64,000 bases of DNA from Candidatus Gastranaerophilales bacterium (lineage in GTDB: Bacteria; Cyanobacteriota; Vampirovibrionia; Gastranaerophilales; Gastranaerophilaceae), in the NCBI GenBank assembly GCA_944325605.1, contig CALVAX010000001.1, positions 124,001-188,000 on the forward strand. The letters run 5' to 3'. The translations under genes were made by a program, and so were the position numbers. The notes below the pieces were generated by a model. The model searched no databases. It had not been told where the DNA came from and was given only the letters and a program-made list of their open reading frames with translations. Each line of letters starts with the position of its first letter. Within the stretch, counting starts at the first letter, position 1. Below are positions 1 to 64,000 of this stretch, one piece after another.

Positions 1-650
1 TTAAGTTTGTTAATGGTCTCGACCATATGAACAGGAATACGGATTGTTCTTGCCTGATCTGCGATTGCTCTTGTAATTGCCTGTCTTATCCACCATGTTG
101 CATAAGTTGAGAATTTGAACCCTCTTTCATGGTCAAACTTTTCAGCAGCACGAATAAGACCGAGGTTGCCTTCCTGAATAAGGTCTAAGAAAAGCATTCC
201 GCGGCCGACGTATTTTTTTGCAATTGAAACAACAAGACGCAAGTTTGCCTGAACAAGTTTTCTTTTTGCGATTGCACCCGGGGTGCCGCCTTCAAGAATT
301 TTTCTTGCAAGTTCAATTTCTTCATTTGCGGAAAGAAGTTTTATTCTTCCGATTTCTCTTAGGTACAATCTTACAGGGTCATCAACAGCTATGCCTTTCG
401 GAAGTTCAAAATCATTCGGATTTTCTTCTTCTGATGAATTCATCATATAGATATCATCAAGATTCATTTTGTTGTCAATTTTTGCTGTTACGATATCTTC
501 AATGTTATCTGTACTTATATCCATGTTCATGTAATTTACGTCATCATTGGCATGGTCAAGTGAAGAATCCTCATCAATGTCCGGAATATTAAGATTATCA
601 TCTTCTAAAATGCTGACAATTGAAGAGTTAGGTTGTCTTTTTTTAGTCAT
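1..650 (-). CDS. rpoD: RNA polymerase primary sigma factor RpoD (amino-terminal part; gene runs off the left edge)
   Basis: Reading the minus strand from an ATG at 650 gives an open frame to position 1. The first ~100 residues are acidic and poorly conserved. They are followed by sigma-70 region 1.2/2 sequence: VRLYLREIG, then [17 protein letters not shown], then [20 protein letters not shown], then [20 protein letters not shown], ending in [10 protein letters not shown]. These are the core-binding and -10 recognition/melting segments of a housekeeping sigma factor. The start codon overlaps the last codons of dnaG by 8 nt, so the two are probably co-transcribed and translationally coupled, the classic macromolecular-synthesis arrangement. 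Regions 3 and 4 lie outside the window. Identification is firm; only the remaining length is unseen. Confidence 0.95.
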
Positions 651-2544
651 TAATTTTCTCCAAGTTTAACCTTTTATTTATTCTATCTCTAAGCTGCATT
701 TGTATTTTCAGGGCTTCAGTGTCGTCATCAACAGCATTAATATATAATTTCCGTAAATTTTCTTTTTCCTTTTCCCTTTGACACTGGTAAATCTTATTTT
801 TATTTTCCTCGATTACCGTTTGAAAGTCTTTGGGGTCTAAATTGGTGAAAGTTTCCGAAATCCCAGTCAAATCCGCCAGAACCTGCTGTATCTCCGGGTT
901 TTCGCAGTATTCCGTATATAACTTTTCAATCAATTCTTTTACATTATTTACGCTACATATTAATTTGTCAATTGTAGATTTTACATTTATTAACGTTTCG
1001 TCCGTAAATGCAGTGTCACCTATCATTTCGTCTATTTGAGCAAATGAAAAATGACTGTCAGGTACAAAAAAAACACTCAATAAATTTTTTTGCGCTTTTT
1101 CCAAAACTGTTACATTTTTTGTTACAATTTTAGTAATATTTTGACTGCCTGAATCTTCTTTCAAATTCATAGAGGCCTTTCTGCGCCGAACCTCCTGCGC
1201 CAGAGCCTTTTCATCAACATCAAGGGCTGTTGCCACCATTTTTACATATTCTGTTCTGATAATATCGTTGTTTATTTCCTGCAAAATCGGTGTTATTTCT
1301 TTTACAAACCTTGTTTTTTCAAGGGGTGTTTTAATTTCTTTTTTATGTTTCAGGATACTGTTTAGTTGAAAATCAATCAATAAAGGCGCATTGTTGACAA
1401 TCTGCTTAAAGCTGTCGGCTCCGATTGTGCGGATGAATTCATCAGGATCCTTGCCTTCCGGCGGGCAGATAACACGGATTTCGCAGGCATATTTGTCGTC
1501 GGAAGTTGAGATATAGCTTTCGTCAAACTGTTTTATATTTCCGAGTCCGGCAAAGGCTTCTTTTATAATCTCGGCTCCTCTGCCGGTCGCTTTTTGACCT
1601 GCACTGTCCGTATCAAATGAAAGGTAAATCCTTCTTGACTTTGTGTAACGGGAAAGAAGTTTGACATGGTCAGGCGTTAATGCCGTTCCGCAGGCAGCAA
1701 CAGCATTTTCAATCCCGTGAGCCTGTGCCGAAATTACGTCAAAATATCCTTCCATTAAAATAACGCCGTCTTCTTCTTTTATCGCGTCGCGCGCTGTATA
1801 AAGCCCGTACAAAACCTTGCTTTTATTATAAATCATAGAGTCTGATGAATTCAAATACTTTGGCTGGGCATCTTTTTCCATTGTTCTGGCTCCGAATGCC
1901 ACATAATCCCCCGTCTCATTTTGAATAGGAATAATAATACGATTACGGAAACGGTCAATAAATTTGCCTTCTTCTTTGGCGGGAATTATTATCCCTGCTT
2001 TTTCAAGAACTTCATCAGAAAAATCTTTTTTCAGAATATCATAAAGTGTCGCAAAGGCTCTTGGCGCAACCCCGAGAGAATATTTTTTTATAATATCTCT
2101 TGAAATTCCCCGTGCGGTAAGGTATTCAAACGCAGTGTTAATTTCCGGGTTTTTGTGGTTGAGAAGCATATCATTATAAAATTCTGCGGCTTTTTGGGTT
2201 GCTTTAAGCATATTTTTCTTAAGATCTTTTGATTCTGACCTGTCGAACTGTCTTGGAACCTCAATTCCGAACTGTTCGGCAAGCTCCATAATCATCGGAA
2301 AAAACTCAAGATTTCTGGTTTTTTGAATAAATGAAAGCGCATCCCCGCCGGCTCCGCAGCTAAAGCATTTGTATATGCCAAGCTTCGGATTTACAGAAAA
2401 AGACGGAGTTTTTTCTTTGTGAAACGGGCACAATCCCCAGTAATGACTGCCCTGTTTTTTCAGAATAACTTCTTTGGATACGACATCCACGATATCCAGC
2501 CGGTCTTTTATTTGAGCTATTAGTTCCTGAAAAGTTTCTGCCAT
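643..2544 (-). CDS. dnaG: DNA primase DnaG
   Basis: Synthesises RNA primers at the replication fork with the replicative helicase. The 633-residue protein has the CHC2-type zinc finger near the start (C39, H42, C60, C63 in [11 protein letters not shown]...[15 protein letters not shown]). The primase catalytic core follows, with the TOPRIM acidic motif [10 protein letters not shown] and the later [10 protein letters not shown] aspartates. A helicase-interaction-like carboxy terminus of about 200 residues is less conserved. Length is normal for the family (about 580-660). The stop overlaps the rpoD start, and no terminator lies between them. The upstream 200 bp are shared with a divergent small gene. 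Confidence 0.96.
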
Positions 2545-2742
2545 GTTTTCTACCGTAATTAATTACATCTTATATTAAAATAAAATTATTATCAAACAAC
2601 ATCAGGATGGCAAAAATTACTCTTCTTAGCTGAAGATAATGGCTTTGTTTCTATCAAATCCTCCGTTTGAAGGATTAAAAAAACATCTTGAACGGTTAAA
2701 ATAAAGTTGCGGGGTTAGTAACAAATTTTGGGGGAGAACAGT

Positions 2743-2976
2743 ATGAAAAAGGTTGATTTATCCGAAAACGATGCTTTTCAGCCCCAGACCAACGGGGAGA
2801 TTTCTAATTCTATCACAAAATCATGGACAGAGCAGGCTCTGGAATGCTATTCAATCGGCTGCGACTGTAAAAAATGTTCTCTGGCTAAAGGCAACTATTC
2901 GTTCGTCTGCCAGATGCCAAAAGTTATTGAAATTTTAATTGAATTTGCAGGCAAACCCGTTATGAGTGCTTTTTGA
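2743..2976 (+). CDS. Small cysteine-rich hypothetical protein (77 aa)
   Basis: The start at 2743 is chosen because it follows a strong GGGGGAG ribosome site; an upstream in-frame TTG at 2728 would lie inside that site. The protein has no signal peptide or membrane segment. It contains a cluster CYSIGCDCKKC plus a further Cys about 13 residues later (SFVCQMP), spacing compatible with a zinc or Fe-S site. The tail (PKVIEILIEFAGKP) is helical in character. It is divergent from dnaG and ends 27 bp before a strong terminator, so it is a single-gene transcript. I do not recognise the family; a DNA- or RNA-binding zinc-ribbon-like regulator is possible but unproven. Confidence 0.6.
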   Translation: MKKVDLSENDAFQPQTNGEISNSITKSWTEQALECYSIGCDCKKCSLAKGNYSFVCQMPKVIEILIEFAGKPVMSAF

Positions 2977-3003
2977 ACAATCCTTCTTGAATTTTGTAAA
3001 CCG

Positions 3004-3030
3004 GCGGGTTTTACAACCCGCTTTTTTATT
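3004..3030 (+). terminator. Rho-independent terminator after the Cys-rich gene
   Basis: A perfect 7-bp stem GCGGGTT/AACCCGC with a TTACA-type loop is followed directly by six T residues. It separates the 77-aa gene from the TolC-like gene. Confidence 0.85.
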
Positions 3031-3077
3031 TGCCAGCAATACTTTTTATGATAATATATCTTGCGGGATTGATGATA

Positions 3078-4358
3078 ATGAGAGCCGTCATTTTAATATT
3101 ATGTTTATTAATATTCAGCATGCCTGCCGGTGCGCAGGTTGTAAGAGTTTCGCTTGACGAAGCCGTCGGGCTTGCGCTTGAAAATAACCTCGACCTTCAA
3201 GCAAAAAGAAAAGAACTTGATATTGCAAACTCGGAAATTAAAATTGCAAACAGGCTTCAAAACCCGCAGGCTCAGTCAAACATTCTTCTCGGCAAGATTA
3301 CGACCGGAAACTCCAGTCAGGCAGGTGTTATGTTCCCAATTGAAACCTTCAAACGCGGGGTTCGCAAAAAAGCCGCCATCGCCCGCAAAAAATCTACTGA
3401 AAACCAAATCCGCCAGACTGAACACGAATTAAAAATAAAAGTTATGAGAGCTTATTTTGAAGTTCTCTATTTCAAATCAATTGAAGACATTATGCAGAAA
3501 AGAAAAAGCCTCTTTGAAGATTTGTGCTCCATAGCTAAAACAAAATCCCAAACCCAGCCGAACTTCAAAATTGACAACCTGCAATCAGACATAAGATATA
3601 AAAAACAGCTTATTGAACTTAACAGAGCAAAAGCGGAACTTCTGAACGCACAGTTTGAATTCAACAAAATAATAAATGTTCCTTCAAACGAAAAAATGTA
3701 TGATACGCAGGAAACATCCCTGTTTGAAGATGATTTGACAATTCTTGATATCGAAATTCCGCCCTACAAGACGATAGAAGCAACCGCTATGAAGTACAGC
3801 CATTCAATAAGAATAGCAGACAACAACATCGAAGCCTACGGACAGGAATACATTCTTGCAAAACGCCAGAGAATACCGAATATTATGATAGGCGGCGGGA
3901 TGGCCTGGCAGGTAAAATATCACGGCGAAGGCAATGAATGGCCGGGAGCATTTGTCGGAGGCGGATTTGAACTTCCCATTCTTTACACATACCGACCCGA
4001 CATAGACAAAGCCGGCACCATTCTTGAAAAAACCAAAATGGACAAGGCTTCCTTTGAAAACAAACTAAAAATTACCCTGAAACAGAATTACAACAATGTT
4101 AAATATGCCCGCCAGAATATGGATTATTATAAAGATATTCTCAAAGAATCCGACGAAATACTTAAAACCTCAACCGATTTGTATAAAAAAGGACAAATTT
4201 CCCTGATAAATCTTATCTGGACGGAAAATAACCATCAGGCAATATTGAACGAATATCTGACAGCAATGGACTTTTACTACGGCGGATACCTGAATTTGAT
4301 GCATAATATCGGGCACGATTTGCTTCTGGAAGAAGATATTTTTGAAGATGAAGACTAA
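3078..4358 (+). CDS. TolC-family outer-membrane efflux protein
   Basis: An outer-membrane channel protein for efflux or type I secretion. The start at 3078 gives a clean signal peptide (MRAVILILCLLIFSMPAGAQ) and a GGGA ribosome site 9 nt upstream; in-frame upstream ATGs at 3030 and 3072 are less well placed. The mature part begins VVRVSLDEAVGLALENNLDLQA, the usual TolC opening. The long amphipathic helices typical of the OEP fold follow, in two repeats, with a second-repeat signature near the end (ILKTSTDLYKKGQISLINLIWTENNHQAIL). Length (about 427 aa) fits the family. No inner-membrane or periplasmic partner is adjacent, so it is an orphan channel here. A bidirectional terminator follows. Confidence 0.85.
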   Translation: MRAVILILCLLIFSMPAGAQVVRVSLDEAVGLALENNLDLQAKRKELDIANSEIKIANRLQNPQAQSNILLGKITTGNSSQAGVMFPIETFKRGVRKKAAIARKKSTENQIRQTEHELKIKVMRAYFEVLYFKSIEDIMQKRKSLFEDLCSIAKTKSQTQPNFKIDNLQSDIRYKKQLIELNRAKAELLNAQFEFNKIINVPSNEKMYDTQETSLFEDDLTILDIEIPPYKTIEATAMKYSHSIRIADNNIEAYGQEYILAKRQRIPNIMIGGGMAWQVKYHGEGNEWPGAFVGGGFELPILYTYRPDIDKAGTILEKTKMDKASFENKLKITLKQNYNNVKYARQNMDYYKDILKESDEILKTSTDLYKKGQISLINLIWTENNHQAILNEYLTAMDFYYGGYLNLMHNIGHDLLLEEDIFEDED

Positions 4359-4363
4359 ATACA

Positions 4364-4395
4364 AAACCTCTCTTTTAATTAAAAAAGAGAGGTTT
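4364..4395. terminator. Bidirectional terminator between convergent genes
   Basis: A perfect 13-bp stem (AAACCTCTCTTTT and its complement) with a short AT loop lies between the TolC-like gene and the convergent 70-aa gene. A/T runs on both sides let it work in both directions. Confidence 0.85.
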
Positions 4396-4418
4396 GCCAT
4401 TTATTCGGCTAATTCTTC

Positions 4419-4631
4419 TTATCCAAGCGGGAGGCCTTCCCGGTGAAACTTCATCAGTTTCGCCAGATGCCACTGCCTTGCTTTGATGTCATCTATTGAG
4501 TTTTTGATATCTTCAAGCTCGGCCAGAAGCGTTGTTAAATCTTTTCTTTGCGGAACGTAAACTTCTTTTTTTTCAACTTCGTTCCAGCCGGGCGAAAAGC
4601 AGCCGTTTTCAAAAATTTCTTTCATATCCAT
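4419..4631 (-). CDS. Small hypothetical protein (70 aa)
   Basis: A short acidic/basic protein (MDMKEIFENGCFSPGWNEVE...) with a predicted coiled helix in the second half (TLLAELEDIKNSIDDIKARQW). It has no signal peptide or membrane segment. An AGGATTG ribosome site precedes the ATG. It lies 29 bp downstream of another small gene on the same strand, so the two probably form an operon. Family not recognised. It is supported by the ribosome site, the terminator immediately downstream and the tight spacing. Confidence 0.5.
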   Translation of the reverse strand: MDMKEIFENGCFSPGWNEVEKKEVYVPQRKDLTTLLAELEDIKNSIDDIKARQWHLAKLMKFHREGLPLG

Positions 4632-4660
4632 AATTCAATCCTCAAAGACTTTTAATATTT

Positions 4661-4873
4661 TTATGAATTTTTCTGTGAAATAAATGAATGAAATAAATCA
4701 ATCAGGTCAAATTTGCCGTATTTAAACGGAACAGCCTGACTTGCATAATCGGTTCCGGTAATATTTTGCAAATCCTGCATTTCTTTAAAAGACAATGAAT
4801 TAAAATCAAAGCTTGTCATTTCGCCGTAATCTATCATTAAATCTTCCATATCAAGAATTTTTTTGTCGTCCAT
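4661..4873 (-). CDS. Small hypothetical protein (70 aa), first gene of a two-gene operon
   Basis: The start at 4873 (MDDKKILDMEDLMIDYGEM) is preferred because AAGGAG lies 9 nt upstream; an in-frame ATG three codons earlier falls between that site and the start. The protein is acidic at the front and ends in hydrophobic/aromatic residues (KFDLIDLFHSFISQKNS). No domain is recognised. It is probably co-transcribed with the 70-aa gene just downstream; nothing in context indicates a function. Confidence 0.5.
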   Translation of the reverse strand: MDDKKILDMEDLMIDYGEMTSFDFNSLSFKEMQDLQNITGTDYASQAVPFKYGKFDLIDLFHSFISQKNS

Positions 4874-4991
4874 AAAACACACTCCTTATAAAAATGTCTG
4901 TTCACATCTTTTATGTCGGAATGAAGTCCTGTTTTCTTGAGTAAAAAAGAGCTGTTTGTAACATAATTTTACAAAAACATCTTTCATGGGG

Positions 4992-5019
4992 TTGACGAAA
5001 TTGAAAAAATCATTAGAAT
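4992..5019 (+). promoter_or_regulatory. Sigma-70-type promoter for the EF-hand gene
   Basis: TTGACG, a 16-bp spacer and TAGAAT lie about 110 bp upstream of the EF-hand gene's start, in a 250-bp gap with no other candidate. Confidence 0.5.
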
Positions 5020-5130
5020 AATCATGACGGATTTACGGCATATAAAAAGATTTGAGTTTAATTGGTATTAATTTCGGGCTTTACAAATCCGCATTAAAAA
5101 TATAAAGGTAGTAATCAGAGGGCTTAAATT

Positions 5131-5685
5131 ATGGCAAATTACGGTTCTTTATCGGGTATATATGCCGGATTAACCAATGCATATTCGGTAATTGCGTCAC
5201 AATATGATGACGGCGTTACGCTGGACAACATTCTTGATGCCCGAAGCAACACATCTAACGCAACAATTCTAAACAGTTCTTTTGCTTCATATCTGCAAAA
5301 CAACTTTTCGTCAATAGACAAAAACAGTGACGGAACGATTTCTTCAGACGAAATGACGACGTTGACAAATAATCTTTCAACACAGGGTTTGACAAAAGAA
5401 CAGTTTGCACAGCTTGCAATGTCAGGAGCCAGCGGGCTTTCGACAGCAACAATAAACAACATACTTGAACATTTTGACGAAATGGACACAAACGGCGACG
5501 GAAGAATCACTAACGCTGAAATTGCCGCTTTCACGGTTGACAGTGCAAAGCAGGAAAAAATGGATGAATTTACTCACAAATTTGCAACAAATATGTCAAC
5601 ATTCTACGGCGACGACAGTTCTTCAGACACGTCAGGCGCATACAGTATGTTGAGTTACAGATACAAAAAATCATCAGACAGTTAG
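5131..5685 (+). CDS. EF-hand calcium-binding protein (184 aa)
   Basis: Two canonical 12-residue EF-hand loops are visible: DKNSDGTISSDE at residues 63-74 and DTNGDGRITNAE at 119-130. Each has Asp/Asn/Ser ligands at positions 1, 3 and 5, Gly at 6 and Glu at 12, separated by helical segments. The amino terminus (MANYGSLSGIYAGLTNAYSVI) lacks a clear signal peptide, and the tail is Ser-rich. The pair should bind Ca2+ in a calmodulin-like lobe; whether it is a sensor, buffer or structural element is not shown. It is a single-gene unit with its own promoter and a bidirectional terminator behind it. Confidence 0.8.
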   Translation: MANYGSLSGIYAGLTNAYSVIASQYDDGVTLDNILDARSNTSNATILNSSFASYLQNNFSSIDKNSDGTISSDEMTTLTNNLSTQGLTKEQFAQLAMSGASGLSTATINNILEHFDEMDTNGDGRITNAEIAAFTVDSAKQEKMDEFTHKFATNMSTFYGDDSSSDTSGAYSMLSYRYKKSSDS

Positions 5686-5760
5686 TAACATATTCTTAAA
5701 TCTGGAAAGGAATTAACCGCAATTAGTGTACTTGTTGCGGTATTTCTTTTGTGTAAAACA

Positions 5761-5792
5761 AATTACGGCGGGACAAATATCCCGCCGTAATT
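5761..5792. terminator. Bidirectional terminator
   Basis: A perfect stem AATTACGGCGGGA/TCCCGCCGTAATT with a short loop sits between the EF-hand gene and the convergent secreted-protein gene. Confidence 0.85.
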
Positions 5793-5817
5793 ATTAACAA
5801 AATAAATATTCTTTTTG

Positions 5818-6192
5818 TTATTTGCAGTAGCCGACCCAGTAAATTTTTCCTTCGTACTCGTAACTCATACGGGCGCACAATTTACCGCTTAAAGTTCTGC
5901 CGTTCAATTCCATCTTTATCGGCGGGCAGTTTGGAGTTCTTTTAGCGTGGACTTCCGGCGGGGTAACGGATTGTACCCCGAGTTCAGCCATCTTCCTGAA
6001 CGGTATCTGAAGAGCCGCATTGTCACGGTTTTCGGCAGCTTTCAGCATTTCTCTTGCAAGTTTGTCAAGCTGTGCTTTTGTAGCTTTGCCGGATGTACTT
6101 TTTGTTGTCTGGGCTGCCATTACGTTATTTGTAAGGGCAAAAACTCCGATTAACCCGAAAACAACAGCTGTTATAATCAAATTCTTTTTCAT
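5818..6192 (-). CDS. Small secreted hypothetical protein (124 aa)
   Basis: It has a signal peptide (MKKNLIITAVVFGLIGVFALTNNVMAA) with an AxA-type cleavage site, then a Thr/Lys-rich linker and a helix (KAQLDKLAREMLKAAENRDNAALQIP). The cysteine-containing carboxy terminus is NCPPIKMELNGRTLSGKLCARMSYEYEGKIYWVGYCK. The three Cys residues may form a disulfide after export. An AAGGAG ribosome site precedes the start. Family unknown; a periplasmic or surface location is inferred only from the signal peptide. Confidence 0.65.
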   Translation of the reverse strand: MKKNLIITAVVFGLIGVFALTNNVMAAQTTKSTSGKATKAQLDKLAREMLKAAENRDNAALQIPFRKMAELGVQSVTPPEVHAKRTPNCPPIKMELNGRTLSGKLCARMSYEYEGKIYWVGYCK

Positions 6193-6293
6193 AAAAACTC
6201 CTTTCTTATTTATTGGGTTATTATACCAGATTGTGCGGATTTGTAAAGGTTTAATTATCAGAATTTATATAACAAAATTCGATAAATATATTC

Positions 6294-6493
6294 AAAACTT
6301 TTGGAGTTATGCAGCAAATTCCACTGATACTATAAAATCCGTCATTCTGAGGACTAAAGTCCGAAGAATCTTTTATTGAGATACTTCGGCCTCTCACAAA
6401 ACGATACTTAATCGTTTTGTTCGGCAGAGTGCTCAGTATGACGCTGTTTTGAAAATTTTTGGTAGAATTTACTGCATAACTCCCAAAACTTTT
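6294..6493. mobile_element. MITE-like element, copy A (about 200 bp)
   Basis: Near-perfect terminal inverted repeats of about 31 bp (left starts AAAACTTTTGGAGTTATGCA; right ends with its complement, with a few mismatches) bracket a core. The core carries GTCATTCTGAGG...CGAAGAATC, an inverted AAACGATA/TATCGTTT hairpin region and CAGTATGAC. There is no coding capacity. The inner part AGCAAATTCCA...GATAC and its complement are shared with the copy at 8562-8710. This suggests a non-autonomous element mobilised in trans. Confidence 0.7.
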
Positions 6494-6536
6494 ACTTTCA
6501 AAAATATTTTTGTTGTGCTAAAATTCAAATAAAGAT

Positions 6537-6611
6537 GCGGATGTAATTCAGTGGTAGAATGCAACCTTCCCAAGGTTGACGTCGCGGGTTCGAGTCCCGT
6601 CGTCCGCTCCA
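6537..6611 (+). tRNA. tRNA-Gly (anticodon CCC)
   Basis: The cloverleaf can be drawn directly. The acceptor is GCGGATG/CGTCCGC (one G-T pair), the D arm contains AGTGGTAGA, the anticodon stem CAACC/GGTTG has loop TTCCCAA, and the T arm is GCGGGTTCGAGTCCCGT. The 3' CCA is encoded. A terminator follows immediately, so it is a single-tRNA transcript. Confidence 0.93.
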
Positions 6612-6644
6612 ATAAGATTGAGGGCAATCCTCAATCTTATTTTA
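6611..6644 (+). terminator. Terminator after tRNA-Gly
   Basis: The stem AATAAGATTGAGG/CCTCAATCTTATT with a short loop is followed by T-rich sequence directly after the CCA end. Confidence 0.85.
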
Positions 6645-6708
6645 TTACCCCGCAGAGATATAAATCAAGCATTAATCTTGAGATTTACACAGAGAAACAG
6701 GAGCCGTC

Positions 6709-7644
6709 ATGAAAGTTATACCCGTACAAATATTTCAATATTACAATCAAAACAACAGTCAAAATAACCATTTTACCGGAAGAATTCCTGAAAATAAAGA
6801 TATTCTTTCAAGAATTAACCTTGAAATGCTTCTGCAAGAAGGAAAAACGGTAAAAGAAATCGCTTCTTTTTATGGAATTAACGAACAAAAAATTTACAAA
6901 CTAATAAAAATATTTTCCCTGAGAACCCCCAGAGAAACAAAATATCCGTCATTCAAAGAATTAAAACCAAAATTTGACGCCATTTTACCTGAACTTATCA
7001 AGCAGGGGAAATCCCTAAATGAACTTTCTGAGGCTGTTCTGGCAAACAAAAATGCAATCATTAAATGGATAAAAATAAGATTTCCAGAAGGTTTAAGAGC
7101 CATAAAAAGAGAACAACATCTGAATTTTTTAAAATCAAACTATTCTGACGAAGAGATTGCAGAAATGAAAGGCATCAAAAGCTCCAGCGTACGGAGCATG
7201 CGCTATCAGTTCAAAATACAAAAACAAGACCCGGAAAAAGAAAGAATTCTGCAAAAGCTGCAGGAGTTAGCTCAAACAAGCACATCTATCAGCGAACTTT
7301 CAAAACAAATGGGCTGGGACAATGATAAAACACGAAAATATATAAAAAAATATCAACTTCAGGAAAAACTTGACAACAATCTGAAAAACAGCATTCTTTT
7401 TCTTGCCAATCAGGGATTGGGCAAATACAAAACTGCGAATAGACTTAATATAGCAGAACCCACTCTTAACAAAATATTAAAAAGATATGATATAAATACA
7501 GTTTTTGCAGACCACAAAACTGCACAAATAAACACAATCTTAGAACTCAAAAAACAAGGCCTGACTTCCAAACAAATATCAGAGCAAACGGGTGTTCCTG
7601 TCCGAACAGTCAGATATTACACAAGCCCGAAATATAAATCTTAA
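6709..7644 (+). CDS. Protein with several helix-turn-helix-like units (311 aa)
   Basis: The start has an AGGAG ribosome site 6 nt upstream. After a low-complexity Asn/Gln-rich leader (YYNQNNSQNNHFTGRI) the protein contains at least four HTH-like units: KTVKEIASFYGINEQKIYKLI (about 44-64), a second around SLNELSEAVLANKNAIIKWI, SISELSKQMGWDNDKTRKYI, and GLTSKQISEQTGVPVRTVRYY near the end. They resemble the homeodomain-like HTH of recombinases and transposase amino termini, but no catalytic domain follows. A multi-HTH DNA-binding protein is the most economical reading. It is transcribed alone downstream of tRNA-Gly and faces the TrmB-like regulator. Confidence 0.65.
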   Translation: MKVIPVQIFQYYNQNNSQNNHFTGRIPENKDILSRINLEMLLQEGKTVKEIASFYGINEQKIYKLIKIFSLRTPRETKYPSFKELKPKFDAILPELIKQGKSLNELSEAVLANKNAIIKWIKIRFPEGLRAIKREQHLNFLKSNYSDEEIAEMKGIKSSSVRSMRYQFKIQKQDPEKERILQKLQELAQTSTSISELSKQMGWDNDKTRKYIKKYQLQEKLDNNLKNSILFLANQGLGKYKTANRLNIAEPTLNKILKRYDINTVFADHKTAQINTILELKKQGLTSKQISEQTGVPVRTVRYYTSPKYKS

Positions 7645-7688
7645 TTTGTGATATAATTTATAAAAATCTTGCTGATTAAAATCACCGG

Positions 7689-8507
7689 TTAATGAATGCG
7701 ATACTGTGCGCCAAGCCCGAGCACTTTGTCCTTAAGCCGTTTCATACCCTTGCCGTAGAAATATTTCAACTGTTCGGGGAATTGGCCTTCTATATCTATC
7801 AAATACATGTCATGAACGATGAATTCTTTTATCAAAAACACAATATCCTCATTCTTCGTCCAGATTGAAGTAACGTTTTCGTGTTTTTTGGATTCAACCT
7901 TGCCAAACAAACCTTCGCTGTTGTCCGCTGTTATGAAAATCATCCTTCCGCCCAGAGAATGCTCTATTTCCCGCGATGAAGAATGCTTGAAAACAGTTCC
8001 GAACATACATTCAAAATTGTCATACCCGACGATTTTTATATCCAAACCCCTGTTATATCCGTCTAACAGATCGTTTTCTATATATTTAAAATCCTGCGAC
8101 CAAATTTCAAGATAAATCTCCTGTCTGGCATTTTTTATTATTTCGATAACTTTTTGTCTGATTTCATTGCTTCCGCTGACAGTCAAAATCGGCTCTGTGT
8201 AATCATCTTTGACATTCGGAAGCTTCTTCTCAAGAAAATCAAGCGTGGAAGTTATTTTTCTCTTATAACGTTTTGTAAGTTCTTTCGGCCTTATCGGGGT
8301 ATAGGTGACAGGCTTTGTGTTCGAACTCATTACAATCTGAGAATTCTCAAGCGCCTTTAATGTATCGTAAGCCCTTGACTGAGGAATATCCGCAAGTTTG
8401 CTTATTTCATAACCCGTTGCGGGATATTTTTTTAGCAAAGCCAGATAAACCTTCGCCTCATAACTGTTCAAACCGATTTCTTTTAAACCGTCTATTATTT
8501 CATTCAT
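7689..8507 (-). CDS. TrmB-family transcriptional regulator
   Basis: The amino-terminal winged helix has the TrmB signature: LKEIGLNSYEAKVYLALLKKYPATGYEISKLADIPQSRAYDTLKALENSQIV, followed by the YTPIRPKEL linker. The remainder is a TrmB/PLD-like effector domain (EIYLEIWSQDFKYIENDLLDGYNRGLDIKIVGYDN), which in relatives binds sugars or other small ligands. The 272-residue length is normal. The ligand and target genes are not evident; no sugar transporter is adjacent. It is convergent with the multi-HTH gene and preceded by a MITE-like insertion about 55 bp upstream, which could affect its promoter. Confidence 0.8.
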   Translation of the reverse strand: MNEIIDGLKEIGLNSYEAKVYLALLKKYPATGYEISKLADIPQSRAYDTLKALENSQIVMSSNTKPVTYTPIRPKELTKRYKRKITSTLDFLEKKLPNVKDDYTEPILTVSGSNEIRQKVIEIIKNARQEIYLEIWSQDFKYIENDLLDGYNRGLDIKIVGYDNFECMFGTVFKHSSSREIEHSLGGRMIFITADNSEGLFGKVESKKHENVTSIWTKNEDIVFLIKEFIVHDMYLIDIEGQFPEQLKYFYGKGMKRLKDKVLGLGAQYRIH

Positions 8508-8561
8508 AAACGGATTGTATCAGATTTTTAACAGATGGACAAGCTTTGCCTGAAATTTTCA

Positions 8562-8710
8562 TTGACTTATATAGCAAATTCCATAGATACAATCAAAAGT
8601 TTGTCATTCTGAGGGCTTTGCCCGAAGAATCTATTTTTATATAGATACTTCGCTAACGCTCAGTATGACATTGCCTTCAAAAATTTTGTGGAATTTGCTA
8701 TATAAGTCAA
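8562..8710. mobile_element. MITE-like element, copy B (149 bp)
   Basis: Perfect 22-bp terminal inverted repeats (outer part TTGACTTATATAGCAAATTC) enclose 105 bp with GTCATTCTGAGGGCTTTGCC, CGAAGAATCT, and CAGTATGACATTGCC. It has no open frame. The inner TIR portion and core match copy A at 6294-6493, so the two are the same family with divergent outer ends. Confidence 0.75.
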
Positions 8711-8719
8711 ATTTTTTCA

Positions 8720-9355
8720 CTACTGATTCTTTTTTTCTTCTTTTGTAAAAAACTTTTTGCATCTATTCTTGAAAGACCTTTGTTCGTTCAAATTTTCAAG
8801 ATAAGCCGGCTGGCTGATTCCATATCCAAAAGGTCTTAAATCCGATTGTTTTTTACCGTATTTGTCGATTTTTTTGAAATTTTCCAGATCTTCAAACCGC
8901 AATTTCTGCACCATTTTGTATTTATTTTTCTGCTCTCTGTTCAAAAGCTTTTCAAAACATTTGTCGTATTTGTCGCAAATCTTCTTTATTTTCTTCTCTA
9001 TTTTAGAAGATTTTCTTTCCAGCGAATTTATTTCCCGCCTTGAAGAACCTGCCGTGCACAAATCTCTTATTTGTTTTCTTACCAGCAAAAGCTCGTCAAC
9101 CAGAGGAGAAATCTCCTCAAATCTTGCGGTTTCAATCTCCCTTGTTTTGCAAATCTGTGCCGGGGTGAGATTTAGAACATTGTAAATCGTGTTGCGGTCT
9201 TTTCTTATCCTGTCCATAAGAGTGTATGCCTGAACAGGCTTTTCCACATGAATAACCTCATCTTCTATAGTCCGGGGCGACAAAATTGTCTCTGAAAAAC
9301 ATATGCCCGTCGACAAAAAGCTTAATAAAATTACAAAAAATATTTTCTTTGACAT
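8720..9355 (-). CDS. Secreted LTXXQ/CpxP-like helical protein
   Basis: The start at 9355 (MSKKIFFVILLSFLSTGICF) is preferred over upstream Mets because GGGGAGAG lies just before it and it yields a good signal peptide. The mature protein has the motif VLNLTPAQICKTREIE, matching the LTxxQ pattern of the Spy/CpxP periplasmic family. Long charged helices follow (DELLLVRKQIRDLC; SLERKSSKIEKKIKKICDKYDKCFEKLLNREQKNKYK). Family members are periplasmic chaperone-like stress proteins; that role is inferred from the motif alone. The carboxy terminus is basic. Confidence 0.6.
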   Translation of the reverse strand: MSKKIFFVILLSFLSTGICFSETILSPRTIEDEVIHVEKPVQAYTLMDRIRKDRNTIYNVLNLTPAQICKTREIETARFEEISPLVDELLLVRKQIRDLCTAGSSRREINSLERKSSKIEKKIKKICDKYDKCFEKLLNREQKNKYKMVQKLRFEDLENFKKIDKYGKKQSDLRPFGYGISQPAYLENLNEQRSFKNRCKKFFTKEEKKNQ

Positions 9356-9437
9356 TTTCTCTCCCCTTTTTAATAAAAAAATTTTTACATGGATAAACAT
9401 ATTTTTCAATATCTTCATTTTGTTGTAAACTGAATTT

Positions 9438-9806
9438 ATGGAAGAAATTAACTTAAGAAATTACGCTTACCTTGGCGACGCTGTATGGGAACTTCTAATC
9501 CGCCAAAAGACAATTCTTATAACAAACAACGCAAAAAAACTCCACGAAATTACAACCGCCAAAGTAAAAGGGAGTTTTCAGGCTGAACTTCTGGAGGAAA
9601 TAACACCTGTTCTGACTGAAGAAGAAAAAGAAATTGCACGCAGAGGCCGCAACCTTCCGATTCCTGTCGGCAGACGGTCTAACCAAAACGAATACCGCCA
9701 GGCAACCGCTTTTGAAACTCTCATAGGCTGGTGGTTTCAGAATGATAAAGTGCGCTATGACTTTATAATTTCCGCTCTGGAAAAGAAAATTTTTCCGGAT
9801 AACTAA
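9438..9806 (+). CDS. mrnC: Mini-ribonuclease III (MrnC-like)
   Basis: A 122-residue RNase III catalytic domain without a dsRNA-binding domain. The signature NYAYLGDAVWELLIR carries the catalytic Asp, and the second acidic region is YRQATAFETLIGWWF. The intervening KGSFQAELLEEITPVLTEEEKEIARRGRN is typical. Mini-III enzymes mature the ends of 23S rRNA precursors. Length and motif order match the family. It is divergent from the LTXXQ gene and upstream of two small paralogous genes. Confidence 0.9.
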   Translation: MEEINLRNYAYLGDAVWELLIRQKTILITNNAKKLHEITTAKVKGSFQAELLEEITPVLTEEEKEIARRGRNLPIPVGRRSNQNEYRQATAFETLIGWWFQNDKVRYDFIISALEKKIFPDN

Positions 9807-9876
9807 ACCAAATAAATGATAAAATTAAAGTTTTTCTTCTCTTTTGCCGTAAAATAGCAAAAACAGGAGAAAATAT

Positions 9877-10242
9877 ATGTTTAATTCGGTCAACAACCCT
9901 TTCAACAGGGCAATATCCTCTTCTACATCCTCTGACTCAGGCGGCAAAAGACAAAAAGAAGACCCTAAAAAGGAACTCAAAAAATACCTTGAAGAAGAAG
10001 AACCTGATGAAGTCAGACTTGGCGGAATGCCGATTTTGACGGAAGATGAAATCCGTTCAATGGTTAATTCTTATATATCAAACCTTAAATCCGAACACGA
10101 AGACCGCCCGAAGGTTGTCGAAAAACTGGACAAATATCTTGAAAAATTCGACATAGAAAAATTTATGAAGCGAAATCCGAATATGACAAGCCCTGATTTT
10201 TACATGATTATGTACAATGAAACCGAGGGGATTGTTAAATAG
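9877..10242 (+). CDS. Small hypothetical protein, member of a local paralogous pair
   Basis: 121 residues with a Ser-rich and then Lys/Glu-rich disordered start (SSSTSSDSGGKRQKEDPKKEL). A helical domain follows: TEDEIRSMVNSYISNLKSE...EKLDKYLEKFDIEKFMKRNP. The same layout recurs in the next gene (TEADVQEKVQNYIQNI...QQYLNTFDVAKFIKSYG), so the two are paralogues from a tandem duplication. There is no signal peptide or membrane segment. A good AGGAG site precedes the start. Function unknown. Confidence 0.6.
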   Translation: MFNSVNNPFNRAISSSTSSDSGGKRQKEDPKKELKKYLEEEEPDEVRLGGMPILTEDEIRSMVNSYISNLKSEHEDRPKVVEKLDKYLEKFDIEKFMKRNPNMTSPDFYMIMYNETEGIVK

Positions 10243-10335
10243 AGTTTCATTTACACTTCTTAATAAATCCTAAAGTTTTGATTTGTCCTTACCGATAAAC
10301 GACATGTACTATATTTTTAGAAAGGACGGTAACTT

Positions 10336-10725
10336 ATGGAAATTTCAGGAGTATCGGCAGGAGCTTACACATCGGCTGCTGCAGCCGCAGAGGACGAAGA
10401 AAAACTACAAAAAGCGGAAGAAGAAAAAGCCGCAGAAGAAGCTAAAAAAACAGAAAAACAGGAAGGCGATAAAGTTGAACTTTCTTCCAAAGATGACGAT
10501 TACACAGAAGCAGATGTTCAGGAAAAAGTCCAGAATTACATCCAGAACATTCTCTACACAACAAACCTGACAGAAGCTTCCAGCGCACAGCTTCAGCAGT
10601 ATTTGAATACATTTGATGTTGCAAAATTCATCAAATCATACGGCCCGTTTTCAACAACAGCGGAAATTTCAGCCGCATTGTATGCTGTAACAGCCGGAAT
10701 GATTAAGCGTCAGGAAGACGAATAA
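10336..10725 (+). CDS. Small hypothetical protein, second member of the paralogous pair
   Basis: 129 residues with an Ala/Glu/Lys-rich coiled amino-terminal half (YTSAAAAAEDEEKLQKAEEE) and a carboxy-terminal domain sharing pattern and spacing with the preceding gene. An AAAGGA ribosome site lies 10 nt upstream of the ATG. The 93-bp gap between the two genes contains no obvious terminator, so they may share a transcript. Function unknown. Confidence 0.6.
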   Translation: MEISGVSAGAYTSAAAAAEDEEKLQKAEEEKAAEEAKKTEKQEGDKVELSSKDDDYTEADVQEKVQNYIQNILYTTNLTEASSAQLQQYLNTFDVAKFIKSYGPFSTTAEISAALYAVTAGMIKRQEDE

Positions 10726-10754
10726 ATCTTGGTTCTGAGGCAAAATCTCCCCGG

Positions 10755-11207
10755 AAATCCGGTGAGATTCTTCGGTCGCTACGCTCCCTCAGAATGACAA
10801 GAATAATAAAAACAAAATGCCGCGATAGCGTAGTGAACAATAATTGCAGACGAGGCAAACGTCAAAGGCGGGTATTGTCCGAGCGCAGCGAGTTTACCCG
10901 CCAAAATGCCGAGTCTAGCAAATTATTAGCGAACGCAGCGTGCGGCTGGTTTTGCGGCACTTTTGCCACCAAAAGTGCCCCCGTCCGGAGGACAAAACAA
11001 AAACCGGAAGGAGATTCTTCAGTCGCTTCGCTCCTTCAGAATGACGTGCAGGGTGCGAGAGAATTTTTCGGGCTTTGCCTTCAGAATGACAAGACAGAGC
11101 GAGAAGATTCTTCAGGCTTCGCCCTCAGAATGACATAAAGAAGGACGTCATCCTGAGCCACTCTGCCGAACAAAACGATTGAGTATCGTTTGGTGAGAGG
11201 GCGAAGG
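10755..11207 (+). repeat. Long inverted repeat, left arm (about 450 bp)
   Basis: A mosaic of units such as GAGATTCTTCGGTCGCTACG, CCTCAGAATGACA and CCAAACGATACTCAATCG in reverse sense. It is the inverted counterpart of 13,902-14,406. The one open frame inside it (10794-11138) is composed wholly of repeat and is not a gene. Confidence 0.8.
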
Positions 11208-11229
11208 CTCCTCAGTAAAATTTATTTTT

Positions 11230-12555
11230 TTATTTTTCGCTTCGTTCTCTGATTGCAAGCCTTATCGGGGTTCCGAAAAATCCGAAGGCCTCTCTGAGTT
11301 TGTTTTCAATATACCTTTTGTAGTGGTCTTTAAGTAAATCTGCGTTGTTTGCAAATATTACAAAAGTCGGGGGGCAGACGCCGGACTGGGTTGTGTATAA
11401 GATTTTGAGGCGTTTCCCTTTGACTGTTGCGGGCGGATTGAGGGCGTAGAGTTCTTTCATTACTTTGTTCAAAAGCCCTGTCGATACACGTTTTGTACAC
11501 TGTTCGTAAACTTCCTGCGCTTTCTCAAAGATTTGCGGCAGCCTCTGGCGGGTTAAGGCTGAAATATAGATTTTCGGCGCAAATTCAAGAAACGGAATTT
11601 CATTGGAGAGTTTTTTGTCGAATTGGTTCATCGTATTGGATTTTTTATCTTCAATTAAATCCCATTTGTTTACGGCAATAATGATACCTTTGCCGGCTTC
11701 AAGAATAATAGAGGCAATTTTTTTGTCCTGATCGGAAATTCCTTCTTTTGCGTCGATTACAAGAAGGGCAACATTGCAGTCTTTTATTGAGCGGATTGCT
11801 CTGTCGACTGCGAATTTTTCCACTCCGTATTCAACTTTTGCTTTTTTGCGAATTCCTGCGGTGTCGACAATTATGAAATCTTTGTCTTTGTAGGTAATTC
11901 TGCTGTCTATGCTGTCACGGGTTGTGCCGGAAACATCCGAAACTATTACCCTGTTTTCATTCAGAAGGCTGTTTACGATAGAGGATTTTCCGGCATTCGG
12001 GCGGCCGACAATCGCAATTTTTATTGTGTCATCCTCTTCTTCAACAACATCATCCGAAAAATCTACCGTAATAATATCCAGCAAATCTCCGACCCCTCCG
12101 CTTCCATGAAGTGCGGAAATCCCGACAGGATCACCGAGAGCCAGTGAATAAAAATCATTAATCATATAAAGAGATTCGGGGTTGTCAAGCTTGTTCACAG
12201 CAACAACAACAGGTTTTCCGGACTGCCTCAAAATATTTGCAATGTCATAATCGACCGGATTAACGCCGTCTTTCCCGTCGACAAGAAAGACTATTTTGTC
12301 GGCCTCGTCACAGGCAATTCTTGCCTGATCGAAAATTGAAATCATAATCTCATCTTCGTCCCCCGGAACAATTCCGCCTGTGTCGATTACGGTGAAAGGT
12401 TTGTTCTGCCACTCGACGTCAAAATATATTCTATCACGTGTAACTCCGGGCTGATCGTCAACGATAGAGTTTCTTGAACCCAGAAGACGATTGACAAATG
12501 TAGATTTACCCACATTCGGCCGTCCGACTATTGCAACTATTGGTTTTCTGTCCAT
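11230..12555 (-). CDS. der: Ribosome-biogenesis GTPase Der (EngA)
   Basis: Two tandem GTPase domains. The first has G1 GRPNVGKST at residues 11-19, G3 DTGG and G4 NKLD. The second has G1 GRPNAGKSS, G3 DTAGIRKKAKVEYGVEKF and G4 NKWD. A KH-like carboxy terminus (PPTFVIFANNADLLKDHYKRYIENKLREAFGFFGTPIRL) completes the Der architecture. Der acts in 50S subunit assembly and is normally essential. The 441-residue length is standard. It lies alone between the two arms of a long inverted repeat. Confidence 0.96.
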   Translation of the reverse strand: MDRKPIVAIVGRPNVGKSTFVNRLLGSRNSIVDDQPGVTRDRIYFDVEWQNKPFTVIDTGGIVPGDEDEIMISIFDQARIACDEADKIVFLVDGKDGVNPVDYDIANILRQSGKPVVVAVNKLDNPESLYMINDFYSLALGDPVGISALHGSGGVGDLLDIITVDFSDDVVEEEDDTIKIAIVGRPNAGKSSIVNSLLNENRVIVSDVSGTTRDSIDSRITYKDKDFIIVDTAGIRKKAKVEYGVEKFAVDRAIRSIKDCNVALLVIDAKEGISDQDKKIASIILEAGKGIIIAVNKWDLIEDKKSNTMNQFDKKLSNEIPFLEFAPKIYISALTRQRLPQIFEKAQEVYEQCTKRVSTGLLNKVMKELYALNPPATVKGKRLKILYTTQSGVCPPTFVIFANNADLLKDHYKRYIENKLREAFGFFGTPIRLAIRERSEK

Positions 12556-12724
12556 AAAACAATCTTAGCACAAAGCAAAGTCAAAAATGTAACAAAATGT
12601 AAATAGTTTCAAAATTCAAGCCGTTATTTGAATTGGCGCCTGCGGCATAATAAATCAGGCGCAATTATTTTTTATAAAAATACTTTATATATAAAATAAT
12701 ACAAAAATAACAAGAGGATTAAAT

Positions 12725-13633
12725 ATGTCAGAACTGGGCGTTAATAATGTCGGAATACAGCAGAACTATTCTGCTTCGGAATCAAAACCGCAAAATGCTG
12801 CACAGACACAGCAGAAAAATTCTATATTTGGTGATTACAATAACAACGGTACTGTTGATAAGAGTGATTTTAAAGATGCCGCACTGGCGCAGATGGCAGA
12901 AGAAAAAGGTTTGATTGGCAAAGCGTGGGATGCTGTTCACGATATACTGAAAAACATTACATCCGGCAAGCAGACATATATGACTCAAATTTCAAAGGAT
13001 GACAGACAGGGTGTACTCGATGCGTTCAAAAAGAACGGGATAGAATTTAAGGCAAATCCTGACGGTTCCATTGAATATACGATGGAAGGTATTAAAAATA
13101 TATGTTCATGGAACGGAGATGTTTCAAGAATAACAACATTATGTTCTAACGGAAATACAATTTTGTCAGATTACAATCTTGCAACAAATGAAGGCATTGA
13201 TACTGTGACAAATCCTGATGGAACTTTTAAACACGAAGTCAAGTGTGATAAAGATGGTAATATTGTCTCCGTAAAAAATTATGAAAAAAATGAAAACGGC
13301 GAACTTGTTGAATCAAACAAATTTGTCGGAGTAAATCTGAGTACCGGTGATATGTACACAGGGTCAGATCTTGCTAAAATATTTGCAAGACAAAACTACG
13401 AGTTTTCAATTGATTTTAATATATTTATCAGATCAATTTGTCGAGATGTAGAAGATATTTATGGAGCACGCAGCGGGCCGTACAACATAAAAATGAAAGA
13501 CGGCACAGAAATAACGTATGATTACGACTACACAATGGCCATTGCCGGTATTCAGGAACCTAAATTGATAATTTCAAAAAACGGCGAGGTGCTTGAAACG
13601 TACAACAAGAAAGGCGAAGCCATAAAAGAATAG
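12725..13633 (+). CDS. Hypothetical protein with a calcium-loop-like motif (302 aa)
   Basis: An AGAGGA ribosome site precedes the start. The first 35 residues are Gln/Asn/Ala-rich. A dockerin/EF-loop-like segment then follows, GDYNNNGTVDKSDFKDA at about 36-52, with ligands at positions 1, 3, 5 and 12. The remainder has repeated NPDG/DKDGN turns (KANPDGSIEYT, TNPDGTFKHEVKCDKDGNIVSV) suggesting beta-hairpin repeats, and two Cys in the middle. There is no classical signal peptide. It sits with der inside the inverted-repeat pair. Function unknown; a single Ca2+ loop is inferred. Confidence 0.55.
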   Translation: MSELGVNNVGIQQNYSASESKPQNAAQTQQKNSIFGDYNNNGTVDKSDFKDAALAQMAEEKGLIGKAWDAVHDILKNITSGKQTYMTQISKDDRQGVLDAFKKNGIEFKANPDGSIEYTMEGIKNICSWNGDVSRITTLCSNGNTILSDYNLATNEGIDTVTNPDGTFKHEVKCDKDGNIVSVKNYEKNENGELVESNKFVGVNLSTGDMYTGSDLAKIFARQNYEFSIDFNIFIRSICRDVEDIYGARSGPYNIKMKDGTEITYDYDYTMAIAGIQEPKLIISKNGEVLETYNKKGEAIKE

Positions 13634-13901
13634 AAATAAATACGATATAGCAATAGGTCGATAATTTTTATCAAAGTGAATAAGTGCGTTACGTTTAATT
13701 AAAATTTGCGCTGAGCGCCGAAAAGAACCTATTCACTTATTCACCTTAAATAAAGTAAGCAGGCCATCTGATTACCGAAACATTTTTGGTGCGGTAAATT
13801 AAAATTTACCACACCCTACTGTTATCAAACAACACTGTCCGACAACAAAAGACAGCATTCTCTAAAAAATGCAAAGAGATTCTTCTTGTATTTTCGGAGA
13901 T

Positions 13902-14406
13902 CCTTCGCCCTCTCACCAAACGATACTCAATCGTTTTGTTCGGCAGAGTGGCTCAGGATGACGTCCTTCTTTATGTCATTCTGAGGGCGAAGCCCGAAGA
14001 ATCTTCTCGCTCTGACTTGTCATTCTGAAGGCAAAGCCCGAAAAATTCTCTCGCACCCTGCACGTCATTCTGAAGGAGCAAAGCGACTGAAGAATCTACT
14101 TCCGGTTTTTGTATTGTCCTGCGCGGACGGCGGTCGCTTTGATGGCAAAGCGACGCAAACCAGCCGTACGCTCCGTTCTCTAATAATTTGCTAGACTCGG
14201 CTTTTCAGGCGGGTAAACTCGCTTACGCTCAAACAATACCCGCCTTTGACGTTTGCCTCGTCTGCAATTATTGTTCACTACGCTATCGCGGCATTTTTTG
14301 TCATTCTTAAAATCCCATCGCAAATTTTAGTTGGAAGTCTCAGGATGACGTGCCTTTTTCTTGTCATTCTGAGGGAGCGTAGCGACCGAAGAATCTCACC
14401 GGATTT
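13902..14406 (-). repeat. Long inverted repeat, right arm (about 505 bp)
   Basis: The reverse complement of the 10,755-11,207 arm in order and content, with small insertions. Shared blocks include the GCCGCGATAGCGTAGTGAAC block, the CAAAGGCGGGTATTG block and the AACGATACTCAATCGTTTTG block. It encodes nothing credible. The two arms bracket der and the 302-aa gene. Confidence 0.8.
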
Positions 14407-14452
14407 TAAGGTAATTCTTCGTCGTCAGAATAACATATATTATTCATAAAAA

Positions 14453-14483
14453 AGAAAACCGGCGAATTAATAACCGGTTTTCT
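14453..14483. terminator. Terminator downstream of the SLH gene's 3' repeat region
   Basis: A perfect 10-bp stem AGAAAACCGG/CCGGTTTTCT with an 11-nt loop. It is placed to stop minus-strand transcription of the SLH gene after it has passed through the tandem repeats. Confidence 0.7.
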
Positions 14484-14525
14484 TCTGGCAGACGAATATT
14501 TTACTGTTCGGCTGATTTTTGTTTT

Positions 14526-14937
14526 CGGAGTTTTAGGGAATAGTCGAAAGACATTTATCTTTCCTAGCGGCTCTACAGGGTTTGTTGTGGTTAATTTGTA
14601 AAGCGCCTGTGACCTCATTCCGTTCCGGAGTGTAAAAGCACACTTCGTGTTCTTGCATCTTCGGAGTTTTAAGGAATAATCGAAAGACATTTATCTTTCC
14701 TAGCGGCTCTACTGGTTTTGTTGTTTGTTGTGGTTAATTTGTAAAGCGCCTGTGACCTCATTCCGCTCCGGAGTGTAGGAGCACACTTCGTGTTCTTGCA
14801 TCTTCGGAGTTTTAAGGAATAATCGAAAGACATTTATCTTTCCTAGCGGCTCTACTGGTTTTGTTGTTTGTTGTGGTTAATTTGTAAAGCGCCTGTGACC
14901 TCATTCCGTTCCGAAGTGTAAAAGCACACTTCGTGTG
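14526..14937. repeat. Three tandem copies of a 136-143 bp unit in the SLH gene's 3' flank
   Basis: CGGAGTTTT begins copies at 14,526, 14,662 and 14,805. Each contains the hairpin GAAAGA/TCTTTC, GCGGCTCTAC, GTAAAGCGCCTGTGACCTCA and the hairpin block AGTGT..ACACT. Copy 1 lacks a 7-bp GTTTGTT-type insert present in copies 2 and 3. The last copy abuts the SLH stop codon. No coding frame survives across the units. Confidence 0.85.
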
Positions 14938-16989
14938 CTATTCGGAACAGCCGAAAGCAATAGTAACGTGTTCTCTGGGGTTTACAGCAGATATTTTATA
15001 TCCGCGGGGGTCAACAAGGTAAGCAAATTCGTCGCCTGTAGTCTGGAACAAGCCCATTGTACCTGAAAGAGCGGTTCTTGTAATGTCGATAGGAGCTTTA
15101 ACAGTTTCCCAGAGTCCGTCGCTGAGGTTGCGTGCTGCGGCGCCGAATTGACCCTGAAAAGCGTGTCCGAGCATATAACCTGCATCATTAGATACGTTTT
15201 CTACAGCGTTACCAAGGTTAGTTACAACACCGCCGACTGTACGGCCAGTAATACCAACAAGGGAACCGGCTAACGTAAATGGCATTTCAACAAGTCTTGC
15301 AACAGGGTTAACCTGTTTAGATTTGTTTACCTGAGCTTTCAGGATTTGTTTAGGCAGATTAGTTTTGCAGTCGCCGTTTTTAATTGAGGTGAAAGAAAGT
15401 TTCAATGCACCTTTGTCACAGCCTGAAGGTCTGATTACTTCAACAACCTGACCGGTTACTGTAGATCCGCAAGGATAAGTTACACCGTTGATAGTAATAT
15501 CTTCAAGAGTGTTAGCTCTGAAGTACTGACCGACGTGAGAAGATTTTGCAGTCAGCTGGTCGCGCATTTTAACCTTCAATGTCGGTATTTTAACGATTTC
15601 TTCCTGTTCAACAAAAGCATTTTTGCTTACAGGGCAAGCCGGGCAAATGTTGTTTGCGGTTTTCGGGTTAGTGTCATAACCCAAGGCAACACGAACAGTC
15701 TGCATCATGGAAGCTATTTCGGCACGGGTAGCATCGCGGTTCGGCATAATCATGTTCGGATTTGGCATATCTTTAAGAGCGCCGTTTTGAAGAGATTTTG
15801 CAATAGGAATTCTTGCCCAGTTTGGAACACTGGCACCGTCGGCATACTGGCTCAAGATTTCATCAGCCTTGCACTGATCCATATCACAGGTCATACCTTT
15901 TGCAATTGTAGTCAAAGCTTCTGCTCTTGTGACCGGATGGTTTGGTTCAAATTTGCCGTTCGGATAGCCGGCAAGAAGTTTTTCGTTAACGGCTTTTGTA
16001 ATCGCAGCGTTTGCCCAGTTGTGGGTTGGAACATCTTTGAAGATATTTTCCTGAGTTAAACCACAGCTGTCAAGATTGAACCCTTTTACAAGCATTGTTG
16101 CAAATTCCGCACGGGATATATTTCTGTTAGGTTTAAACATTCCGTCAGGGTAGCCGACAACAACGTCATTTATAGCTAATTTGTCAATGTCGCAGGATGC
16201 CCAGTAGTTGTTCGGAACATCCGGAAACATGCAGGATGATGTTGTTGCAGCAGGAGCAGCAGCACCAGTTATGCCTTCTTTAATTTCATACGGAACAAAG
16301 CTTTTTCTGACAGCATCAATTGAGTTTTCTGTTTGAATGTCAATCGGGCAGTTGTTTCCGTCCATAAGTCTTTCATTTCTGTCAATAGGGATACCGTTAT
16401 ATCTTGTAGGATCTTCATTCAGACATGGAAGCTCTGAAGCCGCACCGGTAATTTGTCCGTCAGTTGCAACAGTAACACCGCTAATGTTTGATGAAAGTGT
16501 TCTCGGAGTTCCGGCAAGCGGGGTGTCTGTTGAGAAAATAGAATTAGCGGGTTGCCCTACATAGTTGTTAGTGCCGTAAATTGCGTTAGGGTAGCCGTAA
16601 ACCTGTTTCATGTCTTTTCTGTCAGGTTTTCCGGTTCCGGGGCAGACAGCGCAAGCTGGTTCCGGCGGCTCTTCGCAGCTGATTTCATCAGGACATCCGC
16701 AGTCTGATTTTTGTTTTTCGCAAGGGTCGCAAGGATCAGGCGGACACGGGTCTTTTTTCTTGCAGTCGCAGTCAGGAAGAGCTTTTTTACATTTCGGGCA
16801 CGGAGTCTGTGTTTCACACGGGCAGGCGGGGCCTGTTACAACCGGCAAAGCTTCTTCACACGGGCAAGCCGGGCCTGTTACTGTCGGCATCGGCTGTTCG
16901 CACGGGCAGGCCGCCATTGCTTGATTCAAGGAACACGTTGCTATTCCAACGGCAATTGCAGCTGCCACAGTAAGTTTTTTAATAGTCAT
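14938..16989 (-). CDS. Secreted SLH-domain envelope protein with a Cys/Pro-rich amino terminus
   Basis: A signal peptide (to about residue 26, ...LNQAMA) is followed by a roughly 90-residue Cys/Pro-rich segment of repeats such as CPCEQPMPTVTGPA and CPCEEALPVVTGPA, then DPCPPDPCDPC. Three S-layer-homology units lie near residues 255-430: FPDVPNNYWASCDIDKLA...GYPDGMFKPN...SRAEFATML; FKDVPTHNWANAAITKAV...GYPNGKFEPN...TRAEALTTI; and a divergent third ending TRAEIASMM. The rest resembles a beta-rich domain of the type that anchors outer-membrane components. SLH units bind cell-wall polymer and tether the outer membrane in cyanobacteria and relatives. An AGGAGG site precedes the ATG. The Cys-rich stretch may be disulfide-linked. 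Confidence 0.85.
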   Translation of the reverse strand: MTIKKLTVAAAIAVGIATCSLNQAMAACPCEQPMPTVTGPACPCEEALPVVTGPACPCETQTPCPKCKKALPDCDCKKKDPCPPDPCDPCEKQKSDCGCPDEISCEEPPEPACAVCPGTGKPDRKDMKQVYGYPNAIYGTNNYVGQPANSIFSTDTPLAGTPRTLSSNISGVTVATDGQITGAASELPCLNEDPTRYNGIPIDRNERLMDGNNCPIDIQTENSIDAVRKSFVPYEIKEGITGAAAPAATTSSCMFPDVPNNYWASCDIDKLAINDVVVGYPDGMFKPNRNISRAEFATMLVKGFNLDSCGLTQENIFKDVPTHNWANAAITKAVNEKLLAGYPNGKFEPNHPVTRAEALTTIAKGMTCDMDQCKADEILSQYADGASVPNWARIPIAKSLQNGALKDMPNPNMIMPNRDATRAEIASMMQTVRVALGYDTNPKTANNICPACPVSKNAFVEQEEIVKIPTLKVKMRDQLTAKSSHVGQYFRANTLEDITINGVTYPCGSTVTGQVVEVIRPSGCDKGALKLSFTSIKNGDCKTNLPKQILKAQVNKSKQVNPVARLVEMPFTLAGSLVGITGRTVGGVVTNLGNAVENVSNDAGYMLGHAFQGQFGAAARNLSDGLWETVKAPIDITRTALSGTMGLFQTTGDEFAYLVDPRGYKISAVNPREHVTIAFGCSE

Positions 16990-17149
16990 TTTTACCTCCT
17001 TGTGTTTATGAGGTTTTTACTTTGAAAAACCCCGAAAAGTTTCTTTAAAAAACAAACTTATACCTGATTATGTACGTTACTTCCAGCAACTCACATTACC
17101 GGTTCCGGTAATTCAAGAAGGTAATCTGTTTCTGATTAATATAAAAATT

Positions 17150-18004
17150 TTAATTTATGGATAAATAAGTATCTTTAAGAAGCTTAGCATCCTCTTCAAT
17201 ATTCGGGCTTTCACAGACAAGCGCACCTTTTATGCCAAAGCTTTTCATAACCTTTAACAAATCAATATAATTCATATCGGATTCTTTCAGGTTCAAATGC
17301 TGCTTTTCGCCTTTTGCGGTGTATTCAATACCTGCAAGGTGACCGTGAAAATTGTCAAGCGCATACTGCCCTATTTTAGCACCGATTGTATCAAGGATTT
17401 TAGAAAACTCATCTAATGTATTAAATTTACCGGCCGAGCGTGCGTGAAGATGAGAAAAATCAACACACGGAAGAACATATCCTTCAAACTCTCTGGACAG
17501 CTCGACAATTTCTTCCAAATCTCCCCACTGGGTAGATTTTCCGGTTGTTTCCGGCCTTATCCAGACATTCATATTTTCTTTTTTTATTACGTCAACAATC
17601 TTTGAAATCTGTGTTTTAACCTGATTAAAGACAATTTCTTTATCCTGTCCAAGATAAAACGCAGCATGGAAAGTTATACTGAATGCTCCTGTATCTTTTG
17701 CAGCCTGAGCCGTTTCAAGTATTCTGCGAACACTTGCTTCTACTTTTTCTTCCTCTCTTGAATTTAAGTTCACATAAAAAGGTGCATGGGCTGTCAGAAT
17801 AAAATTCTTATCTTCCCTTGCTTTTTTAACCAGATTTCTGGTATCTTCACTCATCCTGACACCATGGACAAATTCAAGCTCCATGCCGTCAAGATTCATT
17901 TCCTCCAAAATCTCAAACGCTCTGCCATAGCTGCCTTTTCCTGTTGCCAAAGGCATTCCGGCTGTCAAAAAATTCAATTTATCAAAGTTATATAAATTTT
18001 GCAC
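17150..18004 (-). CDS. TIM-barrel protein of the AP endonuclease 2 / sugar-phosphate isomerase superfamily
   Basis: The 284-residue sequence carries barrel-strand motifs of the Xylose-isomerase-like/Nfo superfamily. They include GMELEFVHGVRM, FILTAHAPFYVNL, FSITFHAAFYLG, VWIRPETTGKSTQWGD, VLPCVDFSHLHAR, DNFHGHLAGIEYTAKGEKQHLNLKES and ALVCESPNIEEDA. The His, Glu and Asp residues are placed for divalent-metal binding as in endonuclease IV. Whether it acts on abasic DNA or a sugar is not resolved. The start overlaps crcB by 17 nt, so it is the last gene of a three-gene operon. Confidence 0.75.
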   Translation of the reverse strand: MQNLYNFDKLNFLTAGMPLATGKGSYGRAFEILEEMNLDGMELEFVHGVRMSEDTRNLVKKAREDKNFILTAHAPFYVNLNSREEEKVEASVRRILETAQAAKDTGAFSITFHAAFYLGQDKEIVFNQVKTQISKIVDVIKKENMNVWIRPETTGKSTQWGDLEEIVELSREFEGYVLPCVDFSHLHARSAGKFNTLDEFSKILDTIGAKIGQYALDNFHGHLAGIEYTAKGEKQHLNLKESDMNYIDLLKVMKSFGIKGALVCESPNIEEDAKLLKDTYLSIN

Positions 18005-18362
18005 TGTTCACTCCAATCCATACCGCCAAAAGTCCGACGGTCAAACTTGACACTAAATATACTGAAACTTGCATATACTGTGCGTTTTTCAACATTTCAA
18101 ACATCTCAAAAGAAAAAGTACTGAAAGTGGTAAGCCCTCCGCAAAAACCCGCAGTCAGAGCAAGTTTCAGCGCAGGATTAATCTCCGGTTTGCTGACAAA
18201 TAAAGCAAATAAAAATCCGAGAACAAAACATCCGGCTATATTTACAACAAATGTTGATAGCGGAAGGTTCACGTGCAAAACCTTCACCGCAAGAACCCCT
18301 GCCAGATATCTGAGCACAGCTCCTGTTCCGCCTCCGATAAATACAGCCAGAATATTATGCAT
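17988..18362 (-). CDS. crcB: Fluoride ion channel CrcB/Fluc
   Basis: A 124-residue, four-helix membrane protein with the Fluc signatures FIGGGTGAVLRYLAG at the start, LPLSTFVVNIAGCFVLGFL, and GFCGGLTTFSTFSFE. The conserved Asn and the central Phe/Thr-Ser motif are intact. Fluc dimers expel fluoride from the cytoplasm. It is tightly packed between the C_GCAxxG_C_C gene (2-bp gap) and the TIM-barrel gene (overlap). I could not draw a fluoride riboswitch upstream of the operon. Confidence 0.93.
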   Translation of the reverse strand: MHNILAVFIGGGTGAVLRYLAGVLAVKVLHVNLPLSTFVVNIAGCFVLGFLFALFVSKPEINPALKLALTAGFCGGLTTFSTFSFEMFEMLKNAQYMQVSVYLVSSLTVGLLAVWIGVNSAKFI

Positions 18363-18363
18363 A

Positions 18364-18762
18364 TCAAACCTTTACTTCCAGAAGTTTCTGCAATATATCA
18401 CAAACTTCCGCTACATATTTTGAACAATTCTGCTTTCTTGCCATGCCTTCCAAACCCTTAGAAAGCACTCTGCAGCAGGTTACTTTGTGATTTTTCTTAA
18501 ACTCTTCAACAATAAAAGCAGCCTTTTCTCTTGCTGTATTTTCGTTTCCAAACTGATTTCCGCGCCCGAAGTGCATTCCTGAGATAATCTGCGCCGCTGC
18601 CACCGCCCCGCAAACACAGCCTGACGACATTCCGCCGGAAAATGCAGTAGCTGCAGCAAGCAGGGATTTGTCGCATAAACCTTCATCTATAGCGGCCTTT
18701 ATTATACTCTCACTGCAGGAATACCCGCCGTTCATATAATATTCGATTGCTTTTTCTTTCAT
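18364..18762 (-). CDS. C_GCAxxG_C_C family redox-type protein
   Basis: 132 residues with the family layout: GGYSCSESIIKAA, then AFSGGMSSGCVCGAVAAAQIISG (the GCxCGAxxG core), and paired cysteines VTCCRVLS and KQNCSKYVAEVCDIL. These conserved cysteines suggest metal or redox chemistry, but no biochemical function is firmly established for the family. It is the first gene of the operon with crcB and the TIM-barrel gene. A ribosome site AGGAG lies just upstream. Confidence 0.88.
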   Translation of the reverse strand: MKEKAIEYYMNGGYSCSESIIKAAIDEGLCDKSLLAAATAFSGGMSSGCVCGAVAAAQIISGMHFGRGNQFGNENTAREKAAFIVEEFKKNHKVTCCRVLSKGLEGMARKQNCSKYVAEVCDILQKLLEVKV

Positions 18763-18881
18763 TTTTTATACTCCTCTTTTTATTATTTTACCACAAGATA
18801 ACATCAGGGTTGAAAATTTATAAAAATAAGTTATAATAAAAATAAGGGCGAGAGGATTGCAGTCCTATCTTTAAAAAGCCC

Positions 18882-18953
18882 CTAGATGCATTTAAGCGCT
18901 ATTATGATTATTAAGATTATAATCAGCGCTTTTTCAGTTATACTGATATTCAC
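18882..18953 (-). CDS. Candidate 23-residue hydrophobic membrane peptide (type I toxin/holin-like)
   Basis: The GTG start at 18953 is preceded by the near-ideal ribosome site AAAGGAGGTGAT at 9-nt spacing. The peptide reads MNISITEKALIII followed by a run of Ile/Leu and a short ALKCI tail: one membrane helix with a charged front. The coding sequence lies within a long hairpin (arms AAGCGCT/AGCGCTT plus inner AT pairing), as in mRNAs of small toxic peptides where structure or an antisense RNA limits translation. It stands in a 370-bp gap between the crcB operon and dnaN. No homology can be checked here, so chance cannot be excluded, but the ribosome site is unusually strong. Confidence 0.45.
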   Translation of the reverse strand: MNISITEKALIIILIIIIALKCI

Positions 18954-19058
18954 ATCTTATCACCTCCTTTCATGAAAGTTTTACAAATTTTCAGTTTGAG
19001 CTTTCAGTCAAGTTAATGTGATAATCGGGCTTTACCCTTAATTTTAAGATTATACAAA

Positions 19059-19093
19059 ATCTCCCGCAGAAACATCATTCACCTGCGGGAGAT
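19059..19093. terminator. Terminator downstream of dnaN
   Basis: A perfect 11-bp stem ATCTCCCGCAG/CTGCGGGAGAT with a 13-nt loop lies 40 bp beyond the dnaN stop. T-rich sequence flanks both sides. Confidence 0.8.
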
Positions 19094-19133
19094 ATTATTA
19101 ATTTTTATTATTTTTGAGTATTTTATCTGATAC

Positions 19134-20255
19134 TTATCTTATCTGAACCGGCATTATCAGACAAACAAAATCGTCTTCGCAGTCCGGTTTCAAAACTGTT
19201 GCTGAAAGGCTTGTATTTAAACCAATTTTCACATTGTCGCATTCCATGTTTTTCAAAGCTTCGAGTACAAACTTGTAATTGAAAGCAATATCCAAGTCTT
19301 CGCTGTTGTAGACAATATCAAGTTCTTCTTCTGATTTTCCGCTGTCCGGAGTATCAGCTGTAAGTTTCAGTTTTCCTTGAGAGAATGAAAGTTTTACGAT
19401 ACTTGTTTTGTCGTTAACCATAATTGAAACCCTGTCAAGAGCGGACTTCAAACCTGAAACTGACACAAGTGCTTCTTTCGGGCTTTCTGAAGGAATAAGC
19501 TGATTATATTTCGGAAACTGGCCTTCGAGAAGTCTTGAGACAGTCATTGTTCTATCGCTTTTTATAATAAGTTTTGTGCGTTCTGTATATATTTTTACGA
19601 AATCTTCTTCAATAAAAGAACTCATTTTTATAAATTCATTAAGGGTTTTAGCCGGAATTATAAGCTGTGTTGTTCTTGCATCCGGATTGTCAATCTTTTC
19701 ACGAACCCTTGCAAGGCGGTTTCCGTCTGTAGAGGCTATCTCCAAAATATCTCCTGAAATGTCGCAAACTATTCCTGAGAGAAGGTTTGAAGTTTCATAA
19801 CCTGCGGCCGCAAAACCTGCCTGACTTACTGCTTTTGTCAAAGGCTTAACCGCGATATCGAAACTGTTTTCATTATTCAACTCAACATTGTAAACTTCCG
19901 GCGGAAACTCGTTGGCTGAAATACCGATTATTTCAAACTTTGAATTCTGGCAGGTTATGTTTACAACACATTCACCTTCCGGCATTTCAAAAGTTATTAG
20001 TTTATCTCCGAGCTTTGAAACTATCTCATTGAGAGTTTTTGAGGGTAATGTTATACGTCCTTCTTCTTCAACCTGTGCATCAACCAGCGCTACGACTGTC
20101 AAATCAAGATCAGTCGCAACGAGTCTTATTGTTCCGGTATCAACGGTTTCTATTAATATATTCATCAAAACAGGCTGTAAAGCTTTTGCACTTGTTGCTC
20201 TTTCAACTATCTTTATCCCGTTATATAAATCTTCCTTTTTTACGTAGAATTTCAT
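19134..20255 (-). CDS. dnaN: DNA polymerase III beta subunit (sliding clamp) DnaN
   Basis: A 373-residue three-domain clamp. Recognisable features are the opening MKFYVKKEDLYNGIKIVERATSAKALQPVLMNILIE, LPSKTLNEIVSKL, GYETSNLLSGIVCDI, TDGNRLARVREK and LEGQFPKYNQLIP. The carboxy terminus is VCLIMPVQIR, matching the usual hydrophobic-cleft tail. The clamp tethers polymerase to DNA. An AAGGAG site lies before the ATG. It is immediately downstream of an origin-like region, although dnaA itself is not in the window. Confidence 0.96.
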   Translation of the reverse strand: MKFYVKKEDLYNGIKIVERATSAKALQPVLMNILIETVDTGTIRLVATDLDLTVVALVDAQVEEEGRITLPSKTLNEIVSKLGDKLITFEMPEGECVVNITCQNSKFEIIGISANEFPPEVYNVELNNENSFDIAVKPLTKAVSQAGFAAAGYETSNLLSGIVCDISGDILEIASTDGNRLARVREKIDNPDARTTQLIIPAKTLNEFIKMSSFIEEDFVKIYTERTKLIIKSDRTMTVSRLLEGQFPKYNQLIPSESPKEALVSVSGLKSALDRVSIMVNDKTSIVKLSFSQGKLKLTADTPDSGKSEEELDIVYNSEDLDIAFNYKFVLEALKNMECDNVKIGLNTSLSATVLKPDCEDDFVCLIMPVQIR

Positions 20256-20339
20256 TATACATACTCCTTTTTCTTACCCTTATGTCTTATTATATAATAA
20301 ACAGAATTAAAAGAGATTAAGCTTTTCAAAAAATAAAAC

Positions 20340-20610
20340 AAAAATTCACGTTTCCGAGTTTTATACAATTTATTTATTAATAATTAATTATATAAATAAA
20401 TATATATAATTAATTGTAGTAGTAAGCTGTAAATATTTGTAGAAAACCTGTAAAAACTATTGCGGCACTAAGGTTTCAAGGTGTTTGAAATTTTGTAGAA
20501 AACTTTTCAATAAGTTGTATAAAACTTTCCTTATCCCCCAAATGGAGGATATATTGTAGAAAACTCATGAGTTTTCTACAAAAAATATGCTGGTTTTCTA
20601 CAAGGATTAA
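20340..20610. other. Candidate chromosomal origin (oriC) with variant DnaA boxes
   Basis: Five exact copies of GTTTTCTACAA or its complement lie at 20437, 20493, 20554, 20571 and 20593, with a one-mismatch copy at 20515. Copies 20554 and 20571 form a perfect 28-bp palindrome centred on CTCATGAG. The 9-mer TTTTCTACA differs by one base from the cyanobacterial-type DnaA box TTTTCCACA. A roughly 80-bp AT-only stretch (20350-20430) alongside could be the unwinding element. The location directly upstream of dnaN is a usual origin position. DnaA-mediated control of dnaN is the alternative reading. Confidence 0.6.
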
Positions 20611-20679
20611 ACGTTTTTAATTTTGCTTGTTCCTGAGGCTGCCGGTATTAAAATTGCAGGTGCGAAAATATTAATCAGC

Positions 20680-20767
20680 TTGACAATATCTATTTTTTAT
20701 GTTATAAAGATTGTGGGGTAAATGTATATTTATAAGTCTTGTCAGATGACGAGACTTTCTTTTTCGG
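20680..20767 (+). ncRNA. Promoter plus terminator hairpin: short RNA or attenuated leader
   Basis: TTGACA, a 17-bp spacer and TATAAA (20680-20708) form a strong promoter. About 35 bp later a 10-bp stem AAGTCTTGTC/GACGAGACTT (one wobble) is followed by TTTCTTTTT. The product would be about 50 nt, or a leader for the operon beginning at 20963. There is no convincing riboswitch fold; a 55-codon open frame across the hairpin is probably chance. Confidence 0.4.
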
Positions 20768-20962
20768 TTGTAAGTGTTTATTTTAAGCTTTTTCAGGTGT
20801 TTATAGATTCTATTAATTTTTCCGCGGTCTTTTATTATAAGGCATGCTTTTCAAAAATAAAAATTGTAAACTTTTGTAAAAATATATAAGTATTATATAA
20901 AATTTAGTCAATTTATTCTTTACATACTTTTTTATATTAATATAACGAGGTATAATGCTTTT

Positions 20963-21130
20963 ATGGATAAAAGAGAGTTTACGGTTATTGAAAATAAGAA
21001 TATGACTGATGTTAAGCAGGACATAGAAGAAAAAGCCAAACATCATACAAATCCAATTCTTAAAAAACTGGCAAAATTCCATTTCGAAAAGCCGGAAACT
21101 TTCTCTGTGAAAGACTTATTCAAAAAGTAG
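20963..21130 (+). CDS. Small hypothetical protein (55 aa), first gene of the prmC operon
   Basis: The ATG at 20963 opens MDKREFTVIENKNMTDVKQD, continues through EEKAKHHTNPILKKLAKFH and ends FSVKDLFKK. It is charged, helical and without a membrane segment. GAGG lies 10 nt upstream, and TATAAT overlaps the leader. The next gene starts 3 bp after the stop, indicating co-transcription with it, the DUF3137 gene and prmC. Family not recognised. Confidence 0.55.
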   Translation: MDKREFTVIENKNMTDVKQDIEEKAKHHTNPILKKLAKFHFEKPETFSVKDLFKK

Positions 21131-21133
21131 GTA

Positions 21134-21634
21134 ATGTACAATATAAAAAATCAAATCTTTCAAAGCATGACAAAAACACAGAAATCAGTTCTGTGCAGTT
21201 TTTTGCGTGCTTTAGTGAAGAAGTCTCCAAACCTTGATTCAGAACAGGTTTTGGATAAATTCATTGAGGATGAGCAATATTATTTTGATATAAACAATCC
21301 GCATTTTGAGTTTTTGGAGGATTACCTCGCAGATGAAGATTTTTACCGTGAAGCTCTGATGTTTGTCAAAGAGTGCCGGAAATATTATGACTACAAAAAA
21401 TCACAAGAACCTCTAATTCAGGCACAGAAAGAGTTTGAGAAGAAAAAGCGTGCTTTTTTGAAAGAGGTTAAAATGAGTCATGAAAAACCGACCAAAAAGC
21501 AGTTATACTATTATGAGAGGCTTTGCAAGAAATATAACATAGAAAAAAAAGAGCTTTCGTCGAAATTGGAAGCCCGTGATGAGATTGACAGAATTATAAA
21601 AGAACACGAGAAGGAGAATTTATATGGAATTTAA
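21134..21634 (+). CDS. Hypothetical helical protein (166 aa)
   Basis: An acidic central part (DEQYYFDINNPHFEFLEDYLADEDFYREALMFVKECRKYY) is followed by a lysine-rich coiled segment (KEFEKKKRAFLKEVKMSHEK). The end module PTKKQLYYYERLCKKYNIEKKELSSKLEARDEI resembles the short helical 'PTxKQ...L..KY' modules found at the ends of several unrelated proteins. There is no signal peptide. It overlaps the next gene by 11 nt, indicating translational coupling. Function unknown. Confidence 0.6.
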   Translation: MYNIKNQIFQSMTKTQKSVLCSFLRALVKKSPNLDSEQVLDKFIEDEQYYFDINNPHFEFLEDYLADEDFYREALMFVKECRKYYDYKKSQEPLIQAQKEFEKKKRAFLKEVKMSHEKPTKKQLYYYERLCKKYNIEKKELSSKLEARDEIDRIIKEHEKENLYGI

Positions 21635-22553
21635 TACAATTCAGGATTTCAGGCATAATTTTACTCAGGTTTACCATAAGTCGGTTGCCCCGAAGCTGGA
21701 GTCTTTTGAGCAGGAAAAAAATAAAATGAAATTAATAACCAGAATAATATGGATTATAACTGTTGCAATTATTGCCGGTCTTTTGTTTCTTTTTAATTTT
21801 CAAATAACACAGGACACTTTGTTTCTTGTTATAGCGCCATTCTTTTTGTGTATAGGAATATGCGGCTGGCTCGGGAAAAGTTTTGAAAAGAAACTGAAAC
21901 TTGCGGTAATGCCGATTGTCATGCGGGCGTTCGGCGATTTTGCATGGGTTCCGGCAGGGGGAACAATTCCTGATATAATTCTTAAGATGACCCGTCTTTT
22001 TGAGCGTTTTGAAGACAAGAAGGATGATGACAGTTTTTACGGGACATACAAAGGGCTTCAGATTAATATTGATGAAACAGAACTTAGTTATACAACAAGA
22101 GATTCAGAGGGCAGAAGGCATAAACATATAGTTTTTAGCGGAGTTCTTGCGCAGATTGATTTTAAAAAGCCGTTTAAAGGTCATACAATTATAAGAACCC
22201 GCGGGCTTTTTAACAGCAAAGCTTATGAAGAAGTAAAATTAGAGGATCCTGAATTCAGCAAGATGTATTTTGTGGATGCAAACGACCAGATAGAGGCAAG
22301 ATATATTCTCACAACCTCTTTTATGGAAAGATTTAAAAATATCAAGAATTCATTTAGCGCTTCACAGATGGAAGCCTCAATTCAGGACAGCAAGATATTA
22401 ATTGCAATCCATACAACAAAGGATCTTTTTAAACTGGGCGACCTGAACAGGCCCGTAAACGATACAAAGCAGTTTACCGAACTTTTGAACGAGTTTGTGT
22501 CAATACTTGCGATAGTAGATGAGTTGAAGTTAAATCAGAATATAGGTTTGTAG
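21624..22553 (+). CDS. DUF3137-type membrane protein
   Basis: 309 residues with a cytoplasmic amino-terminal helix, then two membrane helices (residues about 35-85: IIWIITVAIIAGLLFLF and LFLVIAPFFLCIGICGWLG). A soluble domain follows with the family pattern (YKGLQINIDETELSYTT, IVFSGVLAQIDFKKPFKGHTIIRTRGLF, FSKMYFVDANDQIEARYILTTSFMERF, KILIAIHTTKDLFKLG). DUF3137 proteins have no assigned biochemical function. It is preceded by an AGGAG site inside the upstream gene and followed 3 bp later by prmC. Confidence 0.75.
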   Translation: MEFNTIQDFRHNFTQVYHKSVAPKLESFEQEKNKMKLITRIIWIITVAIIAGLLFLFNFQITQDTLFLVIAPFFLCIGICGWLGKSFEKKLKLAVMPIVMRAFGDFAWVPAGGTIPDIILKMTRLFERFEDKKDDDSFYGTYKGLQINIDETELSYTTRDSEGRRHKHIVFSGVLAQIDFKKPFKGHTIIRTRGLFNSKAYEEVKLEDPEFSKMYFVDANDQIEARYILTTSFMERFKNIKNSFSASQMEASIQDSKILIAIHTTKDLFKLGDLNRPVNDTKQFTELLNEFVSILAIVDELKLNQNIGL

Positions 22554-22556
22554 GAT

Positions 22557-23396
22557 ATGACGACAATATCGGAAATAGTGAAAATATTGACAGACAGCGG
22601 AATAGAGTCTAATGAAGCAAATGTTGAAGTTAAGATGTTAATCGAGCATTTTGCAAACTACAGCTATAAAGATATTGTTACCGGCAAAAAACTTACACCT
22701 GAAAAGCTTGAAATAGTCAAAGAAAAAGCCGAATTAAGGGCAAGAACAAGGCAGCCGGTTCAGCATATAATAGGACTTGCGGATTTTATGGGCGAGAAGT
22801 TTATTGTGAACCCGTCTGTTCTTATTCCGCGGGATGAAACCGAAATTCTCGTCAGACATGCTGTTGATATAATAAATACAAACAATTTAAAAATGATACT
22901 TGATGTCGGAACAGGATCCGGCTGTATAGCCTGCATGATAGCAAAATATACATCATCTCAGGTTATCGGGCTGGATATTTCCTCAGATGCATTGAATATT
23001 GCGCTCGACAACGCATCTAAACTAAATCTAAACAACAGGGCAATTTTTAGAAAATCTGATATTTTTTCAAACGTAAAACCCGGTGAAACTTTTGATATGA
23101 TTGTTTCTAACCCGCCTTACATTCCGCCTTCAGAAAAGGAAACAATTCAGGAAGAAGTAAAGTTTGACCCTGAAATAGCACTTTTTACACAGGACGAGAA
23201 AGGGCTTGAGTTTTATAAAAAAATAACCGGAGAGGCGCCGCAAATTCTTAACAAAGGCGGTTATTTGATTTTTGAACTTGGCATGGGGCAGTCAGACGAT
23301 GTCAAAACAATTCTGGACTCAAACGGCTTTAAAAACATAGAAATAATCAAAGATTTAGCCGGCATTGACAGAGTAATATCCGGTGCATTATTATAA
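22557..23396 (+). CDS. prmC: Peptide chain release factor N5-glutamine methyltransferase PrmC
   Basis: Methylates the GGQ glutamine of release factors RF1/RF2. The 279-residue protein has the helical amino-terminal domain with RTRQPVQHIIGLADFMGEKF and VLIPRDETEILV. The SAM-binding motif is ILDVGTGSGCIACMIAKY, and the catalytic NPPY motif is SNPPYIPPSE. The end GYLIFELGMGQ...IIKDLAGIDRVISG is standard. It is the last gene of the operon starting at 20963, and a terminator follows. Confidence 0.95.
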   Translation: MTTISEIVKILTDSGIESNEANVEVKMLIEHFANYSYKDIVTGKKLTPEKLEIVKEKAELRARTRQPVQHIIGLADFMGEKFIVNPSVLIPRDETEILVRHAVDIINTNNLKMILDVGTGSGCIACMIAKYTSSQVIGLDISSDALNIALDNASKLNLNNRAIFRKSDIFSNVKPGETFDMIVSNPPYIPPSEKETIQEEVKFDPEIALFTQDEKGLEFYKKITGEAPQILNKGGYLIFELGMGQSDDVKTILDSNGFKNIEIIKDLAGIDRVISGALL

Positions 23397-23456
23397 AAAG
23401 ATAAAATTGATATTTAAAAAACAGATTTTTTATCGGATTATAAAAGAATAATAAAA

Positions 23457-23484
23457 AGCCGGTAACGGGAATTACCGGCGCTTC
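23457..23484. terminator. Terminator between convergent prmC and efflux gene
   Basis: A perfect GCCGGTAA/TTACCGGC stem, extended by outer AAG/CTT, is followed by T-rich sequence. Confidence 0.75.
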
Positions 23485-23515
23485 ACTTTTTAGATTAAAA
23501 GTAAAGAGGTGATGA

Positions 23516-24919
23516 TTATTGTAGTTTACTTCCTGTTGCTTTGTATAGACCGATATAGTCAATCATAAATTCGACTTTATTCTGGGCAACCAGCCGGTCT
23601 ATATAGAGCAGGTTTTCTTTCTGCTGGATTAAATCAAGCAGAGAGATTGTGCCTTCGTTGTATTTCATTTCGGAGAATTTATAATCCGCTTTTTCAAGGT
23701 TTGCCTGTTTTAGTGTCCGGTCAACCTTTTCTTTGTCTTTTCTGACTTTCACAAGCGCATCATTAACTTCCTGAATGGCTGTCAAATTAGTTTTGTAGTA
23801 GTTTTGCAAAATTCTTTCGTAAGTAGCTTTTTTAAGTCTTAAGTTAGCGACTTTCTGCCCGCCTGTGAACAGAGGGAGCAAAAATCCGCCGCCGAGCATA
23901 AGAAGTGAATTTTTGGTCGTAAACAGGCTTCCTAAATCTCCGGCGTTAAAAAGCGCAAGTCCGGTAAGATTAATTGACGGAAGAAATTCTTTTTTGGCGA
24001 CCCTGACGTCAATTCCTGCTTTTTCAACGGAATTCTCGGCTTTCAGATAATCCGGACGCTGCATAATTATGTCGGATTCAATGTAGTCCGGAATTGCGTG
24101 ATTGTATGTAATCTCATCAAGAGTTTTTCTTTGTAATTCTTTCCCGCTCTCGGGGCTTTCGCCTATTAAAACGTACATTTGATTAATCAAAATTTCTCTT
24201 TGCTTGTTAAGTTCAATCAAATCAGTTTCGCTTTGGACGAAAGCCTTGTTTGCTCTTACAACATCTGATGTTGAGGTTAAACCTTCGTCGTTGCTGACTT
24301 TCATAAGTTCGTAGATTTTCTTTCTCAATTCAACGATTTGGGTTTGAATTTCAATTGCTTTATCCATATTAACTATATTCAAATATGTTGCTCCGACAGC
24401 ACCGGCGATTGAAATGTATGCTGCACGTTCGTCAAATTTTGAATTTTCATAAAGTTTTTTAGAAGATTTTGTTTTGTCATGGTTTTTGAGGAAGATATCC
24501 GCTTCATAGTTTACAAGGAACGGAAGTCCGAAAGCACCGTCAGTGCTGGTGCTGCCGGGGGCTTTGTACAACCCGGGGCCGCCGCCGACCGCTGCCATCG
24601 GAAGTTCGTTTGCAAACTGAAGTCTTGTCTGCTGATAAAATTCTTCAACATTCAATGTTGCCATCTTCAAATCGTAATTGTTTGCAATCGCTTTTTCTAT
24701 GTAACCTTTAAGAATGTCGTCATTGAAAACACTCCACCAGTCAAGGTTTACATATTCATATTTGTAATCGTCATTTGCTTTCTTCTTATCTTTTTTAACC
24801 ATGCTTTTGAATTGTTTCGGGGTTGCAGTGGAAGTTTTAACTTCTTCCGCAGCAAAGCATGGTGCAGCCTGTATGACTGCCAGACTAAGTATAATTGCCG
24901 TTGATATAACCTTTTTCAA
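23516..24919 (-). CDS. Outer-membrane efflux protein (NodT/TolC type)
   Basis: 467 residues with a signal peptide (MKKVISTAIILSLAVIQAAPCFAA), a DWWSVFNDDILKGYIEKAIANNYDL opening typical of the NodT subfamily, and two OEP repeats (EFYQQTRLQFANELP...; VRVAKKEFLPSINLTGLALFNAGDLG). A second-repeat coiled region ends in YNEGTISLLDLIQQKENLLYIDRL. The peptide's Cys is not in a good lipobox. It is divergent from the MarR-HlyD-MFS operon across a shared operator region, so it is very likely the outer-membrane partner of that pump. Confidence 0.88.
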   Translation of the reverse strand: MKKVISTAIILSLAVIQAAPCFAAEEVKTSTATPKQFKSMVKKDKKKANDDYKYEYVNLDWWSVFNDDILKGYIEKAIANNYDLKMATLNVEEFYQQTRLQFANELPMAAVGGGPGLYKAPGSTSTDGAFGLPFLVNYEADIFLKNHDKTKSSKKLYENSKFDERAAYISIAGAVGATYLNIVNMDKAIEIQTQIVELRKKIYELMKVSNDEGLTSTSDVVRANKAFVQSETDLIELNKQREILINQMYVLIGESPESGKELQRKTLDEITYNHAIPDYIESDIIMQRPDYLKAENSVEKAGIDVRVAKKEFLPSINLTGLALFNAGDLGSLFTTKNSLLMLGGGFLLPLFTGGQKVANLRLKKATYERILQNYYKTNLTAIQEVNDALVKVRKDKEKVDRTLKQANLEKADYKFSEMKYNEGTISLLDLIQQKENLLYIDRLVAQNKVEFMIDYIGLYKATGSKLQ

Positions 24920-24956
24920 CTTGTTTCACCTCATAAAAAATAGTACTTGCTTTTTT

Positions 24957-25012
24957 TACAACAAGATGGTAGCATAATATTGTTGTAAATGCAACATATT
25001 TTTTTTACAACA
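24957..25012. promoter_or_regulatory. Probable MarR operator sites in the divergent efflux promoter
   Basis: TACAACAA (24957) and TTGTTGTA (24980) form a perfect inverted repeat with 15-bp spacing, and a third TTTACAACA lies at 25004. They sit in the 122-bp gap between the outer-membrane gene and the MarR gene. The regulator probably represses both directions; this is inferred from position and symmetry. Confidence 0.5.
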
Positions 25013-25041
25013 CAATGTTAAAATTATAAATGAGATTATAA

Positions 25042-25527
25042 ATGGACAAAAAAGCTGAAAGATTCACCGATACTTTTTATTATGATTTAGAACTGACGAC
25101 AAAGTTTTTACGATTATTTTCTGTTGAGTTTTTTAAAAAACTTAATACAAAATTGAGTCAGGATGAGTTTATTACAATAGAAACAATTTTGTGTAATTCC
25201 GGAATATGCCAGAGAGATCTTGCAAAAATTATCCTGAAAGACAGGGCTAATACCGGTAAAATTTTGAATACTCTTGAAGAAAAGGGGTATATAACAAGGT
25301 TTGTTGATTTGAAAAACAACAGGCTTGTACGCAAAATGGGGGTTACGGAAAAGGGCAAAGAGGTTTACGATGAAGTAACCGAAAAACTAAAATCTGCAGT
25401 AAATAAAATTATGCAGGACGAAAAACACAAAAAACACATAATTTCCGATGAAGAGATTGAATATGTAAGAGAAATTCTTAAAAAATTCAGAGAAAATTTG
25501 AAACAGTTAGTAGATATACAGATATAA
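25042..25527 (+). CDS. MarR-family transcriptional regulator
   Basis: 161 residues with the MarR winged helix: ITIETILCNSGICQRDLAKIILKDRANTGKILNTLEEKGYITRFVDLKNNRLVRKMGVTEKGKEVYDEV. The recognition helix lies in KDRANTGKILNTLEEKG, and the wing carries the usual D-x-x-N-x-R pattern. Flanking amino- and carboxy-terminal helices form the dimer interface. It is the first gene of an operon with the adaptor and transporter, and divergent from the outer-membrane gene, so it is the likely local efflux repressor. The inducer is unknown. Confidence 0.9.
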   Translation: MDKKAERFTDTFYYDLELTTKFLRLFSVEFFKKLNTKLSQDEFITIETILCNSGICQRDLAKIILKDRANTGKILNTLEEKGYITRFVDLKNNRLVRKMGVTEKGKEVYDEVTEKLKSAVNKIMQDEKHKKHIISDEEIEYVREILKKFRENLKQLVDIQI

Positions 25528-25539
25528 AAGAGGTAGACA

Positions 25540-26547
25540 ATGGAAGAAGAAAATACTGTTAAGGAAGAAGAACAGCAGCCAGAAGTAAAGAAACACAAAC
25601 CGTTTAAAAGATATATATTTGCGGGAGTACTGGTATTGCTGGCCGTTGGCGGAGGATTTTTTATCCATGATATTTTGAATTATCAATCAACGGATGATGC
25701 ATATGTAGAAACAACGACTGTACAGGTTGCACCGCGTGTCAGCGGGCAGATTACGGATGTTTATATAACAGACAACCAGCCGGTGACAGAAGGAATGCTT
25801 GTTGCAAAGATTGATGATGCGGATTACAAAGCAATATATGAAGAAGAAAAAGCAAAATATGAAAGAGTGCTTTTAAATCAAAAAAATGCAAAAGCTGTTT
25901 TTGCGGCAGCCCAGACAAAAATAGATGTAGCAAAAAAGGATTTGGATAGATACACAAACCTTTATGCTCAGGGCGCAGTTTCAAAACAGACTCTTGACAA
26001 TGCGCAGGCGGCTTATGACGCTGCGCAGGCAAATATGACACAGGCTGAAGAATCTTTGCTTTCAAAAACAAACGACAAAGTTGCCGACGCTGATTTAAGA
26101 GAAGCAAAAGCTCAAATGGATCAGGCAGCCCTTGATTTGTCATATACAAAGATTTACGCACCTCAGGCCGGAACCGTTTCAAGTAGAAGAGTTGAGAAAG
26201 GTATGTACGTAAATACCGGAGCACCGTTGTTTACAATAGTTCCGCATAATGTCTGGGTTGTTGCAAACTTTAAAGAAAACCAGCTTGAGCATATGAAGCC
26301 GGGTCAGCCTGTTAATATAAAAATCGACACATATCCTGGGAAAGTTTTTAAAGGAAAAGTTGACAGTATTCAAAGGGCGTCGGGTGCAAAATCAAGCATG
26401 TTTCCGCCTGAAAATGCTGTCGGATCTTTCGTTAAAATAGTTCAGAGAATTCCTGTCAAAATCGTGTTTGATGAAAATATTAATCCGGAGGAATATAACA
26501 TAATTCCGGGAATGTCAGTTGTTCCAAAAGTAAGAATAAGAAATTAA
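25540..26547 (+). CDS. HlyD/EmrA-type membrane-fusion protein
   Basis: 335 residues. A short cytoplasmic Glu/Lys-rich tail is followed by one membrane helix (YIFAGVLVLLAVGGGFFI), then STDDAYVETTTVQVAPRVSGQI (biotinyl-lipoyl-like half). A coiled-coil hairpin runs from about 95 to 190, and the second half-motif is YTKIYAPQAGTVSSRRVEKGMYVN. The beta-barrel domain is VVANFKENQLEHMKPGQPVNIKIDTYPG. This is the EmrA pattern. It bridges the DHA2-type transporter downstream and the outer-membrane channel encoded divergently. Starts 12 bp after the MarR stop. Confidence 0.93.
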   Translation: MEEENTVKEEEQQPEVKKHKPFKRYIFAGVLVLLAVGGGFFIHDILNYQSTDDAYVETTTVQVAPRVSGQITDVYITDNQPVTEGMLVAKIDDADYKAIYEEEKAKYERVLLNQKNAKAVFAAAQTKIDVAKKDLDRYTNLYAQGAVSKQTLDNAQAAYDAAQANMTQAEESLLSKTNDKVADADLREAKAQMDQAALDLSYTKIYAPQAGTVSSRRVEKGMYVNTGAPLFTIVPHNVWVVANFKENQLEHMKPGQPVNIKIDTYPGKVFKGKVDSIQRASGAKSSMFPPENAVGSFVKIVQRIPVKIVFDENINPEEYNIIPGMSVVPKVRIRN

Positions 26548-26639
26548 AATTGTAGTGTAATAAAAGTGAGAGGTGAAGAGTAAAAGGACATTTTTGAAAA
26601 GAGAATGTGCTCTTCACCTTTTTTGATAAGGAAAAAGAA

Positions 26640-28205
26640 ATGGCTCAAACAACAGAATTAACACAGGAAGAATGGGTACCAAAAAATAATCCGTGGCTGA
26701 TAATTATGCCGGTAATCCTTGCAACGTTTATGTATGCGCTGGATGAAACCGTTGCAAACGTAGCGCTTCCGCATATTGCAGGGTCGTATTCGGTCAGCAA
26801 TCAGGAATCCATCTGGGTTTTAACAAGCTATTTGATGGCAAGCAGTATTGTTATCCCGATGATTGATTATTTTTGCCACCTGATGGGGCGAAAAGCCTTT
26901 TTTATGCTTGGAGTTTTTATATTTACTGTCGCATCATTTTTATGCGGAATTGCAAATTCAATCGTAATGCTGGTTGTGGCGCGCGCCATGCAGGGTATCG
27001 GCGGCGGATGCTTAATGCCGATGGCGCAGGCGATTACAATGGAAAGCTTTAAAGGAGAAGCAAGAAACAAGGCAATGGCTGTATTCGGGCTGGTTGTTGT
27101 TGTTGCGCCGATTTTGGGGCCTGTTATGGGCGGATGGATTACTGAAAACTGGTCTTGGCCGTATATTTTCTTTATAAATGTACCTTTCGGATTTTTCTGT
27201 ATTTTTCTTGCAAAAATGTTTCTTGAGGATCCGCCCTATGCAAGAAAGCAAAAAAATGTTGAGCTTAACAAATGGGGATTTCTGTGGCTTTGTGTGTGGC
27301 TTGTGCCGCTGCAGATTGTATTTGACAAAGGTAACGACGCGGACTGGTTTAATGCAACGTGGATCTGCTGGCTGACTGCGATTGCCGTTACGGGCGCAAT
27401 ATTATTCTTTGTATGGCAGATATGGGGCAAAAATCCGCTTGTTAAACTTGATGTTTTAAAGGATAAGAATTTTCTTTGCGGAACAGGCATGTTGATTTTA
27501 TTAAACGGAGTATTGCTTGCGTCGCTTGCGATTTTGCCGCAGCTTCTGCAGAATATGCTTGGATACGACGCATTTACAAGCGGGGTTGCCATTATGCCAA
27601 GAGGGCTCGGGGCGTTTCTTGCGCTTGCAATATTCGGTGGGCTTGGCGGAAGGCTTACGTACAAAACCTACGGAATTATCGGACTTTTTTGTATGGGTCT
27701 CGGCGGCTGGCTTTTCAGCGAATTGAACCTTAATATCAGCATGATGAACATTGTCCTTCCAAACTTTATTTTCGGAATAGGGCTTGTATTTTCAATGATG
27801 CCGATTACGACACTTTCCTGCATAACCCTTAGAAACGACCAGATGACAAACGCTTCAGGGTTTCAAAATCTATTAAAAACAATCGGAGGCGCAATTGGAA
27901 CTTCTCTTGTCGCAACAATGATTTCAAGGCTGTCGCAGGTTCACCAGAACGGGCTTGTCAAAAATATGACGGAAGCTAATCCGCAGTTTTACGAAAGACT
28001 CAACACTTATGCCGCAACATTTATTCATCAGGCCGGCGATATGATAAATTCAACCTATATGGCAGGGAAAATGCTTTATAATCAGTTAATCCAGCAATCA
28101 ACACTCTGTGCGTATATGTCAACCTTTAAAGTGTTTGCAATTGCCTGTTTTGTGTTAATTCCGCTTATGTTTATTTTGCAGGGCGAGAAAAAGGCAGCAA
28201 ATTAA
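26640..28205 (+). CDS. EmrB/QacA-family (DHA2) multidrug MFS transporter
   Basis: The ATG at 26640 with an AAGGA site is preferred to upstream in-frame codons. The 521-residue protein has about 14 membrane helices. DHA2 signatures are present: MYALDETVANVALPHIAG (motif D1-like), WVLTSYLMASSIVIPM, GRKAFFMLGVFIFTVASFLCG (motif A region), RAMQGIGGGCLMPMAQAI (motif B) and GLVVVVAPILGPVMGGWITE (motif C). It is expected to export hydrophobic drugs by proton antiport with the adjacent HlyD-like protein. The operon ends in a strong terminator. Confidence 0.93.
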   Translation: MAQTTELTQEEWVPKNNPWLIIMPVILATFMYALDETVANVALPHIAGSYSVSNQESIWVLTSYLMASSIVIPMIDYFCHLMGRKAFFMLGVFIFTVASFLCGIANSIVMLVVARAMQGIGGGCLMPMAQAITMESFKGEARNKAMAVFGLVVVVAPILGPVMGGWITENWSWPYIFFINVPFGFFCIFLAKMFLEDPPYARKQKNVELNKWGFLWLCVWLVPLQIVFDKGNDADWFNATWICWLTAIAVTGAILFFVWQIWGKNPLVKLDVLKDKNFLCGTGMLILLNGVLLASLAILPQLLQNMLGYDAFTSGVAIMPRGLGAFLALAIFGGLGGRLTYKTYGIIGLFCMGLGGWLFSELNLNISMMNIVLPNFIFGIGLVFSMMPITTLSCITLRNDQMTNASGFQNLLKTIGGAIGTSLVATMISRLSQVHQNGLVKNMTEANPQFYERLNTYAATFIHQAGDMINSTYMAGKMLYNQLIQQSTLCAYMSTFKVFAIACFVLIPLMFILQGEKKAAN

Positions 28206-28226
28206 GATTTTTTTTAAAATCTGTTT

Positions 28227-28258
28227 CCGCCGGTGTCTGAATGGAGCCGGCGGTTTTT
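28227..28258. terminator. Terminator after the efflux operon
   Basis: A perfect CCGCCGG/CCGGCGG stem with a 13-nt loop is followed by TTTTT. It also faces the convergent phosphoesterase gene. Confidence 0.88.
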
Positions 28259-28262
28259 AATT

Positions 28263-29042
28263 TTAAACAAACTCAATTAAAACAATTTCGGGCCGGCAAA
28301 GCAACCTGACAGGTAAAATACTTGTGCCGATACCATTTGATACAAAAAGCCTTCTGCCTTTAACAACGAAAAATCCGTAAGCGTATTTAGTTCCGTATTT
28401 AGAAGGCGCAACAACCGCCCCGATAACCGGCAGACGGATCTGTCCGCCGTGCAGATGCCCCGCAAGCGTCAAATTCACGGACAGAGGAACCTCTTCAATG
28501 ATATCAGGTGTGTGGGTTAGTAAAATTACCGGCGGTTTCGTTCCTTTAAGCGCCTTTTCAACGTCCGGTGTCTGCGTCTGCAAATCTTCGACTCCTGCAA
28601 TGTAAACTTGACCTGCTTTTTTGTTTGAATTTTTCAGCACTGTAATGCCATGTTTTGCAAGCGCGTCCGTGATTTCCGCCGCCCCCTGCCAGACATCATG
28701 GTTCCCGAGAACCGTATAAGTTCCGTATTTTGATTTTAATTTCCCGAGTTCTTCTGCAATAATTTCAATGTTTAACCCCTGCCCTTTTTTATGTCCGTTT
28801 ACAAAGTCTCCGCCAAGAAGAATTATGTCGGCATTTTCAGCGTTAATCCGCTCAACGTCTCTTTTAAGCCGTGATTTTTCATGCCGTTTGTAGTGCAAAT
28901 CCGACGCAAAAAGAACTTTTAAACCTTTTAGCGACTCATCTTTAACAGTCAAATGCCTGACCGTCAGAATGTTAGGTTCAACAGCAATTGACCACAAAGT
29001 AATTAATAAAATAACAAAAATTAAGAAAAATAAGACTTTCAT
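28263..29042 (-). CDS. Membrane-anchored metallophosphoesterase (YaeI-like)
   Basis: 259 residues with an amino-terminal membrane anchor (MKVLFFLIFVILLITLWSIA). Metallophosphatase motifs appear in order: FASDLHYKRHE (D-x-H), IILLGGDFVNG (GDxxx), TVLGNHDVWQG (GNHD), ILLTHTPD and LTLAGHLHGGQIRLP (GHxH). The metal-binding Asp, Asn and His residues are all present. Relatives include YaeI-type enzymes acting on lipid-linked or lipid A precursors; the substrate here is not established. Confidence 0.88.
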   Translation of the reverse strand: MKVLFFLIFVILLITLWSIAVEPNILTVRHLTVKDESLKGLKVLFASDLHYKRHEKSRLKRDVERINAENADIILLGGDFVNGHKKGQGLNIEIIAEELGKLKSKYGTYTVLGNHDVWQGAAEITDALAKHGITVLKNSNKKAGQVYIAGVEDLQTQTPDVEKALKGTKPPVILLTHTPDIIEEVPLSVNLTLAGHLHGGQIRLPVIGAVVAPSKYGTKYAYGFFVVKGRRLFVSNGIGTSILPVRLLCRPEIVLIEFV

Positions 29043-29223
29043 TTTTCAATTTTATTATAAAAATAAGGAAATACCTTTTAATAAACATAAATTATCAGAA
29101 TTTTACCCTGTGTGAAATATTGGTATTCTTCTGAAAAGTTTCTTTGTTTGGCCTATAGCGGTTTATACACAGTCATTTATAAATTGCAAAAACAGAAAAT
29201 TTTGCTAAAAAATAAAAAAAGTC

Positions 29224-29251
29224 TTTACAAAAAAAAATCAGCATGTAGAAT
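29224..29251 (+). promoter_or_regulatory. Promoter for tRNA-Ala
   Basis: TTTACA, a 16-bp spacer and TAGAAT lie 90 bp upstream of the tRNA in an otherwise empty 300-bp gap. Confidence 0.5.
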
Positions 29252-29341
29252 TAAAATTGTGGCGGAAATAAATAGTTAAAAACCGCTGCGCACCGCAAAA
29301 AATTTCTGATAAAAAGGGAAAAGCGGATGACAAAAGAATAA

Positions 29342-29414
29342 GGGGGTTTAGCTCAGCTGGTAGAGCACCTGCTTTGCACGCAGGGGGTCAGGAGTTCGAA
29401 TCTCCTAACCTCCA
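29342..29414 (+). tRNA. tRNA-Ala (anticodon TGC)
   Basis: The cloverleaf is visible: acceptor GGGGGTT/AACCTCC, D arm GCTCAGCTGGTAGAGC, anticodon stem CCTGC/GCAGG with loop TTTGCAC, and T arm AGGAGTTCGAATCTCCT. CCA is not encoded. The accessory island begins immediately downstream. Confidence 0.94.
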
Positions 29415-29451
29415 AAATAAAAGGGATATCGAAAGATGTCCCTTTTATTTT
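29414..29451 (+). terminator. Terminator after tRNA-Ala
   Basis: A perfect 13-bp stem AAAATAAAAGGGA/TCCCTTTTATTTT with a 12-nt loop starts at the tRNA 3' end. Confidence 0.88.
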
Positions 29452-29539
29452 GGTTTGTCTTGGTATGAGAACTTTCAAAATGCGTCAGCATTTAAGGAGT
29501 ACGAGCGCGAGTGAGCTGAGGCTGGTGTTATGTATCAGT

Positions 29540-29596
29540 GTTATGTATCAGGGATTTTGAGAAAAAGTATCGCAAGTTTGACATTTAAGTCGGAAA
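29540..29596 (+). repeat. Island-boundary direct repeat, copy 1
   Basis: Core ATTTTGAGAAAAAGTATCGC followed by AAGTTTGACATTTAAGTCGG. Copies at 32917-32972 and 61171-61213 share about 40 of 45 positions. This copy lies 126 bp after tRNA-Ala. Confidence 0.75.
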
Positions 29597-29600
29597 ACAC

Positions 29601-29984
29601 TTATAAATTTTCGATTTTTTGCAATTTTTCGAGTCCCGAAATAAAATAAATAACCTGAGTAATATTTTCAGAATTAAGAGTTGTTTTAGTCGCCAGCAGT
29701 TCTCTTAATTCATCTTCAAAGGATTTATCCGGGATATTGTGTCCTTTATTTTCAAACAAAATATCAGCAAGAACAAACAATTCATCATTAAATTTTAAAG
29801 CGTCACTAAGTTGTTTAATAGTAATAGCTTTCGGGAAATTAGCCATTTTACCGTTTTCGAGTTTAGTTATTAAAGCGGCACTGACACTTGAAAGTTTTTC
29901 CAAATCTCTTAAACTTAGTTTCAAAGCCAGACGTCTTTGTTTGAGGACAGTACCGAATTTAATAAGTTGTGTATGTTTATCCAT
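29601..29984 (-). CDS. XRE-family helix-turn-helix regulator
   Basis: 127 residues. The Cro/C1-type HTH is GTVLKQRRLALKLSLRDLEKLSSVSAALITKLENGK, at residues about 12-47, with the usual LRDLEKLSSVS turn and KLENG signature. The carboxy-terminal half is acidic/helical, probably for dimerisation or anti-repressor sensing. It is divergent from the toxin-like gene across a 137-bp gap that holds a strong promoter, so it probably controls the toxin/immunity cluster. Confidence 0.82.
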   Translation of the reverse strand: MDKHTQLIKFGTVLKQRRLALKLSLRDLEKLSSVSAALITKLENGKMANFPKAITIKQLSDALKFNDELFVLADILFENKGHNIPDKSFEDELRELLATKTTLNSENITQVIYFISGLEKLQKIENL

Positions 29985-30034
29985 AAGTTACCTCAAAAGA
30001 ATAGTATCATAATTCAAATAACAAATCAACACTG

Positions 30035-30063
30035 TTGACAAATATGAAAAACAATGATATATT
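30035..30063 (+). promoter_or_regulatory. Strong promoter for the toxin/immunity operon
   Basis: A consensus TTGACA, 17-bp spacer and TATATT lie 59 bp before the toxin-like gene, within reach of the divergently encoded XRE regulator. Confidence 0.6.
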
Positions 30064-30121
30064 ATATATTATTCAACAAATATTGAGAAATATAATACAC
30101 TAACCGAAGGAGAGAATATAC

Positions 30122-31087
30122 ATGGCAAATTTAAGAAATTTTATTAATGCAATCGCAAACGATAACAGAATTTACACGGCAGAAGATATCGGCGGTATGA
30201 CAAGCAAAGAATTTTTAGCAAATGAAAAAGCCATAGATTATCAACTGAACAATTTGGGCATACCAAGAGAGTCCGATTTGGCCGGCAATCTTGATGTTGT
30301 ATATGTTCATGGATACACCAGAGATGACGGCACCGAGGTAAGAGCACACTATCGTTCCAAGCCGGATGGAGTTGTGGGGAATAATTATCAGATGGATGGT
30401 GTGGCAACAGGAGGAGCCTCAAATGTTGACAATTTCAATATAGAAAATTCCGGACTAAACAATGTTGATTCAAATAATATGAAATCTGCAGATTTTTCAC
30501 AATTAGAAACAACTAATCCTTTTGCAAAAATTAATGCAGAAAAAAATGCAAACAGACCGGATGCCCGAGAATTGATGAACATAGCTTTATCAGGGTTTGA
30601 AAATTTACCTGAACATCCTGAGTTTAATGTTTTTCAACCAGAAGCGGCTGAATATGTTAATGATCAATTAAACATACAAAATTCAAAAGGATTGTCAATA
30701 CCAAAAGACTGGCATGGTGTAATATATGATAAAAACAGCGGTTTCAGCAAACGATTATCCAATTCGCCGGAATTACAGACTCAAATAATGTCAAAATATG
30801 ACAAAAAATCAAAAAAATTTACAACAAATCAGATAGGCATAGGATTTAGCGAAGATAAAAATTTAAACTATTCGATAGGTCATGGTACAATCTTAAAACC
30901 TCAAATAGAAAATGGAGAATTTAGAGGGATATTATTTGATAAATATGACTATAAATGGTTAAGCAAAGAAGAATTACCAAATGCAGAAACCCGAAAACTA
31001 AATAATAGTGCATATACACTTCAAAATACTCCTTTACTAACAAATTACTATGTTATAATACCTGTAAGATTTAGATTAGGGAAATAA
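30122..31087 (+). CDS. Probable polymorphic-type toxin (321 aa), conserved front and unassigned carboxy-terminal domain
   Basis: An AGGAG site precedes the ATG. The front carries VVYVHGYTRDDGTEVRAHYR followed by SKPDG, a short motif common in phage-associated and secreted-toxin carrier proteins. A Asn-rich linker (residues 100-150) leads to a distinct carboxy-terminal domain (IPKDWHGVIYDKNSGFSKRL...TNQIGIGFSEDKNLNYSIGHGTIL). It ends in TPLLTNYYVIIPVRFRLGK. The membrane-protein gene starting 3 bp later, and a downstream orphan copy of this same tail, support a toxin with exchangeable tip. The catalytic activity is not recognisable. No signal peptide is seen. Confidence 0.5.
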   Translation: MANLRNFINAIANDNRIYTAEDIGGMTSKEFLANEKAIDYQLNNLGIPRESDLAGNLDVVYVHGYTRDDGTEVRAHYRSKPDGVVGNNYQMDGVATGGASNVDNFNIENSGLNNVDSNNMKSADFSQLETTNPFAKINAEKNANRPDARELMNIALSGFENLPEHPEFNVFQPEAAEYVNDQLNIQNSKGLSIPKDWHGVIYDKNSGFSKRLSNSPELQTQIMSKYDKKSKKFTTNQIGIGFSEDKNLNYSIGHGTILKPQIENGEFRGILFDKYDYKWLSKEELPNAETRKLNNSAYTLQNTPLLTNYYVIIPVRFRLGK

Positions 31088-31089
31088 CT

Positions 31090-31563
31090 ATGTATAATTT
31101 ATTAAAAAATATAGTTTGTTTATTGCTTATTAATATTTTTGCAAATGCAAGTCCATTGGAAGGTTGTTTAATTTTAATATTAATGTACTATAAATTTACA
31201 GATGATATTTCAGTATTGCAGCTAAAGGGTTTGGCAGTACTGGTAGTCATAATACATATATTACTCTTTTTGCGTTTATTGGTTTTACCTTTTGCATATA
31301 AAAAATTAGAAAATTCTACAAATTATGCCTTGGTGTCTAAATTTATCCACAAATTAAAGCAATCAAATTATTTAAAATTAACAGTTCTAGTAATTGCATA
31401 TTTTTGTTATTGTCCAACAGGTTTACCTTACTTTAGCGGGGATTTTGATGGTCAGCTAATTCAGGGGTTAATTTTTGGTTTACTAGGCAGTTACATTGTT
31501 TTATTTGCCTGGTGGTACATAGAGGACAAAATAAAAAACAGGATAAAAAATAATAAATTTTGA
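31090..31563 (+). CDS. Membrane protein, probable immunity protein 1
   Basis: 157 residues with about four membrane helices: LLKNIVCLLLINIF, GLAVLVVIIHILLFLRLLVLPF, YLKLTVLVIAYFCY and LIQGLIFGLLGSYIVLFAWW. It ends in YIEDKIKNRIKNN. It starts 3 bp after the toxin-like gene. The carboxy-terminal GLLGSYIVL..WYIEDKIK is shared with the next membrane protein, so they are paralogues. Position and duplication suggest a membrane immunity protein specific to the neighbouring toxin tip; this is inference. Confidence 0.55.
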   Translation: MYNLLKNIVCLLLINIFANASPLEGCLILILMYYKFTDDISVLQLKGLAVLVVIIHILLFLRLLVLPFAYKKLENSTNYALVSKFIHKLKQSNYLKLTVLVIAYFCYCPTGLPYFSGDFDGQLIQGLIFGLLGSYIVLFAWWYIEDKIKNRIKNNKF

Positions 31564-31571
31564 TAGTGTAA

Positions 31572-31676
31572 TCCGTTGATAATTTTTATAACAATGCGAT
31601 GGCAGTAATGCAACATACCCCCCTTGCGGAAAATTATTATGTTATAATACCAATAAAATTTGGATTGACAAAATAA
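31572..31676 (+). pseudogene. Orphan toxin tail 1
   Basis: An open stretch without its own start or ribosome site reads SVDNFYNNAMAVMQH then TPLAENYYVIIPIKFGLTK and stop. It aligns with the end of the 321-aa toxin (TPLLTNYYVIIPVRFRLGK). It is followed 2 bp later by a second immunity-like gene. This is the expected structure of an alternative tip/immunity cassette whose front was lost. Confidence 0.65.
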
Positions 31677-31678
31677 CA

Positions 31679-32155
31679 ATGAAAAAAATAGCCAGAGTTT
31701 TATTAAATAGAGATATGTTAATGCTATATATTGTTAATTTTTTGTTAGCAGATACAGCAATATTTGTATTCTTTCTGGTAATGGCAGCCGCATTTTTAGA
31801 AAAATATAATTATTTTATCTTAGCAGTAATAATAATGGTTGGAAGATTATTTATATTACCAAATTTTTATAATTGGTTTGCAGGATTTGCAAAAGACAAA
31901 TATATACAGGATTTTTTGTATGGATTAAGACATTCCCTAAAAGTAAAATTGTTGGTGGCAATATTAAGTCCAATCCCATTTATAATTGAATGTTTTATTT
32001 TATCTAATTGTGCAGAATCTGATTTTTGGGGACTATTAGAGGGTATCATAACTCTATATATTTTTTCATTATTTGCTGGATTGCTGGGCAGTTATATAGT
32101 ATTATATATCTACTGGTACATAGAGGATAAGATAAAAGGTAGAAATGTAAACTAA
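31679..32155 (+). CDS. Membrane protein, probable immunity protein 2
   Basis: 158 residues with four predicted membrane helices. The carboxy-terminal signature GLLGSYIVLYIYWYIEDKIKGR matches immunity-like protein 1. Its amino-terminal half differs (MKKIARVLLNRDMLMLYIVNF), which fits partner-specific variation. It directly follows the orphan tail at 31572-31676 and probably pairs with that lost toxin. Very AT-rich. Confidence 0.55.
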   Translation: MKKIARVLLNRDMLMLYIVNFLLADTAIFVFFLVMAAAFLEKYNYFILAVIIMVGRLFILPNFYNWFAGFAKDKYIQDFLYGLRHSLKVKLLVAILSPIPFIIECFILSNCAESDFWGLLEGIITLYIFSLFAGLLGSYIVLYIYWYIEDKIKGRNVN

Positions 32156-32263
32156 AATATTTATAACTGGAAAGTACAAATGGGATATTCAGCACAGGAA
32201 ACAGGAAAATTAAATCCATACTTTACAATTGTAAAATGTAGGTATAAACTGAATAAATCATAA
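32156..32263 (+). pseudogene. Possible orphan toxin tail 2
   Basis: An open stretch following a stop reads NIYNWKVQMGYSAQETG then KLNPYFTIVKCRYKLNKS and stop, 12 bp before the third membrane-protein gene. It lacks a start codon in a plausible position. The pattern (aromatic-rich beta end, then an immunity-like gene) repeats the previous cassette, but sequence similarity is weak. Confidence 0.4.
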
Positions 32264-32275
32264 GGACTTTTATAT

Positions 32276-32728
32276 ATGAAAAAAACAGATTTGTATTTAT
32301 ATTTCAATATATTGAATATAATATTTGCTTTCTATATAGTAGCAATGGCGTTTATTTTGTTTATAACTCTTGCTATGGCACCAAATGCTATTATGCCAGC
32401 CTGTATGTTTTTACTCTGCATAATTATAAAATTTTTGCTTTTACCCATACTATTCAGAATTTATGAAAAAAAATTTCCGATTTCAATCTTGAACAAAATG
32501 CAAAATGAATTAAAAACGAATAAAAATATCAGAAAATCAGTATTATTATTAGCTTTTTACTATGATGCAGTTACTATATTGTTCTTTGCTTTTCCGTTAT
32601 TAAAAGAGGCACATTTTGGAAGTTTATTATTTTTTCCGATATTATGGGAGATATATACGTTAGGTGGTGTATTGATGTTCTATATGGGTTTATTTGGATT
32701 ATGGAAAATTCAAGGCAAATTAGAATAA
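32276..32728 (+). CDS. Membrane protein, probable immunity protein 3
   Basis: 150 residues with about four membrane helices: LNIIFAFYIVAMAFILFITLAM, CMFLLCIIIKFLLLPILF, VLLLAFYYDAVTILFFAF and LGGVLMFYMGLFGLWKIQGK. Layout and length resemble immunity-like proteins 1 and 2, though the end motif is only loosely conserved. AAGGA lies 10 nt before the ATG. A stem-loop about 100 bp downstream may terminate the cluster. Confidence 0.5.
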   Translation: MKKTDLYLYFNILNIIFAFYIVAMAFILFITLAMAPNAIMPACMFLLCIIIKFLLLPILFRIYEKKFPISILNKMQNELKTNKNIRKSVLLLAFYYDAVTILFFAFPLLKEAHFGSLLFFPILWEIYTLGGVLMFYMGLFGLWKIQGKLE

Positions 32729-32832
32729 AAACTTATTTAGGATAATAATTGTGTTGAAAAGATACAAAAGCTATTTAAAACACTTGATATGCTGGTAAAA
32801 TAGAGTTAAATTATGAATGACAAATTAATATC

Positions 32833-32859
32833 AGTTCAGGAGTCCGAGCCTCCTGAACT
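32833..32859. terminator. Stem-loop ending the toxin/immunity cluster (resembles a tRNA T-arm)
   Basis: A perfect 10-bp stem AGTTCAGGAG/CTCCTGAACT has a 7-nt loop and a weak A/T tail. The central TCAGGAGTCCGAGCCTCCT matches 16 of 19 bases of the T-arm of tRNA-Ala at 29342, so it may be a remnant of the tRNA 3' end rather than a dedicated terminator. Confidence 0.5.
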
Positions 32860-32916
32860 ATAAAAACAGCCTTTGAACACTATTGTAACAGGCAATGAAT
32901 ATATTACATTATAGAT

Positions 32917-32972
32917 GTTGTGTATCAAGAATTTTGAGAAAAAGTATCGCGAGTTTGACATTTTAGTCGGAA
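32917..32972 (+). repeat. Island-boundary direct repeat, copy 2
   Basis: TTTTGAGAAAAAGTATCGCG then AGTTTGACATTTTAGTCGGA; nearly identical to copy 1. Both copies begin with a GTTnTGTATCA block. It separates the toxin/immunity module from the retron. Confidence 0.75.
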
Positions 32973-32987
32973 GATAGTTATATTTTT

Positions 32988-34121
32988 TTAAAATAATTCA
33001 CCATATCTACTTTTTATTTCAGAAAATAAAGGTTCAATTTTGTTATATTTAGCAATATCAACATCTTTTAAGTATGCCATAAGTCCTATCAAATGGTTCA
33101 TTAAACCATATGTAGAATAAAATCCTCTCTCCTTTGCAACAGATTGCAATCCAAACTTTTTAATAATATATAGTAATCCCTCAATCCTTTTAAATCCTTC
33201 TTTCGATATTCGAGGTTGTTTTCCATCTACTAAAAGACCTAATACTAATTTTTTTGCTCCGGGGCCAGCAATTCTACTTTTCTCTTTATTTTCTATGAAA
33301 TGATTTTTTCTAATAATTTTAATAATTTGCTTCCTTATTGTATCTATAGATAAATTATTTGGTAAACTCACTGTAGAAAAGGTTAAATCGTCAGCATATC
33401 TTGTGTATACAAAACCAAGATTTTTCGCATACTCTTGTAACTCTTCATCCAGATTTTTTGCTACCAGATTACTTAATGCGGGACTCGTGGCAGCTCCTTG
33501 GGGTAATACCCCAATCAAATCATATTTATATTGTTTATAATTATAGGCATTTTTATTTCGAGGCATATTATACGAACGCGGTAATCTTGTAGTTGTACAA
33601 ATTCTAGCTAGTTCAAATGCCAAAATATCTTTATAGCCTATAGATTTAAAAACATTGTATACATTACTTTCTGTAATACTAAAGAAAAAATCTTTTAAAT
33701 CAAATTGTAATAACCACTCACAACCACAATGCTTCTGTGCACATTTTAATATTCCTCCATTTCTATTAAAAGCATAGGCACAGGGATGAATTGGAATATT
33801 TTTTAAAATTTCTTTATTTATGTAATTATGTAATATATGCAAATTTTTTATTGCAGCATGAATAAACCTATGTTTTCCATTCCGTTTCCTTATGGAAAAC
33901 ATTCTATAATTTGATTTATCAAAACGTCTTGATACTGTTCCATACAGAAAATCATAATTAAGATTTGTAATAAATGCTAAATGCATTAATGTAAAAATAA
34001 CAGGAACGTCATTTTTAATCAAATTTTGGGCATAGCACTGTAAATCTATAATACTTTCTTTGCTAAGATTACCTTGTCTATTAGCTTCTTTTATTAAGTG
34101 ATGTATTGACCAAGCTTCCAC
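32988..34121 (-). CDS. Retron-type reverse transcriptase
   Basis: 377 residues with a GTG start and an AGGAG site 6 nt upstream. RT blocks appear in order: YRMFSIRKRNGKHRFIHAA; the retron-type AQKH version of the NAxxH block near 127-131; DLKDFFFSI at 141-149; LPQGAATSPALSN at 206-218; the catalytic YTRYADD at 239-245; and LVLGLLVDGKQPRI corresponding to the VTG region. There is no maturase or protease domain, which excludes group II introns. It makes msDNA from the adjacent RNA. It lies 11 bp after the phosphoribosyltransferase-like gene, and its first codons overlap the predicted a2 arm of the msr-msd RNA. Confidence 0.92.
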   Translation of the reverse strand: MEAWSIHHLIKEANRQGNLSKESIIDLQCYAQNLIKNDVPVIFTLMHLAFITNLNYDFLYGTVSRRFDKSNYRMFSIRKRNGKHRFIHAAIKNLHILHNYINKEILKNIPIHPCAYAFNRNGGILKCAQKHCGCEWLLQFDLKDFFFSITESNVYNVFKSIGYKDILAFELARICTTTRLPRSYNMPRNKNAYNYKQYKYDLIGVLPQGAATSPALSNLVAKNLDEELQEYAKNLGFVYTRYADDLTFSTVSLPNNLSIDTIRKQIIKIIRKNHFIENKEKSRIAGPGAKKLVLGLLVDGKQPRISKEGFKRIEGLLYIIKKFGLQSVAKERGFYSTYGLMNHLIGLMAYLKDVDIAKYNKIEPLFSEIKSRYGELF

Positions 34122-34332
34122 TCACTACTCCTTTAGTCTTCATGACCTTTATCATTGAAGCGCACCCGAGACCCCGATGGATAGATAGGTTCAATGATAG
34201 AGGACGGCTTTGCCGTTATTTCGTCAGTTCTTTCCAGAGAATTCAATCCGAATCCCCCATCAGATAAATTATAATTAATATTATCTGAATCTGTTCGCAT
34301 ATTATTAGCGAACGGCTGAGCAGAAGCTTGAT
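34109..34332 (-). ncRNA. Predicted retron msr-msd RNA, nested in the effector gene's 3' end
   Basis: The a1 arm (ATCAAGCTTCTGCTCA, 34332-34317) and a2 arm (TGAGTGGAAGCTTGGT, 34124-34109) pair over 16 positions with only three wobbles. Directly after a1 is an AGC, the expected branching-G context. The hairpins GTTCGC/GCGAAC (34293-34313) and TCAGATAA/TTATCTGA (34260-34288) follow. The msd-like half contains ACGGC/GCCGT (34204-34216) and a 9-bp stem ATCATTGAA/TTCAATGAT (34151-34198). The order a1-msr-msd-a2-RT is canonical. All but the last bases lie within the effector reading frame. Confidence 0.7.
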
Positions 34333-35494
34333 TAATACACCATTTTTTAGGTATATACAAACTTTTATTATATTCTATTTTATTACAAAATTTATTTTTC
34401 TTCAAAAAATCCATTCCCGCTTTGGTAATAATAAAATTATTGTCAATTAAGTTTAATATTATTGCCTGATTTATTAATGTATCTACAATCATTACGTCGC
34501 AATCCATGGCTAAAGCAATACTTGATTTTTTTCGTATTCCTCGTTTAATATGCATAAGAAATTCATTCATAAGTTTCTTATCTGTAATTTTATTTGAAGT
34601 ACTTGTCTTTGCTAACAAATCAATTAACCATTTAGGAAAAACTCTGGAACTATCAAATAAAGCTTCTTTGTTTTCTGTTGAAAGGAAAAGAATTCCGGGA
34701 ATATTGTTTGGAATACTATGATAAAAAACAATGTTTGACATTACTTTCCCAAATCCATACTTATTGTTTTTTATACCTGTTTGTTTTCCGCAAAGATTTT
34801 TAATTTCAACATAATTTTTTCCCCATCTTTTTTCTAAATCATCTTTTCTATAAACAATACGGCTAATGAAACATATTTTGTTACTTTTAGGGTATTTTCT
34901 TGTATAATGTTCTATTCCGGGAAGAGATTTAATGATATATTCTTCTGCTTTTTTTGTCCTCGCAAAAGAAATAATATATATCTTTATTAAATTATAATTC
35001 CACCAGCTTAAAAAAGTTTTATTATTAAAGACCTTTTTTAAAAATGTCGATACTTTTCTTCCGCTACCAATAGAATCATCAATAAAAATAATTTTATGGA
35101 TTTTATGTTTTTTTAAAGTTGAAATACTTGCATGTTCGTAGCAATTGCTGTGTAATTTTGCAAAATTACCAACAATTGAACATACAAAATCTTCGCTTCC
35201 TTGATATTTAACAGTTCTTAAAGCAATTTCACCAGAAGCATCATCCCAATAAAAATTGGCTTCAAGGTCTCTTACACAATATAATGCAAATTTTTCTTTC
35301 GGGTATTCTTTTAATAGTTGCCCTATTTTATTATTGCACCATTCAGAAAAGGTGTCTCTTGATATAAATACAAGATGTAAAAGTAGATCATATAAAATCT
35401 TTTTTTCATCTTCTTTAAATTGGCTAAGCCATTTTTGTATTTCTTTTGATGATTCAATATTTTCATAACTAAGTTTTTTTAAACAAATTTGCAT
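34133..35494 (-). CDS. Retron effector: phosphoribosyltransferase-like domain plus winged helix
   Basis: 453 residues. A PRTase-type motif is at 135-148 (IIFIDDSIGSGRKV), following the conserved FALYCVRDLEAN and preceding IYIISFARTKKAEEYI, as in PRTase-like domains of defence systems. The carboxy-terminal third has a winged-helix segment (LMNEFLMHIKRGIRKKSSIALAMDCDVMIVDTLINQAIILNLIDNNFIITKAGMDFL). PRTase-like/winged-helix genes are known partners of one retron class (Mestre type III, to my knowledge). The last ~66 residues are encoded by the structured msr-msd RNA and look like non-domain sequence (NMRTDSDNINYNLSDGGFG). Toxic activity is probably restrained by msDNA-RT. Confidence 0.72.
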   Translation of the reverse strand: MQICLKKLSYENIESSKEIQKWLSQFKEDEKKILYDLLLHLVFISRDTFSEWCNNKIGQLLKEYPKEKFALYCVRDLEANFYWDDASGEIALRTVKYQGSEDFVCSIVGNFAKLHSNCYEHASISTLKKHKIHKIIFIDDSIGSGRKVSTFLKKVFNNKTFLSWWNYNLIKIYIISFARTKKAEEYIIKSLPGIEHYTRKYPKSNKICFISRIVYRKDDLEKRWGKNYVEIKNLCGKQTGIKNNKYGFGKVMSNIVFYHSIPNNIPGILFLSTENKEALFDSSRVFPKWLIDLLAKTSTSNKITDKKLMNEFLMHIKRGIRKKSSIALAMDCDVMIVDTLINQAIILNLIDNNFIITKAGMDFLKKNKFCNKIEYNKSLYIPKKWCINQASAQPFANNMRTDSDNINYNLSDGGFGLNSLERTDEITAKPSSIIEPIYPSGSRVRFNDKGHED

Positions 35495-35497
35495 AGA

Positions 35498-35538
35498 CTA
35501 ATTTTACTATAAATATAAGGCTTTTATGGTAAAATTAG
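35498..35538. promoter_or_regulatory. 16-bp inverted repeat in the divergent promoter
   Basis: CTAATTTTACTATAAA and TTTATGGTAAAATTAG form arms with one mismatch and a 9-bp spacer. They sit between the starts of the retron effector (35494) and the HEPN-like gene (35587), overlapping -10-like sequences for the minus strand. It is probably an operator serving one or both genes. Confidence 0.5.
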
Positions 35539-35586
35539 CAAAATTTTGTTTGTATTTTTTTGCTCTTTTTTGGTTATAATTTTCTT

Positions 35587-36159
35587 ATGAATGAAATAAA
35601 ACCAAACAAAGCAGAATTAAAATTTTTAAATCTTGCATATGCAAGATTTTTTGACATTTATGAAGTGATTATGAATGATGATTTTTTTAATATTTCAGAA
35701 GAAACACGTTTTTTCTATATAATCAATATTGTTAATATTTATTCAGAATTATTAACATACGAGCCAATAAATCATTTTATAAAATATATAAAAGAGGAAA
35801 GACCACCAATGGAAGCAGAAATATCTAGTGAATTATTTAAATTTATTCGCAATATATTTGCTCATTTCCCTGTTTTTAAATCTTGGAATGAAGTGTGGGT
35901 AGACTATGAACTTATAACGTGGTCTAAAGAAGATGGCTTTATAAATAAGTTCTTAAAGAAATATGTAGGAAAATCGGAAGTAAAATATAGAATGTGGATA
36001 CCTAATAAGAAGAAAATAATATATGTTGATATAAATTTTCCACAAGAATACAAAGATAACAAGATTTATTTAAAAGACATTATAAATGAAAAAAACGGGA
36101 TAATTTTTCTTTGTGGAATCATGAAAAATGTTCTAAGTTCTCAATTAGAAAATATTTAA
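35587..36159 (+). CDS. Hypothetical protein with a HEPN-like RNIFAH motif (190 aa)
   Basis: The start at 35587 (MNEIKPNKAELKFLNLAY) is chosen because TATAAT at 35575-35580 would otherwise lie inside the gene; there is no clear ribosome site, so translation may be leaderless. The helical front and FKFIRNIFAHFPVFKSWNEVW, with R and H separated by four residues, fit the Rx4-6H motif of HEPN ribonucleases. The back half is Lys-rich beta (KYRMWIPNKKKIIYVDINFP). It is divergent from the retron across a shared dyad. No family is recognised with certainty. Confidence 0.5.
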   Translation: MNEIKPNKAELKFLNLAYARFFDIYEVIMNDDFFNISEETRFFYIINIVNIYSELLTYEPINHFIKYIKEERPPMEAEISSELFKFIRNIFAHFPVFKSWNEVWVDYELITWSKEDGFINKFLKKYVGKSEVKYRMWIPNKKKIIYVDINFPQEYKDNKIYLKDIINEKNGIIFLCGIMKNVLSSQLENI

Positions 36160-36312
36160 GTAACTTTTCTTAAATTATACAATCAATAATTTTAACTATC
36201 TCGAAAGTTTCAAAAGATTTAGCGTTTTCTACAAATTTATTGATTATAAATACTGCCTTTGACTCTTTCGCTTCATCATTTAAAAAGAAGTTGTGATTAA
36301 TAAAATTTTAAT

Positions 36313-36338
36313 TTAAACGGTATTTAAATACCGTTTAA
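36313..36338. repeat. Perfect 26-bp palindrome, member of a recurring element
   Basis: Half-site TTAAACGGTATTT, perfectly self-complementary. Related degenerate forms lie at about 37187-37220 (GAACGGTATTTAAAC...AAATACCATTTAA) and 61238-61262 (AACAGCATTTAAATGCC), all in intergenic DNA of the island. Confidence 0.6.
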
Positions 36339-36363
36339 CAACTGTTTAATAAATGTTCAAAAA

Positions 36364-36597
36364 TTACATATTTTCAATATACCAATTCGAATTTCCAAAG
36401 TGATTAAAGTTCCATTGTAATTGGAAGTAGAAATTATATTCCATTGAGTTATCATCTTTAAAGTTATAAGAATACTTATTTAGCTGTGTTCTGCGATAAC
36501 TTTCAAAAGCAGTTCGGATTTCTTTTGCAAACTTTTTTCTAAATTCAGGATAAGTTATTTCTAAAGTTTCTCTTGTAAGCTTATTTTTCACTTTCAT
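36364..36597 (-). CDS. Small hypothetical protein of the island (77 aa)
   Basis: The start at 36597 (MKVKNKLTRETLEITYPEF) is preferred because GGAG lies 9 nt upstream. The protein is basic and aromatic-rich (YRRTQLNKYSYNFKDDNSMEYNFYFQLQWNFNHFG), with no membrane segment. It is the last of four small minus-strand genes typical of the accessory cargo of mobile elements. Family unknown. Confidence 0.5.
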   Translation of the reverse strand: MKVKNKLTRETLEITYPEFRKKFAKEIRTAFESYRRTQLNKYSYNFKDDNSMEYNFYFQLQWNFNHFGNSNWYIENM

Positions 36598-36645
36598 TTC
36601 GCTACGCTCCATTTCAGATACAGGCTCACAAGTTTCACCATAGGT

Positions 36646-36855
36646 TCAGCTGTTCGCTTTGCAAAAATCATCTTCAAACCCTCTTATACTATCAAGCTCT
36701 ATATTGTACCTTTTGCCTTGTTTATCTACGCAAGTAGCGTAATCTACCTCAGCATCGGCAAACTTATTTTTCCAAATACAAATCAGTAAGCCGATTTCTT
36801 GAGTCTTTAAGTTTAAAACCTTTGTTCCGTATAAGTGATAATCTTTTTCTGTCAT
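36646..36855 (-). CDS. Small hypothetical protein of the island (69 aa)
   Basis: Starts MTEKDYHLYGTKVLNLKTQE and contains beta-rich sequence (EIGLLICIWKNKFADAEVDYATCVDKQGKRYNIELDSIRGFED) reminiscent of small SH3-like or tudor-like folds that read a 'valid/encoded' surface, though this is only impression. Its start overlaps the upstream gene's stop by one base (TAATG), indicating translational coupling. Confidence 0.5.
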   Translation of the reverse strand: MTEKDYHLYGTKVLNLKTQEIGLLICIWKNKFADAEVDYATCVDKQGKRYNIELDSIRGFEDDFCKANS

Positions 36856-37070
36856 TATTTATTCCTTTCAAGTATTAAATCTGAATAGATATCATCAGGC
36901 TTTTGTGGGTCTATTAAAAACTCTTTCATAAATACAAATCTTTCTCTGCAAGCGTTTTCGCAAATTACGGTGTCGAAGGTGTAGAATCCAATTACTTTGT
37001 AATACTCATTATCAGAGTTTTCAAAGCCTTTAATCTTTTTAAGTTTGTATTTTTTGCCTAATTCAATCAT
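36855..37070 (-). CDS. Small hypothetical protein of the island (71 aa)
   Basis: MIELGKKYKLKKIKGFENSD is followed by EYYKVIGFYTFDTVICENACRERFVFMKEFLIDPQKPDDIYSDLILERNK. It looks beta-rich with two Cys and an acidic end. GGGG lies 6 nt upstream of the ATG. It is coupled to the 69-aa gene and of similar size and fold impression, so the two may be distant duplicates. Family unknown. Confidence 0.5.
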   Translation of the reverse strand: MIELGKKYKLKKIKGFENSDNEYYKVIGFYTFDTVICENACRERFVFMKEFLIDPQKPDDIYSDLILERNK

Positions 37071-37217
37071 TGCTACCCCTTATATTCATTTATAGCAATG
37101 ACATTCATTACTCTTAATGAGTAAAATATCAAGCAAACTCTTTCAAAACGTATCATTCAGACACAATCAATTTTTGAACACTTTTTGAACGGTATTTAAA
37201 CAGGAATTAAATACCAT

Positions 37218-37442
37218 TTAAAAATTCTTACTGTCAGGATAATTTATAAAATATGCGTTGACCGTATCAGTATCTCTCCTTAAATATTCAACAATTGGGG
37301 TAAGATTATACAGCTCTTCAATTTCTTGTTGTGTCCTGCAAAAATAATCAATAACAGTAACTGTATTGTAAATCCGCTCAGCTAATTTTTCTAACTTCCT
37401 AAAATCTTTTTGTTTAATCTTGTATTTCTTACTTTTACTCAT
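37218..37442 (-). CDS. Small basic hypothetical protein (74 aa)
   Basis: The start at 37442 follows a strong AAAGGAGG site; an in-frame TTG at 37478 has none. The lysine-rich front (MSKSKKYKIKQKDFRKLEKLAERIYNTV) is followed by a helical segment (YFCRTQQEIEELYNLTPIVEYLRRDTDTVNAYFIN). It has no known domain. Degenerate copies of its 5' flank (GTATTCATCACTCAAAA) recur at 61308, showing that this segment was once duplicated. Confidence 0.55.
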   Translation of the reverse strand: MSKSKKYKIKQKDFRKLEKLAERIYNTVTVIDYFCRTQQEIEELYNLTPIVEYLRRDTDTVNAYFINYPDSKNF

Positions 37443-37541
37443 ACGACCTCCTTTTAAGGTGTCGTATTCATCACTCAAAAGTTAGATAACATCAAGTTTA
37501 GATATAATATATTATTAACTATATTTAAATAATTTATCTGT

Positions 37542-38222
37542 TTATTCAATATAATCTAGTATAATATTTTTTACTTCTTCAATTTCATCTAAAGCAATAT
37601 CTAGGTATTGAAAGAAAACTCTAATTTTCTGCATCTTTTCGGCTAGATTTTCTATATTAATTATTTCATTGTTGTTAAAGATAAGACAACCATTATTATC
37701 TATAGGATATCTAAAATTAAAAGATGTACTATCTATAGCATCGAACTCAAGTATAATCTGTTCTATTTCCTGAAACTTACGTCGTAATTGTTTAAATTCT
37801 AAATTTTTATACATTTGATATGTATTGCTATTATACATATTCATATAATTGTCTTTTAAATTTTTAAACAAAATTCTTATAGAATGTTCAGCTTTAAGTT
37901 TAGAATTTTCAAGCTTACATTTCTTGATTCTTATGTAAGCTTTTTTTATTGATAATTCAATATAATGTCTATATAAGAAAAATATGGGAAAAATAAAGGT
38001 GTTTTTACATGTTGAAAATAAAGGTTCTCCAATTTCTTTATTTTTACAACACAAATATTTCTCATTGATAAACTCAGGGCAAATTGTACTTCCCACTAAG
38101 ATATTAGCAGCATTAAAATAACCGTCCGCCATCATATCCCAACTATAATATCCATTAGACAAAATAGCGTTATCTTGCCAATTCCCATTCTGAAATTTTT
38201 TTGATGCTTCTTTTGTATCCAT
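37542..38222 (-). CDS. Hypothetical protein at the end of the BREX operon (226 aa)
   Basis: Follows brxL by 6 bp on the same strand, so it is probably co-transcribed. The helical protein contains IFPIFFLYRHYIELSIKKAYI, a pattern (RHxxEL in a long helix) found in HEPN-like and related uncharacterised proteins, and a long charged helix (KNLEFKQLRRKFQEIEQIILEFD). There is no signal peptide; the aromatic stretch is too short for a confident membrane helix. It is not a standard BREX component. It could be an accessory effector or regulator, or a passenger. Confidence 0.5.
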   Translation of the reverse strand: MDTKEASKKFQNGNWQDNAILSNGYYSWDMMADGYFNAANILVGSTICPEFINEKYLCCKNKEIGEPLFSTCKNTFIFPIFFLYRHYIELSIKKAYIRIKKCKLENSKLKAEHSIRILFKNLKDNYMNMYNSNTYQMYKNLEFKQLRRKFQEIEQIILEFDAIDSTSFNFRYPIDNNGCLIFNNNEIINIENLAEKMQKIRVFFQYLDIALDEIEEVKNIILDYIE

Positions 38223-38228
38223 AAATAT

Positions 38229-40277
38229 TTATGTTCTCAAATATGTTATCTCAAATTTTTTACAAGGTCTGTACTTTTGCAATCTTGTTGTGAATTGAAA
38301 TGCATCTTTTCTTTCACAATTTTGGAATATATCAAGTCCTCTATCTAATAAAATTTTCCATCCAGTATCAGTAACAATACTTCTTGCATGAATACTTGAA
38401 TCGAATTGATAACTAAATTCAATACCCATTTGTAAGCAAGATTCTCTTATTGAATTTAAGTTTTTACGCTGTATTTGTTCATTATATTCATCGGCAGAAG
38501 TTATTAATTCAACAGTTACAATATCTGTTTCAGATTTAGCTTTATCAACAACTTCTAACAATTCCATCAAGTTTACAGCTTGATAGAAATTCCTTATATA
38601 AGGGTCTGTAATCACAATATTTTTTACCCCATTAAATAATCTTCCAAACAGTTTTTCAAATGTAACACCAATTTGATTTTCTTCAATCACAAAATGATGA
38701 TCTTTAATTTCTTCTTCTTTTGTTTCAATCTTTTTGAAATCATCTTTTACAACTTCTGTAACTTCTGGAGCCGTTACAATTTCTTCATCTTCGGAATCTT
38801 CCACACCACCGTTATATAAACCCTTGTATTGGATTTCTTCTGTTGTTTTTACTTTAACTTCGACTCCAGAATTACTTGTATATGAAAAATCTACTTGTGG
38901 AAGAGTCGAGTCTATTCTTAAAATCTGGTCTTTGACTCTTTTTCTTCCTTCCATTGCAAATTTAAGTAACTCTTCTATTTCTTGGCATGAAGCCTTTTTA
39001 TCAGGATAAATAATCTTCATAAGACCAGAGAAGGTCTTCATAACGCCAGCTCTATCACGTTCTGAGATATTGCCAAGAGTAAACTCATTCTTGTACTCAT
39101 TAGAAAAATCGTAATTTCTTAGACATTTTAAAGCTTCAGAATAATAATCGACAACAAAACCATAGTTTGTTGTAAATAATTCTGGTCTAGTAACATCAAC
39201 TTCCCATCCCGGTAAATAGAAATGAATTCTATCAAGAAATGCTGAATCTAAATATTGAGGAGGTAATTCTTCAAACAAATTAGAATGTTTTAACATATAA
39301 GGAACATTGTGCTTTGTATTACCAATAAATGTCATTGATGCTTCTGCCGTTAGTGTTTCAACGCCTCTAGAGAATGACTTGTTAGCCATATAACCTTTCA
39401 TTATATCAACAAGAGCTTTATCAACTTTCTTTGAGCTACCTGCAAACTCATCAAATGCAATATTATCCCAGTACCCAACTAAACCAATATCATGTTTTCT
39501 TGAATTATTCACAAATAATTTTGCAGCAGAGACTTCTCCTCCAGAAATCAAAGTGCCATGAGGTGAAAATTCTGTGTATATATGACTCTTGCCTGTTCCT
39601 TTAGGACCAAGTTCAATAAAATTATAATTTCTTTCACAGTATGGAATAAGTCTGACAAGCTGTAGTAATTTCTTTCTTCTGCTAAGCATTTCTGGATTAA
39701 AACCTATACTTTGCATAAGTAAATCAATCCATTCATCAGTAGAAAACATTGCTCTTTTAGCTTTAAAATCTTCAAAATCAAACTGTGCAAGCTGAATAGG
39801 CTTGATGTTCTGCAATAACCAAGGGCAAGCCTTTTTATCTTCAGTATATTGATATTCAAGGTCTGCTAGACACCAAATTCCTGAAACTAATAATCTTGGA
39901 TACTTTTTATAAGCTATTTCAGAAGGGACATTAATCCCTGTTATTCCTAGATTTGAAAATGTAGCAATATAAGAATCTGTTTTTTCATTAAATTGAACAC
40001 TTACCTTATCAATTACTTTGTAGCGTCCTTTTTCTTTAATAGTAGATTTAATATATTCTGCTTCGTTTCTATTAACATAGTGCTTTGCAAGAATTTCTTT
40101 TACTGATTCAATTCCTGATTTAATTACATCTTCATCACTTGATGCACAATATTGTCCAAGTAAATATTCTAAGACGTATGAAGGAACAATAGCATTCCCT
40201 TTAACTTCTTTTACTAAGTCTTTCCTTACAACACAACCTTCAAATGTTTCTGTAATTTTCTTATCTAAATTGTTCAT
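38229..40277 (-). CDS. brxL: BrxL-type AAA+ protein of BREX with a PLD-like (MIT_C-type) carboxy-terminal domain
   Basis: 682 residues. The BrxL core has Walker A GPKGTGKS (224-231), the acidic NIAFDEFAGS region standing for Walker B, and FIGNTKHNVPYMLKHSNLFEELPPQYLDSAFLDRIHFYLPGWEV. Residues ~525-682 read as a phospholipase-D-like/MIT_C-type domain (IVITDPYIRNFYQAVNL, VELITS, SIHARSIVTDTGWKILLDRGLDIFQ). I see no Lon peptidase Ser-Lys motif. BrxL assembles on DNA and is needed for BREX phage exclusion. It is the last core gene of the operon, 12 bp after pglZ. The domain assignment of the tail is from pattern memory. Confidence 0.85.
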   Translation of the reverse strand: MNNLDKKITETFEGCVVRKDLVKEVKGNAIVPSYVLEYLLGQYCASSDEDVIKSGIESVKEILAKHYVNRNEAEYIKSTIKEKGRYKVIDKVSVQFNEKTDSYIATFSNLGITGINVPSEIAYKKYPRLLVSGIWCLADLEYQYTEDKKACPWLLQNIKPIQLAQFDFEDFKAKRAMFSTDEWIDLLMQSIGFNPEMLSRRKKLLQLVRLIPYCERNYNFIELGPKGTGKSHIYTEFSPHGTLISGGEVSAAKLFVNNSRKHDIGLVGYWDNIAFDEFAGSSKKVDKALVDIMKGYMANKSFSRGVETLTAEASMTFIGNTKHNVPYMLKHSNLFEELPPQYLDSAFLDRIHFYLPGWEVDVTRPELFTTNYGFVVDYYSEALKCLRNYDFSNEYKNEFTLGNISERDRAGVMKTFSGLMKIIYPDKKASCQEIEELLKFAMEGRKRVKDQILRIDSTLPQVDFSYTSNSGVEVKVKTTEEIQYKGLYNGGVEDSEDEEIVTAPEVTEVVKDDFKKIETKEEEIKDHHFVIEENQIGVTFEKLFGRLFNGVKNIVITDPYIRNFYQAVNLMELLEVVDKAKSETDIVTVELITSADEYNEQIQRKNLNSIRESCLQMGIEFSYQFDSSIHARSIVTDTGWKILLDRGLDIFQNCERKDAFQFTTRLQKYRPCKKFEITYLRT

Positions 40278-40289
40278 TTTTCACCTGCC

Positions 40290-42800
40290 TTAAAAATCTG
40301 ACTGGAACATTAAATTTATTGTAAATGGGATTTTTGCATATGGTTCACCAACCTCATCTACATCTTTTATAATCAAGTAATAATCTTTGTTTTTATCTGC
40401 ATCAAAACTTTTTAGTTCTAATACTTTTTTGAATATTCTATCTTCCATTTTATCAGAACTAATATTTGCATCTATAATAAGTTCATTAGATACTTGCATA
40501 TTATTTTCTTCATCCCATAAAGAAACACTGAATACTCTTGGTTTAACAAGCTCAGATATGCTTTCTTTTTGCAAGAATGATAATGTAAACTTATTATTAG
40601 TAATCTTTCGAGAAGAGTTTTCTAGTGAAAGTTCTACTTTCTTAATTTCTTGTTTACGGTTTTGCTTAACTCTCAAAAGAGGTAATACTATTTCTTGAGG
40701 ACTAGCTCCTCCATGAACGTAATTTATGCCAGCTCCAGAAGTTTTAAATCTATTAATATTGCATGGCAACGACAATTTTAAATCTGAAATTTTGAATATA
40801 TAATTCATATCAAAATCAACGATACCCTGCTTTTCTACTGGAGAAGTTCCAATAATATACCTTTTTTTACACTCAATAGAATCAATAGTGCCTATTGTAA
40901 TCTTTTGATGTTCTTCTAAATCGCTATATTGATATAAGAAACCGTGGTCTGCTGTAATAATTACATTGCTACACAAAGAATTATTGAACAAAAACTTAAT
41001 TTTTTCTGAAAGTATTTTTACAGTTTTTTCAGCAGCATTAAACACATCTTTTTCATTATGTTCACCAACTTTATCAATGTCATCATGATAAATATAAGCA
41101 ATCTCTAATCCACTAAATAGAGTTCTTAAATCATCTCTTGACATATCTTCTAAATCACTTAAATTCAAAACTTTTGAGTTTGGATTATGTGCTTGCAATA
41201 TTTTTTCTCTTGATGCAGAATCCTTTGCAACTACTCCATCTACAACAATTTCAGCTTTATTATTCATAGAAACTTCTTTATGAGGAAGTAATGATGCCAT
41301 CCCTAATCTTGTATAAGAAGGGATTGAAGCGACCATACAATCCAGTTTAACATCGGCTTTAATTGAATAGTTACTTCTAATTGCCTCGCTTAATTCTTCT
41401 GCAATTTCATATCGTAATGCATCAGAAATTATAACAACAAGTTTGTTTTTAGAAGAACGTACTTCATTGTAATAGAAATCTTTTTGCATAGGAAGGTTTG
41501 AAAAAGTCCAGTTAGGGGCAATTTCTTTTACTTGGTTAGAGAATTTTAAATTAATATCATCAAGATATTTGTTTACATACAATTTCTCAACTTTATCTTT
41601 GACAGAGTCAAGTTTTCTATCGTTCAACAATCCACAATAGTAATAGAATTTTCTATATGCTTTATCTATTTTGTAATAACTTTGAGCATAGCTCTTAATA
41701 AATGTTTCAATTTTCTGCTCTGGAATCTGAGTGTTTTTCACTAACAAACTTAATTCCAAAGCCCAGAAAAGAGCATTATAAACATTTTCATACTCATTAT
41801 AGAATAGTGTTCTTTTTCTTTTTTCAATAAGTATTTTATCTTCATCTTTTAACGAATCAAATTGAGCAATCAAGTAATTAACAAGGAATCTATCATATGC
41901 TCTAAGAGTTTGGAATTCAGGTTCGCTTTGTAATATATCAGACCAGTCTGTAATATTCTCATCTATTTTGAAATCATCTCTTTCAAATTCTTCTATCAAT
42001 TCTTTATAATAAGGCATAAGCTCTGTATCACGATACCAACTTTCTAAGAATGAATTACATTCAGCTTCTTTCATATTCTTACTAATATATTTTTTATAGG
42101 TATCAGGGAAACTTGAACCTCTGAGTTGTTGTTGCAGTTTTTTGAAGACAATTCCTGCTAATAGATATTTTGCTTCTCGCTCTCCCAAGTAGCCAAATTC
42201 TTTTTCTATTAATTCCCAAAACTTATCTTCCAATCCATACTTAGCAAATTCTTTAGATGGAGCATTTTTATCAACAATTTCTTTTATAATAAAGGTTTGA
42301 ATAATTTTATATTTATCAAATATTTTGCATTCGACAAGAGTTCCAAACATTGCTAAGTAGAAATTTTCTACCGACTTATTAGATGGTAATAAAGATTTGA
42401 AGCTATTTATTCTTTTTTTATTATTAAAGAATTTTATATGGTTTTTGAACAGGTTTTTAATTGCTATATCATAGACTTCAAATTCGGAGCATAAACTATC
42501 CACCTCATCAACAGATAGAACTTGTGAATATAGTTGTGTATCAATAAACCAGTTATCTTCAATAGGAGGCATCTCAAAAGGTGCATAAATAAGATAATTG
42601 GATGTCGTATCATCTTTTTCAAGCAACTTTTTTGTCAAAAGATTATTATTCTTTGTGAGCTTGTGTATTTTAACATTAGGAAGAGATAATGAATCCAGTT
42701 TTTCTTCATTTTCTCCAGTTTCATCATACCAGAATACAATTTGTCTTTCTTGCTTGTTAAAATGTTTCAATATTAATTCTTGTAATTTATCTGTTTCCAT
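40290..42800 (-). CDS. pglZ: PglZ, alkaline-phosphatase-superfamily protein of BREX
   Basis: 836 residues. The PglZ domain shows LVVIISDALRYEIAEEL (metal-binding Asp, residues 456-470), SIPSYTRLGMASLLPH (nucleophile region), IAYIYHDDIDKVGEH and VIITADHGFLYQYSDL (ADHG 617-620). These are the signature blocks of the family. PglZ is a core BREX component found in all types; relatives are nucleases or phosphohydrolases acting with PglX and BrxB. The amino-terminal 300 residues are the less conserved helical part. Its start overlaps the stop of the upstream membrane gene (TAATG). Confidence 0.93.
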   Translation of the reverse strand: METDKLQELILKHFNKQERQIVFWYDETGENEEKLDSLSLPNVKIHKLTKNNNLLTKKLLEKDDTTSNYLIYAPFEMPPIEDNWFIDTQLYSQVLSVDEVDSLCSEFEVYDIAIKNLFKNHIKFFNNKKRINSFKSLLPSNKSVENFYLAMFGTLVECKIFDKYKIIQTFIIKEIVDKNAPSKEFAKYGLEDKFWELIEKEFGYLGEREAKYLLAGIVFKKLQQQLRGSSFPDTYKKYISKNMKEAECNSFLESWYRDTELMPYYKELIEEFERDDFKIDENITDWSDILQSEPEFQTLRAYDRFLVNYLIAQFDSLKDEDKILIEKRKRTLFYNEYENVYNALFWALELSLLVKNTQIPEQKIETFIKSYAQSYYKIDKAYRKFYYYCGLLNDRKLDSVKDKVEKLYVNKYLDDINLKFSNQVKEIAPNWTFSNLPMQKDFYYNEVRSSKNKLVVIISDALRYEIAEELSEAIRSNYSIKADVKLDCMVASIPSYTRLGMASLLPHKEVSMNNKAEIVVDGVVAKDSASREKILQAHNPNSKVLNLSDLEDMSRDDLRTLFSGLEIAYIYHDDIDKVGEHNEKDVFNAAEKTVKILSEKIKFLFNNSLCSNVIITADHGFLYQYSDLEEHQKITIGTIDSIECKKRYIIGTSPVEKQGIVDFDMNYIFKISDLKLSLPCNINRFKTSGAGINYVHGGASPQEIVLPLLRVKQNRKQEIKKVELSLENSSRKITNNKFTLSFLQKESISELVKPRVFSVSLWDEENNMQVSNELIIDANISSDKMEDRIFKKVLELKSFDADKNKDYYLIIKDVDEVGEPYAKIPFTINLMFQSDF

Positions 42801-43567
42801 TATTCTTTATCCAACTTAAATTCACTTGTAATAATTTCTTTCAAGTCTTTTAATGCTTTTTTCATTTTATCAACATCGTAATCCACTTGAGTTTTTTGTT
42901 TGTAATAATTCAAAAATTCATCAACTCTATATATCAGTTTTTCATCTTTTAATTCAAAAACAAAGTCTTTTTTGTATTTCTCCATGTTGGGGTCTTGTTT
43001 ATGCTGAAGATACCAACGATGTTCGCATATGTTATCTTGTAGGAACTTATATACAGCTTGAAATGAATCTATTTGCTCTCTAAATTCAATCGTTTTCGCT
43101 TTGAAGTTTTTGTTTATTTGACACAAATACTCATAGATTTTAAGAAAGCTCCTTATTTCAAATTCTTTATTAAGATTATCATCCGTAATAGCTTTAGAAA
43201 TTAAACATTCTTCTTTATCTTTTTCAAAATAATAAGTAAGTCTGTATATTGGGAGTATTCCTTGGTTTAACAGGTTCAAATGCTCAATATAGCTCTTGTA
43301 TCTGAATTCATATATTCTTGCTTTTTTATCAAGCTCTGACGTTTTATAAACAGCATACCAAGTTATACCACCAGTTATAATCGCTCCAAGTAATGTTGTT
43401 AAAGGATTCCAGTCGAATGAACTAAATGGAGACGGAATAAACCATAATGAAAAAAACGGAAATACTAGCCATAGTATAAGCTTAATCCCAACGATAATTA
43501 ATGCTATCGCAAAGGTAATTTTCACTATTAGCCAAATCCAATCAAGTATCTTTTTAGTTTTTTCCAT
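42800..43567 (-). CDS. Two-helix membrane protein inserted in the BREX operon
   Basis: 255 residues. Two amino-terminal membrane segments are IWLIVKITFAIALIIVGIKL followed by ILWLVFPFFSLWFI, and possibly a third is WNPLTTLLGAIITGGITWYAVY. A soluble helical domain (ELDKKARIYEFRYKSYIEHLNLLNQGILPIYRLTYYFEKD...) follows, facing the cytoplasm. It starts one base after pglX ends and overlaps pglZ by one base, so it is translated as part of the BREX operon. It is not one of the six canonical type I components. A membrane-anchored accessory subunit is possible. Confidence 0.7.
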   Translation of the reverse strand: MEKTKKILDWIWLIVKITFAIALIIVGIKLILWLVFPFFSLWFIPSPFSSFDWNPLTTLLGAIITGGITWYAVYKTSELDKKARIYEFRYKSYIEHLNLLNQGILPIYRLTYYFEKDKEECLISKAITDDNLNKEFEIRSFLKIYEYLCQINKNFKAKTIEFREQIDSFQAVYKFLQDNICEHRWYLQHKQDPNMEKYKKDFVFELKDEKLIYRVDEFLNYYKQKTQVDYDVDKMKKALKDLKEIITSEFKLDKE

Positions 43568-46500
43568 TTACCCCTTCTTTCCTACAATATCTTTTTCTGC
43601 TTCGAGTAGTCCTTGGAATTTTGCATAATTGACTTTTACACCGTCATCAAGGTCTAGTTCTATTTGCTCATCGGCTAAATCTTTAATCTTTCTATCAAAT
43701 TCAAGGCATTCTGTTTGGTATTTTGAATATAGTGATGTTAATTTAACATTTCCTTCGTTTTCTGCTCTTTGTATTGCATTATCCAATTTGTTTTGGAACT
43801 CGTGCAAATAATCTTTTCTTATTCTCGATAATGTTGTTTTATCATACCTGTGCAGGTATATTAGAGCGTTGAATGCTTTTTCTTTTCCACTTGTAAACAT
43901 CCAATAAATAGGACGTTTTTTGTAGATTTGCAAATGGTCTTTGTAGAAATCTTTCAAGAAATATGTTCTAATTCTATCTTCTGCACTTTCAGAACCTTTG
44001 CGACCTAAAACATCTGCTATATATTGCATATTCTCATTGAAATATAATTCGCCAAATGCTTTTTTCAAGAACCTTTTGAACTCTTCTATAATATCATCAT
44101 CAAACCAAGTATCAGAAAGAATCGGTAAAATACCATCTTCATCAACTTCTAAGGTTTGATATCTGCTCTTGTCAAACTCTCCACCAGCATATATTAAACC
44201 TTTTTCATCAAGAGAATATCTGCCAAACATACAGCCAACAGCATAAGATAGAAGTGATTTTATATCCCTTAATTCATCTGCTAAAGCGACTGTAATATCT
44301 TTATCATCAACTTCTGGGGTCATTTCATCTTGAAGTCCATAAATTTCAATAAACAATCTGTTCAATTCTTCTTCATTAGCTTTTAGCTTATTGAATTGCT
44401 CTTGTTTATATTCCTTCCATTTGTTGAAAGAATCTTCTACTTTTCCATTCTCTTTAAATCTCAACAATGGATGTTGTTCAAAATCCCAAGATGTTTCAAA
44501 ACTATCCCAATCGTCTTTTGAGATACAAATGTTTTGATTAACATTTATATTGATTTTGTTTAAAATTTGTACATCATTTATTTGTTTTACTGGTATTTTT
44601 GCTATAACTCCGCAACTATTATTTATAGTTGGATTTATTAATTTCAAATAATTCTGGCAAACTTTTGTGTTTAACAAAGCCAAAAGAAACAGGTTTTCTT
44701 TATCATAATATATACAATTTGAGGCAGTATCCAGCAAGAAACCTTCTTCAAAATATCTTGCAGAAAAAATACCTGAACCAACTAATGTCCAACTATAGTG
44801 CGGTCTAAAAAAGAAATCAGAATTTCTTACAGCTGCTCTTGGATTGTTTTTAATTTCTAAGCCATTATTTGCCCAATTTGTTATATGCATTCTATTACCA
44901 TACCAACGACAAAAATTTCCACCTTTATCCGTAGGAGCCCATTTTAAATTTTTAATAAAATTTTCTCCATTTGTTAATTTGAAACCAATTTTATTAGTAT
45001 CAACTTCATACCAATATTTAATATATAATTCTCCATCGCCAACAGACATTCCGAACTTAGGATAAGCAAAGTTTTCAATTTTTTTGTTACAAAAAGATGC
45101 TCTTATTTTATCACTAACCCAGTATGCAATCGGCGTCCCCGGTATTGAGTGGAATCCATTTTGTTTGCAACAATATATATCACCTTGATTGAATTCTAAA
45201 TATTTTTCTTCTTTTAATTTAGCATTCGGATATTCTGTTAATTTAACAAATCGTCCAATATATTCAGGTAATTTAACTTTTCTTGTTATATAAGTTGTAG
45301 TCTGAACAACTTCTCCTGCAAGTTCTTCAAAAGCTCTTGTTCCTAAATGGACCATTGTATCTATGCAAGCATTATTCAACAAGTGTTCTCTTAAACTTTC
45401 GTAACTGCTTAAGAACATCCAAGAGTGCTGATTGACAGTAGCACTATAATAATTTTGTTTAGTATGATTTAAAATAACTTCTTTGAATACAGCAAACATA
45501 TCACCTTTTGACATCGGATACTTTTTCTTTACATATTCAGATAATTTAGGGCTCATACCTTTATTTCCCATGTATGGAGGGTTCGCAATCACACATTCAT
45601 ACTGTTGTTGCATAATACGAGCTTGTTTGATTAATTGAGGTAATTTGTCTCTTAATTGTTCTGTAATATCAGAATATAAAAGTCCCATATTTAAAGTTTG
45701 TACAGCATATAATCTTTCTTCCCAAAAATTGAAATCAAACTCTTTTACATCAAGAATTGAGCCATATTCTTTAGCGTCTTTGAATGTTTTTTGTAATAAA
45801 TCTATCTGTGCTTGTGCAAGTAATTGGTTAGTTACACCATTCATTAGGCATTCTTTTACTCTTGAATCAAACCAATTGGTATCTTGAATAGAAGTTATAT
45901 TTAGTTCAATGACTTTGGATGAAATATCTTTGTCATATTCTCTAGCTTTCATAATGACAGCAAGCTGAGCTAACTGTGAAGCTCTATCACAAATATCAAG
46001 CCCATATAAATTTTTTGTCAGAATCAATTTAGCAATCTCATCTTCCATATATCCAGCAGATTTGTAAATTTGGTATAAAACTTCAAAAGCTGTTACCAAA
46101 ATATGCCCAGAACCACAAGCAGGGTCAAGAACTTTTATATCTTCTGGAGAGATGTTTTTATTTATAATTTCTTTTAGTTTTTCTTTAACATCATCTTCTT
46201 GTTCAGCTGATTCTAAATAGTACTTAAATTTAGACTGTAATTCTTCATTAGGACGAGCTTCAAGCCACATTTTCCCAACTGAATTTTCAACCATATATTT
46301 TACTATCCATTTAGGAGTAAAAATTTGTGTCGCAGCTGGAATATTCTCTTTTGAAATCTTTTTACCCTTTTTTAAATCTGCAAAGACTTCATCTTTTCTT
46401 TCTGCTATATAATACTGATAAAGCCAGCCGATAATTTCTACAACTTGCCAGTTCGATTTATCTAGAGATAGCATTTCTTTTATTACAGAATCAGCACTAT

Positions 46501-47065
46501 TCATCCCTTGAGGGAATAATAGTTCTGTATAGTCTTGGATTTGTTCAAACAAGAATGGAAGCTTTTTGTTCATTACATTACATTGATGGATTAGTAATGT
46601 TTTAAAAATTACATCTTGATTATTATTTTGAACAGCTGATATAACAGTTTGTTTTTCTTCAGCATTCAACTGTGAGGATACAGATACTGCAAATTGGTTA
46701 AGGTTATCTATATTGGAAATAATATTAAAATTATTTTCGCTATAGCCATTAACTTCCATATAATATAGAGCAATGAATCTGTTGAACCAAGTATAAGCAA
46801 CTTCATCAATCAAGTTTTCATAACCTTTTGACTTAATCTCTCTTTGTAAGGTCTCAACTTGTTTTTTGCTAAAGAACTCTCCATTTATTTTCACTTGTCT
46901 ATCATCTTCAAACTCATAATTGACAGCTCTATTATCTTCATAAAATCCCATCAGTTTTGCTTGAAGCTCAACTCTTTCTTTAAGTTTTCTTCTTGCTTTT
47001 ATAGCAAAGTCTTTTAGTGCTGATTTATCTAATGTTATTTCGTTTTCTAATAGTTCTGTCATCAA
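43568..47065 (-). CDS. pglX: PglX, BREX adenine-specific DNA methyltransferase
   Basis: 1165 residues. N6-adenine methylase motifs are DPACGSGHILVTAFEVLY (SAM binding, 314-331) and VIANPPYMGNKG (catalytic NPPY, 495-498). The helical front and the large carboxy-terminal target-recognition and spacer region (to FYKDHLQIYKKRPIYWMFTSGK) match the type I BREX PglX layout. PglX marks host DNA at one strand of a non-palindromic site, so unmodified phage DNA is recognised. An AAGGAAG site precedes the start. No frameshift or truncation is visible, so the methylase looks active. Confidence 0.95.
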   Translation of the reverse strand: MMTELLENEITLDKSALKDFAIKARRKLKERVELQAKLMGFYEDNRAVNYEFEDDRQVKINGEFFSKKQVETLQREIKSKGYENLIDEVAYTWFNRFIALYYMEVNGYSENNFNIISNIDNLNQFAVSVSSQLNAEEKQTVISAVQNNNQDVIFKTLLIHQCNVMNKKLPFLFEQIQDYTELLFPQGMNSADSVIKEMLSLDKSNWQVVEIIGWLYQYYIAERKDEVFADLKKGKKISKENIPAATQIFTPKWIVKYMVENSVGKMWLEARPNEELQSKFKYYLESAEQEDDVKEKLKEIINKNISPEDIKVLDPACGSGHILVTAFEVLYQIYKSAGYMEDEIAKLILTKNLYGLDICDRASQLAQLAVIMKAREYDKDISSKVIELNITSIQDTNWFDSRVKECLMNGVTNQLLAQAQIDLLQKTFKDAKEYGSILDVKEFDFNFWEERLYAVQTLNMGLLYSDITEQLRDKLPQLIKQARIMQQQYECVIANPPYMGNKGMSPKLSEYVKKKYPMSKGDMFAVFKEVILNHTKQNYYSATVNQHSWMFLSSYESLREHLLNNACIDTMVHLGTRAFEELAGEVVQTTTYITRKVKLPEYIGRFVKLTEYPNAKLKEEKYLEFNQGDIYCCKQNGFHSIPGTPIAYWVSDKIRASFCNKKIENFAYPKFGMSVGDGELYIKYWYEVDTNKIGFKLTNGENFIKNLKWAPTDKGGNFCRWYGNRMHITNWANNGLEIKNNPRAAVRNSDFFFRPHYSWTLVGSGIFSARYFEEGFLLDTASNCIYYDKENLFLLALLNTKVCQNYLKLINPTINNSCGVIAKIPVKQINDVQILNKININVNQNICISKDDWDSFETSWDFEQHPLLRFKENGKVEDSFNKWKEYKQEQFNKLKANEEELNRLFIEIYGLQDEMTPEVDDKDITVALADELRDIKSLLSYAVGCMFGRYSLDEKGLIYAGGEFDKSRYQTLEVDEDGILPILSDTWFDDDIIEEFKRFLKKAFGELYFNENMQYIADVLGRKGSESAEDRIRTYFLKDFYKDHLQIYKKRPIYWMFTSGKEKAFNALIYLHRYDKTTLSRIRKDYLHEFQNKLDNAIQRAENEGNVKLTSLYSKYQTECLEFDRKIKDLADEQIELDLDDGVKVNYAKFQGLLEAEKDIVGKKG

Positions 47066-47150
47066 TACTTCCTTTATCGTTTGAAAAGTTCCAATATTTT
47101 AGGGATTAGGTTGGTTTTATAATGGTTACTCCTATTTACACCATTTACCC

Positions 47151-50100
47151 CTAGCCTTGAAGTTTAATACGTTTATTGTTCCTGATTCTGTTTTTCAACT
47201 CTTCTGATAGTTTATTGATATAGTTATCAACATCTTCTTCAGTCTCAAGAATTTGCATAGCCTGAACAACATTTGTAGGATTTACGAATACTAATTCTTT
47301 CTGAATCATTGGTTCAGAGTCTGGATGTTCTTCTGTACCTGTTTGTTGGTGTAATTCTAAATTCTTTTTCGCAATGCTATCTTCTGAAATTTGTTTCAAA
47401 AGTTTTTCATAATATAATTTTGCTTTTTCTTCAATAGCCTTTAACACTCCAAAATCAGTTGCTCTTTCATACAAATCAGTAACATTAATCTTGAATAAGT
47501 TGCTATATCTTCCACATTCAAGCCCCTGTTTAGATGCTTCTTCTGCTAAATAATAAGCTAAATCACTTATAACTTCTCCTAATGCTTGTTTATAACCTTC
47601 TAATACATTATTAACAATAGAAGTTATATCCGAATTTAAGATAGGAAGGTCTTTAATCATAGAATATGGTTCAGGAGAATCTATTATCGATTCAAGTTTA
47701 GAAATTAGTTCGTTTAATTTAGCAACCTCTTCTGATTCAAAAGTTGTTAAATAAACTTCGTTTCTTTTTACTCTGTCATATATTTTCAATGATTCATCAA
47801 AAATACCAACTTGAGTATTAAAGAATGATTTGAGAAGTTTGTATTCTTGTTTCCAAGTTAATAAATTATCCTTTTGCTTTATCAATAAATCAAATAATCC
47901 GTTTACATCTGGCTCATTCTTAAGCTCTTTTAATGTAGAAAGACCAAGTTCAATAACAGTCTTTTTAGGATATTTTGGGTTATTATGTCTTCCATTAAGC
48001 TCTTGTAAATCTCCAATCATATTTTGAAGATTTTCTCTTATTAAATTTGCAAGTTTTTCTCCATCATCTACAAAGTCTTGTTTTTCAAATAGTTCTTGTG
48101 CTATTGCTATTACTTGCTGGATTTTTGCACTATCTATTTTTTCTTTCAATTTAATTACAGTGCTTTGAATTTCTCTGTCATTTGTCAAATATTTTACTGT
48201 ATTATAATCCTGATAATTGCATTGAACACCATTATAGAGAATAGAAATGTCTCCTTTAACAGCTAAATCTGCTACAACACCTGCAATATCATTTATAGAC
48301 CAACCATAAGGTTTTCTTGTGTATTGTTGTTTTAATCCCTGCATTGTAACAGTGCAACTCATCGAGTTATTTAGTTGAATAAATGCTAAAACATCATCAA
48401 GAGCTTTTTTGTTTCTTTCATCCAATTTACCTTGAGGAGCAATGAGTTTTGCATGGATTTCTTTTTCATCCCTAACTCTTTCTTGGATAAAATGAAGGTT
48501 CGTATATGTATTTTCTACAATTTGTTTCAAAGCATTTTCAATCTTTGCAGCAGCACTTGTTGCACTAACTTCCATAATCTGACCGTTTGTGTAGAAAGTG
48601 GATTCAAGAATAGCTTGTTCTAATAAAGTTTTTACCCTTTTCTTGCGTTCTATTAATTCAGCACCTCTGTTTTTTAATATCATATCCTGCATTTCAGACT
48701 GTTTTACACTGCTTTTTTGCTTGATATACTTGTCTGTTTTTAAGATAGTTTCAAGTTCTTGTAGGTAACCGTTTTCATTCAATTTGATAAATAATGTATT
48801 TCCTGCAAGGAACTTCATTTTTAGCTCAGATTCGCTGAATTTATAATCAGAGTTCATTGAAGTGATAAATTTAACTTCTATATCTTCTGCTTGGCTTCCT
48901 CTTACTACATCATCAACTTTTCTTACAAAATAATAAGACTGCCCTTGAGGATATGGAGTTATTGACTTTTTAGTATAAATTTCTTCATATATATTTCTAT
49001 AGACTTCATTTAACACATCGCTAGAATCAATCTGAGTGTTTTTTATACCTCTTGTAACATCTTGTTCTTCGTTTGTTAAGAATGAATATTCTTCTCCATT
49101 TTGTTGTATTAATGTAGCTTGTTTTAATCTTGTTAGAGCTCCTTCTATTTTGGATTTTAGTGCATTTTTGCTTTCATTAATATTTGATATCATTAATGTT
49201 GCAATATTTTCTACATCACAAGGAACTTCTTTAATGTATTTAATCAAGAATAAAACAGTTAAGACTTCAATATCAAAATCTTCTATATCTGGATTACCCT
49301 CTTTTGCTTGTGCAATTATTCTGACAATATCTGTATCTATAAAGGTTTGAATCGTAGAATAAAAAACATTGAATGGAACTAATTCTGTAATCTCTTTATC
49401 ACCGTATTCTTTTAATGCCGTATGGAAAGCATTTAGCATAGAACGCTCCCCTGAAGCTAAGTGAGCCCCGGCATGAGAAAAGTTTCTTAACTCTGTAAAT
49501 ACACTTTGTAACAACTTGAATTGATATGGGACAAATGGATAACAATCAACAAAATCATCTGAGTTTTCATACATTTTCATGCCAGAAGTTTGGCTTGAAA
49601 ATGTTATTAAATTTGCCAAAATCTTTTCTTGTTCGTTGTAGTAATTAGAAAGAAGAGTTCTTGCATCTGTTCTCTTTTCTAATAATCTTCGTTTGATAAC
49701 TTCATCAGTGTTTGAACCAGATAAACTTAATTTTGTATCAAATCTGCCTTGGATTTTTGAGAAATCTTGGTCCCTGAAACGTTCTTTTGTTATAGAATCT
49801 ATTGCTTCTTGAGATGTTACCATTACCCAAGCTCTTCCATTACACATAGTACCCAAGTTTTCAACAACTGTCTGTAAACTAAGCATAAGGTTTGTATTAT
49901 CGCTTATAAATTGCCCAATTTCATCGACTAAGAAAATAATTCGATTCTTACTACCTTTACTTTCGAGATATTCTTTTATTAGCTTTGCAAACCCTTCTGG
50001 TGTAATCCCCGAATCTTCAACAACATCTTTAAATAAGTCTTGTGTACTTTGTTCTGTTGTCCCTGTAACTTGAACATATGCCTTTATAAAGAAGTCTTTA

Positions 50101-50714
50101 AAGAATCCAACTGCATTAGATGCTTCTTCCCAAGATACACCACTTTCTGAGGTTATAATTTGTTTGAATTCTTCGTATTTTCCATTTTTATCAAGATATC
50201 TTTCAATATCTGCAAGTTTAGGGTAGTTTGAAGAGTAACCCTGAGATTCGTTAAAGACCTTTAAAAAGACTTCAACAATACCATCTTTTCTTTGTTTTGT
50301 ATCTTTTGAACTCTTAGAATCAATGTTGAACAAAATAGTTTCTGTAGGAACAGATGTAGCTAATTTCATATCAGCAAAAGTCCAATCATCTATATTAGAT
50401 TTCCCTTCAAAGAATTCTATTGTTTTTTTACCTTTTACTTCTTTGTTGGCAAGTAGATATGATAGCATCTTTAAAAAGTGAGATTTACCAGAACCAAAGA
50501 AACCAGAAATCCATACTCCGATTTTATCAGTTCTTTCTTCAAATGAGTTTTTATAATTACTATAAAAAGTGCTAAAATGCTTAGAAAGTTCTTTTGTAAC
50601 AACAAATTCGTCCAATTCTTGATAAATAATAGCTTCGTCATCAACTTGCTCAACTTTAACAACACCATTAATGTTTCTATTAATATCTTTCTCAAATAAT
50701 TCTCTTAGCTTCAT
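47151..50714 (-). CDS. brxC: BrxC, large BREX P-loop ATPase
   Basis: The start at 50714 (MKLRELFEKDINRNINGVVK) follows AAAGGTG and leaves a 10-bp gap after brxB; longer in-frame starts would overlap brxB. The 1187-residue protein has Walker A GFFGSGKSHFLK at 71-82 and the Walker-B-like RIIFLVDEIGQFI. Long coiled regions follow (about 860-1000 and the end). This matches BrxC/PglY proteins of BREX, DUF499-like ATPases essential for methylation and exclusion. The tail is charged (LKNRIRNNKRIKLQG). Confidence 0.93.
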   Translation of the reverse strand: MKLRELFEKDINRNINGVVKVEQVDDEAIIYQELDEFVVTKELSKHFSTFYSNYKNSFEERTDKIGVWISGFFGSGKSHFLKMLSYLLANKEVKGKKTIEFFEGKSNIDDWTFADMKLATSVPTETILFNIDSKSSKDTKQRKDGIVEVFLKVFNESQGYSSNYPKLADIERYLDKNGKYEEFKQIITSESGVSWEEASNAVGFFKDFFIKAYVQVTGTTEQSTQDLFKDVVEDSGITPEGFAKLIKEYLESKGSKNRIIFLVDEIGQFISDNTNLMLSLQTVVENLGTMCNGRAWVMVTSQEAIDSITKERFRDQDFSKIQGRFDTKLSLSGSNTDEVIKRRLLEKRTDARTLLSNYYNEQEKILANLITFSSQTSGMKMYENSDDFVDCYPFVPYQFKLLQSVFTELRNFSHAGAHLASGERSMLNAFHTALKEYGDKEITELVPFNVFYSTIQTFIDTDIVRIIAQAKEGNPDIEDFDIEVLTVLFLIKYIKEVPCDVENIATLMISNINESKNALKSKIEGALTRLKQATLIQQNGEEYSFLTNEEQDVTRGIKNTQIDSSDVLNEVYRNIYEEIYTKKSITPYPQGQSYYFVRKVDDVVRGSQAEDIEVKFITSMNSDYKFSESELKMKFLAGNTLFIKLNENGYLQELETILKTDKYIKQKSSVKQSEMQDMILKNRGAELIERKKRVKTLLEQAILESTFYTNGQIMEVSATSAAAKIENALKQIVENTYTNLHFIQERVRDEKEIHAKLIAPQGKLDERNKKALDDVLAFIQLNNSMSCTVTMQGLKQQYTRKPYGWSINDIAGVVADLAVKGDISILYNGVQCNYQDYNTVKYLTNDREIQSTVIKLKEKIDSAKIQQVIAIAQELFEKQDFVDDGEKLANLIRENLQNMIGDLQELNGRHNNPKYPKKTVIELGLSTLKELKNEPDVNGLFDLLIKQKDNLLTWKQEYKLLKSFFNTQVGIFDESLKIYDRVKRNEVYLTTFESEEVAKLNELISKLESIIDSPEPYSMIKDLPILNSDITSIVNNVLEGYKQALGEVISDLAYYLAEEASKQGLECGRYSNLFKINVTDLYERATDFGVLKAIEEKAKLYYEKLLKQISEDSIAKKNLELHQQTGTEEHPDSEPMIQKELVFVNPTNVVQAMQILETEEDVDNYINKLSEELKNRIRNNKRIKLQG

Positions 50715-50724
50715 AACTACACCT

Positions 50725-51324
50725 TTACTCATTTGCAACAAGCCTAAATGCTCTGTAATAATTATCATCTTTTAAGCCATCAAAGTTTGAACCTTTAAAT
50801 AGCCTTAATTCTTTTTGGTCGTATGTACCAGGATAGAACATAATAACTGGAATCTTATCTAAAACTGCATGAAGATTATTTAAGACATTATGCGACCTTA
50901 CCAAAGGATATACCTTTCCTACACCAGATAAAATAACAAGATTACTATCTCCTAGCTCTTTTTTTATCATATTTACAAATTCTTCTATATTAATAACCCC
51001 TCTAAGAGTATTAATAAGACTTTCTGTTCCTTGTCTTTCTTCAGTTTCTATTGCTAAATCAAGATAAGTTTTATTACCAGCAGTTTTATCAGTTAGGATT
51101 TTTAATAACATCTCAAATAAATCAAATTCTATAGGTTTAATCTTTGAATTGGCATAAGAATAACTGCTTACAAAATCCTTGATATATCTCCTTACAATTA
51201 GTTCATCTGATGGTTCATAATCAAAGATATGAAAATTTAACTCTCCACCCAACGATTGTTGATTGAAAAAAGAATCCTGTTCAATTATTGTTTTAATTTT
51301 ATCCAGTCTTGCTCTAAGTTCCAT
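50725..51324 (-). CDS. brxB: BrxB (DUF1788)
   Basis: 199 residues matching the small BREX protein BrxB. It opens MELRARLDKIKTIIEQDSFFNQQSLGGELNFHIFDYEP. It then carries NLVILSGVGKVYPLVRSHNVLNNLHAVLDKIPVIMFYPGTYDQKELRLFK, the conserved 'GxGxxxPlxRxh...L......PvimFyPG.Y' block of DUF1788. It begins 3 bp after brxA. It is required for BREX and probably bridges PglZ and BrxC. Confidence 0.93.
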   Translation of the reverse strand: MELRARLDKIKTIIEQDSFFNQQSLGGELNFHIFDYEPSDELIVRRYIKDFVSSYSYANSKIKPIEFDLFEMLLKILTDKTAGNKTYLDLAIETEERQGTESLINTLRGVINIEEFVNMIKKELGDSNLVILSGVGKVYPLVRSHNVLNNLHAVLDKIPVIMFYPGTYDQKELRLFKGSNFDGLKDDNYYRAFRLVANE

Positions 51325-51327
51325 TAC

Positions 51328-51948
51328 TTATCCTAACATTGCTTTTGCATACCTTTTATCACCAATTTCTTCTAAATGATTAGTAATCTGGTATATACCA
51401 AGAGGGATTGTTAATTCTGCATTATCTCTATTTGTTCCTATATATCCAGCTCCACTTAGAATCTCAAAATACGCTAATCTAAGCCTTTTTAATGTTGTTT
51501 CTTTAAAGTTAGCCACAGTTTCACTCTGTTCTGCTTTAATCGAAAAATAGTTGGATATATCAGATTTAGAAACTTCCATTTGTCTTGAAAAAACTTTATC
51601 TATTAATACTTCTTCCATAAATTCAAGAAATAATCTGTCATATTTTAAAATTGCATAAAAATTAATAAGTCTTCCTATTTCATTAGGTTCAGTTAATAGC
51701 ACTTCAATCAAATAGTCATCTAAATAGTTTGCTCTTTCCCATACAGCACCAATATGTTTGTTTATAGCCTTAAAAGAACGATATTCAAATAAATTCTCAT
51801 TAATAATTTTATCGGTTGCTTCTTTTTTGCTTAAGCCTTCTTGTAGTAATTTAACTGCAACCTTAAACTCTGGATAAAGAAATTGATTTCCAGTCATCCT
51901 AGCACTATATTCTTTAGAAACAGAATTACAAACATCTCGTTTAACCAT
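51328..51948 (-). CDS. brxA: BrxA (DUF1819)
   Basis: 206 residues. The front KEYSARMTGNQFLYPEFKVAVKLLQEGLSKKEATDKII and middle EYRSFKAINKHIGAVWERANYLD fit the DUF1819/BrxA family, DNA-binding helical proteins that head type I BREX operons. The end LSGAGYIGTNRDNAELTIPLGIYQITNHLEEIGD is also typical. It is divergent from a small plus-strand gene across 131 bp. TATACT lies just upstream of the ATG, so the transcript may have a very short leader. Confidence 0.9.
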   Translation of the reverse strand: MVKRDVCNSVSKEYSARMTGNQFLYPEFKVAVKLLQEGLSKKEATDKIINENLFEYRSFKAINKHIGAVWERANYLDDYLIEVLLTEPNEIGRLINFYAILKYDRLFLEFMEEVLIDKVFSRQMEVSKSDISNYFSIKAEQSETVANFKETTLKRLRLAYFEILSGAGYIGTNRDNAELTIPLGIYQITNHLEEIGDKRYAKAMLG

Positions 51949-52079
51949 AGTATAATCTTACTACAAACATGCCTGTTTTTAACATTTTTAGCGTATTACT
52001 TAATAAATCAAATAACAAGTAAATTGTTCAAAGTTTTGTGCTATACTATAAAAGTAACAAATTATAATTTGAGGTGTTT

Positions 52080-52277
52080 ATGGGATTATTTGAGTTTTTA
52101 TTTGGGGATTCTGGTAATCAAAATAGAAAGTACAGAAATAAGGCTAGAGACCAAGAAATGGCGAATATGTACGAATCTGGATGGGATGAAATGGAAGATT
52201 CTAAATATGACAGAAAAGCTTTAGAAAGAGAAAAATGGTCTAACTATGAATATGATGATGAAGATGAAAAATATTAA
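52080..52277 (+). CDS. Small hydrophilic hypothetical protein (65 aa)
   Basis: The ATG at 52080 follows GAGG with 6-nt spacing; a GTG two codons earlier overlaps that site. It starts MGLFEFLFGDSGNQNRKYRN and becomes very acidic and Tyr-rich (WDEMEDSKYDRKALEREKWSNYEYDDEDEKY). There is no signal or membrane segment. It is divergent from brxA and upstream of a secreted repeat protein. Acidic small proteins next to BREX can be DNA mimics, but nothing here proves that. Confidence 0.5.
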   Translation: MGLFEFLFGDSGNQNRKYRNKARDQEMANMYESGWDEMEDSKYDRKALEREKWSNYEYDDEDEKY

Positions 52278-52328
52278 TATTTGAACAATTTTCAGCCTTA
52301 TTTCGTTATGATTATAAAGGAGTTGTGT

Positions 52329-52739
52329 ATGAAGAAATTTTTAGTTTTATTGTTGATGTTATTCTTTGTAAATGTAGCTTGTGCTGTTAATTCTTATGAT
52401 AGATATGGTCAAAAAACTGGTTCATACAAACAAACAACATCGGGATACAATTCTTATGACAAGTACGGTTCTAAAACAGGCTCATATAAGGAAACATCAT
52501 CTGGATATAACAAATATGACAAATACGGTCAAAAGACAGGAAGCTATAAAAAGACCTCTTCTGGATATAATTCCTACGATAAGTATGGACAGAAAACTAG
52601 TAGTTACAAGACAAATTCTAATGGCGTAACAACAAAATACGATAAGTACGGGCAAAAAGTAGGAACATTTAAAAAAGATTCATCTGGAAGAATAACAGAA
52701 TACGACAAATACGGCAGAAAGGTCGGAAGTTACAGATAA
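52329..52739 (+). CDS. Secreted protein of short Tyr/Gly/Lys repeats (136 aa)
   Basis: The ATG at 52329 with AGGAG upstream gives the signal peptide MKKFLVLLLMLFFVNVACA. After this come six or more tandem repeats of about 16-18 residues on the pattern YDKYGQKTGSYKxTSSGYNS. The repeats are nearly identical in DNA, suggesting recent expansion. The mature protein is basic, with evenly spaced Tyr, Gly and Lys, resembling repeats in phage tail-fibre-like or cell-surface adhesive proteins. The Cys at the end of the signal is not in a good lipobox. Confidence 0.65.
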   Translation: MKKFLVLLLMLFFVNVACAVNSYDRYGQKTGSYKQTTSGYNSYDKYGSKTGSYKETSSGYNKYDKYGQKTGSYKKTSSGYNSYDKYGQKTSSYKTNSNGVTTKYDKYGQKVGTFKKDSSGRITEYDKYGRKVGSYR

Positions 52740-52748
52740 AAATTAGAA

Positions 52749-53021
52749 TTACATAAAACAATAATTTATTTCAAGATGTTTAGTAATAAAAATTTCAAAC
52801 TCTTGGCTGTATCTTTCCCCGGTGATTAATTTTGAAAGATAGCTTTCAGTTATTTTCAAATGTTTTGCCAGTTGCTTTTGAGGTAAGTTCCTTATTAAAA
52901 GTTGAAATCTTATCATTCTCTCACGCTTATACAAAAATCTACTACCTCCATTGTTTGGAGATTTGGACATTTTTTGTTCAAGTATTTTTATTTTTATTTT
53001 TTCTATTAGTTCTCTTTTCAT
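52749..53021 (-). CDS. Small HTH regulator, probable transposon repressor
   Basis: 90 residues. The lambda-repressor-like HTH IRFQLLIRNLPQKQLAKHLKITESYLSKLITGE lies at about 37-69. The front is a basic helix. It is divergent from the MuA-like transposase gene with about 170 bp between starts, the position of the c repressor in Mu-like elements. It probably controls transposase expression. The element's left end should lie near or left of this gene but was not found. Confidence 0.65.
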   Translation of the reverse strand: MKRELIEKIKIKILEQKMSKSPNNGGSRFLYKRERMIRFQLLIRNLPQKQLAKHLKITESYLSKLITGERYSQEFEIFITKHLEINYCFM

Positions 53022-53192
53022 AGGGGTAATTTCCTTACAATTAAATCATTTTGCGTACACCTATTTTAACTCTGTTTTTTGATAGTTCAAGTCCTGCAAG
53101 GGTTTAGAGTGTGTCTTAATGATACAAAAGTGGTAAATGTTTATTTGAAACACTTCCATTCTTCCGAGTTTAGAGTGATAGATGTTAATATA

Positions 53193-55235
53193 ATGAACAA
53201 AGAAAAATACATTACAATTAAAGAATTAGCGGAACTCAAAGGTGTAAGTACCCGTGCCATTAGACTATCAAAGGGTAAATATATAACAAGAGAAATCACA
53301 GTCAAAGGCGGGAAGAGTTTTGAGATTTTGTTATCAAGTATTGAGCCAGAGTTGCAAGAAAAATATTATTCTAAACTTGTCTTAATCCCCCCAATAAAAC
53401 AATTACCGATTATAGCTGATTTTCATAAACCGAATAAAGCAAAAATAATTGCCCTTGCAAGGTTTGATTTGGTTAATTTATGGAAAGATCAAAGAAAACA
53501 TCAGGTATGCAAAAAACAATTTGATTCAGATTTTTTAAGTGCTTACAATTCTAATACTCTTTATCCCGAAATTTATGCAAAAATTGGAAAAGTCTCAATA
53601 GGCACCCTTCAAAGATGGAAAAGAGTTTTAGGCAACAGTAAAAATTATGAGCTTTTAATTCCAGGGTATCATTATGAGGATTATTCAAGAACTAAACTTG
53701 ATGAATATGAAAAACAAATTTTTCTAAAATTTTTACTTCATCCTAATAAATTCAGTATAGGAAAAGCAATCTCACTTACCCAATATGTCCTAAAAATGCA
53801 CAATAGAGAATATATCCCTGCTCCTGTGACATTTAGAAGATTTACTAATTGGTATAAGTCAAATTATTTTGACAGATGGACTCTTTTACGTGATGGCGAA
53901 AAAGCTCTAAAAGAACAGGTTATTCCTCATATTAAAAGAGATACTTCAAAAATAGAAGTCGGTGAAATTTTAGTAGCTGATGGCAAACGATTGAATTTTC
54001 AAGTAATTAATCCTTTTACCGGCAAGCCTTGTCGAGCGACTTTAATCGGTTTTCTGGATTGGAAATCAACTGCATTGGTAGGTTATGAAATTATGCTTGA
54101 AGAAAATACTCAAAATATTGCTTCAGCACTTCGCAACGCAATTTTAAATTTAGGTAAAATACCAAAATTTGTTTATTTAGACAATGGCAGAGCCTTCAGG
54201 GGTAAATATTTTATGGGTAGTCCTGCATTCTGTGAAATAGGGTTAAAAGGAATTTATGAAAAACTTGGAATAACAACAATTTTTGCAAACCCATATAATG
54301 CAAGGACTAAAGTTATTGAAAGATTCTTTCTTGAAATGCAGGGAAGTTTTGAAAAGCTGCTACCAAGCTACATTGGAACAAGTATAGAAAATAAGCCTGC
54401 AAGGCTAAAAAGGAATGAGAAATTTCATTGTGCAATTCATACAGAATTTATCCCTACAATTCAACAAACAATTCAAATGATTAATAGTTGGCTTTTGTAT
54501 AAAAATTCTTTGCCTTGCCCAAATGATAAATCAAAAACTATTCAAGAAATGTTTAACGGTGTTAATAAAGATAAAATAAATGACAACGAATTAGATGATT
54601 TGATGTTAGCTCAAGAAATAAAAACAATTTCAAGTCAGGGAATACGATTTTTAAGCAGTTGGTATTTTAATGATGCTTTGTACGGAATAAGAGAAAAAGT
54701 AATAATAAAATATAGTCTTTTTGATTTAAGCTATATCAATGTTTATACGATGTCAGGCAAATTTTTGTGCCAAGCGGATAGAATTACTTTGACACACCCA
54801 TTAGCTCATTATACAGGTGAAATAGAAGACATAGAAGATTACAAACAAAAAATACAAAAGCAAAAACAGCTTAAAAACAAGACAATAAAAGCCTGCAAGG
54901 AGTTTTTGAATATAGAAGATTTAGAAATTTTAAAGTGTGATATTGAGGATTATGAACAGAGTGGAGAAAAAGCTACGTGCAACCTTATTGAGAGTAAACA
55001 TGCAGAAGGAAAAGAAGAAGTACCTACAGCAGTAGTATCTTCAAAAATTAAGAAAACAAAAGAAAAACCTCAAAAGTATAATCCAAAAGTTAAACCATTA
55101 TTTAGAACTAGTAGAGAAAAATATGAATATCTGATGAAATATGGGTGCACTTGTAATGATGATAGAGCTTGGCTTGCAAGCTATAAAACATCTAAGGAGT
55201 ATTTGGAATATGAAGCCAAAATTTGTACAAACTAA
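53193..55235 (+). CDS. Mu-like DDE transposase (MuA family)
   Basis: The start at 53193 (MNKEKYITIKELAELKGVS) gives 680 residues; an in-frame ATG 38 codons upstream adds sequence unlike the family. A Mu-type amino-terminal HTH (ITIKELAELKGVSTRAIRL...ITVKGGKSFEILLSSI) is followed by the rve catalytic core with D263 (LVADGKRL), D330 (VYLDNGRAF) and E376 (KVIERFFLEMQGSFE). The Mu-transposase carboxy-terminal beta domain (LYGIREKVIIKYSLFDLSYINVYTMSGKFLCQADRI) comes next. All catalytic residues are intact. It is followed by a MuB-like ATPase, overlapping 26 nt. Confidence 0.92.
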   Translation: MNKEKYITIKELAELKGVSTRAIRLSKGKYITREITVKGGKSFEILLSSIEPELQEKYYSKLVLIPPIKQLPIIADFHKPNKAKIIALARFDLVNLWKDQRKHQVCKKQFDSDFLSAYNSNTLYPEIYAKIGKVSIGTLQRWKRVLGNSKNYELLIPGYHYEDYSRTKLDEYEKQIFLKFLLHPNKFSIGKAISLTQYVLKMHNREYIPAPVTFRRFTNWYKSNYFDRWTLLRDGEKALKEQVIPHIKRDTSKIEVGEILVADGKRLNFQVINPFTGKPCRATLIGFLDWKSTALVGYEIMLEENTQNIASALRNAILNLGKIPKFVYLDNGRAFRGKYFMGSPAFCEIGLKGIYEKLGITTIFANPYNARTKVIERFFLEMQGSFEKLLPSYIGTSIENKPARLKRNEKFHCAIHTEFIPTIQQTIQMINSWLLYKNSLPCPNDKSKTIQEMFNGVNKDKINDNELDDLMLAQEIKTISSQGIRFLSSWYFNDALYGIREKVIIKYSLFDLSYINVYTMSGKFLCQADRITLTHPLAHYTGEIEDIEDYKQKIQKQKQLKNKTIKACKEFLNIEDLEILKCDIEDYEQSGEKATCNLIESKHAEGKEEVPTAVVSSKIKKTKEKPQKYNPKVKPLFRTSREKYEYLMKYGCTCNDDRAWLASYKTSKEYLEYEAKICTN

Positions 55236-55893
55236 GAATGTTAAAGGATTTATAAATCTGGTTCAAGATTTAAAAAATAAACCTGAAAATATTACAAAAA
55301 TAGGTTTGGTTTATGGTAATGCGGGATTAGGCAAAACAAAAACAGCTTTGTATTTATCTTTTCAGTTTGACTCAATTTATATCAGAGCAACTAATAAAAT
55401 GACTACAAAATGGTTTTTGGAAGAACTTACAAAAGAACTTGATGAAATTCCAAGATTTTTTACTGCTGATATTTTCAGGCAATGTGTAAATGTGCTGAAA
55501 AATAAGCCTCAAATGATTATAGTAGATGAAGTTGATTATCTTTTAAGTGACTTTAAGACAATAGAAACGTTGAGAGACTTGCACGATGAGACAGGAATTC
55601 CTATTGTCTTTGTTGGAATGAGTTTAGTTAAACACAAGTTAAAAAAGCATACGCATTTATTTGATAGAATTTCAGAGATTTATAACTTTACTGAGTTTGA
55701 ATATTCGGATATAAAGCAAATTGTAGACGAGATTTCAGAAGTCGATATGACAAAAGAAGTAATAAGTGCAATTCATCAAAAAGCGAAGAGTTTTAGAAAG
55801 ATTGTTGAAGTAATTAACACATTAGAAAATATAGCTCAAATAAATGGTATAAAGATGATTGATGAAAATATAATTCAGGAGGTTTTTAGATGA
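55210..55893 (+). CDS. MuB/TniB-like AAA+ ATPase
   Basis: The start at 55210 has AAGGAG 9 nt upstream and overlaps the transposase by 26 nt; the longer frame would overlap by 95 nt. Walker A GNAGLGKTK is at 36-44, and the Walker B is MIIVDEVDYLL. Sensor-like VFVGMSLVKHKLKKHTHLFDRISEIYNF and a helical end follow. In Mu and relatives this ATPase binds target DNA, stimulates MuA and imposes target immunity. The 227-residue length is typical for the short MuB-like proteins of bacterial Mu-type transposons. Confidence 0.88.
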   Translation: MKPKFVQTKNVKGFINLVQDLKNKPENITKIGLVYGNAGLGKTKTALYLSFQFDSIYIRATNKMTTKWFLEELTKELDEIPRFFTADIFRQCVNVLKNKPQMIIVDEVDYLLSDFKTIETLRDLHDETGIPIVFVGMSLVKHKLKKHTHLFDRISEIYNFTEFEYSDIKQIVDEISEVDMTKEVISAIHQKAKSFRKIVEVINTLENIAQINGIKMIDENIIQEVFR

Positions 55894-56687
55894 CTGATAA
55901 AATTTTAAAAATAGCCAAAAGACTCAAAACATTTACTCTTGAAGATATTGTTATGTTTACAGGACTTGAGATTGATACAGTTAGAAATTTTTTAGATCAG
56001 TCTGATAATATTCAAAAATTCAAAAACGAATTTGAATATGTCGGAATAATACAAAAAGAAGAAACATTTAAAATAATTGATAAAAATATTTTGTCCCAAA
56101 ATTCCGATATAACTTTAATTGATGCCATAAATTTATTTATGGAAATAAAAAATTGTAAACTATCGTCTTGGTCTAAAAAAACTTATAAATCATTTATTAA
56201 TTCTCAGATACTTCCATTTTTCAGGAAATACAAATTAAAAGATATAACAATACAAGATATTGAACAGTTTAAATTGAGCATGAAAGAAAATGGGATAACA
56301 GAGAGAAGAATAAAAAATGTTTTGACATTACTTAATCAAATAATTAAACACTTTCAAAAAGAAGGTTTTATTGATAAAACTTGTTGTTTTGAAGTCAAAA
56401 GAGTGAAAAATATATCAAAAAGAGAAGTCCAAATACTATCCAATAAACAACTGAAGCAATTATTTCGGGTTTTAAAGAATCGCTATCCTTATCTTTTACC
56501 ATTGGTTGAGAAAATGATTTTAACAAAACAGCCCTTAAACAGTCTTTTAACAGGTGATGAAAATAAAAAAGAAATTCTGAAACGAAGAATTAGAAAAGAT
56601 TTTTATAAGGTAAAACAGCAACTAGGACTAGAAAATTACATTATTAATGATTTAAGGTTCTGTCAAAAATGTGTAAATAAGTTTTAA
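55890..56687 (+). CDS. Degenerate tyrosine-recombinase-like protein of the Mu-like element
   Basis: 265 residues, overlapping MuB by 4 nt with an AGGAGG site. The front has a helical SAM-like core-binding domain (LIDAINLFMEIKNCKLSSWSKKTYKSFINSQILPFFRKY...RRIKNVLTLLNQIIKHFQKEGFI). The back half aligns loosely with the catalytic fold, but the first arginine box is replaced (TKQPLNSLLTGDE), the HxLRH box reads NDLRFCQ, and no terminal Tyr follows. The last codons run into the first 33-bp end repeat. Either a catalytically dead DNA-binding accessory protein or a decaying integrase. Confidence 0.6.
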   Translation: MTDKILKIAKRLKTFTLEDIVMFTGLEIDTVRNFLDQSDNIQKFKNEFEYVGIIQKEETFKIIDKNILSQNSDITLIDAINLFMEIKNCKLSSWSKKTYKSFINSQILPFFRKYKLKDITIQDIEQFKLSMKENGITERRIKNVLTLLNQIIKHFQKEGFIDKTCCFEVKRVKNISKREVQILSNKQLKQLFRVLKNRYPYLLPLVEKMILTKQPLNSLLTGDENKKEILKRRIRKDFYKVKQQLGLENYIINDLRFCQKCVNKF

Positions 56688-56741
56688 AAGTCGTGTAAAA
56701 AATGTGTGATTATATATCAAGAGTGCTGTAAAAAATGTACA
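56661..56741 (+). repeat. Three direct repeats at exact 33-bp spacing: probable right end of the Mu-like element
   Basis: TGTCAAAAATGTGT at 56661, TGTAAAAAATGTGTG at 56694 and TGTAAAAAATGTACA at 56727. The last ends in CA at 56741, the terminal dinucleotide expected for Mu-type ends. Regular spacing of about three helical turns suits several bound transposase subunits. Confidence 0.6.
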
Positions 56742-56782
56742 GTTTGTGTTAGAATATTTGTGTTATTATGAGGGATTTAAGC

Positions 56783-58084
56783 ATGCAAAGATACGCACTA
56801 AAACATCTGATTGATTGGAAAAACAAAAAAAATCATAAACCTTTGGTTATACAAGGCGCAAGGCAAGTTGGTAAAACTTGGTTAATGCAGGAATTTGGGA
56901 AAAAGTATTATGAGCAAGTTGCATATATTAACTTTGATGTAGATGTAAAAAGCAGAGAGATTTTTGATGTCGACTATGATACTGAGCGTTTAATTATGGA
57001 TATAGGTCTTGCAACAAAGACAAAAATTAATGCGGAAAATACTTTGATAATCTTTGATGAAATTCAAGAATGTCCAAGAGCCTTAACTTCACTTAAGTAT
57101 TTTAGAGAAAATGCTCCTCAATACGATATTATAGTTGCAGGAAGCTTGTTAGGTGTTGCTTGTCATGAAGGGACGGGTTTCCCTGTTGGTAAGGTTTCAT
57201 TTATGAATCTTTTCCCATTAAGTTTTGAAGAATTTTTATTAGCAATGGGAGAAGGAAGGTTTGTTGAACTTTTAAATAAAAAAGATTTTAAAACAATAAA
57301 ACTATTTAATAACAAGTATGAAAAGCTCTTAAAACAATATTGTTATGTTGGAGGAATGCCTGAAATTGTACAAGATTTTGTTGAAAACAAAGATTTTGAA
57401 AGTGTTAGAAATCTGCAAAAAGAAATTCTCTCTGCTTATGAAGAAGATTTTACAAAACATATTCCCACTAATACAGTTGCTAAAATAAGGTTATTATGGA
57501 AATCTATTCCGGCACAGTTAAGTAAAGAAAATAAGAAATTTATATATGGAGCAGCAAAGGAAGGAGCTCGTGCAAGAGATTTTGAAGCTGCTTTGTCTTG
57601 GTTAATTAATAGTGGCTTAGTATACAGAGTAAATAAAATTACAAAACCTGATTTACCAATTACTGCTTACGAAGATTTCAACTCATTTAAGTTATTTGTG
57701 CTGGATGTTGGTCTATTAGGTGCAATGACAGATTTACAAGCAGATACGATTATTGACGGTAATCGTATATTTGAAGAATTTAAAGGAGCTATAGCCGAAC
57801 AATATGTTTTACAACAATTTAAGACAATTAAAGATTTACCAGTCTTTTATTGGTCTAATGAAACCAGCAGGGCTGAAATTGACTTTGTTATCCAAATAAA
57901 ATCTGATGTTGTTCCTGTTGAAGTAAAGGCGGAAAGAAACTTACAAGCTAAAAGTTTGAAGGTTTATATAGAAAAATTTAAACCCAATTATGCAATAAGA
58001 ACGTCAATGGCAGATTATAAGAAAACAAATAGTCTTATAGATATTCCAATGTATGCAATAGAAATAATTAAAGAGGAATTATGA
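56783..58084 (+). CDS. DUF4143 ATPase
   Basis: The start at 56783 (MQRYALKHLIDWKN) is preferred because GAGGGA lies 7 nt upstream. 433 residues: Walker A GARQVGKTW at 25-33, ENTLIIFDEIQECPRALTSLKYF (Walker B), VAGSLLGVACHEGTGFPVGKVSFMNLFPLSFEEFL, and the DUF4143 nuclease-like end with FKGAIAEQYVLQQF...FYWSNETSRAEIDFVIQ...VPVEVKAERNLQAKSL (E-D-ExK pattern). The family is common but poorly characterised and often linked to toxin-like or mobile genes. It overlaps the OLD-like gene by 4 nt (ATGA), so it belongs to that operon. Confidence 0.88.
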   Translation: MQRYALKHLIDWKNKKNHKPLVIQGARQVGKTWLMQEFGKKYYEQVAYINFDVDVKSREIFDVDYDTERLIMDIGLATKTKINAENTLIIFDEIQECPRALTSLKYFRENAPQYDIIVAGSLLGVACHEGTGFPVGKVSFMNLFPLSFEEFLLAMGEGRFVELLNKKDFKTIKLFNNKYEKLLKQYCYVGGMPEIVQDFVENKDFESVRNLQKEILSAYEEDFTKHIPTNTVAKIRLLWKSIPAQLSKENKKFIYGAAKEGARARDFEAALSWLINSGLVYRVNKITKPDLPITAYEDFNSFKLFVLDVGLLGAMTDLQADTIIDGNRIFEEFKGAIAEQYVLQQFKTIKDLPVFYWSNETSRAEIDFVIQIKSDVVPVEVKAERNLQAKSLKVYIEKFKPNYAIRTSMADYKKTNSLIDIPMYAIEIIKEEL

Positions 58085-59688
58085 TAAAAAAAATTATAAT
58101 AAAAAATTACAAACAATTTGAGAATTTTAGTCTTGAACTAAACCCTGATATTAACATAATAGTTGGGAATAATGAGGCTGGTAAAACAACTCTTTTTGAG
58201 GCTATAAATCTTGGGCTTACACAAAAGCTCAATGGTAGAATGATTGCACAAGAACTTACGCCATATCTTTTTAATTTAAATGCAAGGGATTTGTACTTGA
58301 AGGATTTGCAAGAGAATGCAAAAACCGCAAAACTACCTGAAATACTTATTGAGATATACTTTACTGACAATATTAGCGGAGATTTTAAGGGAAGCATAAA
58401 TTCATTAAAAGAAGATTGTGCGGGTGTCTCTTTAAGAATATGTTTTGACAGTGATTTTCAAAAAGAGTACGAAAAATATATAATTGAACCGGAAAAAGTA
58501 AAAGAAATTCCCATAGAATACTATAAAGTTGAATGGTATAGTTTTGCAAGTAATACATTTAGATTTTTAGAATTACCTGTAAAATCGCATCTAATTGGAA
58601 ATGTTGAGCATCGTTATATACAAGGACCAGATAAATACATAGCTGAACTAGTTGGAGATTATTTAGATGATACTCAAAAATCATTACTTGCTTTAAAATA
58701 TCGACAATTAAAAGAAGAATTCACAAGCGATGAAAAAATTAAAAACATTAATGATGAGTTTAAAAGTACAGGAACACCCATATCAGATAAAAATGTCCAG
58801 ATTTCAATTGATATATCTGCGAAGAATTCTTGGGATTCTATATTATCATTATATTTTGATAATATCCCTTTTAAATTTATCGGCAAAGGGGAACAAAATT
58901 CTGTAAAAATAAAATTGGCATTAAAAGAAAAGCTTGAACAATCAGATATAATTATGATTGAAGAACCTGAAACAAGTTTATCTTTTTCAAATTTAAATAA
59001 ATTAGTAAGTGTTATTTCCAAAACATGTGCCGGTAAACAATTACTAATTAGCACTCACAGTTCTTTTGTCGCAAATAAAACTGGTATTGATAAATTAATT
59101 CTATTAAACAAGAATGAAAGTTTTAAAATTGGTGATTTATCCACAGACACATATAAATATTTTAAAAAATTGTCTGGTTATGATACTTTGCGTATGATAC
59201 TTGCAACTAAAAGTATTTTGGTAGAAGGACCATCTGATGAATTAATTGTCCAAAAGGCATATTATGATACATACGATAAGTTGCCAATAGAAGAAGGTAC
59301 AGACGTAATAGCTGTTTCATCTTTAGCATTTAAGAGATTTCTTGAAATCGCAAAAGTGTTAAAACTTAATACGGTTGTGGTCACAGACAATGATGGTGAT
59401 ATAGAAACACTAAAAGAAAAATATTGTGATTATTTAAATGAAGAAAACATAAAAATATGTTTTTCAACAGATACAAGTCTTAATACTTTAGAGCCAAACA
59501 TGTATGCAGCAAATGGATATAATAAATTAAAGTCTTTGTTTACAAGACCAACTAACGATACAGAAGAACAATTTAAAAAATTTTTTATATCAAAAAACAA
59601 TAAAACAGAAGTTGCATTAACTATTTTTGATGCAGAAAAAGGAGCTGTCGATTTTCCACAGTATATAAAAGATGCCATTAAAAAATAA
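58081..59688 (+). CDS. OLD-family ATPase-TOPRIM nuclease (GajA-like)
   Basis: 535 residues. An ABC/SMC-type ATPase head opens with KNYKQFENFSLELNPDINIIVGNNEAGKTTLFEA (Walker A 29-37). The signature/Walker B region is SDIIMIEEPETSLSFSNLNKL, with QLLISTHSSFVANK as the switch region. The TOPRIM nuclease domain follows: ILVEGPSDELIVQKAY (catalytic Glu) and VVVTDNDGD (acidic pair). With the UvrD-like gene overlapping downstream it matches the two-gene Gabija layout, in which GajA nicks DNA when nucleotide levels fall. Class 2 OLD nuclease outside Gabija is the alternative. Confidence 0.85.
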   Translation: MIKKIIIKNYKQFENFSLELNPDINIIVGNNEAGKTTLFEAINLGLTQKLNGRMIAQELTPYLFNLNARDLYLKDLQENAKTAKLPEILIEIYFTDNISGDFKGSINSLKEDCAGVSLRICFDSDFQKEYEKYIIEPEKVKEIPIEYYKVEWYSFASNTFRFLELPVKSHLIGNVEHRYIQGPDKYIAELVGDYLDDTQKSLLALKYRQLKEEFTSDEKIKNINDEFKSTGTPISDKNVQISIDISAKNSWDSILSLYFDNIPFKFIGKGEQNSVKIKLALKEKLEQSDIIMIEEPETSLSFSNLNKLVSVISKTCAGKQLLISTHSSFVANKTGIDKLILLNKNESFKIGDLSTDTYKYFKKLSGYDTLRMILATKSILVEGPSDELIVQKAYYDTYDKLPIEEGTDVIAVSSLAFKRFLEIAKVLKLNTVVVTDNDGDIETLKEKYCDYLNEENIKICFSTDTSLNTLEPNMYAANGYNKLKSLFTRPTNDTEEQFKKFFISKNNKTEVALTIFDAEKGAVDFPQYIKDAIKK

Positions 59689-60805
59689 TATTTTAATACA
59701 CTCAACAGCAGGTTCTGGTAAAACAACTTGTCTGGTAAAAGTTGCATTAAACAATGCGAATAAAAAGATTTTAATAACAACTTATACAAGAAATAATATT
59801 CAGGAAATTAAAAATAAATTTGTTGAATTAAATGGCTATGTTCCCAATAATGTAGAAATTATAACTTGGGAAACATTTTTGCTTAAAAATTGCATAAGAC
59901 CATATCAAAATCTTATGGGGTTTGAAGATAGAATTTATCAAGTTCATTTCACAAATAAGGATCCGCATTTGAAGGTAAGTAGTAATGGTAAATATTATTA
60001 CACAATAAAGAAAAGTAATGACATTCAGCGATATTATTTAACTTCAAATGGTAGAATTTATTCTTGCAAAATATCTGAATTTGCTGATGATTGCCATAAA
60101 ATGGTAAAAGGTAAAATGCTTCAGCGAATTGAAGAATGCTACGACTATATTTTCGTAGATGAGGCTCAAGATTTTGCCGGATATGATTTTGAAATTATGA
60201 ATTTGATATTAAAATCTAAAAATATAAAATCAATTATTGTGGCGGATAAAAGGCAAAATACTTTTGATACGCACTATTCAAAGAAAAATAAAAAATATGC
60301 TGAAAACATTATAGAATGGTTTAAGTTTTTAGAAAATAAAAAACTCGCAAAATTAAACTATTTGAATAATACTTGGCGTTGCAATCAACATATTTGTGAT
60401 ATTGCAGATTCTTTATATCCAGAATTGCCAAAATCCATATCTAAAAATAAAATTACAACAGAACATGATGGATTATTTTACGTAAAAAATGACAATTTAA
60501 AAAAATACTTAAATCGGTATAAGCCAGTTGTTTTGGCGTATTGCAAAAATTCATGCAATGATTTAGAACCTAATATAAAGACAATAAATTTTGGAATATC
60601 AAAAGGATTAACTTTTGATAGGGTTTTAATAAGGCCAACAGAAAAAATTATGGATTTTCTTAAATATGGTAGCATTCCGGAGAAAGCAAAAGAAAAGCTC
60701 TACATTGCTATAACAAGAGCACGATATAGTGTAGGTTTTATTGTTCCTAATGAAGTAGATTTAGATTCTTTTTATAATAAAAAGATTATCGAATGGAGCG
60801 AATAA
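59672..60805 (+). CDS. UvrD-like superfamily 1 helicase, short form (GajB-like)
   Basis: 377 residues overlapping the OLD gene by 17 nt. Helicase motifs: ILIHSTAGSGKTT (I), ILITTYTRNNIQEIKNKF (Ia), YIFVDEAQDFAGYDFEIM (II), IIVADKRQNTFD (III), LNNTWRCNQHICDIADSLYP (IV), FGISKGLTFDRVLI (V) and KLYIAITRARYSVGFI (VI). All core motifs are present, but the large accessory subdomains of UvrD are missing, and it is shorter than the GajB proteins I know of (about 490). It is probably the partner that senses or binds DNA for the OLD nuclease. Confidence 0.85.
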   Translation: MPLKNNILIHSTAGSGKTTCLVKVALNNANKKILITTYTRNNIQEIKNKFVELNGYVPNNVEIITWETFLLKNCIRPYQNLMGFEDRIYQVHFTNKDPHLKVSSNGKYYYTIKKSNDIQRYYLTSNGRIYSCKISEFADDCHKMVKGKMLQRIEECYDYIFVDEAQDFAGYDFEIMNLILKSKNIKSIIVADKRQNTFDTHYSKKNKKYAENIIEWFKFLENKKLAKLNYLNNTWRCNQHICDIADSLYPELPKSISKNKITTEHDGLFYVKNDNLKKYLNRYKPVVLAYCKNSCNDLEPNIKTINFGISKGLTFDRVLIRPTEKIMDFLKYGSIPEKAKEKLYIAITRARYSVGFIVPNEVDLDSFYNKKIIEWSE

Positions 60806-61531
60806 TTATTCTTAAACTTGACTGAAAGCGATAGTTTTGGGAGTCGAATTTAATTATTTTGTAATGTATTTTTGTAGGTGATTTTGCTATTGTTCAAATA
60901 TACTAAACCTTTCCGACTCTATTCCGACTTAAATTTGGACTTTTCAAATGGGACTTTTTTGTCCTTTATCTAAAATCGCTATAATCCCGTCAGTGATTAA
61001 GTTTTAGATGACTTGTTTAAATTCGGGTTAAATTTTTGCTGGACAAAAAGAGTAGAAAAAGACCAATTTGAGTAATTACAGTCAATTTGAAAAATACCGC
61101 GAATATTCAAACACACTGCCTAATTGAGACTATTATTCTATAACTCAAATGTCTCATTAAACCTTAATAGATTTTGAGAGAAAGTATTGCAAGTTTGACA
61201 TATTTAGTCGGAAGTTTTAAAAAAATTAACAAAAATTTAAACAGCATTTAAATGCCATTTAAAAGCTATTTTATAGGTGTTCAAAAATTACATTCTTTAA
61301 TGTATAGTATTCATCACTCAAAATAAATAGAAAGTAAAATTTTATTACGGTTTACCTATATATCCCAATTAGTTATTATGCCAATAATTTTTTCATTCTG
61401 TTGTTCGTGTTCTGTAACAAAAACAGCCTCAAGTCATTTTTTTGATAAATATGATTACTTAAAGAGATCTTTGATATAAAATTCATCATTAAATCTAGAT
61501 ACAAATTGATATTCTATATAATTTACCAACA
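60806..61531. other. 725-bp gene-free zone with island repeats
   Basis: No credible gene on either strand. It contains an inverted fragment of the boundary repeat (TTCCGACTTAAAT at 60922) and a second TTTCCGACT just before it. It also holds boundary repeat copy 3 (61171), a degenerate palindrome (61238-61262), TTCAAAAATTACAT shared with 36355 (at about 61278), and GTATTCATCACTCAAAA shared with 37463 (at 61308). It reads as a scar of repeated recombination. Confidence 0.6.
61171..61213 (+). repeat. Island-boundary direct repeat, copy 3
   Basis: ATTTTGAGAGAAAGTATTGC then AAGTTTGACATATTTAGTCG; about 40 of 45 positions shared with copies at 29540 and 32917. It marks the right side of the BREX/retron/Gabija module. 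Confidence 0.7.
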
Positions 61532-61692
61532 TTATTTTTTTGTAGAAAATTCATTTTTATTATCTTTACAATAAAGCATTAATGTTTGTGAAGAAAAAAT
61601 TCTACTTAGAATACCCCTTTCATCAACAATTGGGGCACATGTATATTTTTGTCTAATATAGTATTAATAACATCTTGCAATGGTTCCTCTTA
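61532..61692 (-). pseudogene. Frameshifted CBS-domain-like remnant
   Basis: On the minus strand, EEPLQDVINTILDKNI is followed, after a one-base frame change, by TCAPIVDERGILSRIF then SSQTLMLYCKDN and a stop at 61532. The pattern (PLQDVINTILDKN...APIVDERGIL) resembles half a CBS domain. There is no start and the frame is broken, so it is a fragment. Identification rests on pattern only. Confidence 0.4.
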
Positions 61693-61732
61693 TTTATTAA
61701 AAAAATCTTGCGTCAATTATATTTGCATAACC

Positions 61733-62290
61733 TTATTTTAAGTCTTCTAACGTAATATCAGGGACAGAAGAATCTATTAAATCAACTGTAGAGGAAATTT
61801 CATTAATTATATTTCCCATATTAGAAATAGGATCTTTAGCATTCCCAATTAAATTTTCATATAAATATTCAATTCCACCCAATATATATTGATAAAATAA
61901 TTTTTCATAATCATTAGAATATGTTTCAGAATCATTATCTTCTTTTGAATTTTTCTTATTAGCATTTACATCGCTTGAAAATGCCATTTTAATCCTTTTT
62001 TCTAAATCAGGCTCAATAGAATCATCTGATAACAAAATTAATCTATATAAGAACTTTACAAGTTCCTCTTCATTATATATTTGTTCGACATTTATTGTTT
62101 TTTTAATGGCTTCGGTTGATCTATCAATATCTGCTCTTTTATTAAATTTAAAACCAACTACTGAAGCTGCAAACATTACGTCAATATTTCTTTTAAAGAA
62201 AGGTGGTAATGTTTCGGTTATAGGAGTAACTAAAGCCTCCATATAATTTGCGTGTTTTCCGTAAAAATTATATGTTCTAAATAACACCAT
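61733..62290 (-). CDS. Hypothetical partner of the DndD-like ATPase (185 aa)
   Basis: 185 residues, overlapping the end of the DndD-like gene by 14 nt, so translationally coupled. The front MVLFRTYNFYGKHANYMEALVTPITETLPPFFKRNIDVMFAASVVGFKFNKRADID is the most ordered part; a Ser/Asn/Asp-rich linker follows (ANKKNSKEDNDSETYSN). The end is helical and acidic. There is no known domain, signal or membrane segment. By analogy with Dnd-type clusters, where a small gene follows dndD, it may be a functional counterpart, but it is longer and unlike DndE. Confidence 0.55.
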   Translation of the reverse strand: MVLFRTYNFYGKHANYMEALVTPITETLPPFFKRNIDVMFAASVVGFKFNKRADIDRSTEAIKKTINVEQIYNEEELVKFLYRLILLSDDSIEPDLEKRIKMAFSSDVNANKKNSKEDNDSETYSNDYEKLFYQYILGGIEYLYENLIGNAKDPISNMGNIINEISSTVDLIDSSVPDITLEDLK

Positions 62291-64000
62291 TACCTCCTTC
62301 TATATGTGTACTACATTTTCTATCTTTATCTTCTTCATTTACTAGTTCATTAGGTTTTAATTCATAAAATTTACCAATTTTGTGTTTTATATCTCCATCC
62401 ATAATAATTCTACATTCCGGATCTTTTGAAAATATAATTACTTGCCCTGTCAAATTAGCGATCTTAGGAGCAGCTTCTAACATTTTCCCTTCATCAAAAT
62501 TAGAAAAAGGAGCGTCTAAAACTAATGGATAAGGCTCCGCACTTAATACAGTTTCACCTTTTTTAATTAACTCTTCTTGATGTATATCATGTGCTAGTCT
62601 TAAAAGTGAAACAATGAATGCAAGAACTAAAGTAACACCTTGTGCACCACCAGTACCGACAACTTCTCCATCATTATCAACCATTTTAACCTTATAATCC
62701 GGGGATATATCAATATTATATGCACTTGAAAATACTGTAGCAAAGAAATCATTTACACGTTGTTTTAATAATTCATTCCTTTTTTGCCTTTCTATCATAT
62801 TAATTTTTTGTAAATGTTTATTTATCCTTTCAAGTACGCGTTGTCTTCTTAAAATAATAGCATTTATTTTATCTTTTCCTGCTAATTTTTCGTACTCGAC
62901 TTGTGCATCTCGTCTTTCATCTTTCAAATCTTTAATTTCTCTTTCATATTTCAATATTGTGTTTTCTTTTTCTCTTTTGCCTTTCTCAGCTCTTTCCTTC
63001 CTTCTTTGATACTCTGCAGTAGATTCGTAAGACTCTAGTTTTGACTTAAGTATCTTTATTTGACGTTTAAATTTATCGATTTCTAAATCATAGTCATTTC
63101 TATTTTTACATAAGTTGCCATACTCAACTTGTAATTTAATAACATTTTCTTTTCTTGTTTTAGCTATACTTGTAAACAATGCTACAGCATTTCCTAAATG
63201 TTCTGGCGGCACATAATTAAGCCACGACTTTACTTTTTTATAAAATTCACTATCCTTTTCTAATTTTTGTCCACAGATACATTCTCCATGATTTAATAAC
63301 CATTCAATTGTTTTATTAGTTACATCTGGAATATCATAATCTGTTAGTTCGGCATCTTGCAATTTTTCTAAAACTTGATCTATTTGTGATTGATAGCAAT
63401 TTGAAACAAAATAATTTGAAAAATTAGAAAAGAAAGCTACTATTTCTTTTCGTAAAAGATTCTCATAGTGTTTTTTATCTGCTTCTGCTTTTATTAAATC
63501 CTTTTGATCCTGTTCGCCTTGCTCACCTTCTTTTATTCTTTCCTCCATGTCTTTGATTTCTTTTTCATGTTCTTTAATATCTTCTCTATATTCATCTATA
63601 GTTTTTTGTTTTGAATCAATAAGTGAAGTATTAGTTTCTATTGTTTTTGATAAGCCTCCCATTTTTTCATCAATATCTTTAGAAATTTTTGCCTTTAAAA
63701 CTGCTATTGCACTATTGATATGTGGTATTGTTTCCGATAAGGCTTCAAACCCTAAAATTTTATTAACAGCTTCTTTAAACTTGCTTCCATTATCAGTATT
63801 TTCTTCCATTATTTTCATTTGTTCACCTCTGATAAAGAAATAATCTGATAATGCTCCAGGAATAATTTTATGAATGGCTTCAACTATATTATTAGGTGGA
63901 ACCTCTTGTTTTATCCCATCTTCATCTTTGTATGTGATTTTTCTGACAATCTGCCCTTTCGGTTGAGGTCTTTTCTTTGAATTTGCTGAAATACCTTGCA
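62277..64000 (-). CDS. DndD-like SMC-family ATPase (partial; amino terminus beyond the right edge)
   Basis: The frame stays open from the stop at 62277 to position 64000; the ATG at 63818 is internal, because upstream residues read IIPGALSDYFFIRGEQ, the conserved 'iP..l..yFFfdGE' block of DndD-type proteins. Downstream lie long coiled coils around a GECICGQKL zinc-hook-like segment. The ABC signature GTGGAQGVTLVLAFIVSLLRLA and Walker B PLVLDAPFSNFDEGKM follow. DndD supports phosphorothioate DNA modification or related defence. Walker A lies outside the window. Family placement within DndD/Rad50-like ATPases is tentative. Confidence 0.7.
   Translation of the reverse strand, partial: QGISANSKKRPQPKGQIVRKITYKDEDGIKQEVPPNNIVEAIHKIIPGALSDYFFIRGEQMKIMEENTDNGSKFKEAVNKILGFEALSETIPHINSAIAVLKAKISKDIDEKMGGLSKTIETNTSLIDSKQKTIDEYREDIKEHEKEIKDMEERIKEGEQGEQDQKDLIKAEADKKHYENLLRKEIVAFFSNFSNYFVSNCYQSQIDQVLEKLQDAELTDYDIPDVTNKTIEWLLNHGECICGQKLEKDSEFYKKVKSWLNYVPPEHLGNAVALFTSIAKTRKENVIKLQVEYGNLCKNRNDYDLEIDKFKRQIKILKSKLESYESTAEYQRRKERAEKGKREKENTILKYEREIKDLKDERRDAQVEYEKLAGKDKINAIILRRQRVLERINKHLQKINMIERQKRNELLKQRVNDFFATVFSSAYNIDISPDYKVKMVDNDGEVVGTGGAQGVTLVLAFIVSLLRLAHDIHQEELIKKGETVLSAEPYPLVLDAPFSNFDEGKMLEAAPKIANLTGQVIIFSKDPECRIIMDGDIKHKIGKFYELKPNELVNEEDKDRKCSTHIEGGNGVI

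Follow-up and report, generated by a model that had tools for sequence, protein, structure and literature searches.

A probable replication origin with an altered DnaA box

The segment between positions 20358 and 20603 of the window, the whole stretch of 64,000 nucleotides analysed here, is almost certainly (with a probability of about 0.93) the chromosomal origin of replication, oriC, of a Candidatus Gastranaerophilales bacterium. This order belongs to Candidatus Melainabacteria, a non-photosynthetic group that is sister to the cyanobacteria. The architecture of the origin is ordinary; what is new is the sequence of its DnaA box and the change of the DnaA protein that accompanies it, both extending over the whole class. 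The class is the one given to the genomes compared, presumably Vampirovibrionia, and all loci were oriented before comparison. The evidence comprises boxes, DnaA-trios and an AT-only run observed in a defined order, the conservation of these parts among relatives and a switch of the GC skew in one of the relatives. Among the papers searched, none described an origin of Gastranaerophilales or the altered box and DnaA, and the map presented here is the first found for these abundant uncultured gut bacteria.

Organisation of the site

Five exact GTTTTCTACAA 11-mers, lying on either strand, are packed into 167 bp, some 190-350 bp upstream of where dnaN begins (Table 1). The identification of dnaN is supported by a TIGR00663 match at 275 bits versus a cut-off of 138. 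Gene directions split here, with dnaN and the genes next to it read leftward and the first genes beyond the site rightward. The long AT-only run next to the boxes is the only one of at least 30 bp in the 64-kb window. Three or more clustered intergenic boxes and an AT-rich element alongside, two of the features by which an oriC is recognised, are found here together. The gene dnaA is located on a different contig (C3), and a dnaA-side origin in the same genome was rejected, as dnaA (L009) has no TTTTCTACA upstream. The genome also has another DnaN-like gene, a weak one (L039, G000:C5:111965-112951), which shows 29% identity to dnaN; similar second copies exist in a few relatives.

The first-pass annotation had described an origin candidate made up of five 11-mers and one variant, two of them forming a palindrome, beside an AT-only stretch and upstream of dnaN, and the sequence bears out each of these elements. 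One-base variants, GTTTTATACAA, are present at 20515, inside the cluster, and at 20358.

The clustering is far from random. The 9-mer was counted 11 times in the window versus 1.6 expected, and none of 100 shuffles reached 11. The 10-mer TTTTCTACAA has 31 copies in the genome of 2,146,857 bp (30 contigs), five of them at the site, and simple arithmetic puts the chance of 5 of 31 random positions falling inside 170 bp at about 3e-11. No second cluster of TTTTCTACAA was found anywhere in this genome; the first-pass annotation had proposed a search for clusters of the 11-mer and had named the same cluster in front of many unrelated genes as a finding that would count against the origin. The spaced direct pair of the 9-mer also occurs in the genome at this site only.

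Table 1. Features of the predicted origin and the adjacent gene (window coordinates)
Feature	Position	Strand	Description
Box 1, GTTTTCTACAA	20437-20447 (core TTTTCTACA 20438..20446)	-	trio-proximal predicted DnaA box
Box 2, GTTTTCTACAA	20493-20503 (core TTTTCTACA 20494..20502)	-	predicted DnaA box
Box 3, GTTTTCTACAA	20554-20564 (core TTTTCTACA 20555..20563)	-	predicted DnaA box
Box 4, GTTTTCTACAA	20571-20581 (core TTTTCTACA 20572..20580)	+	predicted DnaA box
Box 5, GTTTTCTACAA	20593-20603 (core TTTTCTACA 20594..20602)	+	predicted DnaA box
Variant box, one-base variant GTTTTATACAA	20515 (core TTTTATACA 20516..20524)	-	
Box-like site GTTTTATACAA	20358..20368	+	position 5 is A; sits at the edge of the AT run facing dnaN
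28-bp perfect palindrome TTGTAGAAAACTCATGAGTTTTCTACAA	20554..20581		formed by boxes 3 and 4 in head-to-head orientation; core of 8 nt, CTCATGAG
49-bp AT-only run	20367..20415		likely DNA unwinding element (predicted unwinding); adjoins the DnaA-trios
DnaA-trios	20417..20425	-	5'-TTACTACTA-3', complement 3'-AATGATGAT-5'
Putative second low-affinity box ATATTTACA	20428..20436	-	between box 1 and the trios; 6/9 bases match
dnaN (DNA polymerase III beta clamp)	19134..20255	-	TIGR00663 equivalog and three Pfam beta-clamp domains

Trio module

In the basal unwinding system (BUS), at least three DnaA-trios with the consensus 3'-GAT-5', which is CTA on the opposite strand, lie no more than 16 nt away from the better box; a form with tandem boxes is common, and the spacer length peaks at 10-13 bp (PMC8287927). 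Read on the dnaN-sense strand, the site consists of TTTTCTACA, A, ATATTTACA, GC and TTACTACTA, followed by AT-rich DNA. It is built by the BUS rule (PMC8287927), with a box of the variant sequence, 12 nt and TTA CTA CTA on the same strand. The putative weak second box ATATTTACA occupies a position that would suit the tandem-box arrangement (PMC8287927). The trios had escaped the first-pass annotation.

When 108 class genomes were scanned for boxes with at least three [CT]TA following them within 25 nt, the module appeared in 45 genomes on the correct strand and in 1 on the other strand, while 0.16 was expected in shuffles. The spacer between the box and the trios is 12 nt long in 29 of 42 cases.

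By analogy with the Bacillus BUS, initiation might proceed as follows. DnaA, encoded on a different contig, would use its domain IV to bind the TTTTCTACA boxes. Box 1, probably together with the weak second box, would anchor a DnaA-ATP filament, and this filament may extend onto the trios and melt the adjoining AT-only run. The remaining boxes, the head-to-head pair included, would help to assemble the complex.

Variant DnaA box

The standard box of cyanobacteria is TTTTCCACA, found next to dnaN (PMC4674748). Both this sequence and the general consensus TTWTNCACA, of the E. coli type, demand C at position 6, but T stands there in all five boxes of the site, so the class box differs from cyanobacterial TTTTCCACA by a C -> T change at that position. 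When TTTTxxACA was counted in 108 class genomes over the 600 bp that precede dnaN, CT at the two central positions (TTTTCTACA) was found 299 times versus 2.4 expected. Enrichment was also seen for GA (52 vs 2.8) and AT (TTTTATACA; 38 vs 4.4), and CC, the cyanobacterial TTTTCCACA, remained at the level of chance (1 vs 1.0). In the rest of the phylum, represented by 30 dnaA loci, TTWTCCACA was found 92 times versus 2.3 expected.

The central bases differ among families. CT is used in most of f1, f2-f4, f6, f8 and f10; in the main family it was counted 236 times versus 1.7 expected, the next best being AT (27 vs 5.6), and in f8, which lies outside this order, 12 times versus 0.1. Genus g6 uses GA with CT, and TTTTGAACA and TTTTCTACA occur there together in one origin. 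CA and GA were found in f9, AT and GA in f7, and TG, in small counts, in f12 and f15.

Origin finders keyed to TTWTNCACA or TTTTCCACA would miss the origins of this class. TTTTCTACA is the motif to use instead, for example in metagenome growth-rate estimates.

DnaA protein and recognition of the box

The DnaA of this genome is a regular member of its family by HMM comparison (TIGR00362 at 487 bits), with PF00308 and PF08299, the AAA+ domain and the helix-turn-helix of domain IV, above cut-off. In domain IV, NKKHTTMLY stands where E. coli has GGRDHTTVLH. The E. coli residue D433 is a base-contacting residue of the recognition helix and has been reported as strongly conserved in every bacterial class; it is counted among the specificity residues (PMC7561715). 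None of 106 class DnaAs has D at this position (K 84, T 10, R 6, G 4, N 1 and Q 1), and by every other feature they fit DnaA. D433 is present in the DnaA chains of E. coli, B. subtilis, M. tuberculosis and Aquifex in the PDB, and in 30/30 DnaAs from the phylum outside the class, which are the best PF08299 scorers, a choice that favours standard sequences and hence D. Of the other contacts, R399 is kept in 99/106 and H434 in 102/106 class proteins. H439 is replaced by Y in 97 of 106, but this is not the cause of the box change, since standard photosynthetic DnaAs have Y there too. A one-residue shortening of the turn of the helix-turn-helix was considered as a cause and dropped, because M. tuberculosis DnaA has a similar gap in the alignment and the shortening is missing from other families of the class that share the box. 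No residue separating the CT-box from the GA-box families was found at the DnaA contact positions.

Some families depart further. In f11 (L220, L223, L227, L230) the recognition helix reads GRGNS, with H434 lost too, and no cluster was seen at dnaN. In f12 (L221, L224, L228, L231, L232, L234-L236) it reads RTHSS, and several genomes have trios near dnaN without clear TTTTCTACA boxes. A match to DnaA domain IV was missing in 10 of 146 class genomes, some of them with few contigs; these are G030, G082, G093, G110, G117 and G143 of family f8 and four others. Either the sequence is absent from these assemblies or dnaA has been lost, as in some cyanobacteria.

The change of residue 433 and the change of the box are associated at the level of the class, and most likely the altered helix and the altered box are two sides of one recognition shift. 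The first-pass annotation had proposed that the box, differing by one base from the usual one, would define the DnaA specificity of this lineage. Comparison of sequences supports this and carries it further than had been supposed, to the whole class, with TTTTCTACA in place of TTTTCCACA and DnaA without D433 in 106/106. A class without an 'invariant' DnaA residue and with a shifted box represents a natural experiment on the joint change of an essential protein-DNA pair.

Whether residue 433 itself dictates the base at position 6 is a question on which the odds appear even. The contact of D433 has been placed at base 7, not base 6 (PMC8235120), which leaves the C6T change one base away and its link to residue 433 a matter of inference. 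Moreover, the class may have lost D433 just once, at its base, in which case the association amounts to few independent observations. Box positions 5-6 also vary among families that have K433 (CT, GA, AT, CA); as the same residue goes with different bases, residue 433 alone is not decisive, and other residues or plain tolerance must take part.

It is possible, though rather doubtful, that C -> T is a product of neutral AT drift, with DnaA tolerating any base at position 6 and the loss of D433 being unrelated or merely relaxing the reading. The AT-rich genomes of the order would fit such drift, as would the variation of positions 5-6, TG included, under the same residue 433 and the coexistence of TTTTGAACA and TTTTCTACA in one g6 origin. 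However, the main family holds exactly CT, with C5 kept, which indicates a sequence under selection and not simple AT drift, and f8, a family from outside the order, uses CT as well.

For the recognition shift, a history that could equally go either way is that DnaA lost D433 and the box lost C6 at the base of the non-photosynthetic class, after which the central bases moved to CT, GA, AT, CA or TG among the families. If so, the families form a natural series of codes by which the initiator recognises the origin. D433 has also been proposed as the basis on which the boxes of ATP-DnaA and ADP-DnaA are discriminated (PMC8235120), so the regulatory logic of initiation may differ in this class.

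Conservation of the cluster

All same-genus relatives with enough upstream sequence carry 4-8 copies of TTTTCTACA no further than about 450 bp from the dnaN start, and 4-7 copies are present there in most other families of the order (f2-f4). The cluster at dnaN is conserved over Ca. Gastranaerophilales and several further families of the class. In the class sample, 26 cases of the head-to-head pair of boxes (8-nt core, step of 17 bp) were counted, and the core is often CTCATGAG. As the inverted pair recurs, the 28-bp palindrome can be regarded as a conserved box pair; its core is not palindromic in every case. Other families have direct repeats instead of this pair.

Genera g2 and g20 and one g23 genome have no cluster at dnaN. 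In these cases the same contig usually carries a spaced TTTTCTACA pair at another place, for the most part 1-6 kb off; it was not found in 4 of the 14 genomes searched (G128, G016, G015 and G161), nor in G152. The cluster was observed at a distance of 1.3 to about 47 kb from dnaN in G014, G115, G126, G090, G147, G120 and G150, the last having the distance of about 47 kb. Adjacency to dnaN is not needed for the cluster, since some genera of the family have the two parted.

GC skew

The clearest skew was obtained for G024, a member of family f7 with a 610-kb contig, where it turns from about -0.10 to +0.12 at dnaN. All 11 samples to the left of dnaN are negative (-0.02 to -0.18), and all 7 readable samples to the right are positive (+0.11 to +0.14), the samples at 310-322 kb and 323-335 kb flanking the site at 322.7 kb. 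In G051 the sign of the skew changes about 15 kb away from dnaN, and further out there are two exceptions to this pattern. No usable skew was seen in the same-genus G011, for which one long contig was plotted.

The first-pass annotation had suggested the skew as a check, with a minimum elsewhere counting against the origin, and here the outcome for the window's own contig is mixed. Locally, the skew does change at the site from -0.05 to +0.10 (-0.048 over the 144 kb to the left, +0.099 over the following 9 kb), but the contig-wide minimum is found at 230 kb instead. Past those 9 kb comes a GC-poor island (~76 kb), and the position of the minimum is explained by the disturbance of the skew by this island. 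An origin at the 230-kb minimum was rejected: that point is inside or at the edge of the low-GC island and has no box cluster.

Within the window, the low-GC island is a defence island (32988-60805) that begins about 10 kb from the origin and disturbs the skew near oriC. PADLOC gave strong matches across it: a type III-A retron-like RT and PRTase (32988-35494), a BREX set of BrxL, PglZ, PglX, BrxC, BrxB and BrxA (38229-51948) and Gabija GajA-GajB (58081-60805). A transposase-like ORF and an ATPase are located between BREX and Gabija (53079-55893).

Alternative functions of the cluster

DnaA also works as a transcription factor. The cluster could in principle be only a DnaA-controlled promoter or operator of dnaN, with the origin located elsewhere; such a role would agree with the distance of the sites from the dnaN start and with the contig-wide skew minimum lying elsewhere. 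It is nevertheless very improbable, given the trios in the BUS arrangement, the absence of any other such cluster from the genome and the skew flip of G024 at this very spot. The cluster also survives away from dnaN in genera where dnaN has lost it, which is a poor fit to a dnaN operator. Slighter still is the chance that the repeats are binding sites of some other protein rather than DnaA boxes, for although the motif breaks TTWTNCACA at the conserved C6 and its identity as a DnaA box is deduced from sequence, it is one base from the cyanobacterial box and in the same place beside dnaN (PMC4674748), has the BUS spacing to the trios and is accompanied by a concurrent change in the DnaA recognition helix. 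The origin proposed in the first-pass annotation is thus upheld by the conservation of the cluster at dnaN, the trio module, the uniqueness of the cluster in the genome and the skew flip of a relative.

Comparison with known systems

The origin resembles the oriC of cyanobacteria (Synechococcus, Anabaena, Cyanothece; PMC4674748) in its intergenic position upstream of dnaN, its clustered 9-mers and its AT-rich stretch. The box is identical to cyanobacterial TTTTCCACA in 8/9 bases, with T6 here and not C, and the DnaA has K for D433, whereas the sampled photosynthetic relatives retain D.

With the BUS of Bacillus subtilis and other bacteria, the site shares a strong box, a 12-nt spacer able to hold a weaker box, CTA (3'-GAT-5') trios and AT-rich DNA beyond them (PMC8287927). 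It differs in the sequence of the box, and the activity of the module here is a predicted one.

There are precedents for a joint departure of the initiator and its box. The oriC of Thermotoga maritima combines non-standard base-contacting residues with a non-standard box, ACCTACCAC (PMC10316083, PMC7561715); the box and the lineage are different, and most contact residues are altered there, while R399 and H434 are mostly kept here. The boxes of Epsilonproteobacteria (Campylobacterota), with a TTCAC core, are a case of a class-specific box tied to changes in helix 5 (PMC5043019). In Campylobacterota, however, the change is T at position 5, and residues 435 and 438-439 are altered with D433 kept (PMC5043019).
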